Assembly (NCBI RefSeq): GCF_000003815.2
Contig: NC_049983.1
Location: 27,736,320-27,800,319 of the forward strand
Length of the DNA: 64,000 nt
DNA from: Branchiostoma floridae
Taxonomy: Eukaryota; Chordata; Leptocardii; Amphioxiformes; Branchiostomatidae
Reading direction: 5' to 3'
Positions 1 to 64,000 of this stretch are shown here, one piece after another; within the stretch, counting starts at the first letter, position 1, and each line of letters begins with the position of its first letter. The translations under genes were made by a program, and so were the position numbers. Under the pieces are notes generated by a model. That model did not search any database and had not been told where the DNA came from. It was given only the letters and a program-made list of their open reading frames with translations.

Positions 1-335
1 CATCTCCCACACCTTTACTTCGGGGGGGGGGGTGGCTTGCAAGGAGGAAAGCTGGCAATTGGCGGGTGTCCAGGGGTGGCAAAGAACATGTTATATTGCT
101 CAGTGTGTTGTTGATGATGTCTGCGATAACCTTGGTGTTGTTGGCAGGAATTCCTTCCACGTTGATTGTTGCATTGGTTTTCCTCATGTTGGCCATTGAC
201 TTTATCTCTTTATGCCAATTGGCTGGGTCTAGCTTTTTAAGATTCTGCACTCTGTTGCTGTAGAAGGTTTGTCTGGCATACTTGATCTTTTGTTGTATTT
301 TGTTTCTCAAGATTTTCCATGTACTGGACATTTAT
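1..335 (-). mobile_element. non-LTR retrotransposon fragment (region before the RT domain)
   Basis: Reading the minus strand from about 300 down to 66 gives an open stretch resembling the linker just before the reverse transcriptase in jockey/CR1-like LINEs: it starts IKYARQTFYSNRVQNLKKLD and continues with a Trp-His-Lys-Glu-Ile block, an Asn-rich segment and a Leu-Pro-Pro-Leu-Asp motif. It runs off the left edge, so the RT itself would lie outside the window. The reading frame breaks near 330-430. It lies beyond the 3' end of the next element, so it is probably a separate insertion. The LINE assignment is by resemblance only; the clade is uncertain. Confidence 0.5.
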
Positions 336-429
336 TTGCCGGAGCTCGAGCCCTGCATAATTGATAAGTGCGAGGCTTTCTTCAGGCCCAGGGTAATTAA
401 CAAATTGCCTAGCCTGGAAAAAGAACAAA

Positions 430-2820
430 GGCTTAATCTGGTAATATGATAATTACTCAAGGCTATCTCAAACGTCTGACCATTTCCAATTTGGACGTAT
501 ACATCACGAGTCTGAAACTCACCTGCCTAGTAGGCTTGCTACTTGTCGCGCTTTCCAGCGCCTTGAGTTGCAGAAATCATCGGTCAGATCCACCTCTCAT
601 CGGTCGTTTCGTCCCCTAATCTGAAAGCGTGGGAAAGCAGAGCGAACGTCTTCGCTGTGCTTTTCTGCAACTCATCCCTGACTATTACTCCTTGGTTCCC
701 CACTGCCGACCGGTTGTCCAGGTTGACTGTCATCTCCTACCCTCTTTTGCTCATTAGACCTTCACCTCTCCTCCTGCTGGCTGGAGCCGCTTTCTGCCCT
801 TCATTAGCGAAAGGGATGAAGGACTAGTTCTGAACTCCATTGCTGCTTGCTTTTCTCCTTCCTTCGTCTAAAGTTGCATCCAGGATTCTCAGGGCTTGGT
901 TGTGACGCCAGGTGTATCTTCCCTGTTTTCAAGAGGTAGTGCAGACAGAAAGGATATGCTTTAGGTTGGCCTTTTTCGCCCCACACAACTCACATGATTC
1001 TTCCTTTGAATACCATATGCTTAGGTTTCTTGGACATGGGAGGATGTCATAGGCTGCCCTTATTAGGAAACTTAATCTGTGGGCTGGTTTGTCCCACATG
1101 TTTTTCCACGTTAACTTTCTGTCCACTGTGCTCTCCCAGATAATCCAGGCTCCCTGCTGGCGTTGACCAACAACTTTCCTCTCTTCTTCCATCATCCTCT
1201 TCACCTCATCCACTACCAGTTGCTTCTTTTCTCGCTGGGTGGCCTTGTCCCATCTCGGGGTTCTTTCGCCCCATCCAAGACCACACCTTCCCTGCTGTAC
1301 AGCTCCTACTATCTCTCTATGCTTGAGCCTGCTGACAGCTTGGTCGATCACTTCATCCGGGTTCCACTTTCTCCCTGTTTTCTGCCCTCTGTAAGCTGCT
1401 CTAACTGCGTTGTCCTGTGACCACTTCAGCTCTAAAGCCGTCCGCACTTTCTCCAGCTTGTATTCCTCTGTGATGGAGGTAATTGGAAGGGTCCGTTTGT
1501 TCCTCCCGGCTAATGCAGTCCTAGACAGACATCGTGGAACCCCCAGCCACTTCCACAAACGAGTTTGCTTTTCCTCCGACATGGTCAGCTGTTGAGAGGG
1601 GTATGTCATACATCTTCATGGGTCATTTGAGCCTTGGTATCAGGGCACTCTGTAGACACCACACTTTCAGTTTGCCCGGTAGCTCACACTTGTATATCGC
1701 CCTTAAGCCTTCCGCTGCTTGTTTCAGCAGCTCTTGTCCTCGATTGGTGTCAGCTATGTCACATGTGTAAAGCCGTCCCAGGCTTTTTCCTGTTGGATGG
1801 TGGGAATGTCTCGGTTATTTACCGAAAAAAACTCTGTTGCTGATTTTCCATTTCCTTAATGACAGACTTCTGGATTTGCTGGGCTTAAATCGCATCCGCG
1901 TCCACTCTGTTAACTCTTCTAACCTCTGTAGCACCCGTCTGGTTCCCCGGGCACTCCTGAGAATGCTGGTTACATCGTCCATGAAAGCCCTGAGTGGCGG
2001 AAGTCTTTGTCCTGAAGGCAGTTTTATTCCACTTGCCACTTGTCTTGCACCTATGAGGAATATTTCAAAACCCAGAACAAAAAGGAGAGGTGAGATGGTG
2101 CAACCCATTGCTATTCCCTTTTCCAACCTTTGCCATCCTGTAGTGAACTGTGGTGTGGTTACACTGACTCTGAAGTCCTGGAAGTAGTTCTGAATCATGG
2201 TTCTAATAGTCTCTGGTACCCAGAAGAAGTTCAGTGCATAGAGGATTACGCTGTACGGTACTGCCCCATATGCATTGGTGAAATCTAACCACACTACGTG
2301 CAGGTCCTCCTTTTGGCGTCTTGCCATCTGTATCTGTTGCCTTATCGTTCTTGCGTGTTCAACCCATCCAGGAAGCCTGGCACCCCTGCCTTCTGGACTT
2401 CAGTGTCAATGTAATTGTTGGCGATCAGGTAGGCCATAATCCGCTTTGCTAAGATGGAGAAGAACAGCTTTCCCTCTACATTCAAAAGTGATCTATTTCG
2501 GAACTGTTTGATGTCTGTGGAAACTCTCTTCTTTAGGATTAGTACTCCTCCTGCTCTTCTCCAAGCACTCGGGATACACGGTTTCTTCCACGCAACTCTG
2601 AATAGCTTCCAGAGTAGTCTCCCGATCTTTGGGCGCTTCTTGATATCTGATAGGACACACCGTTTGGCCCTGGTGCTGAAGAAGCGCTCGCTTTCTTGAT
2701 AGACGTCTCCAACTCGCTCCACCTGGGGAGGGATACATCAAAGGGTGTTTCGGGTTCAGTTGGTCTGGGTACGTACCCTGGAGACCCCAACTCTTCCAAA
2801 ATTATATTCAGTTGCTTGAT
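430..2820 (-). mobile_element. degenerate non-LTR retrotransposon with RT and CCHC domains
   Basis: A decayed LINE read right to left. Near 2700 the minus strand has an Ala-Pro-Gly-Pro-Asn-Gly start of an RT domain. At 2722-2342 there is an RT block with an 'Ile-Leu-Lys-Lys ... Phe-Arg-Asn ... Leu-Leu-Asn' region. At 2327-1815 there are the palm motifs: WLDFTNAYGAVP, then GCTISPLLFVLGFE, then FMDD in place of the usual FADD/YADD box. At 1609-929 there is a basic C-terminal region ending in a C-x2-C-x8-H-x4-C knuckle (CELCGAKKANLKHILSVC), as found after the RT in R2/NeSL-type elements. At least three frameshifts separate these blocks (about 2700-2540, 2340-2327, 960-940), so it cannot encode an active protein. 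A restriction-like endonuclease region would be expected at 430-930, but I cannot recognise one. No target-site duplication was found. Confidence 0.75.
1815..2327 (-). pseudogene. reverse transcriptase palm segment of the degenerate LINE
   Basis: A 170-codon open stretch containing most of the RT palm: a first catalytic Asp in VWLDFTNAYG, the GCTISP turn, and the FMDD box that supplies the two Asp of the active site. It is continuous with, but out of frame to, the upstream 2342-2722 segment. Both catalytic motifs are present, yet the element as a whole is broken by frameshifts, so it is called a pseudogene. Confidence 0.7.
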
Positions 2821-2862
2821 TAACTTTTTTTTTGTATCTTATTATTTGGATGTCTTCATCGA
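2798..2862. repeat. dispersed repeat (ATATCCAGTTGCTTGA family), copy 1
   Basis: A short block with the pattern TTCAGTTGCTTGATTAACTT followed by a TATCTTATT...TTGGATGTCT stretch. Recognisably related blocks lie at about 23740-23825 and 37855-37910, and two of the three sites have a nearby 'gatctaccaccctgatgaa'-like sequence. It is probably the end of a common interspersed element; the family is not identified. Confidence 0.4.
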
Positions 2863-2868
2863 CGTACT

Positions 2869-2985
2869 CATGACTATGTCCGTAATGAAGGAATTACTCA
2901 TAACCATGTCCGTAATACAGGATTTACTACTCATAACCATGTCCATAATACAGGAATTACTCATAACCATGTCCGTAAGGACAGG
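2869..2985. repeat. 30-bp tandem repeat
   Basis: About four imperfect copies of a unit of the form 'ACCATGTCCGTAATACAGGA ATTACTCATA'. One copy carries a small insertion (ACTACTC). No coding potential is inferred. Confidence 0.75.
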
Positions 2986-3097
2986 AAAGAGTACCCTCTG
3001 GTTGCGCATAGAAAAGATCTACCACCCTGATGAATCTATTGACGGACTGATATCTTCAAAACTCGAAACTTCAAATATCGTGATAACCCTGTAACCG

Positions 3098-3302
3098 TAA
3101 TGACTCACAGCTATAATAAGCCGTGATGTCTCACGGCTATAATAATCCATTACGTCTCACGGCTATAACAGCGATGTCTCACGGCTATAACCGTGGTGTC
3201 TCACGGCTATAACCGTAATAAACCGTGATGTCTCACGGCTATAACCGTGATGTCCCACGGCTACAATAATATATCATAATAGTGATGCTCACGGTTATAA
3301 TA
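3098..3302. repeat. tandem repeat with unit GTGATGTCTCACGGCTATAA
   Basis: Roughly nine diverged copies of 'GATGTCTCACGGCTATAA' separated by variable spacers (CCGTAATAA, TAATAAGCC). Spacing varies between about 19 and 33 bp. Confidence 0.75.
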
Positions 3303-4106
3303 AGCAAAGTGGAGTAGGTCATTATCTTTAGACAATACATTAGTACAGCCCATTAACCCCTAGAAAAATTAACACATCAATCCTAGGTTGGTAACTCTGG
3401 TATTTGAAGGCATGACTGTTTCTTGTTCTTTTTTGAGCTGGTATTAGATACTTATCAGTCGGTACGTCCACCAGTTTATTGGTCATTTTGTACATCATAG
3501 AAAGTCTGGACATTTTCCTTGGTGGTCTTCAAGTGGATCAACTTGACTCTAGCAGAGAAATAAAAAAAATATATACACAAACATACAATAGGGATTACTT
3601 TCATTAGGTCAAAAACCCAACTCTACCATTTGCCAAATGTTACAAATGCTATTTGTAAACATGTCTAGAAAAAGAGAAGGAATCGCATACATGATTCAAA
3701 ATTATTGTAAACAGAGCTGTTGTATCACCTTCCGAATGTTTCTAAAATATTTAAAAGAATTTTTAGAGATTCAACTCTTAATATTTTTTTTAGAAATGTA
3801 GACCTATTGTGGCTTGAATATTCTTTGATATTCTTCAAATAGATTCCAACTTCTTACAAATATTGTTAAGAAACCCTTGCGATGACATGCAATGGGCTCT
3901 AGCTTCACAATCATCATCATTTGTAACCTACAGAAGGAAAAGGAAGACGAGGTAGGCCGAAGCTCGACTTCATTGAGACCTTGAAGTCCCTGATGAAGGA
4001 TAAAGAGCAGTCTGATTCGTTCGGGAGCTTCACCAAAGTAACGTGAATAAGTAATTATGTTAAGAAGAGACTCAAGTGAAATTAAATAAGTAACTATTTC
4101 CAACAG
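3303..4106. other. no gene recognised; upstream/intronic DNA of the lectin gene
   Basis: AT-rich DNA without a convincing coding exon. The first recognised lectin exon (4107) begins in mid-codon after an acceptor, so at least one 5' exon carrying the start codon and cytoplasmic tail should lie here or further left. I could not identify it. Confidence 0.4.
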
Positions 4107-6425
4107 ACGGCACAAATCCGGGAGGACCAAGCGGGCGCCATGCTCTCTGTAGCTTCATCCGCTCCCACCGCTACTACTTGGCGGCCGGCATTGCCGTGCT
4201 GCTGGGCATAGTCGCTGTCGGGCTCGCCCCTCTGACCTTCATCAATAAAAAGGTGAACACTTAACTGTGTAGAATACTATATTATTCTCCTTTCCTCGAC
4301 AGCAACTTTGTTTTCCTCGTGTCGCACAATAGATTTAGATTTTCAATCCTTCTTCTGTCGTTTGTTATGTTTACAAGTCTGACATCCTGAATCGTCTTTA
4401 GGAAATATCGGAACTGTCTGTCACCTTTGACGCCTTGAAGTGCGACCTGGACAACATATCCCAACTTTCTATCGCCTTGAAACGCGACCTGGACAACCAG
4501 CAAAACATGTATGCCGCCTTGGAGAAGCGTCTTCACGAGATGAGCAAGACGCCAGGTAAGTTGGGATGACTTCAGAAAATCTCGATTGAAAAAGACAGCA
4601 TGTTTTTCTTTCAATTAACTTCTTTTCAATTCTTGTGGTACCGGTGCAGAAAATTCAGGTCCAGGTCCGGTTCAGGTCCATGATTCAGAACCCCATATCG
4701 CTTGAAAGAAAATCTGCCTTTGTGGAGTATTCGACTCCCACTGGCGTTTTAAAATCAAACTGCCTTTGTACTATTGACTGTACAACTTGATAGAAATGAC
4801 TATAGACTCTACTCTACTTCGCTCTTATTTTCCTCGACCCGTAAGCCCCAAACCGTGTGAATGCCTGATCATATAATCTTTTTCCAATAGGTCCAACATC
4901 TGGTCCACCGATTTTTTCAGGTCCGGTTTTTCTGGACCGGTCCGACAAGAAAAACCGGTTTTGTACACCGTACCGGTACCCACCCCTTATTCTTGTATAA
5001 CATGATTTCTTTACATAGTTCGTAATATTAGTTGTACTTTATCAGGACCTCCCGGAGAAAAGGGAGTCATGGGACCAGCTGGCACTCCGGGAGAAAAGGG
5101 AGCCATGGGGTCAGCTGGCCCTCCGGGAGAAAAGGGAGTCATGGGACCAGTTGGCACTCCAGGAAAAAAGGGAGCCATGGGGTCAGCTGGCCCTCCGGGA
5201 GAAAAGGGAGCTATGGGGCCGGCTGGCCCTCCGGGAGAAAAGGGAGCCATGGGCCCAGCTGGCCCTGTGGGAAAGGACAGGGCGACCGGACTAGTTGGGC
5301 TCCGAGGGCTGAAGGGACCCGTCGGGCCGCCCGGTCCAGTTGGGCTCCGAGGGCTGAAGGGACCCGTCGGGCCGCCCGGTCCAGTTGGGCCCCGAGGGCT
5401 GAAGGAACCCGTCGGGCCTCCCGGTCCAACAGGAATGTCCCAGTCTCCAAGTCCTGCCGGACCGGCTAAGGCACTCATTCCGACACGTGACAAGAGCTGT
5501 ATGTGTAATTATTTAGCAATTTCATTTCTCTGCCAGCTTTTGTACTGTACATTTGCTGTCGTCGGCTTAATACGCGTGAGTTTAAAGATAGGTGTTCTGA
5601 AATGAAGTAAGATGATAGAGAATAATGATGATTCGGAAGATCACTAATTCTATAGAAATGTTTTCTAATTATATAAGAAAAGCAGTAAATATTCGTCCTA
5701 AATATTCTTCCTTTAATGCAAGTTTTTCTTACAGTATCATGCTCCGAAGATTACAAAATGTGGCGTGGAATCTGCTACAAGGTGATCAACACAGTGAAGA
5801 CCTTCAGCGATGCGGCCACGGCCTGTCGTGAAGACGGTGGCACCCTCGCAATGCCCCGAGACGCCGAGACCAACGACTTCTTGGTCTCCTTGTCCAAGTC
5901 CGTGAGCGACAGGTGGTACTTCTGGATCGGTCTGCACCGTCAGCGCGCAGAGGGAAAGTTTAAGTGGATGGACGGTTCTGCACTTGGTGACTACAGCTCG
6001 TGGGCTCCGGGAGAACCTTCTCATTTTTATGGCATTGCTGACTGCGTTTCTTACTCCGCACATCGGAAAGGCAAGTGGTCCAGCTGGCCCTGTAACAGGA
6101 AGTATTGCTTCATCTGCCAAGTCGCTCCAGGTACGTCATGCAAATCTATAGCTAAAGCTATCATTGATATAAATCCATCAAATAATATGGAACTGCTGAA
6201 GTCCACATTTGACACACTCATTCAACCGGTCTCTTTCACTGACTAACTCACTCTCATTCAGTCACTCTTATACGCTCAGTCGCGCTCACTCACTCGCTGT
6301 TTTATTTGTGAAACTCGCAAACTAAAATCGAGGGGACTGCTGTAGAATTTCCTTGGGGGGAATGTTGGTCCTATACATCGTTGAATCTTATCAAAGTGTC
6401 GTTCCTCTTTTCAGCACGAAAATAA
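4107..6425 (+). CDS. type II transmembrane collagen-like C-type lectin (5' exon(s) not found)
   Basis: Spliced exons in consistent phase: 4107-4252, 4402-4555, 5046-5498, 5735-6130 and a tiny last exon 6415-6425 (Ala-Arg-Lys-stop). All internal borders are AG/GT. The first exon gives a cytoplasmic piece and a membrane anchor (YYLAAGIAVLLGIVAVGLA). The second is a predicted coiled coil (EISELSVTFDALKCDLDN...). The third carries about 43 Gly-X-Y collagen triplets (PPGEKGAMGPAG-type), and the fourth a C-type lectin domain. The CTLD has the WIGL core, six canonical cysteines plus an extra one (KYCFICQ), EPS instead of EPN/QPD, and WSS where calcium-dependent sugar binders have WND. The product is therefore a trimeric, surface-displayed lectin, and canonical Ca-dependent sugar binding is doubtful. 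Collagen-CTL proteins are an expanded amphioxus family. The start codon lies in an unidentified exon. Confidence 0.8.
4637..4986. mobile_element. palindromic MITE-like element in lectin intron
   Basis: The ends are inverted relative to each other. The left end reads GGTACCGGTGCAGAAAATTC, followed by repeated 'caggtccgg' motifs. The right end reads ...GGACCGGTCCGAC...TTTTGTACACCGTACCGGTACC. The match is imperfect (about 15-20 bp around GTACCGGTG/CACC). It lies wholly within the intron before the collagen exon. No coding capacity and no clear target-site duplication were seen. Confidence 0.45.
5046..5498 (+). repeat. collagen-exon internal repeats (36-bp and 54-bp units)
   Basis: The collagen exon is itself tandemly built. 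From 5046 to about 5270 there are six copies of a 36-bp unit (four triplets, GPPGEKGAMGPA type). From about 5290 to 5430 there are three copies of a roughly 54-bp unit (GLRGLKGPVGPPGPV). Reading frame is kept throughout, so changes in copy number would lengthen or shorten the stalk without a frameshift. Confidence 0.8.
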
Positions 6426-7184
6426 GCCGGAGGCCGGATTCCCGCCACCTGCATCCGCCGCAAAACATCACAGCTACAACTGGGCAGCTGCAGTTCCGTC
6501 AGCGGGCGCCAGGAGCAATTCTAGCGATATTTAATATCACTGGAGTTTTGTCCAGTTCATTCTTGTCAAGTGAGAATCTAGCACAGAAAATGTTAAGGAA
6601 GAGCTATCCTGTCACCCTGATGAAGTAGTTCAGCAGCGGAATATAAACCTTAAAATTATAATCATTTAAAAGAAGCTTTCCCATTGTTATTATTCCTTTG
6701 GTAGAAATAGCTTTTTTTGGTCAAATCGGTCCTGTCGCCTGATGACTTTAATCCGACTCAAACACCTGTAACTTATGTACTCACTTCTGCTTGGTACAGA
6801 AATAACCTTCCAGAATCCATCGCGCTCCTTTCAAGTTACGGCGGAACAGACGTGTTTCTGCATCACCCCTACACAGTTCTCCCTCACGATGCGTCCATAC
6901 TCTTCACACACACAAAGAAACAACAACACAAGTGTTTTTGGTCAAATCGGTCCTGTCGCCTGATGACTTCGATCCGACTCAAACAACTGTAACTTATGTA
7001 CTCACTTCTGCTTGGTACAGAAATAACCTTCCAGAATTCATCGCGCTCCTTTCAAGTTACGTCATGTATGAATACAGTCTTAAGTATGGGGAAAAATTGC
7101 TCTGGGAAGCATGTTGGAGGACAAAATTTTTCACCTTCCCGATACCGGAGAAGGTTGAAATTTTCAGGACATATTTAGCTCAGC
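6426..7184 (+). repeat. lectin 3' flank with an internal ~130-bp direct duplication
   Basis: This is probably 3'UTR and downstream flank. The block at 6712-6842 (from TTTTTGGTCAAATCGGTCCT to CTTTCAAGTTACG) recurs almost unchanged at 6934-7061, 222 bp later. Parts of this flank (6430-6512 and 6700-6810) reappear in inverted orientation at about 63265-63165 and 63020-62910, next to a second collagen exon at the right end of the window. This suggests it was duplicated together with the gene. Confidence 0.7.
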
Positions 7185-8170
7185 ACATTCAGTTTCAGTT
7201 TCAGTTTCAGTTTATTTATTTATCCAGGAAAATACATCGCCTACTGGCGTTTTTCAATACCTCCTGGGGGGCCGGGAGACCCCAACATAAAATAACACAA
7301 AATCACAACAACTGAATCAAAATTGAAATCAAAGGTCAAACTTAAATAACTAAACTTCAAGTGTCAACTATTTACAATACAAATAACTCAGGATAACTTA
7401 ATATAATGATGGTAGTAATAATAACAATAATAACACATTCAGGCAGTGGATCAACTTAAAATCAAAGTAACGAAAAGTGGAATTTGCATATCAATGTGTC
7501 GCTGGTCGGGCAGTGTTTGTTTCAAAGTCGATTTGCAAATGAAAAATAACAGTCAGAAGAGAACATAAATGTCAGTCTTAGCATCAAAACATAATACAGA
7601 AATCAAACAAAAGGATCCACTGTGATATGACAGGAACTAAAGTTAAAATATATACAATCAGAATCCTTTAGTCCTGGTACAATCGTTTAAACTGTGACAG
7701 TGTCCTCGCAGATCTTAATTGGGACGACAGGGAATTCCAGAGCACCGCCCCTGAGTATGAAAAAGCTTTCTTTCTATATTCAGATTTAGCTTTAGGCAGC
7801 AGGAGTCCACCTTGTGATCTAAGACGGGTATTATGTGTGTGTATTTCTGAGAGTTGGGAGAACAATGCAGTAAGATGGGGAGGGGTCATGCCGTTAAGTG
7901 CCTTGAAAACGAGCGTTGCCTTACTTCTTTTATGTACATCAACTATTTGGACCCATCCAAGACTACGTAAGACGTTTGATGTAGAAGTATGGCGATCGTA
8001 CCCCATGATCACGCGACCAGCTCTAGTTTGGAGTTTCTGTAGTTTATCCAGACTTCCTTTACCCCCTTGATCCCAGACAGTGCTGCAATACTGTATGTGT
8101 GGGAGAAATAGGGCTTTGTAAATTGTGAGCAGCGCCTCTCTATCCAGGTAGTGTATGAAAATACACATAC
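7185..8170 (-). mobile_element. 5'-truncated LINE (C-terminal RT region plus 3'UTR)
   Basis: A 166-codon open segment at 8168-7668 on the minus strand matches the region after the RT in CR1/L2/jockey-like LINEs: LTIYKALFLPHIQYCSTVWD, then LDKLQKLQTRAGRVI, then a VLRSLGW block and a final SLSSQLRSARTLSQFKRLY. Everything upstream (endonuclease, RT palm) is missing, as in a typical 5'-truncated insertion. The 3' end falls at about 7190-7210 in short GAAACT-type repeats, which is common in CR1-like 3' tails. The flanking motif GCGGAACAGACGTGTTT occurs at about 6842 and again at about 8279. Confidence 0.8.
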
Positions 8171-11100
8171 TATATGAAAAGCAATAAAAAAGACCAAATA
8201 AGTGTCAAAAACAAAAAATTAGGCCTTCCAAACTATGGAAGTTTTACTAAATTTCAGTATGGGCCTCCCTACTTACGGCGGAACAGACGTGTTTAACCGA
8301 AGTGAGCAATGTCAGAGGTTGCTGAGGTAAATCTTGATGAAAATTTGACAAACACGCAACGTCATGTCTTCAGTGTAATTTTTATAACCCTCACAATTCA
8401 GCTCCTGGCTGCCAAAAGAGTAGTCGACCCTTCCAATAACAACATTGAGACGCAAAATGCACGTCCTCATTATCTTAAGTTCACCGATTTAATTTTACAT
8501 TTCAATTTACTTTCAATACTTCTTAATACTACTTGTGCACTTATGTTGACTAATTTCATTAGATTTTTCTGTAATCTTAAACGGACTCCAAACAGAATAG
8601 ATTTTGCGAGTACTAATACATTGTAAGGTTTAATGGAGATCAAAATAAACAAACGAGTTCCAAGCTTGGTTTTACTGTCTTTTATTACAATAAGTGAGGA
8701 AAACATCCAACTTTGCCAGACCCGCTCCAGTCCTCGCTATGCGAGCTGCTCTAATTACAGTCAACACCAGTGCAATGATTCTCAATATTTTCTCTTCGAC
8801 TCAAAAAACTTCAGCAGTTCCCCGCGAACCACTGAACTGCGCTGGAGCAGCCGCCAGGGATTAACACTGATTGTAAAATGACGACTACCAGAATGTCACG
8901 GATGTCCTCCACTAATATCTTACAGATTACCATACAAAGTGGTCATTTTACACTTCATACAACAGCTCGCCTCTACAGACGGGACGGGGGAAGACACAGG
9001 CTAACAACTCATCACAGTTCTGCCGCGGGACAACACAAGAGATTACAGTGTGGGTACAGGATATCGGGTCCCTTCTCAGGCGGGAATGTTCAATTCAATT
9101 CAATAAATAATAACTAATAATATCAACAATTTTACCAGAAGTGACTACACACAAGTTGATACAATTGTACAGTTGATTATTACTAAGATGTTTCCATTTT
9201 GATACACACAGCAGCGAACATGTAGTACTCAGTAAGGGCACTCTGAAGTTAATTACACGGGTTAAGTCAAGGTGGGCAGTACATTTTGTGGGGAGAAACA
9301 CAGAAATTCTCACTCCTGTGTTGACCTTAACGGCACCAATCTTGGGCATGCCTTAAGATGATGCCGAAGGTCAGAGAAGTGTCTTTTATCTGCAACACAC
9401 AGGACAGCAATGGACAAAATCTTCGCTAAGAAGTCTTATATTTTTCTTACAAGGAGCACATTCCCCTCCCCCTCACCAGTGTTGTACAAACTACACCAGC
9501 TTTAATACAGCGATGTCGTCTCACGTGAAATAAACAAGAAGTGGTCCTTCAAGTGCTGCATTTCTTACAAGCAGTGCAGAAACGTCAGTCAACAATGTCT
9601 TCCAGCATGTGAGAAAATCTTGAGCACAAATAAGCCTATATTACAAGCTTCCATGGCGACAGACGTCAGGTCATACAACTGTTTCTACTCATCACCATGT
9701 TCACAAACTCCACATTTCAAATCTAAATCAATACAATTTGTTACTTCTTCAGTTTCATGTTTTAACGCCCAGTTTTATATTCCCCCATTGACGTTAACTA
9801 CTGGTGAAACACGGAGTTACGAAGATCAATTGGTTAAAATCATCGTTTTTAAATTTTCTGGAGTGTTTCCAAACCATAGGTGACCAAATAAGTAGGAGTT
9901 GTACATGGTAGTTTGTCTGTGGGTTGGGTGGGCTGACAGAATTTCACCAGCTGAACTCTTACAAACTTACAACCAGTGTAAAATATTCTATCACAAGACA
10001 GAATATGGCATTTTTCCGAGGGTTACCAACATTAAACTCGCTGGGTTAGAAAAATGATTCAAATGCCACACACCGCTTCATTGGCTCCATATTTTGACGT
10101 ACAAAAATCGTACTCATGACATCGCCAAAACAGAACGTTGGGAGGAAGATTGGAATCTGTTTCTATTCACCTCGCAACTGTGTTAATCAGGGTTCTCTCT
10201 GCCTATTCTCTCATGCTGTTCTTCTGGTTTTGCATTCTCATTTTAAACCTGGGAACCAACAAATTAAATTGGCCCTCCCCAAGGGAGGGATATTTTATGA
10301 GAAAACCAGTTGAGAGGTGTCACATGTGGCAAGTCTTTTTTTAATAATACCATATCTAAAATTATCTAAGACCAGATCCAAACAACAAAAGCCCCTCCCA
10401 AATCAGGTACAGCTCAATTTTCAAATTTATGTTCATTTCAAGGGTAGTTCTAGTTACAGCATTGATTCAAGTCAATCAAAATAGCAAAATATAGTCTTCA
10501 CAATGCCTGGTGTTAATTAACTACACTTGGTCTTACAACACATATTAAGTAATTAATTGTTTCCAAAATATATTATCAAAAATATGACAACACTACATCA
10601 ATTGTACAAGTCTGACAATATATTCTACATACATCATATGGTAGTTTTTCTTTCAGACAATTTCAATTATGTCAAATTTCATAATGAGAAACTCATCACA
10701 GACTTCACAATCAGTTACTCTTCATATTTTGAACATTTTCCATGTATTTTTTTTTTACCTTGGTCCGAGCTTGGCGGGTGTTAAAGATGGCGTGCCACGG
10801 AAATGTTTGGTCCAACCACAAAGAAACAAACTACACGGCAGGAAGAACGGTTGTTACTGAACAAGGTCCCTACAAAAATTGGTCACCCAAACCATCCGTG
10901 CGACCCGAATCGCCTGGGTGACACGTTCAGAGTGCTACATGCCGACCTCAGCATGTTTGTCCTGTATCAGGTTACCAGCTTTACTTCTGTAGTAGGAAGG
11001 AATGCGGCTGTAGAGAAGCTCGACTGTAAAGGCTGGACACTTCGAACGCAAAGTAAAACTAGATTTGTTACCAACACCAAATATACAGCACACAAAACTG

Positions 11101-12408
11101 AGACAGCTACACAACAAAGGATCATATCGACAGATCTTCCATACCAGTGTGCGTAAAAAAACAGCCTGTTTCATAAATGAAGACTTGTGTGCAACCTTTA
11201 GTAATTGTTCCCGAATGGTTTGGTCCAAAACAGAAGGTGATGCGGATATCTAACTGGAATGTGTAGAGGTAAGGTTCTAAGCTGGAAATTTTCTTCCTGC
11301 CTAATTTTGTTACTTAACAAAAGGAGAGAATGCTGCAAAGTGGTTGTTACATGTACAAGGAACACTTTTGTTACCTGCAAGTTTTACTTGCAACTTTGAT
11401 ACAATTTCTGGAAATACAGGAGACACTAATTTCATCCTAGAGAATCACAACCGTAAGTAGTTTGTCAATCATGTTAATTCATATACTTATTCAACAGCAA
11501 ATGTGACAAAATTTGGATTCATCATACCCAGCCTGAATTCCTATCACTCTGCAAGATTTCTATTTTGAACATTTGACTGAGAAAGATTTCAGGGGTGTGC
11601 TATGAAAGCTGTTGTGGCACGTCATCGTTAACAAGCCTTAACGAGCGTCAATCATCCCATTCTTTGCGCCGACCTCTAAGGCAACATTGACATTGACACG
11701 AGTAAGTACGCTTCTCACACGGAACCACCGCCTCTACTATTGGAACGACCTTGGAAGTTTCTATTCGACCTTGGAACACATTTTCTACCCGTCAACGTAA
11801 AACAACATCTGGAGAATTACGCCCCCAAATTTTCAGGACAGGCGCTTACAACGAGAGCCCGGACGGAGGTCACAACCAAATTGCCGGGGGTCCTAGTTTG
11901 GGCTACCAACAATGGTCCAGGCAGGATTAGACAATAACCTGTTAGTTGGGCAGTTCCAGAAGACAACATAAGCAGACATTTTCACTGTTGAGAGTTCGGT
12001 ACCGGCGGGGCTTATTTACAGGAAGACTACAAAATGCTAAACATTTTGGCATCATTTGGACAAAATCAGAATCATAAAACTAAAGTAAGCCAAACATATA
12101 GCTATTTAGACAGCATTGACATTGGATTGTTTGAAGTACTGAGTCCATTTAGGTTTAAAAAAAAAAAAAAAAGAAGTGGAAAAAACAATTTTTGTGAAAA
12201 ATTGGAAAAAATGGAGCATTATCTCCACTAGGGTTTCTGGAAACAAGTATAATAACATATAATAATGTCTCTATAAGAGAACATAACGTATTCAAATTGC
12301 GGTGAACGGTCGGGACCCAACAAGCTAGTTACAAGTCGCTCCGGGATGGAGAGTGAAAGTACAGAAAAGTGAAAGTACAGAAGAACAGACTTAAGAAGCA
12401 GGGAGAGT
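8171..12408. other. no gene recognised; downstream flank (possibly long 3'UTR) of GNAI
   Basis: About 4.2 kb without a supported exon. The part next to 12409 must contain the GNAI 3'UTR on the minus strand. How far it extends cannot be fixed: TTTATT (AATAAA on the minus strand) occurs near 8675, among others. A homopolymer A run lies near 12157-12172. Small open frames here are AT-rich and lack family resemblance. Confidence 0.4.
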
Positions 12409-28282
<15,874 letters not shown>

Positions 28283-28885
28283 CCCGACAGTCGTCACCCA
28301 ACGGCCTCTCCAAGCGTTTCACACGGCTCTGCGCCCTTCCCTGGTCTCCCTGACAGCACTGCTCACCACGGAAATATGACAGGAGATCCCCGGCTGAATC
28401 CTGGCGTGTCTGTGACAGTTTTGAGGAGATTTTAGAGATAAAATCGTTGATAATCGCGATATCACCACACCCGTTTGTCCATTCTCTCCACTGAACCACC
28501 GACAGGCATGACGGGAAACAGGCACAGGACCCGGATGTACATCGGCAAAACATTTTTCCCAAATATGCAAATAACTATTCTAACAATGTGAATTGAAAAA
28601 AAATAATTCATCTATTGAATAATCAAATCAGTTTCCGTTACCTACATACGATATAAGAAAACAACATAGATGGGAAGGATTTAAAGGATAAGTAGACTAT
28701 TTATAAACTATACCTGTATCATATTTCTGTGTTTCCATTCAGTTGTGTAACTCATTTCCATACTCGGGACAAGTCAATAGTGCCTTTGCAGTCCTGTCGG
28801 AGTTCGCGAGCGTGCAGGTCAACAACACCCGACTAAGAAACAACAAACAAGTAAACAACAACAGTTCCCGTGAGGACAGAGCGCC
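28283..28885. promoter_or_regulatory. head-to-head intergenic region between GNAI and ACAD9
   Basis: 603 bp separate the GNAI start codon (minus) from the ACAD9 start codon (plus), so both promoters must lie here unless a 5'UTR intron exists. An octamer motif ATGCAAAT lies at 28565-28572. The GNAI-proximal part is GC-rich and the middle is AT-rich. No clear TATA box is placed properly for either gene. The arrangement suggests a bidirectional promoter. Confidence 0.6.
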
Positions 28886-31800
28886 ATGCTGAGCTCGGGG
28901 AAGCTGCGGCCGGCGCTGCGGCTGGTCCGGCGTCCGTGGTGCGTCTCGGCCGGCGGGCTCCACACCTCGGGCCGCCGACTGCACAACCCCGACGAGGTCG
29001 ACCTGTTCGACTTTCGTTACACAACCCCCTTCGTCAAAAACCTGTTCGTCGGCAAGTTTATCCGGGTGAGTATTAAATTGAGGAAAGCTGTTGGTTGGTG
29101 AGTTATACTAAACTGTAATACTGTCCAGGGGACAAGTATATCCCTGTTTGCGGACTACGGAACGATAAGGGGAGGGGGGCTAAGGTTATGCTATGACGCA
29201 ACCCCCTTGAGGATGACACTGGAATGAAAGATCGGCTATGGGGGAGCAACGTTTAGCACGGTTTATGGTATGTGCACATGTACGTATGGGATTAAGATAA
29301 AGACTACCCACTGTCCTTACGGACTGATACCCAGTCTGTCCACCTTAGGACTGACACCCCCTCCCGACCCCCAGTCGGTCGACAGGGCCTAACCCCTCCC
29401 CCCAGTCTGTCCACAAACCCTGACCTCCCACCCAACTGCCTCCCCACCCCCAGTCTGTCCACAGGACCTGAGGGTGACACCTCCTTCCCTCCCTGTCCCA
29501 GTCCACAAGTCCCGATTCCCTACCCCCCTCTGTCCACAAGGATTGACATTGACACCCGCACCTCCCCCTACCTGTTTCATTTGTTGTTTATCTGGTTGTT
29601 ACCCAGGAACAATTGTTGACTTGTTTATTTGTTGTTTAGGAACAAGTGTTGACTTGTTTGTGTGTTTGTTCCCCAGGAACAAGTGTTGACTTGTTTGTTT
29701 GTTTGTTCCCCAGGAACAAGTGTTGACTTGTTTGTTTGTTTGTTCCCCAGGAACAAGTGTTGACTTGTTTGTTTGTTCCCCAGGAACAAGTGTTGACTTG
29801 TTTGTGTGTTTGTTCCCCAGGAACAAGTGTTGACTTGTTTGTTTGTTCCCCAGGAACAAGTGTTGACTTGTTTGTTTGTTTGTTTGTTTGTCCCCAGGAA
29901 CAAGTGTTGACTTGTTTGTTTGTTCCCCAGGAACAAGTGTTGACTTGTTTGTTTGTTCCCCAGGAACAAGTGTTGACTTGTTTGTTTGTTTGTTCCCCAG
30001 GAACAAGTGTTGACTTGTTTGTTTGTTCCCCAGGAACAAGTGTTGACTTGTTTGTGTGTTTGTTCCCCAGGAACAAGTGTTGACTTGTTTGTTTGTTCCC
30101 CAGGAACAAGTGTTGACTTGTTTGTTTGTTTGTTTGTTTGTTTGTCCCCAGGAACAAGTGTTGACTTGTTTGTTTGTTCCCCAGGAACAAGTGTTGACTT
30201 GTTTGTTTGTTCCCCAGGAACAAGTGTTGACTTGTTTGTTTGTTTGTTCCCCAGGAACAAGTGTTGACTTGTTTGTTTGTTCCCCAGGAACAAGTGTTGA
30301 CTTGTTTGTTTGTTCCCCAGGAACAAGTGTTGACTTGTTTGTTTGTTCCCCAGGAACAAGTGTTGACTTGTTTGTTTGTTTGTTCCCCAGGAACAAGTGT
30401 TGACTTGTTTGTTTGTCCCCAGGAACAAGTGTTGACTTGTTTATTTATTTCTTTGTTTGTCCCCAGGAACAAGTGTTCCCGTTCCCCCGACTGAACCAGT
30501 CAGACTATGACCAGCTGCAGCAGATGGTGGACCCGGTGGAACGGTACTTCAAGGATGACGGTGAGTCCAGCCTTCTCGCTAAAATCCCTTTGTAACTTTG
30601 GAAGGAGGCTGTAGCTTCCCTGAGTCCAGCTGTCTCTCTAAAAACCCTCCATAAAGTTGGAGAGAGGCCTCAGCTTCCCTGAAATTCGGAACATTGCATC
30701 AAGTCTTCATAATCATGATAATGCATGATGTTAGATGTGACTGGTCATTCGGTGTAATATAAACAGCTGCTGCCGCACCGCGTGCCACCGGCTATATAGA
30801 TACAGATACAGATGTATATAAATTCATAAAATTTGTTTGTTTACTTGTTAACTTCATACACACCCACTGTACTGTACTTGTATTGTAAATGACTTACCAA
30901 GCTTAATCATATAGATGGAAAAAGGACTAATGCCATGTCATTGTAAGAAACCCTCATCTTCAGGTGTAGTATGTGGGAAAGGACAAGCTCAAGCCAACTG
31001 TTCACACTTACGCCACATCTTCAGAAAAGACGCTGGAGCCGCATGTTCCCTGTTTAGGAACTTTATTCGAACAAGTGGGCTTGAGGTTGTCCTTCCCCAC
31101 ATACTATACCTCATCTACAAGTGTTGCCATTAGAGACTGTTATATGTGAAGCAACATCTGTACATGTATGTCATGAGATGTTTTGCTGTAGATAGTTTCT
31201 GACTGTTTCCTGTGTTGCTGCTTGCAGTGGACTCTGCGCAGATCGACATTGACGCCAAAATCCCTGCAGAAACCCTGCAAGGCCTGAAGGACCTGGGACT
31301 GTTCGGGATGCAGGTGCCAATGGAGTACGGTACGTTTGTTTGTTTGTTTGTTTGTTTATATCCCCATGGAAACCCTGCAAGGTCTGAAGGACCTGGGACT
31401 GTTCGGCATGCAGGTGCCAATGGAGTACGGTACGTTTGTTTGTTTGTTTGTTTGTTTGTTTATATCCCCATGGAAACCCTGCAGGGTCTGAAGGACCTGG
31501 GTCTGTTCGGGATGCAGGTGCCAATAGAGTACGGTACGTTTGTTTGTTTGTTTGTTTGTTTGTTTATATCCCCATGGAAACCCTGCACGGTCTGAAGGAC
31601 CTGGGACTGTTCGGCATGCAGGTGCCAATAGAGTATGGTACGTTTGTTTGTTTGTTTGTTTGTTTATATCCCCATGGAAACCCTGCAGGGCCTGAAGGAC
31701 CTGGGTCTGTTTGGGATGCAGGTGCCGCTAGAGTGCGGTACGTTTGTTTGTTTGTTTGTTTGTTTGTTTGTTTATATCCCCATGGAAACCCTGCAGGGCC

Positions 31801-32469
31801 TGAAGGACCTGGGTCTGTTCGGGATGCAGGTGCCGCTAGAGTGCGGTACGTTTGTTTGTTTATATTTTTGGCTTGACACTTGTCATCTGATGTAGTATTG
31901 ACTGTTATTTGACATAGTCTTCAGCACTTACATACTCACACTCAGTGTCCGGGTTATCGTCTGTTCCTCCCATCTTCTCCTTTGGCAGGGTTAGACACGC
32001 TGTACTGGCCTGACAGCCCAGGGAAAGTCTAAGTGCCAATCAGCCATACTTGCTTAATCAGGCTCATGAGGTATTTTCCATGGTCCATGCATGGATACTT
32101 TTTACTGAAAAAGAGAATTACTGCCTTGCTGAGGGTTACGCTATGTGCCAGGTGCCTAGTTCTCTTTCCTGCAGAGTAATGCTGTGTAGATAAAGTGAGG
32201 ACAGCTTGAAATTACAGATCCAGGACTGACGTATCCTCTGCTTCCATGCCATGTAGGTGGGCTGGGCCTGTCCAACACAGAGTACGCCCGTCTGGGTGAG
32301 ATCACAGCCATCGACGGGGCGATCGCGGTGACCTTGGCGGCGCACCAGGCCATCGGGCTGAAGGGCATCCTCATCGCGGGAAACGACGAGCAAAAGACAA
32401 AGTACCTCCCGAAGCTGGCGACGGGCGAGCACGTGGCGGCCTTCGCGCTGACCGAGCCTTCCAGGTGAG

Positions 32470-32523
<54 letters not shown>

Positions 32524-34544
32524 TGTTATGTTACCCCCTATGTTATGTTATTGGGTGGGCTGCCTACTCTCTCTTTGCAGCCAGGGGAAGAACCATCAGG
32601 AATCAGATATTGTCTGCTCTAGATTATGAATTATAGATAGAATCTGAGCATGGAGATTTCTTTATTGCATTTTTTCCCCAGGGAGATAAATGTATAATAC
32701 ATGGTGTAATCGACATTAGTGAAATGAAATCTAACACAAGAAATACTTAACAAAATGTACTACTGAATATCTAAGTTGTAGTAGCTTCTTCTCTCTTTTT
32801 AAAAGATATAGCAACATAGTTTCATATGTTTATGGTATTTTCTTCACAAGAAACTTGTACTGTATCAGGTGCATTTAGAAACTGTTGGCAACTGTAAACA
32901 GTTTTCCCTGTAAAGGTAAGTTCAAGTCAGAAGCCTCCCTAAACTGAACAACCCCAAAATTATGGACTTTCTGTTATGAACACTTTTGCTTCAGCCTTGA
33001 CATGACTGATTTTGTTTGTCATTCCCGCAGCGGAAGTGACGCTGCTTCGATCCAGACGCGAGCGACTCTTAGCGACGACGGAAAACATTTCCTACTGAAC
33101 GGGGGAAAGGTGGGTAATCTCTCCCTTCTGTCACAGGGCAGAGATTCTTCTTCCTTTTGTAGTAAATAACATTGGCAGCATTATTATTAGATACAACTTG
33201 TAAACAAATAGTACTGTCGACTCTGCACTGTTGACCACCTCTGCGTAAGGACCACCTGCTTCGATCCAGACGCGAGCGACTCTTAGCGACGACGGAAAAC
33301 ATTTCCTACTGAACGGGGGAAAGGTGGGTAATCTCTCCCTTCTGTCACAGGGCAGAGATTCTTCTTCCTTTTGTAGTAAATAACATTGGCAGCATTATTA
33401 TTAGATACAACTTGTAAACAAATAGTACTGTCGACTCTGCACTGTTGACCACCTCTGCATAAGGACCACCTGAGCATTGTGGTCACTTTTTCAAGCTTCC
33501 TTCGATTATTTTTCCCATTGAAACCAAGTTGCGAACTCAAGTATCACTTTCTGATTTTTTCTTCTTCCTTGCACCATGAGAGAGTGGGGCCAACTGCAGG
33601 GCTTAAGTGTGCAGGCACTGATACAGTATAGGCCTTCAGGACTATATAATTATATAAGCAGCTGCCCTGCCTTAATCCGTAGGTACAACCCTCAATCATA
33701 CCCCAGCAGAGGTGGTTAGAACTTAGAGGGTTCTCACCAGGATTTTGTCACAGCATTGGGAACACTAAGAAATTCTGCTTCTTGCATTTTGAGGCTCAAA
33801 TTTAGTGAAATAAATTTATGTTACAAAAAAGAAAAAAACAGAAAAGTCCGGATCCCCTTCACTGGTTTAAAAACAGCGTAAAGCCCAAATCACTGAGCTT
33901 AGGGGATCCAAATCACAGCGTAAGAGCCTGACGAGAACAAGAAAAAGACCCAAGCATTGAGAACCCAGTGTTTAGTGTCCAATTGTCTACAGTGATCTTT
34001 TCTTCAATTAATGAAGTGGTCACCGTGACAGGTTTGACTGACTTATGTCCATAAAAATATGCACAGATATGTAATTTTCCTATTTTCTCACCCGACCTTC
34101 CCAACTTTTTTCTTCGAATGATTTCTGTCTCTCCTCAGATCTGGATCTCGAATGGCGGCATCGCTGACGTCTTCACGGTGTTTGCCAAGACAGAGGTCGT
34201 GGACAGCGCGTCCGGCAAGGTCAAGGACAAGGTCACGGCCTTCATCGTGGAGCGGAGTTTTGGCGGGATCACGAGCGGCAAGCCGGAGGACAAGCTGGGG
34301 ATCCGGGGGTCCAACAGTAGGTGGAACATAACTTTCATGTACATGTTCACTCACTCTCTCTTTCTCTCTCTGTCTCTCTCTGTCTCTCTCACAATCTGGG
34401 GGTCCAACAGTAGGTGGAACGTTATTATGCAGACATTCATGTACAGGCTCTCTCTGTCTCTCGCTCTCTCTCACAAGCTGGGGATCCGGGGATCCAACAG
34501 TAGGTGGAACATAACTTTCATGTACATGTTCACTCACTCACTCG

Positions 34545-34579
<35 letters not shown>

Positions 34580-34745
34580 AAACTGGGCATCTGGGGTCCA
34601 ACAGTAGGTGGAACGTTATTATGCAGACATTCATGTACAGGCTCTCTCTGTCTCTCTCTCTCTCTCTCACAAGCTGGGGATCCGGGGGTCCAACAGTAGG
34701 TGGAACATTATTGTGCTGATATACATGTACATGTGTCTCTCTTTC

Positions 34746-34780
<35 letters not shown>

Positions 34781-37700
34781 GCCTGTACAAGTAACAACTC
34801 CAATTTTAGCTGCTCTGATCTGCTCAATGGAGATTTCAATTAGGGTGGGCTTTTTTACGTTTGAATCTGTCATTATTTTCAGCATCTAACTCCTCACCTG
34901 TGTTTCTCAGCGTGCACCGTGCACTTTGAAGACACGCCCGTCCCGGTGGAGAACGTCCTTGGAGAGGTCGGCGGGGGTTTCAAGGTCGCCATGAACATCT
35001 TAAATGGCGGGCGGTTCAGTATGGGCAGCAGCGGCGCCGGCATCGTCAAGAAGCTGATTGGTCAGTGAAAACTGTTAGAAGCTGATTGGTCAGTGAAAAC
35101 TGTTAGAAGCTGATTAGTCAGTGACTGTTAGAAGCTGATTGGTCAGTGAAACATGTAGTGTTTGAAGCTGATTGGTCGGTGAAAACTGTTAGAAGCTGAT
35201 TGGTCAGAAAAACTGTTAGAAGCTGATTGGTCAGTGAAAACTTTTAGAAGCTGATTGGTCAGTCAAAACATTTAGAAACTGATCAGTGCAAACTGTTAGA
35301 AGCAGATCGTAGAAGCTGATTGGTCAGCGAAAATTGTAAAAAGCTGATTGGTCAGAGAAAACTTTTAGAAGCTGATTGGTCAGTGACAAACTGTTAAAGC
35401 TGATTGGTCAGTGAAACATGTAGTGTTTGAAGCTGATTGGTCAGTGAAAACTGTTAGAAGCTGATTGGTCAGGGAAAACTGTTAGAACAGAAGCAGACTG
35501 GTCAGTAAAATTGCTAAAACGTGTTAAGAGCTGAATGGAAAGTGTTAGAAGCAGGTAGTCAGTAGTACATACAGGAGAAACACATCAACTTTTGTTTTTG
35601 TTTGAAAATTGGCTCTTTAGTTAGAGGTTGTTGAGTGTATCGCTGATCCTGCTGGTATGTTGTTGACTGTCTCCTTCCTGTTCCAGAACAAACAGCAGAA
35701 CACGCCACAAGTCGTGTACAGTTCAACAAGAAGCTGATGGAGTTCCCACTCATTCAGGTAGGGGGAGCTGCAGGACTGTGTCATTAGGGGTGGGCCAACA
35801 AAACTCATCTCTATCATTTACCCATTCTGACGGCAAAAACTCAGTCTTTGTGACTTCATCTAACCACTATTGGTATTAAGTCCAGTCACAAATTTGCATG
35901 GAAAAGAATGGCTCTTCCTTCTGCTTAGAAAGTCACAACAGTCCATTAATTTTTTTTCCATTTGGGTTGACAGGAATACTTTGATTAAAGGGGAGCTGTA
36001 TGTTTTATTGACAGTAGAAGTGTGATTGACAGGAGCTGTATATTTGATTGACAGTAGAAGTTTGATTGACAGGAGCTGTATATTTGATTGACAGTGGAAG
36101 TTTGATAGACAGAAGTTTGACTGACAGGACCTGTATACTTGATTGACAGGAGAAGTTTGCCAAGGTGGCGTTGCGAGCCTATGCCATGGTTGTCAGGAGC
36201 TGTTTGATTGACAGGACCTGTATACTTGATTGACAGGAGAAGTTTGCCGAGGTGGCGTTGCGAGCCTATGCCATGGTTGTCAGGAGCTGTTTGATTGACA
36301 GGACCTGTATACTTGATTGACAGGAGAAGTTTGCCGAGGTGGCGTTGCGAGCCTATGCCATGGTTGTCAGGAGCTGTTTGATTGACAGGACCTGTATACT
36401 TGATTGACAGGAGAAGTTTGCTGAGATGGCGTTACGAGCCTATGCCATGGTTGTCAGGAGAAGTTTGATTGACAGGAGCTGTATACTTGATTGACAGGAG
36501 AAGTTTGCTGAGATGGCGTTACGAGCCTATGCCATGGTTGTCAGGAGAAGTTTGATTGACAGGAGGTGTATATTTGATTGACAGGAGAAGTTTGCTGAGA
36601 TGGCGTTGCGAGCCTATGCCATGGAGAGCATGGCGTACCTGACGGCCGGCATCATGGACCGCTGGCCGGGCGGAGACCCCGACTGCTCCGTGGAGGCTGC
36701 CATGGTCAAGGTCAGTTTACTCTCAAGGTCAAGAACTGTACTGAACAGTTTATGGCAGATAATGGTAACCCCATGTTGTCTCCATGGTAACTGATGTTTT
36801 CTCCATGGTAACTGATGTTGTCTCCATGGTAACTGATGTTGCCTCCATGGTAACTGATGTTGTCTCCATGGTAACCCCATGTTGTCTCCATGGTAACTGA
36901 TGTTGTCTCCATGGTAACCCCATGTTGTCTCCATGATAACGGATGTTGTCTCCATGATTACTGATCTTGTCTCCATGGTAACGGATGTTGTCTCCATGAT
37001 AACGGATGTTGTCTCCATGATGACTGATGTTGTCTCCATGGTAACAGGTGTACAGTTCGGAGAGCGTGTGGACCAGCGTGAGTGAAGCGCTGCAGGTGCT
37101 GGGAGGCCTGGGCTACATGATAACTGATGTTGTCTCCATGGTAACCGATGTTGTCTCCATGGTAACAGATGTTGTCTGCATGGTAACAGGTGTACAGTTC
37201 GGAGAGCGTGTGGTCCAGTGTTAGCGAGGCCCTGCAGGTGCTGGGAGGCCTGGGCTACATGATAACCGATGTCTCCATGGTAACTGATGTTGTCTCCATG
37301 GTAACGGATGTTGTCTCCATGATAACTGATGTTGTCTCCATGGTAACAGATGTTGTCTCCATGGTAACAGGTGTACAGTTCAGAGAGCGTGTGGTCCAGC
37401 GTTAGTGAGGCCCTGCAGGTGCTGGGAGGACTGGGCTACATGAAGGAGTATCCGTACGAGCGCTACCTGAGAGACGCGAGGATCCTCATGATATTTGAGG
37501 TCAGTTGTAGGGCTGAACATATAAACATCATATACAACCTGAACTATCTTTAGTGTCACTGACGAAAAAAAGTTGATACTAGGAGTTTTTTTGCACAACC
37601 AGTTTTCTCTTACTGACATTTCGATGTCTGTCAGACATCTTCCTCAGAGCTTCTAACTGGTGTTCTGCTTCTCACTGCTATATGTAGTGGCGAGAAGGTG

Positions 37701-40700
37701 AACTTCAGTTAAAAGATCTGAGGAAGATGTCTGACTGATGTTGAAATGTCAGCAATTGAGAAAAAACTGATTGTGTGAAAGAAAACTTTCATGTCCTGTG
37801 ATCTACCATCCTGATGAAATTATTTTTGGAAGATTAGTGGATACTATCTAAAACTTCTGACCATTTCCAAAATCATATCCAGTTGCTTGAGTAACTGCTT
37901 TTTGGATGATGTTGATTGTGTTGATGGTGATGATGGTTATGATGATGATGGTGTTGATGGTGGTGTTGATGATGAAAAATGATTGCATGTTTGTTTGTTT
38001 GTTTGTTTGTTTGTTTTTCCAGGGGACCAATGAAATCCTGCGCATGTACATCGCCCTGGTGGGAATGAAGTTTGCTGGAGACATACTGAAGGAGAAACTC
38101 AAGTGAGAAGTTTAGATTTCTAAACCTACTTCAGAATTTGCAAAAGACACAAGTTGCAGGGCAATAGCAAATAGAGGGCCCTTTACAAAGAGTATCGCTA
38201 GTATATATTACATGTATGTTTATACAGTTTGATGTGACTTGTCCCCCAGGCAGCTAAAGTGATGGAATACTGGCTGGATTCTGCAGTGCTAAGCCATTCT
38301 GGTAGGGGGTGCTATTATGTGCTGATGTTATGATATTAATCCATTTTTAGGAGCTTAAGCATGGAAACACTATGAAAACACTATGAAGTTCTCGTACAGC
38401 ACGGCATCTAAAGCCAAAGACAGGCCAGGCAACGTTAAGGCCTCCAATGCTAGCATCGAGAGTTCAAGTTATGATATTCGACCAAAGAACGGTCTTGCGA
38501 CACCCAACAACACATTTATTATGTCAACATTGAACTGTAGAACTCTTGCCCATAAATCTCCAAAAGCTGAACTAAACAAGCTCATGTCTGACGTCAAGAT
38601 ATCAGCTGTGTGCATTCAGGAACATCGTGTCATGCACAAGAGTGAAGACCCAGACATCATAGCCCATGATCTTGGCACCAATACTCTCTTCACTACATCT
38701 GCACTAAAGAACGCGGCCAACGCGACGATTGGCGGAGTTGGAATTGCTGTTTGTTCTTCCTTGTTACCTCTAGTTACATCTGTTGAGAAGATCTCAGATC
38801 GCATAGTTGTAATGAGTATCAGGGGCAACCCAAAAACTATTCTGGTGTCGTGCCACTCTCCACACAGTGACAGGCCGGAGTGCGAGGTGGAAGAGTTTTA
38901 CTCTACCCTGAATTCTTTTGTTCAGTCCACACCGCTACATGCCATGTTACTTATTGGTGGGGATTTCAACGCCAGGATAGATGGCAAATTCTCGTTCCAC
39001 CAAATACCAAATCGTAACGGAGGCTACCTATTAGACCTTGTTAACCGAAACAACCTCATCGTGGGCAACACTTCATTCCAAAAACCTAAGAATAGACTGT
39101 GGACTTGGAGATCTCCAAATGGTAACCTAGCCCAGATCGACTTCTGTCTCTTCAGAAAGCGGTGGAGGAACAGCATCAAGGACTGCCAAGCTTTCAACTC
39201 CTCCAATCCCATTGGCTCCGATCACAGAATGGTCTCCACCAAGATCCGTCTTAGTGTCCGTAAGCCCAAAACCATGTCATGCACTAAGTTGTATTGGCGA
39301 GCTTTAAGAGAAGACCACGAGCTTGCAAGCACAATTGATGATGACATTGCCCATACGTATGCTAATCTACCAGATCAGCAGAAATCCTACTCTTCTTTTG
39401 TAGAAATCTGTAACAAAGTAGGCAGCAAGAGGCTTCCACGGAAACCACCTCGTGACCCTGATCCAGTAGATACCATTCAAGTGTCGATTGCACGCCGGGC
39501 TACCCTTCGTTCGTCCACTAAAGATGTTCAAACTGCCCAGATCCAGCTTAAAAAGACTTACGATAGATGTGAAGAAGATAGAATCATTAAGACACTTCAG
39601 ACTTTCGAAGCAAGCTCAGCCCCAGAGCATCTGAGAGCATGGAAGCTAGTGCGCGAGCTATCTGGTAAAAGATCAGGCGTGATCTTTATCCAGGGAGAAG
39701 ACAGACTCAACACCTGGAAAAATCACTTCTCCAAGCTCCTTAACAATGATGTCCCTCAGTCCAGCTCCACTGGAGTTCCGATCACCCCAGTATTTGACAC
39801 TAACTACAACATTAGCTGCGATCCCTTCACTCAGGGTGAAGTTGACATAGCTCTGAAGCAAATGAAAGCCGGAAAAGCCCCGGGACTGGACGGCCTGCCA
39901 TTAGAAGTGTGGCAACTTCCCAAAGCTAGGCAGTTCCTAACCAACTTTTGCAACCAAACTCTGTCTGGAAACAGGCCGGATGAGTGGGGATTGTCGGGTA
40001 TAGTCCCAGTCCCAAAGAAGGGAAACCTTACCCTTCCTGACAACTACAGGGGCATATCCCTCACTCAGATAGCCGCAAAAGTGTACAACCGCCTTCTGCT
40101 CAACAGAATAAGGCCAGTTGTTGATAAGCTCTTACGCCCCAATCAGAACGGCTTTCGTCCCTCACGCTCAACGTCAGCTCAAATCCTGGCCCTACGCCGA
40201 ATCGTTGAAGAGGTGCAGAACCACCAAAAAGAGGCAGTGCTCATTTTCATCGACTTCAAAAAAGCGTTTGATTCGATCAACCGCATCACAATGTTCAAGA
40301 TCCTTGCAGCCTATGGTGTGCCCACGCCTATAGTCGACGCAATCAGGGTAATGTACGCTAACACCATCGCTACAGTCCTCACCCCTGAAGGTGAAACTGA
40401 CACCTTCAACATCAATACTGGTGTCCTGCAGGGTGATCCCCTGGCCCCATTTCTCTTCTTTGTTGCATTGGACTATGCACTGCGCAAGGCTGTCAATACC
40501 AACGACGGCCTCACTCTGAGGAGAAGACAGAGCTCGCGTCACCCAGCTGTGGTTTTGCCGGATTTAGACTTCGCGGATGACATCTGCCTGCTTGAAGATA
40601 CTATCCGTGCTGCACAAGTCTTTCTACACCGTGTAGAGTCTGCCACCCAGGAGATTGGTCTACTCCTAAATGCGTCTAAGACCATGGTCATGCACATCAA

Positions 40701-43700
40701 CCCCCCTGTCGACCCTCAGGTCTTAAAAGCAAGTGATGGAACTGTCATAGAGCAAGTCAGCGACTTTAAGTATCTCGGAAGCTTCTCCAATACAGCCTAT
40801 GACGTCAGTCACCGTATCAGACTAGCATGGGGAGCATCCCATTCCCTCAGGAAGGTGTGGAAGGCTCCAATTCAAAATACCACCAAGATCAAAGTCTTCA
40901 AATCGAGTGTTGAGTCTATTCTGCTCTACGGGTCTGACTCTTGGTCTTTAACTAAAACCCTGTGCAAGAAACTCGACGGGAACTATACCCGGCTTCTCCG
41001 TGCCACCTTGGATGTTGACTGGAAGAGTCACACCTCTAACACACAGCTTTACAACGGTCTGCCACGGATTACTAGAGTCATTCGCGACCGACGCCTGGCC
41101 CTTGCTGGTCATGTGATGCGTCACGACGAGATGGCCGGTAGGGTTCTTCTCTGGCGGCCCGACGAGAAGAGAAGACGTGGCCGACCAACCCTGACCCTTA
41201 AGAGGGTGATTGAGGAAGATGTTGGCCTCCAAGACGGAGACCTCCTGTCTGTCATGCGCGACAGGGTCGTATGGAAGAACTTCATAGCGTCACCAGATAA
41301 GGATGAACTGAACTGAACTGAACTGAAGCATGGGAACATGGGGCTGATCCTGCAGTGCCAAGTCATGGTGCTAGAGGGCGCTTGTGTGCCGCCTGTGTTA
41401 ATATATAATATGTACCCCACAGGGATCTGAAGAGCGGGAACATCAGCCTGCAGTACTGTGCTGTGCTGCTAGAGGGAGCTAATGTATGATATTTATCCCA
41501 CAGGGATCTGAAGCAAGGGAACATCAGCCTGCAGTACTGAGCCATGCTGCTAGAGGGCGCTAATGTATAATGTTTACACCACTGGGTTCTGAACCATAGG
41601 AACATCAGCCTGCAGTACTGTGCTGTGTTGCTAGAGGGCGCTAATGTATGATATTTACCCCACAGGGATCTGAAGCAAAGGAACATCAGCCTGCAGTACT
41701 GTGCTGTGCTGTAAGAGGGCGCTAATATATGATATTCACACCACAGGGATCTGAAGTGCGGGAACATCGGCCTGCAGTACTGTGCTGTGCTGCTAGAGGG
41801 CGCTAATGTATGATATTCACACCACAGGGAGCTGAAGTGCGGGAACATCAGCCTGCAGTACTGTGCTTTGCTGCTAGAGGGAGCTAATGTATGATATTTA
41901 CACCACAGGGATCTGAAGCAAGGGAACATCAGCCTGCAGTACTGAGCCATGCTGCTAGAGGGCGCTAATGTATAATGTTTACACCACTGGGTTCTGAACC
42001 ATAGGAACATCAGCCTGCAGTACTGTGCTGTGTTGCTAGAGGGCGCTAATGTATGATATTTACCCCACAGGGATCTGAAGCAAAGGAACATCAGCCTGCA
42101 GTACTGTGCTGTGCTGTAAGAGGGCGCTAATATATGATATTCACACCACAGGGATCTGAAGCGAGGGAACATCAGCCTGCAGTACTATGCTGTGTTGCTA
42201 GAGGGCGCTAATGTATGATATTTCCACCACAGGGATCTGAAGCGTGGGAACATCAGCCTGCAGTACTGTGCTTTGCTGCTAGAGGGAGCTAATGTATGAT
42301 ATTCACACCACAGGGATCTGAAGCATGGGAACATCAGCCTGCAGTACTGTGCTTTGCTGCTAGAGGGAGCTAATGTATGATATTCACACCACAGGGATCT
42401 GAAGCATGGGAACATCAGCCTGCAGTACTGTGCTGTGTTGCTAGAGGGCGCTAATGTGTGATATTTCCACCACAGGGATCTGAAGTGCGGGAACATGAGC
42501 GTGCAGTACTGTGCTTTGCTGCTAGAGGGAGCTAATGTATGATATTCACACCACAGGGATCTGAAGTGCGGGAACATCAGCCTGCAGTACTGTGCTTTGC
42601 TGCTAGAGGGCGCTAATGTATGATATTTACACCACAGGGATCTGAAGCGAGGGAACATCAGCCTGCAGTACTGTGCTGTGCTGTAAGAGGGCGCTAATGT
42701 ATGATATTTCCACCACAGGGATCTGAAGCGCGGGAACATCAGCCTGCAGTACTGTGCTGTGCTGTAAGAGGGCGCTAATGTATGATATTTCCACCACAGG
42801 GATCTGAAGCGCGGTAACATCGGCGTGATTCTCCAGACCGTGCGCCAGCGATGGGGCTCGGGACTCGGGCTGGGGCCGAGTCTGGGGTTCATCTCGGAGG
42901 ACCGGTTCATCGGAGACGGCTTCAAGTCGCATCCCAGCGTCTCGGTGAGACCGCTCACATGATCGTAGTTTTTTTTTTTTTTTGTTAATTTTGGAGTACT
43001 GAAGGAGGAGCATGGTGTTAAATTGCTTCTGTTTTTTTTTTATCGACATGTTTTTTTAATCTTTTTATCTTATACTGTAAATGCAGAAATGTTCGTGGTG
43101 GCTTAATGTTCTCAGTTTTTGCGGTGGCCACTTCACCGCAAATTTAAAACCACCGCAAACATTTTTCCATGGCATTAAGAGACTACAGTACATGATGATA
43201 CTGCAAAATTAAAACCACCGCAAAATGTCCTTTTACCCACTACCGCGAAATTAAATCCCTGCAAACTTAGATGCATTTACAGTAATCTGTACAATATGTG
43301 TAAACTCTAAGTTAGCTCCAGGTACTCAAGTTGTGAGAAGTAAAATGTGGTTGCGTTTGCAAGTGTGCAAGTGGGTATATTTTGAGCACTGGTCAGTCTA
43401 AATCATAATGTTTCCATCTTTCCCCAGGCCGGAGCCAAGCTTCTGGAGGAGAACGTAAACACGATGGGGATGACGACGGAAACGCTGCTGGCCAGACACG
43501 GCAAGGTGAGAGCTGCGAAACTAAGACATCTGCCTGTATAAGTGGTGCCATATGCTCTTGTAAAAACACTCCAAATAATGCATACTTCTCAGAACACATG
43601 GAGCACAATAGAGGAGATCGCCATGGTTTGAGCACTACACGAAAAAGCGAATATCTGGGTCGAATACTCCTGCATATAAACCCAGATATTCAAAATATGT

Positions 43701-46700
43701 GGCCGATAACGGGTATATGCCGTCCGCACACTTGGTATAGACGGACCTGCATATGACCCGGAGATTCACAACTATTAGTGTGCGGGACATATGGAGGCCG
43801 ATAATGCCTGCATATGTGCCTGGCCATCCCGGTGCATGTCCCGCCCATGTCCGCTCATCCGACCCAAATTTCCTGCATATGCCTGCCTATTCGGGACATG
43901 CACCCTTGTTAGCACCTAATTATCACCTAATTATCTCACCCAGGCCTCGACTAGAGCACCCTTTGTCATTGAAAGCAGCTTTGTTTTACTACCCTGCCCT
44001 ACCTAGGATCCCCCCTCCCTGTAGTGTGTATATTTTGCTTTTATTCTTTCTGAATGGTGAATGAATCTGCTTTATATTTGGCGACGCCTCAGGGGCGGAG
44101 GCATTTTCTACAGTATTACGATCGCTTTGAAAGAATTTTGAAAATTCCACGAATGCATTCCCTTGGGAATTGATTTTTGGCTAAACCACAGGGGTGTCGT
44201 CCATACAGTGGTCATTGAAGACTATTCTAGCTGTTATTCTTCCTTTGTTGAGGCATTCTTTGTTTTCAGGATCAATGATTTAAGGGAACGGTCTTTTCAC
44301 ATAGCCGGAAGTGACTGCGCTCCTTGCATATCATAAGCCGTACACATAGATTATTACGATGTTTCGCATGCTTTATGAATTTGCAATGGCAACCAATATG
44401 TCCCAGCTTTTTGCCGTTATGTCTTTTATAAGCCTGTGCTTTTTACAATATAGAATGAAATGCTGTCAATTGGTTATCGTTCGGAGTCATAGAGAGCCTG
44501 ATTTTGAGTGGTAGAAAAATAAGATGTTTTAAAGAAGACAAGACCAATATAGCACAACTTTTGCCAATATCTTCTGAGCTTTGCTTTTATAAAGTGGGAT
44601 AATATGCTTCACGAGGTCAAAAAAATATAGAAGACCAATGTGTCACAGATTTTTGTCGATATCTTTTTATGAAATATGAAATGTTGCGCTTTCAGGTGGT
44701 TGTCGTTTTGAATTGAAGCTGGTGTGTTACGCCGAAGGACTGTCATACCAGGTTATACCGGCTATATAGATACAGGTTACGTAAAGCCTGATTTTGAAAA
44801 GTTAATAAGTCACATGTTTCAAACAAGCCATGAAACCAATGGGTTTCAAGTTGTTTAGATTCTGCTTTGAAGACTAGCATAGCTAGAATAAAGGAAGGAC
44901 GCAGAGACAAGGTTTTCCGTACACTGGGCACGGGAGACTGTTAAGATGGTTTGACGTTACTATATACTAGTAATGCTGGCCTCGCTAACTTCGTTCTTAG
45001 CTGCGGATCTCTCTTTTTCTTCTGAACTATACTCTCTGACTCTCTGTCATACAAATACATTATATCTGGTGGGCACATTTTGGCGTATCAAACAGACAGG
45101 TCTTGTCACACCACAAAACAACGGTTATTTCATCTACGGTCCATTCATATACATATAAAATCAACTACTACAATGTATACACTAAAATACATATTCGTGA
45201 TATAAACAGTCAATCAATCAGTCAATCCGTGAATTCTATAACTGGTGTCATGTCAGGTTATCTATACATGTACAAGTATGATCGCAATCTATCGGCTGTA
45301 CGTCTTGGCTCTGCTACTGGCCTCTACTTCCCTCATGTTGCCCTCCTTCTGTAGATGGCGCTGTTCTGGATGTTGTGTGGCTCCCCTCTGTTCAGAATTT
45401 TCAAGCCGCACAAATGTATCTTCTAGCTCCTCCCAGCGATCGATGGCCACTTCTGCATATTCTTATGTTGGTTTTCTTCATTAGTACATACACCTCCGGT
45501 TTGATTAGGTCCGTCGTCGCTGTGGGAAAATTATGTACGGTTCTTTGTTGTACATATAAAATCCACTATTATAATATATACACATTATATATACATATTC
45601 ATGGTATAAATCAGCCAAAACCAGCCCGTGAATTGTCTAACTAGTTTTAGGTTTTCTGTGGTTGTGGCAGTGCAATCGATTCGCTGCTCTAGATCTGCTA
45701 CTGTTCTGGCATTTCTTAGGCCCTCTCGTTGTCTTCCTTCTGTGGACGGTGCGGTTCTGGGTGATGTGTAGCTCCTTCCCGACNNNNNNNNNNNNNNNNN
45801 NNNNNNNNNNNNNNNNNNNNNNNNNNNNNNNNNNNNNNNNNNNNNNNNNNNNNNNNNNNNNNNNNNNNNNNNNNNNNNNNNNNNNNNNNNNNNNNNNNNN
45901 NNNNNNNNNNNNNNNNNNNNNNNNNNNNNNNNNNNNNNNNNNNNNNNNNNNNNNNNNNNNNNNNNNNNNNNNNNNNNNNNNNNNNNNNNNNNNNNNNNNN
46001 NNNNNNNNNNNNNNNNNNNNNNNNNNNNNNNNNNNNNNNNNNNNNNNNNNNNNNNNNNNNNNNNNNNNNNNNNNNNNNNNNNNNNNNNNNNNNNNNNNNN
46101 NNNNNNNNNNNNNNNNNNNNNNNNNNNNNNNNNNNNNNNNNNNNNNNNNNNNNNNNNNNNNNNNNNNNNNNNNNNNNNNNNNNNNNNNNNNNNNNNNNNN
46201 NNNNNNNNNNNNNNNNNNNNNNNNNNNNNNNNNNNNNNNNNNNNNNNNNNNNNNNNNNNNNNNNNNNNNNNNNNNNNNNNNNNNNNNNNNNNNNNNNNNN
46301 NNNNNNNNNNNNNNNNNNNNNTGTTGAGTGGGCATCACAGAAGTTTTAGACAAGGACGCAAGTCTGGGGACGTATGCAGAGCAAATGACTGGGAGCCAGA
46401 CACAAGAATCCACAAATTTCCTGTCAGATCACTAAGGTCGTTGTCTTCCCGTTCAACATAACCTTTCACTTAACTTAACTAAACATAACTAAGTCGACTT
46501 AAACCAGAGCAGCACAACGGGCATACTCACCTGAGGAGAAATTCATACATAATCTCATAGGCGATTAGTTACTCGAATCCTCAGCATGCGGCCATTTGTC
46601 TCCATTTTGCAAGTCCATGTCAGTCGAACCAGTCCATGTTTCTTTTGAAGTCCAACAGTCCAAGGTCGTCGTCATGTTGACTGGAACATTTCTGTCCGGG

Positions 46701-49700
46701 GCTAAAAATACACCAAATGTGAAGCCAACTGGCGATTGAAGCAATTGAAAAAAAGTTAACAAAACAAGCCTTCAATTAGGAACAATTTGAAGAGAATGGC
46801 TCAGAAAAATACCGTTCAGAAACGAAATAGTTAGGGTTTTTCTGCCACAGCTTTGCGTGGTACCATCTGTGAACGGATGGGAATCATGGATGCGTGAGTG
46901 GAAGTCCGGCATGTTACAGGGGGATTTCAATCGCCAGATTGGTTCAACTAGAATCGCCTGTCGAACTGAATGGATTTCAGAGATTTTGCGTGCCAAAGCT
47001 ACTAAATCACGAGCTATGGTTTCTGGAGCCCATTGGCGTCTACATATATCGTTGTGCCCTAGCTCTACGTACACAATGTGAGGACTGGTTTGCTGCAGAA
47101 TAGGAAGCACACTAGCGTAATATTTTGGGATGGTGCAACCCGGCACGCCATGAAACTGAATGTCTACGTAATAGATACCCAAAAATTAGGACAAATTGCT
47201 CGTCGGAGGCTGTCATAGTACGACGCCGAACAAATGACTTCTGTCGGGATACAAAAGAGTGTCTGGTAATGGCAATGTTCGTAGTTGAAGTATCAGAAGG
47301 ACAAGTTTGTAACAAGATACAACAATATGGCAGCTCACCGTGGAGTTGAGTTCGGTCACTGAAGAAAGGTTCGGCTAGTTGATCGGTGTTGACCGGATGT
47401 TCGCCTCTCTAAGCTGAAGACGGGTCAAGAAGGGTCAGGAAGTCAACAGTCTGGGAGTACGTTGTCAAAGCACTGTCCAAGCAATGCCGCCGGGTACGTA
47501 CGAACAAGTTCGGAGGAAATCCGGCTTGAGACCGCGAAAATTGTGTCCTATGTTAAGGGCCTCGCAAGGGCTCTGTAGGGAGACACCGGAACGGGGACGT
47601 GATTGACCGGTACCGAGGAATGAACCGACGGAGACCTAGCTGACTGGCTCCAGGGACGGGCCGACGTTTACGGGGTCTTGGCGCGCTGGCTCCGCTGAAC
47701 GGGAAGCGGTTTCCGCCGACGGGGCGTATACGTGGTGGCTTGGCCAGCAAGATGAAACTAGGGACAAGCGTGTTCAAATCGTCCGACAAGGTTAGAGGAA
47801 AGACTTAAGCGAAAACTCGAGAAATTTTAGAGCGAAAAGTCTGCGATGCATACGCCACGAGATGCGCTGCTGTAATGACCGCTTTAGCGGTACCGTGGCA
47901 CCTTGCCGTGCCAGCGGCCGGGCCACATACGGAGTTCTGTCGGTAATAAACAAAGGGATGTTTTTGGCATTGATTAGCACGGCGGCATTTCGGCTCAGAT
48001 CAATTAGGGATGTCACCGATTACTAAGAAATTCCGACATCACCAAGACAATGACGCCGACCCCATGTGGCCATGGTCTGGCTAACATCGTTACCCGAACT
48101 GAGATGAATTATGCAGATGGACTGATTACAAAGGGGCGCCGCAATGAGTAAAATTTTTGTCACTTAGATCGGCTCTCATTCATTCCATTCAAAACATTGT
48201 ATTCGCGCTGATGTCATCCACAATAGCTACTTACTGTGGCCTAATACTAAGTGAGGTGAAAGGGTCAACACAATATTGGATAAAAGATTTGCCAAAAGAA
48301 TTAATAAATCTCTCAAACAAGATCTTCAACAGCTCCTCAAAAATAAGGGTAATGTTACGGTCACATTTACAAACGGGAACCGACCATGCAACTTTCGCTC
48401 CTCAAGCTGGGGGTAGTTTTACGGTAACAGTTCCAACCCGGGGTCCAATTGGGCAGCTCTCGTGAACAAATAAAAAGTATGTAGAGGGCCTAAAACACAC
48501 AAAATGCAAAGAAAATAAGTAGTGGCCATAATTTGTGAACTGATAAACGACCATAAACAACTTTACTTTTTAATTTGGATGTCTATCCTTCATAAATGTA
48601 GCTTTATTTTTTTTTTATTCCGGTAACTTCCGGTTGGGAAATGTGACCGTAACATAAGACATTCATGATCATTCTTAGGTAGCCTTATTAGCAAGTTCAC
48701 AGGTACCAGTTTTGTTGATGCCAAAATGCCTAAGAAAAAGGCGAACACGTTCAAACACGCGTGATCTTTGGGCCTCCTTCCCAAGGGTGTACCATCGGGC
48801 ATGCATTTGGTATGCGGGAGCGTGACCTGAAAACTACGAAGGCTCAGAACTACATTAACCATATTTTTCTCTGTACTAATAATACCATATNNNNNNNNNN
48901 NNNNNNNNNNNNNNNNNNNNNNNNNNNNNNNNNNNNNNNNNNNNNNNNNNNNNNNNNNNNNNNNNNNNNNNNNNNNNNNNNNNNNNNNNNNNNNNNNNNN
49001 NNNNNNNNNNNNNNNNNNNNNNNNNNNNNNNNNNNNNNNNNNNNNNNNNNNNNNNNNNNNNNNNNNNNNNNNNNNNNNNNNNNNNNNNNNNNNNNNNNNN
49101 NNNNNNNNNNNNNNNNNNNNNNNNNNNNNNNNNNNNNNNNNNNNNNNNNNNNNNNNNNNNNNNNNNNNNNNNNNNNNNNNNNNNNNNNNNNNNNNNNNNN
49201 NNNNNNNNNNNNNNNNNNNNNNNNNNNNNNNNNNNNNNNNNNNNNNNNNNNNNNNNNNNNNNNNNNNNNNNNNNNNNNNNNNNNNCTTGTAGCATTCTTA
49301 GGTAGCCTTATTAGCAAGTTCACAGGTACCAGTTTTGTTGATGCCAAAATGCCTAAGAAAAAGGCGAACACGTTCAAACACGCGTGATCTTTGGGCCTCC
49401 TTCCCAAGGGTGTACCATCGGGCATGCATTTGGTATGCGGAAGCGTGACCTGAAAACTACGAAGGCTCAGAACTACATTAACCATATTTTTCTCTGTACT
49501 AATAATACTATGTACAAACATACTGTTGAAGATGATCTACACTTTTTATTATCATGTCCCTCGTTTATATTGAGGAAAGACAGAAGATTATGGACGTAAT
49601 TACCTTGTATATTGTGCATCCTATAATCCGTCTTCTTATGGACCGAACCGGTCAGATAATGTCACATAGTCCTTAATCTTTAATTCTTTGGAATTCTACA

Positions 49701-52700
49701 TTATTGTTATGGTTATCTTCTTTATGAGAAATCAGGAGAAACCAGACTGATGCGTATGGCTGAAGAAAAGCGGATCCTGCGAAAAGAACTCTACAACAGA
49801 CCTGAGTCAGCTTGCAGATGTGCCCTATGTGGCAGAGAATGTAATGCTGGTATAGGGCCGTTTAGCCACAGTCGACGCTGTAGGGCTGATATCAATTAGG
49901 ATTTTGCCATGGTCAATATTGACCGAATGAGACCATATATAGATTGAAGCCGTCAGTTGCAGTAGCAATTTAAGTCCTTAATTTTTAATGCTTTAAATCT
50001 CTCTATTATTGTTATGGGAAGTTCTTGATACAAGTCTTGAAGTTTTGTACATGTACTGTTTTAGATCTTGTTTGCACGTGTTGCAATCGATTGAAGGATC
50101 GATCGACTGACAATTCGGACTATAACCAAAGTCAAAGATAATGTCATAATAAGAAAATTGCCTGTGTAATAGTATCAGAAGTTCAGAATATTTTCGCCCC
50201 TCCTTAATTTTCGCCACTTTTGCCCCCCCCCCCAAGGAACCAACCCCGCACAAACAAGATACCCCCCCCCCCTCAAGCTCACCATATACACCCCGGGGCG
50301 GGTCAGTAACATTAAAATGCGTCGCCTATAGGTGTCTTTTTTAGACACCTTTACTTGTTTATCAAACTTTTTATTTCAAAGTATTTCTGGACAGTAGACT
50401 GTCCTGACGATTTCCTCCATATATTATGTGCTAGGAATGATGCTCCTTTTACGTCTTGTGAAGTTCTGCATTCCCGCTATCATACATTCTGTTGTCCACC
50501 CGTCTTCTGCACAGACTTTTGTTAGTCAGGAGCACAGTTGCGGCAAAATTTCTAAACGTGAACGTGAAGATTTGTGGTAACCATTGATCCATCGCGACAC
50601 GGGTGGGCAGCCTCCACTGTCCACCCGAGCCAACCACGGCCTCCGGCAGCAACTTTTAAGCCAGCCCTACATGGTGACGTGTGACGTAGTCTCAAACCGT
50701 CCGCAAAATCACAACCGGGCATGTCAGTCGTACCCCACCGTACTCTACAGCGCCTGCCCGCTCGTAAGGCTGGATACTAGCTATAAAATTACAGTTGTTT
50801 AAAACTCCAATCAGAATCCAATCCTTCCAGCGTAGGCAGTTCAAATTCCAAGCGGGAAGATGTTGTTTAGTCTCGAGGTCGTATCATTCTAAATCCCTCA
50901 GTGTTAACTGACGTTGTCTGCCGTGCATGCAGATATCCAGCTATCGGGATCCGTTGCGTAAAAGCGCAACCTCACAGAAAGAAGTCTAGCTCTGAAATGC
51001 CAACTGTAAAATTTGAAAATGTTGACATGTGTGTTGATTGGTCCTTATTTTCAAACACCTACATGCTGTGTGAAATACAATTGGCTAGTTCTGATGAGTA
51101 TTTGCATACAGACAGACACAATAGGTCGGGAGGTCCACTGTAGCTAAATTCAGCTTTTGTCACCTGGCCAGTTCACAGTCAAACAATACCCACAAGGAAC
51201 TAGGTGAAAATGTGTTACTGTAATTGTTAATGATTTCATACATCAGTCTGGTAACAAACATATTGTTGTTGCAACAAGCATTATCCACAAGGATAAAAAC
51301 GAATGAAGGCTTCCAATGCGAGCGTGGGTATATCATATACCCCATGTTTTCTTTTGTTTCAAAAGCACAACATTGGTCTTTAGACTGAAGCGGCCGTTTC
51401 ATTGATAAGCTTAGGGCGTAAAATGACTACCCCACCATAGAATGGTGGAGAATGTTACCATCAAACGTGTTAGATTTTACTTAGAATGTCCATTTCGTGT
51501 AGTTCAATCTAGGCAACAAACTGCCGCAGCAAAAAAAAAAAAAAAACGAATATCAAAATTGAGCGTGGGTAAGCCATGTTTTCTTTTGTGTCAAAAGTTT
51601 CAAAAAAAAGTAAAATTAGTTGATTAGCTAAAAACGTAAAACCGAAGCTTAAGAATATAATAATACCAAACGCTGGTATACGATGCCCTCAGTTATTTTT
51701 AGTGTTCGTTCAAGATACAACAATTCATTGGAAAACGATGATACGCGCCATTCGTGCGTAGGCCTTTCTTTGTTCTTGTAAAACAATGCATTCGTTTATA
51801 TCAGGCGTTTGTGAGTTTTGTTGACTGAAAATGCCAGACAAGTCAATAAACATCCGCTTGGAGGGTACTTTTATGTAAAGCGGATGTCCTTTACCAATCT
51901 TACTCAAACCTATTCTTATGACAAAGCATCATTACGTCTATCAATTCACACACAAGATGGTCTCTTGTTTGGCATTACTCAAGACACGAGACGTGAGCAG
52001 GGGCCGCATATCCCCATACATGTCTAATTACCGGATGTGCAGGTATAAGCGGTAATATGCAGGACCCGCGCTTGTCATAACAGGATATGACTGCACATGC
52101 CCCGGATACACCAGGTTTCACGGGACATATGCAACCCCAAAAACGACCGGATATTCAAGTTTTCGTGTAGTGGAGAAGATTAGTGAATGCATCCACATGG
52201 GGATGACGACAGACATCTGCCTGTATAATTTATTTATTCGTTTGGCTGATGTCAGCCAAGGCCGCCCAACTAGCCGTGTCTATTACAAAGGGCTGACCTG
52301 CCTGTATAAGTGGCATATGCTCTTGTGAAATCACTTCTAAATGTATAGTATTATTACATTATACTTCTCAGAACACATGGAGCACAATAGAGAAGATTGC
52401 TATGGTTCGAGAAGATTAGTAAATGCATCCACAAGATTGGCAGGCACAAAATGACTAAGAGTTTGATAGTAGAACAAGCCCTCCTACATTCATACATGTA
52501 CTGTGTTAAATGGTATTTCGTTGGCCTCCGACTGTTTGGGGACATATCATTGTGGCAGATTTGCAATTTTTTCTCCAATTTTCCCCTGTAGTTTCACTGA
52601 TGTTCAACACACGGGTAAAATACAGGCCAGCTACAAATGAAATTGCTGGGCCCAGAATGTCACATCCTCAGTTTTGCCCCCAATTACCTGTAGATACAAG

Positions 52701-52938
52701 ATAATTTTTGAAAAATGTACTGTTACCACCACATTAAAAAACAATGTACAATAACAAAAATTCATCAGTAAAAGATCGCAACTGTAGTGACTAGTCTGTG
52801 CTCATTCACAACATATTGCCCATTGCGATTTTCGTGCAATTTTAGAAAATTTGCTATTTCAAGCAACTGATAGGTGACGTCTTGTTAGAATGTTAACGAA
52901 TGTCTTTTACAAACCAACAGACGCTGCCTATTAAGATA

Positions 52939-52971
<33 letters not shown>

Positions 52972-54337
52972 TGTTCTTAGTTATACATAAACGAAAAACA
53001 AATTGCCATCGATAACCAAATCAGTGCCTAGTATGATACTGGTTAATTTTGATAAGTTCTCTGCCGTATTCCTGTCGTGTCCAGGGCATCGTGGATCAAC
53101 AGCTGATACTGAAGAGAGTCGCTGACATCACAACCAACCTGTACGCAATGACGGCGGTCGTGTCTCGCGCCAGCAAGGCGGTCATCTCAGGGCTTCCTAA
53201 CTATGACCATGAGGTAACCACCTAAACACAACTAACACTCACTCACATACTCACTATGTATGCTATGGCGGCAGTCCTGTCTCACTCCTGTTGGACCCTG
53301 AATTCATCAATTTACATTCAATGGATGATATCTGCACACACACTGATTTTTGCCTGGTTTTTAAGATGTTATAGCTAGAGATGATGGTTTGCAGCTTAGT
53401 ACAAATCAAAACCTGAAATAAATGATGGTGTGCTCCCTTAAGATTTTTCAAAACTGTGTACCTTTGTGTTGTTCGCAGGTCCTGATGGCCAACACCTTCT
53501 GCCAGAAAACCTACAACACAAACATGCAGCTGTTCGACGAGCTGAGCAGAGGTGAGATATTTTTTTAAAAAATCAGGTTCGTAGGCCTGATGTTACCATA
53601 ATGAGGATGAAGAGCAGCCCATAGCAATAACTGTAGCAGCATCTCTTCTCCCTAAGTCAGAAACATCAAGCTTAGGCAAGCTTGACTTCACTGACTCAAT
53701 AGGTTGGACACATGAATGGAAGTTGCAATTTCTGTGACTCGTGAACAAAGCAGAGCTGTTGGCAGCTTTAGATATTTTTCCGGCCTAATTATTGTCAAAG
53801 AACCCATGTTGTTGACTTTTGTTGTTAAATGAAGTTTTGATAAACATTTGGGACGAAAGAGGTGACCTTTTTGTCCGTTCTACCTAGATTCTAGAAGTTA
53901 TATTTTCTGTGACTTGTGAGCAAAGCGGAACTACCTCCAACTTTACATTGTAAATCAATTTCGTCCCACTCATTGTTACATGTAAAGTCTTGCTGTTGAA
54001 TCTGTAATTAAAGCTGCCAGATTTTCATGTCATGACATGAAGTTTGGATAAATTTTTCCAAAAGGGGTGACATTTTTGTCCCTTCTAGCAAGCAAATTTC
54101 TACCCCAGAACAGAGGGACGGGTCCTGTAGACAGCCTTGAAACTGTATCATTCACCACTGTCCATCGGCCAGCAGAACTGACACTGCCATTTGACCCCAT
54201 CTCTCCCAGAAAACACGGACGCGGCTGTGCAGAAAATCGGCACAGACATCCTGAAGGCTGGAAGTTACATTGCGGCACACCCGCTCGACAGAACGCACGA
54301 CTTCGACAACATTGACGTGGTGCCGCCCCAGCGGTAA
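28886..54337 (+). CDS. ACAD9: acyl-CoA dehydrogenase family member 9, complete 16-exon gene
   Basis: Exons: 28886-29065, 30467-30560, 31228-31329, 32257-32464, 33031-33109, 34139-34316, 34911-35060, 35687-35757, 36585-36710, 37371-37499, 38023-38102, 42800-42944, 43428-43505, 53085-53213, 53479-53551, 54210-54337. All introns are GT-AG and phases agree; the total is 1950 nt, 649 residues (human ACAD9: 621). The protein starts with an Arg-rich, acid-free mitochondrial presequence ([18 protein letters not shown]). It has FALTEPSSGSD (FAD contact signature), [23 protein letters not shown] and [10 protein letters not shown]. The catalytic-base Glu is expected in IFEGTN at the exon 10/11 border. 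It ends in the ACAD9/VLCAD C-terminal domain with [17 protein letters not shown]9 oxidises long-chain acyl-CoAs and acts in complex I assembly at the inner membrane. VLCAD is the nearest alternative, but residue patterns fit ACAD9 better. Many introns carry splice-junction repeats. Confidence 0.96.
29588..30466 (+). repeat. 32/36-bp minisatellite containing 24 copies of the exon 2 acceptor (ACAD9)
   Basis: The unit reads TTCCCCAGGAACAAGTGTTG followed by ACTTG(TTTG)n. Each copy contains a pyrimidine tract, CCCCAG (TTTAGG in one) and GAACAAGTGTT (GAACAATTGTT in the first), identical to the first 11 nt of exon 2 at 30467. I count 24 copies before the genuine exon. Copy length varies by 4 bp because of TTTG slippage. 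The long open frames on both strands are by-products of this repeat. Confidence 0.95.
31330..31860 (+). repeat. five ~104-bp copies of the exon 3/intron 3 donor junction (ACAD9)
   Basis: After the real exon 3 donor (31329/31330), the last ~62 bp of the exon and the donor GTACGTTTG recur five times, with pseudo-exon ends at 31429, 31533, 31637, 31737 and 31845, separated by (TTTG)n TATATCCCC. Each copy still encodes [21 protein letters not shown] in one frame. Changes accumulate towards the 3' end (PMEYG, PIEYG, PLECG). Confidence 0.95.
32472..32521. repeat. (AATC)n microsatellite next to exon 4 donor
   Basis: About twelve units of CAAT/AATC starting 8 bp after the exon 4 splice donor of ACAD9. 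Confidence 0.9.
33042..33472 (+). repeat. near-identical 214-bp tandem duplication of exon 5 donor region (ACAD9)
   Basis: Two head-to-tail copies, the first starting at 33042 inside exon 5 and the second at 33256. Each contains 68 bp of exon 5, the donor GTGGGT and about 146 bp of intron. I see only one mismatch before they diverge near 33472, so the event is recent. The second copy has no acceptor of its own. Confidence 0.93.
34282..34730 (+). repeat. exon 6 donor junction repeated with (CT)n spacers (ACAD9)
   Basis: The real junction AACA|GTAGGT at 34316/34317 is followed by four copies of the last ~27 exon bases (GGGGATCCGGGGGTCCAACA type) plus donor and TGGAACATAAC/TGGAACGTTATT, near 34389, 34473, 34580 and 34670. 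Copies are separated by CT-rich microsatellite. Two sub-types alternate. Confidence 0.9.
35049..35520 (+). repeat. ~29-bp repeat of the exon 7 donor junction, ~15 copies (ACAD9)
   Basis: The real exon 7 ends AAGCTGATTG|GTCAGTGAAA at 35060. The unit GAAGCTGATTGGTCAGTGAA AACTGTTA is then repeated about 15 times with mutations (GGTCGG, GGTCAG, AGTCAG) and length changes. Most copies keep the GTCAGT donor. Confidence 0.93.
35990..36584 (+). repeat. 87-bp repeat of the exon 9 acceptor junction, five copies (ACAD9)
   Basis: Copies start near 36149, 36236, 36323, 36410 and 36497, followed by the genuine exon at 36585. Each has TTGACAG then GAGAAGTTTGCNGAGGTGGC and GTTGCGAGCCTATGCCATG, reproducing about 45 bp of exon 9. 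They then continue into repeat sequence (GTTGTCAGGAGC...) with an in-frame stop. Shorter related units without the full exon piece fill 35990-36145. Confidence 0.93.
36772..37370 (+). repeat. CCATGGTAAC minisatellite with two extra exon 10 starts (ACAD9)
   Basis: A ~20-bp unit GATGTTGTCTCCATGGTAAC fills intron 9. It is interrupted at 37048-37118 and 37190-37261 by copies of the first ~71 bp of exon 10 (GTGTACAGTTCGGAGAGCGT...GGCCTGGGCTACATG), each preceded by the GGTAACAG acceptor. The genuine exon starts at 37371. Confidence 0.93.
37598..37775. mobile_element. foldback element in ACAD9 intron 10
   Basis: Left arm CAGTTTTCTCTTACTGACAT...AGACATCTTCCTCAG and right arm CTGAGGAAGATGTCTGACTG...GAGAAAAAACTG are inverted copies of about 50 bp with a central loop of about 70 bp. 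No ORF and no clear target duplication. Confidence 0.65.
37855..37910. repeat. dispersed repeat (ATATCCAGTTGCTTGA family), copy 3
   Basis: Contains AATCATATCCAGTTGCTTGA followed by GTAACTGCTTTTTGG, matching the blocks at about 2798 and 23740. It is preceded by a CTACCATCCTGATGAAAT motif, as at copy 1. Confidence 0.5.
38370..41325 (+). mobile_element. full-length RTE-type LINE with target-site duplication
   Basis: The element is flanked by AAGCATGG(A/G)AACA at 38357-38369 and 41326-41338, a 13-bp target duplication with one mismatch. It consists of a single long ORF and ends 8 bp after the stop codon in ACTGA pentamers (41306-41325). A very short, repeat-like 3' tail is a hallmark of RTE elements. 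It lies in the same orientation as ACAD9, inside intron 11, and splits the exon 12 decoy array, so it post-dates the start of that array. Confidence 0.88.
38383..41316 (+). CDS. RTE-type endonuclease/reverse transcriptase polyprotein, intact
   Basis: A 977-codon uninterrupted ORF. The N-terminal apurinic-like endonuclease has its catalytic residues: LNCRT (Asn51), CIQEHR (Glu80), GGDFNAR (Asp194, Asn196) and GSDHRM (Asp280, His281). The reverse transcriptase starts near residue 495 (KAPGLDGLP), has [24 protein letters not shown] and the FADD catalytic box near 730-733. The C-terminus has LLYGSDSW and [14 protein letters not shown], typical of RTE. It nicks target DNA and primes cDNA synthesis from its own RNA. 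With all motifs present and no stop, it may still be active or very young. An ORF1 is not expected in RTE. Confidence 0.93.
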   Translation: MKFSYSTASKAKDRPGNVKASNASIESSSYDIRPKNGLATPNNTFIMSTLNCRTLAHKSPKAELNKLMSDVKISAVCIQEHRVMHKSEDPDIIAHDLGTNTLFTTSALKNAANATIGGVGIAVCSSLLPLVTSVEKISDRIVVMSIRGNPKTILVSCHSPHSDRPECEVEEFYSTLNSFVQSTPLHAMLLIGGDFNARIDGKFSFHQIPNRNGGYLLDLVNRNNLIVGNTSFQKPKNRLWTWRSPNGNLAQIDFCLFRKRWRNSIKDCQAFNSSNPIGSDHRMVSTKIRLSVRKPKTMSCTKLYWRALREDHELASTIDDDIAHTYANLPDQQKSYSSFVEICNKVGSKRLPRKPPRDPDPVDTIQVSIARRATLRSSTKDVQTAQIQLKKTYDRCEEDRIIKTLQTFEASSAPEHLRAWKLVRELSGKRSGVIFIQGEDRLNTWKNHFSKLLNNDVPQSSSTGVPITPVFDTNYNISCDPFTQGEVDIALKQMKAGKAPGLDGLPLEVWQLPKARQFLTNFCNQTLSGNRPDEWGLSGIVPVPKKGNLTLPDNYRGISLTQIAAKVYNRLLLNRIRPVVDKLLRPNQNGFRPSRSTSAQILALRRIVEEVQNHQKEAVLIFIDFKKAFDSINRITMFKILAAYGVPTPIVDAIRVMYANTIATVLTPEGETDTFNINTGVLQGDPLAPFLFFVALDYALRKAVNTNDGLTLRRRQSSRHPAVVLPDLDFADDICLLEDTIRAAQVFLHRVESATQEIGLLLNASKTMVMHINPPVDPQVLKASDGTVIEQVSDFKYLGSFSNTAYDVSHRIRLAWGASHSLRKVWKAPIQNTTKIKVFKSSVESILLYGSDSWSLTKTLCKKLDGNYTRLLRATLDVDWKSHTSNTQLYNGLPRITRVIRDRRLALAGHVMRHDEMAGRVLLWRPDEKRRRGRPTLTLKRVIEEDVGLQDGDLLSVMRDRVVWKNFIASPDKDELN
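43073..43284. mobile_element. MITE with TACTGTAAATGC ends, copy 1
   Basis: 212 bp in ACAD9 intron 12 with exact inverted ends TACTGTAAATGCA / GCATTTACAGTA. Inside are repeated, partly inverted 'ACCACCGCAAA' motifs (AAATTTAAAACCACCGC, GCGGTGGCC). It is non-coding. A second copy is at 62005-62216. Confidence 0.85.
44717..44778 (-). repeat. single inverted copy of the 55-bp GCCGGTATAACC satellite
   Basis: GCTGGTGTGTTACGCCGAAG through to CCGGCTATATAGATACAGG is the reverse complement of the unit tandemly repeated at 55903-56347. It lies inside the CACTA-like element. Confidence 0.8.
45128..45783. repeat. ~400-bp direct duplication inside the CACTA-like element
   Basis: The block from about 45150 (TACATATAAAATCAACTACT) to 45400 (CTTCTGTAGATGGCGCTGTT...) recurs diverged from about 45551 (TACATATAAAATCCACTATT) to 45783, where it runs into an N gap. 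Confidence 0.7.
45784..46321. other. assembly gap (538 N)
   Basis: A run of 538 N within the CACTA-like element. The second duplicate block enters the gap. Confidence 1.
46772..47315 (-). pseudogene. SGNH-hydrolase-like fragment with a frameshift
   Basis: Two minus-strand frames together resemble an SGNH/GDSL-type hydrolase fold. At 47315-47180 there is a strand ending [20 protein letters not shown], with HSFV in the place of the GDS block. At 47182-46772 there is a GVPGCTI block, then [11 protein letters not shown] (the G-x-N-D block) and [13 protein letters not shown] break near 47180 separates them. Similar domains occur in proteins of animal mobile elements (for example the ORF1 of some CR1 LINEs), so this is probably transposon cargo rather than a host gene. 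The catalytic Ser block is poorly kept and the C-terminal Asp-x-x-His block is not certain. An intron instead of a frameshift is possible. Confidence 0.5.
47500..48020 (-). other. unrecognised open frames inside the CACTA-like element
   Basis: Two adjacent minus-strand frames (48016-47792 and 47789-47553) are rich in Arg, Pro and Leu and nearly abut, which may mean one frameshifted basic protein. No motif I recognise. GC content is higher than in the surroundings. Possibly a decayed transposon ORF. Confidence 0.25.
48676..49508 (+). repeat. ~212-bp direct repeat on both sides of an N gap
   Basis: 48676-48887 and 49293-49505 are nearly identical (differences include GCGGGAGCG versus GCGGAAGCG). 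The 395-N gap lies between them. Either a recent tandem duplication or, more likely, the same locus assembled twice from two haplotypes. Confidence 0.85.
48891..49285. other. assembly gap (395 N)
   Basis: A run of 395 N between two nearly identical flanks. Confidence 1.
49480..49900 (+). mobile_element. LINE 3'-end remnant
   Basis: The plus strand reads [20 protein letters not shown] at about 49510-49570, the 'E-D-x-x-H-F-L-L-x-C-P' motif that follows the RT in several LINE clades. At about 49800-49870 there is a C-x2-C-type finger ([20 protein letters not shown]) as found at the C-terminus of such proteins. They are in different frames and separated by non-coding sequence, so it is a decayed remnant. 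Confidence 0.5.
52173..52440 (+). repeat. duplicated exon 13/intron 13 segment of ACAD9 beside the CACTA-like element
   Basis: 52193-52226 repeats ATGGGGATGACGAC from exon 13, then GACATCTGCCTGTATAA. After a ~70-bp insert (52227-52297), 52298-52415 repeats CTGCCTGTATAAGTGGCATA TGCTC through CACATGGAGCACAATAGAG, the sequence that flanks the left end of the transposon at 43531-43625. GAGAAGATTAGT then follows in two places (52173, 52409). So a junction-spanning tandem duplication existed before the transposon inserted into one copy. Confidence 0.75.
52938..52970. repeat. (AAT)n microsatellite
   Basis: About eleven AAT units in ACAD9 intron 13. Confidence 0.95.
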
Positions 54338-55902
54338 CGGGCACAAAATCTTGCCGGAGTAACACGGTCGCACGACTCAGACTTGGTCTGTGACGTGTTT
54401 TCCTGTGATGAAACTGTTGTCTCCATCGTGATACCTTACTGGTCACTTAGACTTTGGCAAGACACCAGAATTAATCAACTTAGATTTCTTCCGTGACGAG
54501 GTATATTTTGATGAAACTGCTGTCCCTGCTGTATCACTGACCAAGACATCAGGAATATCACAGATGTGATCAACTTTAACTCAGCCTGAACTGAAACATC
54601 ACCGAAGGATTTGGGAGACATGTTGCTCAGTCAAAACTTTGTGCAAGTTGCTCTGTGCAGATTTACTGTTTACTGTTTACTTTTTGGTTTCTATCAGAAC
54701 AGATGGACTTTTCTTGTTAACTTATGCCTTATTTGTCTCTTTATTTCTATGCTCATATAGACTAGAGATATAATATTTGCTTGAAAGGGAAATTACATGT
54801 ACCTGAGAGAATTTTCCAGTGCTTGCAAATTTAATGTAACCAGTGTCAAGCTATAGTTTCATAGACATCTGCAAATTAAATGAATAGGCTAATGAGGTGA
54901 GATTGACGTATGTCACAGGGTAGATAAAATAGTAAGAATATGGTGACTTTCTGTATATCAAAATAGACCTGGCCCACTTCCTTGCCAGGACCATAATTTA
55001 TCCATAATTCCAGTTAATATCCAATTATATAGTTGATGTATTTATTCCTGGAAGTTTGAAAGTTTCAGAAAAAATATTAGTCACTTTTGAAACTGCATAC
55101 AGGGTAGCGGGTGCCTTGTTTGTTTGTTTGTTGTGTTGTTGTTTTGTATAAATAAACAAAACCACACACACAATATCTGCAGTGTTATTTTGGTGCAGAT
55201 ACATACATGTACTGGAGCTTCAGTTTCCCATCCTTTATAATTATGCAGATTGTAATTGAACGTTTCTAACATACCCGAAGGAGGTATTGTTTAATGTGTT
55301 TGCGTTTCCACATATGGCCAGCACACATGAAGAAGCTAAGATTTGGATGATATTTGGTTGGTCTTGGGAAGCTGGTCAAGGTCCATTCTAACTCCTGGCA
55401 GCATTGCTTGGTACTGCAGCAGATCTTCCGTTTTTGGGATCTTAAGTTATGCTCTGGGAATGATCTTGCCTTTGGGTGGAAGATAACATTTGATGCCGGA
55501 AACAAGTAGAGAAGCTTTGGACCCCCTAGCAGGTCTATTTCAGGAACTGCAGAAACAGTTTTGTTGAAAGGTTGAACTAGGCTGATAAAACATGACAGTA
55601 GGTATTTAGCATATGTTAGCACGAGTATTTTTAGATTACAACCTATTGGCTTCCCTCTCTTATGAATTGATGCAGTACTTGAAACAAAACGCGACCCATA
55701 AATCCCTTGGTTGGGTTGCGAAATATGATACCACTCTGGTGCCCAGGATGTTTTCTTGCCTTCCTCCGCACTTGAATCCAGTGCTTACGCTGGTCACAGA
55801 TGGCAGTATATATGCCGAGTTCTTTCACGTGACGCCATAGGCACCCGACATGGAGACAGACACAAGCTTTCTTCATTTCGTGAAGCGTAGTTCAAGCCTT
55901 GT
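54338..55902 (+). other. ACAD9 3'UTR and downstream flank
   Basis: No further coding exon is seen. A possible poly(A) signal AATAAA lies at 55151-55156, about 810 bp after the stop codon. The remainder to 55902 holds nothing I can assign. Confidence 0.5.
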
Positions 55903-56347
55903 CGGACATCTGTATCTATATAGCCAGTATAACCGCCCTTCAGCGTAACACACCAGCTTCTGTATCTATATAGCCGGTATAACCGCCCTTCGGCGTAACA
56001 CACCAGCTTCTGTATCTGTATTTATATAGCCGGTATAACCGCCCTTCGGTGTAACACACCAGCTTCTGTACCTGTATCTATATAGCAGGTATAACCGCCC
56101 TTCGGCGTAACACACCAGCTTCTGTATCTGTATCTATATAGCCGGTATAACCGCCATTCGGTGTAACACACCAGCTTCTGTACCTGTATCTATATAGCAG
56201 GTATAACCGCCCTTCGGCGTAACACACCAGCTTCTGTATCTGTATCTATATAGCCGGTATAACCGCCATTCGGTGTAACACACCAGCTTCTGTATCTGTA
56301 TCTATATAGCCGGCATAACCGCCCTTCGGCGTAACACACCAGCTTAT
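55903..56347. repeat. ~55-bp satellite array, eight units
   Basis: The unit reads TATATAGCCGGTATAACCGC, then CCTTCGGCGTAACACACCAG, then CTTCTGTATCTGTATC. Eight copies differ by single bases (CCGG/CAGG, TTCGGC/TTCGGT) and by 6-bp gain or loss of TCTGTA. A lone inverted unit lies at 44717-44778, and CCGGCTATATAGATACAGAT near 30788 is a fragment. Confidence 0.92.
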
Positions 56348-57989
56348 CTGGGGATCCTCTAAAAGGTTGAATTAATTATGAAGTGTGCACAGTGCAACGA
56401 TTTGAATGCCTGAAGAGTAACGTTACAAACACATCTCAGCATACATTAGCAACTACACGTAAACTATTGCCGTCAACATCGCGGGTACGCCTTTCAGCTC
56501 TTCCCGACATACCAGAGTCTCGCCCATGTCGACACGGGGTCAGGGAAACTGGCAAGCTATGCGCCCTCGTATGTATGCAAATAGCATCTTGTTTTCCAAA
56601 CTGCGCAGTTCCAGGGCGTGTCCAGCCAGGTACCGCCGCCACAGGTGCGACTTCGGAGACTGTTTTATAAGTCTCATGGGCCAGGTGAAGAGTTCCAGGT
56701 AAAAGTTACTCCAGCCTGTAGGGTCGACTTGAACATTTCTTCAGAACGCTGATCCTGGGTAAGTCTGCGCATTTGTCTTCTGTTCGGAACTCTTCTGCTT
56801 GTAAACAGGCTCCTTCTTTGGTTGAGTTCCTTTCTGGAATGCACGTCGTGGATCTGTGTGAAAATAGGTCTGCCACAAATCAACACATCGGAGAAATAAG
56901 TTGTTACCTGATGTGAATTTGCCAACATTAAATCTATGAATGAAACATTAAGGATCCAAAATGCAACAAAATGAAGCCGATTGCTAGTGTCCTGTTTTCT
57001 GGCATCATTGACAAAACCACCTGGATAGAGCTGTGTATACAAAAGGGGTACCAAGGGATACCAAGGGGTAACATTGCTGAAAGTTGATTTCAACTAGGCC
57101 AATCATTTCAAGACAATAAAGAAAAGGATGCAATTAAGATTGTCTAGGGATAATTACGATTAACTTAAAGGAACCCAGAGCACATACTTGTGTCTTACAT
57201 TACAGGAACAACAGTTGTTATAAGAAGAAAAGTCTCTCGTGGCGCCTTGGCAGGGGAGGCCGAAGATTCGCTGTCCAGTTTAAATTTTACAGGTAAGCTT
57301 GTTTTGTAGGCAACATTGGCCCATCATACCCATGTAACCTTGACACTGTTGATGTTCTGAAATTAGTACGGTGTGAAGGGGTTTCAGTACCAGAAAATGC
57401 TTTGAAATCCATTCTATTTAAAGATGTTTGTTTATTGTTGTTCTTTTTGCAATAAACAAAAGTTGTGGATGGTATCTACATGGGGTATTCCAAACTTTTT
57501 ACAAAAATTACTCCTTACACAGACTAAAGACATTGTTTTTCTATAAACATGATATGTAGCAGTTCCAAAGTCATGCCCGAAGGCTATTGCCATGAATAGT
57601 CTCAACGTCCCAGTAAAGCGATGGACGGAGTATATACCACTAATCTCTGGTATATGGTTTACTCTTGTGGCTTCTTCCAAGTTTGAAGACATGGGATAAT
57701 GAACTGTCCGGCGTTCTGCATAGTGAGGGAGTTTTGTGATTTTATGATGATTCTACGCTGGGGAAATGGATATTTATGTGTTACTAAAATGAATATACCA
57801 AGTGGGTACCAAAATGTTGTATTTCAACTGATATTTTATGACTGCTTTTCATTGCACTTCTATACAATCCTTACTTTTAGTTGGTATGTCTATGAGGGGG
57901 AGCTGTACCATTGAGACATTCTATTCAATTGGTTAGGATATTGCAAGTTTAAATTTCTATATTCTATTGCAACGATTTTGCCCTAATGT
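56348..57989 (+). other. no gene recognised; upstream region of the LRR-Ig gene
   Basis: No open frame with family resemblance. A plausible non-coding 5' exon ends at a GTAAGC donor near 57292 (sequence from about 57205), which could splice to the TTTGCAG acceptor at 57988-57994 just before the LRR-Ig start codon. This is inference from splice motifs alone. Confidence 0.35.
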
Positions 57990-58001
57990 TTGCAGAACAG
58001 C

Positions 58002-60305
58002 ATGGAGACAAAGCTGCCAGGGGTGCTGTTGTCTCTTCTCATCATCCTGAAGGCGTTTGGATCAACTGATGCTTCATGCAGCCTAACACAAGATGCAGGT
58101 TCTCTGACCGCTAACTGCCGCCGTCAGCGCCTCACCAGGGTTCCTCAGGACCTACCGGCAGGCATCACTCGCCTTAATTTGCAGAAGAACAAACTCACAA
58201 CATTAAATCTGTCTTATTTCTCACGGTATAGGAACTTGACAAATCTAGATCTAGACAATAATAATATCAGTGATATTCAGGCTGGAACTTTCAATTCAAC
58301 ACCACAACTGAGAGAATTACACCTGTATCAGAACAAGTTAACAAACCTCAGATCCGGCATGTTTACAGGGCTGGGGAATCTTGACTCTCTTTGGTTAGAC
58401 AACAATGAGATCAGTGACATTGAGGCTGGAACTTTCAATCCCACATTAGAATTACGAACCTTGCACATACAGCACAATAGACTTGAAATCCTCAGTGCAG
58501 AGATATTTGCAAAACTGTCGTCAACCCCTACTGTAAACATCAACAACAACCCCTGGCAGTGTGACTGCAGGATGCGTCGCTTCAGGCAAAAGATGAATGG
58601 GACTTATCCCTTTGAAAAGCAAATCACATGTAAAAGACCAAGCAACTTCCATGGAAGAAAGCTTGAAGATATCAGCCCAAAAGATCTGATCTGTGAAGGA
58701 CCAACAATAGTGAGTTTTGGGAAGGGTGACAATACTGCAGTGGCAGAGGGGGAAACACTTCATTTAGTGTGTGAAGCTTCAGGAATCCCCACACCAGACA
58801 TCACAGTCACCCTCCCATCTGGACTGAATGTAACTGTTGAGTCAGGTGGGAGGGTGACTGTGGATGTGAATGGTACCATCACCATAACCAATGTTACTGC
58901 AGCAGATGCTGGTCGGTATGTCTGTACTGCGTCCAGTTTCAGTGGCTCAACATCTGGCACTCTGTCTGTAGATGTCCACAATCTCTCTGTAGATGTCCAT
59001 TTGAACATGGATCCTAACTTGCCCTCAACTGATCACTCTAGATACGTGAAAGGGTCTTGGACCACACAAGTCTTCACCCTCCCAGCTCTAGTTGGGTCGG
59101 TCTGTGTGTGTGGCTCTGTCCTACTTCTTGCCATTGTAGTCAGAATCTTGCGCAAGAGGAGATCCAAAACTATTCAAAAACGCTCAAATCCAGGAGTCTA
59201 TTTCAGCAACACAAACGCAACAGCTACTGTCACAACCAGGGCTCAGGACCATGGAAGGCAAGGTGCAATAGGGACAGACGAAGAGTACGATTACGCAATG
59301 ACTCCGTCACGGAGACCGCAAACAAGTACAGGCCACAGACAGCACCTTGGCAGGCACCGGTTAGACGATGAATATGAGGTTATCCCTCCTGATCCACCCC
59401 CGAGAAGCCTGTCATGCCCCCCGGCTGCTGACCAGAACCGGCCAGCAGCTGTCCATGGTGCTGATACTCCACAGTATAACAACAGGTATGTGAGAGCTGC
59501 TGCTAGTGACACTGAACCAGCTGTACATGTGGTCATGGATGCTGATGATTACCTGTCTTTTGTAGTAGGTCCCGTAAAAGATGGCCCTCAGTCCCACAAG
59601 TATAGCAACGGCTATGTGCCAGGAGCTTCTACTGATGTCAGGACAGTCCCTCCAGTTATCTTGTATGAGGATGAAGATGAATCAGTAAGCGGAAAAAACA
59701 GCACTCGGTCATACATATATGAGAACAGCCATGTGACATCAGCTACTAAATATGCCAGGGCAGTTCCTCCAGTCATCTCGTACGAGAATGACAATGAGTC
59801 AGTAAGTGTAAACAATGGCCCCCAGACAGATAGGTATGAGAAACGCCATGTGCCAGCAGCTGCCGTACATGCTGGAACAGATGAACAGGTCCTCATGGGT
59901 GTAGATGAGCACCTGTCTTTTGTAGGTAATGGAAGAGACACGTCAGAGCCCAACAGATATCAGAACAGAGAAACACCAGAGCACAACAGATATCAGAACA
60001 GAGACACGCCAGAGCCCAACAGATATCAGAACAGAGACACGCCTGGGCCCAACAGATATCAGAACAGAGACACACCAGAGCCCAGCAGATATCAGAACAG
60101 AGACACACCAGAGCCCAGCAGATATCAGAACAGAGACACGCCAGAGCACAACAGATATCAGAACAGAGACACACCAGAGCCCAACAGATATATGAACAGA
60201 GACACGCCAGAGCCCAACAGATATCAGAACAGAGAGATGATCGCAGCTGCTAAAGATGCCGTAGCTGTGCCACGGGTTATCAGATATGAGAATGGCGACG
60301 AGTAG
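58002..60305 (+). CDS. LRR-Ig single-pass transmembrane receptor with tyrosine-repeat tail
   Basis: One uninterrupted coding exon of 767 codons. I choose ATG at 58002 because the upstream in-frame TTG overlaps a TTTGCAG splice acceptor. Domains in order: signal peptide (1-26); LRR N-cap with CSLT..ANC; about four to five leucine-rich repeats (50-185, LTNLDLDNNNISDIQAGTF type); LRR C-cap NPWQCDCRMRR...C; one Ig domain (about 230-325) with C...DAGRYVC, lacking the usual core Trp; a membrane helix near 360-386 (FTLPALVGSVCVCGSVLLLA...) followed by RILRKRRSK; and a 380-residue cytoplasmic tail. The tail has diverged ~40-residue repeats, then nine 11-residue repeats (RDTPEPNRYQN). LRRIG receptors are greatly expanded in amphioxus and are thought to act in adhesion or innate recognition. 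No TIR domain is present. Confidence 0.9.
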   Translation: METKLPGVLLSLLIILKAFGSTDASCSLTQDAGSLTANCRRQRLTRVPQDLPAGITRLNLQKNKLTTLNLSYFSRYRNLTNLDLDNNNISDIQAGTFNSTPQLRELHLYQNKLTNLRSGMFTGLGNLDSLWLDNNEISDIEAGTFNPTLELRTLHIQHNRLEILSAEIFAKLSSTPTVNINNNPWQCDCRMRRFRQKMNGTYPFEKQITCKRPSNFHGRKLEDISPKDLICEGPTIVSFGKGDNTAVAEGETLHLVCEASGIPTPDITVTLPSGLNVTVESGGRVTVDVNGTITITNVTAADAGRYVCTASSFSGSTSGTLSVDVHNLSVDVHLNMDPNLPSTDHSRYVKGSWTTQVFTLPALVGSVCVCGSVLLLAIVVRILRKRRSKTIQKRSNPGVYFSNTNATATVTTRAQDHGRQGAIGTDEEYDYAMTPSRRPQTSTGHRQHLGRHRLDDEYEVIPPDPPPRSLSCPPAADQNRPAAVHGADTPQYNNRYVRAAASDTEPAVHVVMDADDYLSFVVGPVKDGPQSHKYSNGYVPGASTDVRTVPPVILYEDEDESVSGKNSTRSYIYENSHVTSATKYARAVPPVISYENDNESVSVNNGPQTDRYEKRHVPAAAVHAGTDEQVLMGVDEHLSFVGNGRDTSEPNRYQNRETPEHNRYQNRDTPEPNRYQNRDTPGPNRYQNRDTPEPSRYQNRDTPEPSRYQNRDTPEHNRYQNRDTPEPNRYMNRDTPEPNRYQNREMIAAAKDAVAVPRVIRYENGDE
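59931..60236 (+). repeat. 33-bp coding tandem repeat (nine units) in LRR-Ig tail
   Basis: Nine in-frame units encoding RDTPEPNRYQN with small changes (EHN, GPN, EPS, YMN). Near-identity at the DNA level (CAACAGATATCAGAACAGAG core) indicates recent expansion, and copy number probably varies between individuals. Confidence 0.93.
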
Positions 60306-61009
60306 ACTGATACACAGACACAGACTGGCTGTCAGAAAGACTATGTACAGTCTGTATGTAAAATATATATTTTCGATATGTTATTGTGAGTGGCTGTTTT
60401 TACTCAGAACATGGATATATATATTCTAGATCAGGTATCCATCCTTTGAATAGGATTCTTGTTACAAACTTACAATACATGTATTTGACATAGAAATGCA
60501 AAAATGATGAATTGGCCTAAGACCCTTTAAATGCATGTTTAAGTTAGAATCTTCTGTGGTGTAGCAAGAAGCTTAAGGGTGCATCAAAGGTTAAGTCAGT
60601 ATTCTGAGGTATGTCCTACCCTACTGCATCAGACATAATAAATTGTTTATTGGCACATACCCCGGGAGTATCTGTTTTACTGATACTCACTGCTGGAGGC
60701 TGGTGTATGGTCTAACAGTGAATGGAGGCTTCTGGGACACAGGTGTGTGTACCAGGTGATTTCTAATGTACCTGAGCAAGGAGGTTGTAACATCTTAGAC
60801 CCGATCCCACCAATGTACATAGAATGTGCATACTTCGTGTAACAAGTGAATGTAGCTATTGTAGCTCAGCAAAAACAGTGATATTGTTTTTAGTGATGTG
60901 AAATATACTGAAATATTAAGACAAATCAGATCAGACAGACCCGTTTTATTTTGTATGATTTGCACAATACATTTATTTCATTAAATATGAAAGGATCTTA
61001 GATGTACTA
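60306..61009 (+). other. 3'UTR and flank of the LRR-Ig gene
   Basis: Non-coding. A candidate poly(A) signal AATAAA is at 60637-60642, about 330 bp after the stop codon. Confidence 0.5.
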
Positions 61010-61011
61010 TA

Positions 61012-61898
61012 ACATGCATTGGCATAATACCGGTAGGTTTACTGCAGTTTCTCAAGCGACATTAATTTGGTATATGCTCAGCGCGTCTTTTTTCTTCAGT
61101 TAACTGTCGATATTAAAGCATACCTTTGCCACTAATGTTGTGTATCTTTTTTTGTTTCTCTTGTCCTGCTGAAAACGAAATATCGCAATCGTAACACACC
61201 ACGGAAATGCACCAAGAACGGGCGTGTGCTCGGGAGGGGGTGGAATAATACCGGTAGGAGGAAACTCGGCACAATTATCTTGCCGTTATTTACCTTTATA
61301 CATCCTCTTTTGTTCCTACCTTTTCTGTTAGTAATTGCATAAAATGTAAACCTGCATAGGCATACAAAAAGTTATGAGAAAACGGACGTATACTGACAAG
61401 AATTTTTACTTAATTTTGGTCCGTCACAATCGCTATGACGTAAAACTTTACTGCTTGCGTAGATATAAAAATGGCGGGAAAATGGCGGCGTACGTTCAAT
61501 TTTGCCCGTTCAGCCGTAGTGCGGGCTATCGTGCAACGGTTCTTCACACTTTTACACGAGTTGTAGGTCACCAACAGAAATTCATGATTGCTGTTGAATT
61601 ATGCTCGTCTTGTGCCGTGTGCACGTGTGATTATTATCTATAAATCCGGCGCTGAACGTGACAATGTGTTCGTCCCACGACGAGCTCGCCTGCCCCGAAA
61701 AAGAACTGAAAACGTTTGGCCTTGGACGTTTTCGAATGCTTTGTTATCGATGCTTTGTAAATGATGTATTGGACACTTAGATGTCTGAAGTGTGCATACC
61801 TCAGAAATAACTATTGTTGCATGTGTAGATCTCTTTAGATTCCACTATCTTTAATCTACCGGTATAAGTCTAACTACCGGTATTATGCCAATGCATGT
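61012..61898. mobile_element. mariner-like foldback element, 887 bp
   Basis: Exact inverted ends ACATGCATTGGCATAATACC (continuing GGTAG) at 61012 and in reverse complement ending at 61898, flanked by TA on both sides (61010-61011, 61899-61900). A third ATAATACCGGTAGGAG lies inside at about 61244. No transposase is seen; the 89-codon open frame at 61374 has no recognisable motif. Probably a non-autonomous TA-target element. Confidence 0.7.
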
Positions 61899-62004
61899 TA
61901 ACTGTTGAGATTGACAGAATCTGTAGCGTATATTACATTTTTGCATGTTCATTGCTCACCATAGCCACTGATAGTGCACCAGGATACGTCAGTTCTAAAA
62001 TTAC

Positions 62005-62216
62005 TACTGTAAATGCAGAAATGTTCGCGGTGGATTAATGTTCGTGGTTTTCACGGTGACCACTTCACCGCGAACTTAAAACCACCGCGAACATTTTTCT
62101 ATTATGATATTAGACTGCAGTCTATGGTGTTACCGCGAACTTAAATCCACCGCGAAAAGTCCCTCTTCCCGCTACGGCGAAATCAAATCCCCGCGAACTT
62201 TAATGCATTTACAGTA
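62005..62216. mobile_element. MITE with TACTGTAAATGC ends, copy 2
   Basis: 212 bp, ends TACTGTAAATGCAGAAATGT and ATGCATTTACAGTA, with internal CGCGGTGG / CCACCGCG inverted motifs. It is the same length as and clearly homologous to 43073-43284, but less decayed (CpG retained). Confidence 0.88.
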
Positions 62217-62869
62217 TCTTCACAAAATGTACTTTGACAGTGTAGAATAAAGGAAAATTTCATTTTGTCAACATTTTGTTAAGAATAGTACAGATGAACT
62301 AGAAACAAAATCTGACTCCTGTTGTTTATGGCATTTTGTTTTATGCAAGCGGCAGACAAATTTCCAGAATCATCAGAAACACCAGCCCACGCCTTGCAAA
62401 CTTCTCTGAGGGTACCCGAGTGTCTTATCACGTGTTTCTAGCATAAGACCATGTTGACTTGATTATATCGATGACCTCCGTGCGTGCACGAAATGTCAAA
62501 GTAGAAGATGCGAATAAACAAAAAAATTTATTGTTCGGTATACCCTGCTCTTCTTCATTCTCATTTTTCAACCTCCCTGGCCGCATAGATTTCATAGTTA
62601 AAGCAACTTTTTGTCGACCTTTTTTAAAACCATTTATTTTTAATTCTCACGCTCGCATCAGTTTTAGGGTTCCCAGAGAATTTCATCCATATAGTCAAAT
62701 CAGCATGGCCTAAACATTATGGAAAAGTAATTCTCAAGGCTCACAGAAAGTGTTTGTCATAAAGCGTTACCTTACATTTCGTTGTTTACATTGAAGACAT
62801 TGCGAAGAGTATTTGTTCAAGTGTCATTGTACATACAACTCTGACACAACATACATCTGAAATACAGCA

Positions 62870-63290
62870 CGTCTATTGCCCACTTATTTGAGTGGAGCAG
62901 GAATAAATGTGTAAGCTTATTTCTGTGCCAAGCAGAAGTGAGTACATAACGCAAGGTTTTAAACATTGACTGGCGTCATCAGGCAACTGGCGGATTTGAC
63001 AAAAGAAACTATTCCTACCAAACAAAATCAATAAACAGAAAATCTCAGATTGAATTCCTAAAATGATTACTAAAAGTGTATTTTCTGCTCCTGAACTGCT
63101 CGGTGACTCTGCCTCACTAAACAAGGAAACGTACGGGAGAACTCGTGATACCATCGGTAGAACCGCCTACTGGCGCCCGCTGACGGAACTGCAGCTGCCC
63201 AGTTGTAGCTGTGATGTTTTACAGCGGATGGCAGAGAACCGATGCGCAGTTGTGGCGGGAATCCGGTCTGAGGATTATCCTCGTGCTGTA
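62870..63290 (-). pseudogene. inverted copy of the lectin gene's 3' flank
   Basis: The reverse complement of 63165-63265 matches 6430-6512 (shared core CATCACAGCTACAACTGGGC), and the reverse complement of 62910-63020 matches 6700-6810 (TGTACTCACTTCTGCTTGG). Together with the collagen exon at 63901-64000 this indicates a second lectin-gene copy on the minus strand. No C-type lectin exon is found between them. Confidence 0.65.
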
Positions 63291-63493
63291 AAGGCAAACG
63301 CTATCCTTAATTCACGTTGATGTTGGGAACTGTAAGAGGCCCATTTTGTAATCTTCGGGGCAAGATGCTAAAAGAAATTTAGATAGATAATGTGTTTCTT
63401 GTCTTCTTCCATATTTATTAACTTCTGCTGGGTCAGTGGTTTTCTGTATCAATACATTTGTACAGTATCTGCTTCATTCTGTAAAACCTGAGC

Positions 63494-63715
63494 TTATGCT
63501 GAGTAAGGCCTAGGTCCCAATTCCCCGACCGGGTAGCTTTCGAAAACGAAAAATATAATAACAATGGCAACAAAACACACAGAACTTAAAGAAATAGCCA
63601 GGAGCATAATTTGTATATATTCCTTGGTAAACAGTTTCTTTTTTCGTTTCCGCAAACATCTCGGTCGGGCCCGACCGTTTCGGAAATTGGACCTAAGCCT
63701 AAGTAAGAATAATCT
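63494..63715. mobile_element. palindromic MITE between collagen exon and 3' flank of lectin copy 2
   Basis: Left end GCTGAGTAAGGCCTAGGTCC with CCCCGACCGG; right end GGTCGGGCCCGACCGTTTCG followed by AAATTGGACCTAAGCCTAAG. These are imperfect inverted repeats of about 45 bp, and TTTCGTTTCCGC/GAAAACGAAAA motifs lie inside each arm. It occupies part of the interval where the lectin-domain exon would be expected. Confidence 0.6.
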
Positions 63716-63900
63716 ACGCTTATTCTGTAAGTCTTATCATTGAATTTACACATATAAAAGAGTCAACTATACAGCAAATATATACAAATGTGTAAAAGGA
63801 ATGAAATAGGTAAAAAAAAATTAACACAACCAATTTTCTTCACGTCATTGAATGAGTGCCTCACCTGCATGTTTGGTAGAGCAAGGACACGGGGACATAC

Positions 63901-64000
63901 CTTTTGGACCGGGCGGCCCTACGGGTCCCTTCAGCCCTCGGGAACCGTCCTTTTCTATAGGACCAGCTGGCCGAATGGCTCTCTCTTCTCCCGAAGGTCC
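63901..64000 (-). CDS. collagen exon of a second C-type-lectin-like gene (partial, cut by window edge)
   Basis: The minus strand encodes collagen triplets starting GPSGEERAIRPAGP and ending RGLKGPVGPPGPKG, close to the lectin at 5290-5430 (GLKGPVGPPGP). At 63901/63900 a change relative to copy 1 creates a GTATGT donor. If the exon instead continues as in copy 1, an in-frame stop follows the conserved ALI residues near 63850. No lectin-domain exon lies within the next 1 kb. It may be a truncated gene or a pseudogene; the 5' part is outside the window. Confidence 0.65.

Follow-up and report, generated by a model that had tools for sequence, protein, structure and literature searches.

Tandem repeats that span the splice site were found at 8 of the 30 intron borders of a single gene, ACAD9, in the window, the 64,000-nucleotide stretch of amphioxus DNA analysed here, while the other 22 borders had no array at the thresholds used. 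We consider it probable (roughly 0.7) that these arrays are mirage minisatellites, i.e., that slippage or microhomology duplicated a segment across the border and that the duplications are tolerated as the authentic splice site stays innermost. Arrays of this kind are already known from a few amphioxus genes; ACAD9 is unusually rich in them, and two copies of the locus show them changing.

The gene was rebuilt from the DNA, giving 15 introns that all run from GT to AG and a single open frame. It is ACAD9, which encodes a mitochondrial protein; the translation of exon 6 has ACAD9 (8phe, 8phf) as its top PDB matches. The exon numbering of an initial annotation of this DNA is the same as in our gene model, with exons 13–16 lying outside the range that it covered. 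That annotation had named eight borders, of exons 2, 3, 5, 6, 7, 9, 10 and 12, and indeed all eight carry an array, four of them at donors (exons 3, 5, 6, 7) and four at acceptors (exons 2, 9, 10, 12) (Table 1). Its dimensions, with units of 29–214 bp copying 11–71 bp of exon, compare with the spacings of 28–214 bp and copied exon segments of 11–73 bp that we obtained. When 50-bp exon edges were compared with their own introns, 7 of the 30 ACAD9 borders exceeded all 438 control comparisons; exon 2, where merely 11 exonic bases are copied, is too short for this test. Units of different arrays gave no cross-match at E 1e-3. The arrays are therefore private and independent, as had been claimed, and a single mobile repeat spread over ACAD9 was rejected on the same evidence.

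Table 1. Genes, border arrays and other features in the window (position 1 is its first nucleotide).
Feature	Position	Strand	Description
G-alpha(i) gene	12409..28282	-	head to head with ACAD9; 8 exons and a second version of exon 6
G-alpha last-exon acceptor, degenerate array	12600..12930 (extent by eye)	-	exon starts 12599; 3 decoys
G-alpha exon 4 acceptor array	18098..18558	-	exon starts 18163; about 50/100 bp, 5 decoys
G-alpha exon 3 acceptor array	20750..21193	-	exon starts 20808; 111 bp, 3 decoys
ACAD9 gene	28886..54337	+	16 coding exons, 649 aa, intact frame
Exon 2 acceptor array	29584..30477	+	border 30466/30467; spacing 32-70 bp, 23 decoys, 11 exonic bp copied
59-bp x2 repeat at exon 2 donor	30562..30682	+	begins one base inside donor; crossing not clear
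Exon 3 donor array	31269..31861	+	border 31329/31330; spacing 100-108 bp, 5 decoys, 61 exonic bp copied
Exon 5 donor array	33042..33472	+	border 33109/33110; 214 bp x2, 1 decoy
Exon 6 donor array	34291..34711 (extent approximate)	+	border 34316/34317; spacing 90-104 bp, 4 decoys
Exon 7 donor array	35049..35487	+	border 35060/35061; spacings 28 bp and longer, 10 decoys, 12 exonic bp copied
Exon 9 acceptor array	35992..36624	+	border 36584/36585; 87 bp and a 40-55 bp part, 8 decoys, 40 exonic bp copied
Exon 10 acceptor array	36773..37443	+	border 37370/37371; 142-181 bp units over 21-bp subrepeat, 2 decoys, 73 exonic bp copied
Non-LTR retrotransposon	38357..41330 (ends approximate)	+	RVT_1 and endonuclease domains; absent from second copy
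Exon 12 acceptor array	41399..42821	+	border 42799/42800; 81 bp, 17 decoys, 22 exonic bp copied

The phenomenon had been described as gene-wide in ACAD9. The arrays themselves are real, but this scope proved too narrow. At least three border arrays occur in the adjacent G-alpha(i) gene, affecting 3 of its 16 borders in the window, and in the exon-edge comparison 4 of these 16 borders scored above every control. Border arrays are also seen in further ACAD genes and in THOC5 of the same genome.

A second, inverted copy of the locus lies on the same contig, at C5:27930001-27980000, and differs from the window by 5.4% substitutions. Seven border arrays are common to both copies, while the exon 5 array was found only in the window and arrays at exon 4 and exon 14 were detected only in the second copy, so that 10 of the 30 ACAD9 borders carry an array when both copies are counted. 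Copy numbers also differ, most visibly at exon 2, which has 23 decoys in the window and a single one in the second copy; the second copy may be either an allele or a paralogue, and such differences may be between haplotypes or between paralogues. The two ACAD9 copies encode nearly the same protein (64 synonymous and 5 nonsynonymous differences) and both frames are intact. Judged from these reading frames, both copies therefore look functional despite their arrays.

Published amphioxus mirages resemble these arrays closely. They have been reported in Adh3 (Canestro et al., 2002), in the globin genes BflGb6 and BflGb9 (Ebner et al., 2010) and in PGBD5, in a 2013 paper that also cites TnC, and in the parts of this literature covered here their unit spans the exon-intron border, occurs at 5′ and 3′ borders, duplicates splice signals and has a locus-dependent length. 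Copy number is described as varying between haplotypes, the genes are reported to splice normally, and somatic instability is reported for Adh3. The covered passages of the huntingtin and VLDLR papers do not mention mirages. The ACAD9 and G-alpha arrays share the border-spanning unit, and those of ACAD9 also the involvement of both donors and acceptors and the duplicated splice signals. They differ in that many borders of one gene are affected in ACAD9, and in unit length, which reaches 214 bp in the window and, at the second copy's exon 13 donor, 410 bp. Likewise, intron gain by tandem genomic duplication (AGGT or proto-splice-site), as outlined in the covered portion of that literature, involves intragenic tandem duplications that copy splice signals; we saw no new intron in ACAD9, however, and the copies lie inside existing introns. 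In the literature covered, the mirage class is known from a handful of amphioxus genes, and an array-rich locus in two diverged copies provides a means of testing whether tandem duplications are drawn to splice borders and by what rule splicing picks out the authentic site among many near-identical ones close by. New exons and introns might also draw on border arrays as their raw material, a proposal made in the part of the globin paper considered here (Ebner et al., 2010).

As mirage minisatellites, the arrays would arise when a segment spanning a border is tandemly duplicated, either by slippage or by microhomology-guided template switching. The one event at which microhomology was read, the young exon 5 array, has copies identical at 213 of 214 positions and CTG at each edge of the duplication. 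The duplicated segment would then expand, contract and decay like an ordinary minisatellite; border arrays share copy-number turnover and decay with the intronic minisatellites, but differ from them in having a splice site and exon sequence within the unit. If the duplication crosses exactly one border, all extra copies would fall on the intron side, and the authentic site would therefore remain innermost and still bound the exon. Exon definition, in which the spliceosome pairs the acceptor and donor that lie closest on either side of an exon, would keep that site in use, and the decoys would be removed along with the intron. A duplication that stays within an exon or takes in a whole one would alter the mRNA, and most of these would be lost.

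Whether borders are preferred, as the initial annotation had proposed in calling them preferred seeds for tandem duplication, depends on the question asked: they are enriched when independent arrays are counted, and not when occupied area is measured. In the two window genes, 8 of 17 independent arrays straddle a border against 1.30 expected under a null restricted to viable seeds; the 9 non-straddling arrays, defined by the TRF criterion, include the exon 2 array, which the border-copy analysis counts as straddling. In 200 kb not chosen for repeats, 4 of 42 arrays straddle a border against 0.57 expected, two of the four being in neighbouring related ACAD genes and possibly representing one ancestral event. 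By area, 8 of 30 ACAD9 borders in the window are occupied where rotation gives 7.12 on average; in the 200-kb sample the figures are 6 of 87 borders and 298 of 6,921 background positions (4.3%). Area overlap was thus rejected as support for a preference. R-loops or transcription-linked breaks, which had been suggested as possible origins, are without support in the present analysis.

The count of 4 of 42 is used in place of an earlier tally of 8 of 42 (1.24 expected), which was dropped because three of its eight candidate exons (L024 2299, L026 5676, L028 13246) had no supporting domain, one of them showing only a weak Atrophin-like match. Candidate exons in the sample were called with a codon score for which ACAD9 and G-alpha served as the training set, and called sites scoring below 0.5 were dropped before counting. 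An array in region L016 falls out of the tally of 4, probably because its called donor lies below this cut-off (−0.1 in a homology-only look). That first, homology-only look at the sample had covered 32 exons with 64 borders, of which 4 had local copies and one was uncallable; tblastn with ACAD9 had found exons in 7 of the 10 sample regions. On the two known genes, the border caller recovered all 22 donors and 21 of the 22 acceptors.

The excess by array count is compatible with more frequent birth or with better survival. Losing the duplications that damage an exon is not enough to produce an excess over wholly intronic arrays. A survival effect could nevertheless come from anchoring: purifying selection would fix the exon part of one unit, so that border arrays stay recognisable and re-expandable for longer, and the excess would reflect survival and detectability rather than birth. 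Decoys match the authentic copy at 95.1% on the exon side and 86.5% on the intron side, which is the expected direction. An anchor acts only on likeness to the authentic copy, however, while similarity between decoys should decay as it does in intronic arrays, and the roughly sixfold excess therefore seems too large for it. Anchoring is a possible explanation of the excess, if on balance a doubtful one.

That exon-intron junctions are instead mutational hot spots, where polypyrimidine or GT-repeat tracts, nucleosomes or transcription-linked breaks start duplications more often, we regard as rather unlikely. The array-based excess, which appears both in the window and in the sample not chosen for repeats, is what such hot spots would give, and among the few differences between the two copies that by eye are likely recent births, exon 5 in the window and exon 4 in the second copy cross borders and the 59-bp repeat abuts one. 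On the other hand, three or more of the likely recent births lie clearly within introns, again by eye (20 and 44 bp in the window G-alpha gene, 47 bp in the second-copy G-alpha gene), the array units are without common sequence, and in terms of area local copies are no more abundant at borders than in introns (27% versus 24% for ACAD9 in the window, 27% versus 33% in the second copy, 19% versus 13% for G-alpha). For the mirage reading, survival rather than a border-specific mutator would account for most of the excess. Likewise rather unlikely is a genome-wide form of the hot-spot idea, with lancelet borders giving birth to tandem duplications several-fold above the intron background, and about one border in ten (about 1/4 to 1/3 in hot genes such as ACAD9) carrying decoys that are ignored by position alone.

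The decoy splice sites described for ACAD9 are present as sequence, 68 of the 70 in its arrays retaining GT or AG. Over both genes, 37 of 81 decoys either outscore the authentic site or fall short of it by no more than 0.5 bit, on a scale of consensus frequencies that also underlies the splice scores of the homology-only look. Only 5 of the 81 would preserve the frame without a stop if used. With these 37 decoys about as strong as the authentic site and so few of the 81 keeping the frame, position rather than site strength seems to separate the two, as far as can be told from sequence. At exon 2, none of the 23 decoys comes within 0.5 bit and the authentic acceptor outscores every one, so site strength may help there.

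An improbable reading is that the decoys are functional, for instance in regulated alternative splicing or in frame-breaking isoforms that reduce ACAD9 output. Their dinucleotides are kept better than the flanking bases (160 of 162 versus 1,474 of 1,620 in both genes, copies inside one array not being independent), which neutral decay does not predict and which weighs against the mirage reading as well. Yet two copies of the gene with almost the same protein product have neither the same set of arrays nor the same copy numbers, very few decoys would give an open in-frame product, and the covered accounts of published cases report no aberrant mRNAs.

Mis-joined reads or uncollapsed haplotypes are a most implausible source of the repeats, even with 1,382 N in the window and an inverted second copy that could itself be an uncollapsed haplotype, since the seven shared arrays recur there, their units diverged and their copy numbers changed, the exon-12 array is interrupted by a different transposon in each copy, and the PGBD5 authors (2013) state, in the part covered, that re-sequencing speaks against assembly error. 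In the window, the bases flanking the non-LTR retrotransposon agree at 12 of 13 places, and by eye the element sits inside a degenerate unit of the exon-12 array.

Each of the eight ACAD9 borders named in the initial annotation (at exons 2, 3, 5, 6, 7, 9, 10 and 12) indeed carries a tandem array whose unit lies across the splice site. Between 11 and 73 bp of exon are copied into these arrays, the units are spaced 28 to 214 bp apart, and the arrays differ in sequence as had been claimed, with no unit-to-unit match at E 1e-3. The predicted decoy splice sites are likewise present as sequence: ACAD9 contains 70 decoy borders, with the dinucleotide intact in 68. The best matches of the exon 6 translation are the ACAD9 structures 8phe and 8phf. 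Features of the locus are listed in the table.

Features in the window and in the inverted second copy of the locus
Feature	Position	Strand	Remarks
Window	27,736,320-27,800,319		contig 5
ACAD9	28886-54337	+	16 coding exons; introns all GT...AG; 649-aa frame intact
G-alpha(i) gene	28282 to 12409	-	complete; head to head with ACAD9; named from protein reading
G-alpha exon 6, two versions	17012-16883 and 15821-15692	-	130 bp each
Retrotransposon with RVT_1	~38357-41330		absent from second copy
56-bp array ATCTGTATCTATATAGCCGG...	55908-56345		immediately downstream of ACAD9; longer in second copy
Element splitting exon-12 array	27327-29768 of second copy (L009-L013 joined, reversed)		658-codon open stretch

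To control for chance, each 50-bp exon edge was aligned both with its own intron and with the introns of exons three or more positions away. The own-intron score exceeded all 438 controls at 7/30 ACAD9 borders and all 83 controls at 4/16 borders of the adjacent G-alpha gene, which has arrays at the acceptors of exon 3, exon 4 and the last exon. At least the 10.1-64 kb part of the window recurs as an inverted copy on the same contig (27.93-27.98 Mb; 27930001-27980000), where the corresponding counts were 6/30 (388 controls) and 4/16 (85 controls); the second-copy arrays at exons 7 and 9 did not pass this strict exon-edge test. The fourth G-alpha match is marginal and is not the same in the two copies (exon 8 acceptor versus exon 8 donor).

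Arrays of this kind are already known in amphioxus as mirages. A study of the globins BflGb6 and BflGb9 describes tandem repeats across exon-intron borders, attributes the term to work on Adh3 (Canestro 2002), reports that haplotypes differ, suggests that splicing is undisturbed, and proposes intron gain (PMC3087553). Of two other papers, one adds PGBD5 as a mirage gene and cites TnC (PMC3902484), and the other, on VCBP, mentions that introns contain whole or partial exons together with splice sites (PMC2632668). A genome-wide survey of mirages was not found in the literature searched, which was largely open-access. The ACAD9 arrays are of the same kind as those of Adh3, the globins, PGBD5 and TnC, at a locus that is unusually rich in them.

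How rich was gauged from a 200-kb sample of ten regions around other ACAD-domain matches, chosen by domain and not by repeats. Among its 87 called borders, belonging to 57 candidate exons, 8 were copied in their own intron with a score above all 621 controls. Each of the eight is in an exon that resembles ACAD or has an ACAD or THOC5 domain, but five come from a single region holding two related ACAD genes; an earlier look at only the 32 ACAD-homology exons had given 4/64 borders. With a background of roughly 5-10% of borders, ACAD9 is therefore rich at 8/30, a contrast that is descriptive because ACAD9 was selected post hoc. At the sequence level, border duplication extends to THOC5: next to an exon donor of this gene (L029:9483, C11:3.6 Mb), the stretch that follows repeats the exon edge (score 95, control maximum 28).

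The proposal that borders are preferred seeds of duplication is supported when independent arrays are counted and not supported by area; the two tests disagree, and each is relevant. In the area test, which rotates the gene model over the repeats and counts borders with a nearby copy, the counts were as expected from rotation both in ACAD9 (8 versus a mean of 7.12 in the window, 8 versus 9.23 in the second copy) and in G-alpha (3 versus 2.14 and 3 versus 2.16); border overlap is unsurprising by area because long arrays fill the introns. The array test took arrays of period >=20 and score >=50, against the expectation that a random segment one unit long seldom crosses a border. Across both window genes, which lie in a region selected on account of its repeats, 8/17 arrays straddle a border versus 1.30 expected (P 8e-6): 6/9 versus 0.87 in ACAD9 and 2/8 versus 0.43 in G-alpha (P 0.06). 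The exon-2 and exon-6 arrays fall outside these eight because of their TRF rows, which stop short of the border for exon 2 and do not list exon 6 at this period. The second copy, which is not independent of the window, gave 7/12 versus 1.74 and 3/7 versus 0.40. In the independent 200 kb, restricted to homology-supported exons (38 exons, 64 borders), 4/42 arrays straddle versus 0.57 expected (P 0.002), a result that weakens if the two related neighbouring genes are counted once. From the window and the 200 kb together, the array-level excess is likely real and its size uncertain; this is preliminary evidence for an array-level border preference.

The two copies of the locus also bear on the history of the arrays. 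Most large blast pieces are about 90-96% identical, substitution divergence is 5.4% (25,685 aligned intron and exon bases), and synonymous divergence is 0.15 in ACAD9 (5 nonsynonymous differences) and 0.13 in G-alpha (0 nonsynonymous differences). The second copy could represent the other haplotype, retained by the assembly, or else a duplication that arose recently in inverted orientation. Seven ACAD9 border arrays are common to both (exons 2, 3, 6, 7, 9, 10 and 12), that of exon 5 is confined to the window, and those of exons 4 and 14 to the second copy, with a decayed exon 14 relic visible by eye in the window; together, 10/30 borders carry an array. Shared arrays vary in copy number, exon 2 having 23 decoys in the window versus 1 in the second copy. 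In the second copy, a 410-bp x2 repeat additionally crosses the donor of exon 13; a displaced relic of this repeat seems, by eye, to lie near 52.2-52.4 kb of the window. The exon-12 array is interrupted at different places by different elements: in the window by a LINE, the RVT_1 retrotransposon, which sits by eye in a degenerate unit and whose flanks agree at 12/13 places, as expected of a target-site duplication; in the second copy by an element that we take to be Penelope-like from the motifs read in its frame. The array presumably predates both insertions.

Duplication across a single border keeps the authentic site innermost at any copy number, the arrays extending, as follows from the anatomy, downstream at donors and upstream at acceptors. 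Given that decoys come close to the authentic sites in strength (37/81 within 0.5 bit or above; 0/23 at exon 2) and that only 5/81 would yield an open in-frame product if used, correct splicing would, on sequence grounds, depend mainly on position, with exon definition as the simplest known rule. The exon 5 repeat of 214 bp represents one young event (213/214 identical), and the CTG at each edge is the trace that microhomology-guided duplication would be expected to leave. Decoys match the authentic copy at 95.1% on the exon side and 86.5% on the intron side, a difference in the direction predicted were the authentic exon kept constant by selection. Their splice dinucleotides are kept at 160/162 bases versus 1,474/1,620 flanking bases, an excess that we cannot fully explain, because copies within an array share history.

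Among other features, the two G-alpha exon 6 versions, both in frame and 99.2% and 100% identical to the second copy, are probably mutually exclusive exons, as read from sequence. ACAD9 intron 13 (43506-53084) spans about 9.6 kb in the window, including multiple large insertions and two N runs; its counterpart in the second copy measures about 1.3 kb. The 56-bp array looks dispersed, similar single pieces being visible by eye near 30790 and 44740. Repeats of another class than the border arrays lie within open frames: a collagen-like Gly-X-Y repeat (5048-5428) and, in a long frame resembling a leucine-rich-repeat gene, a repeat with a 33-bp unit (59934-60235).
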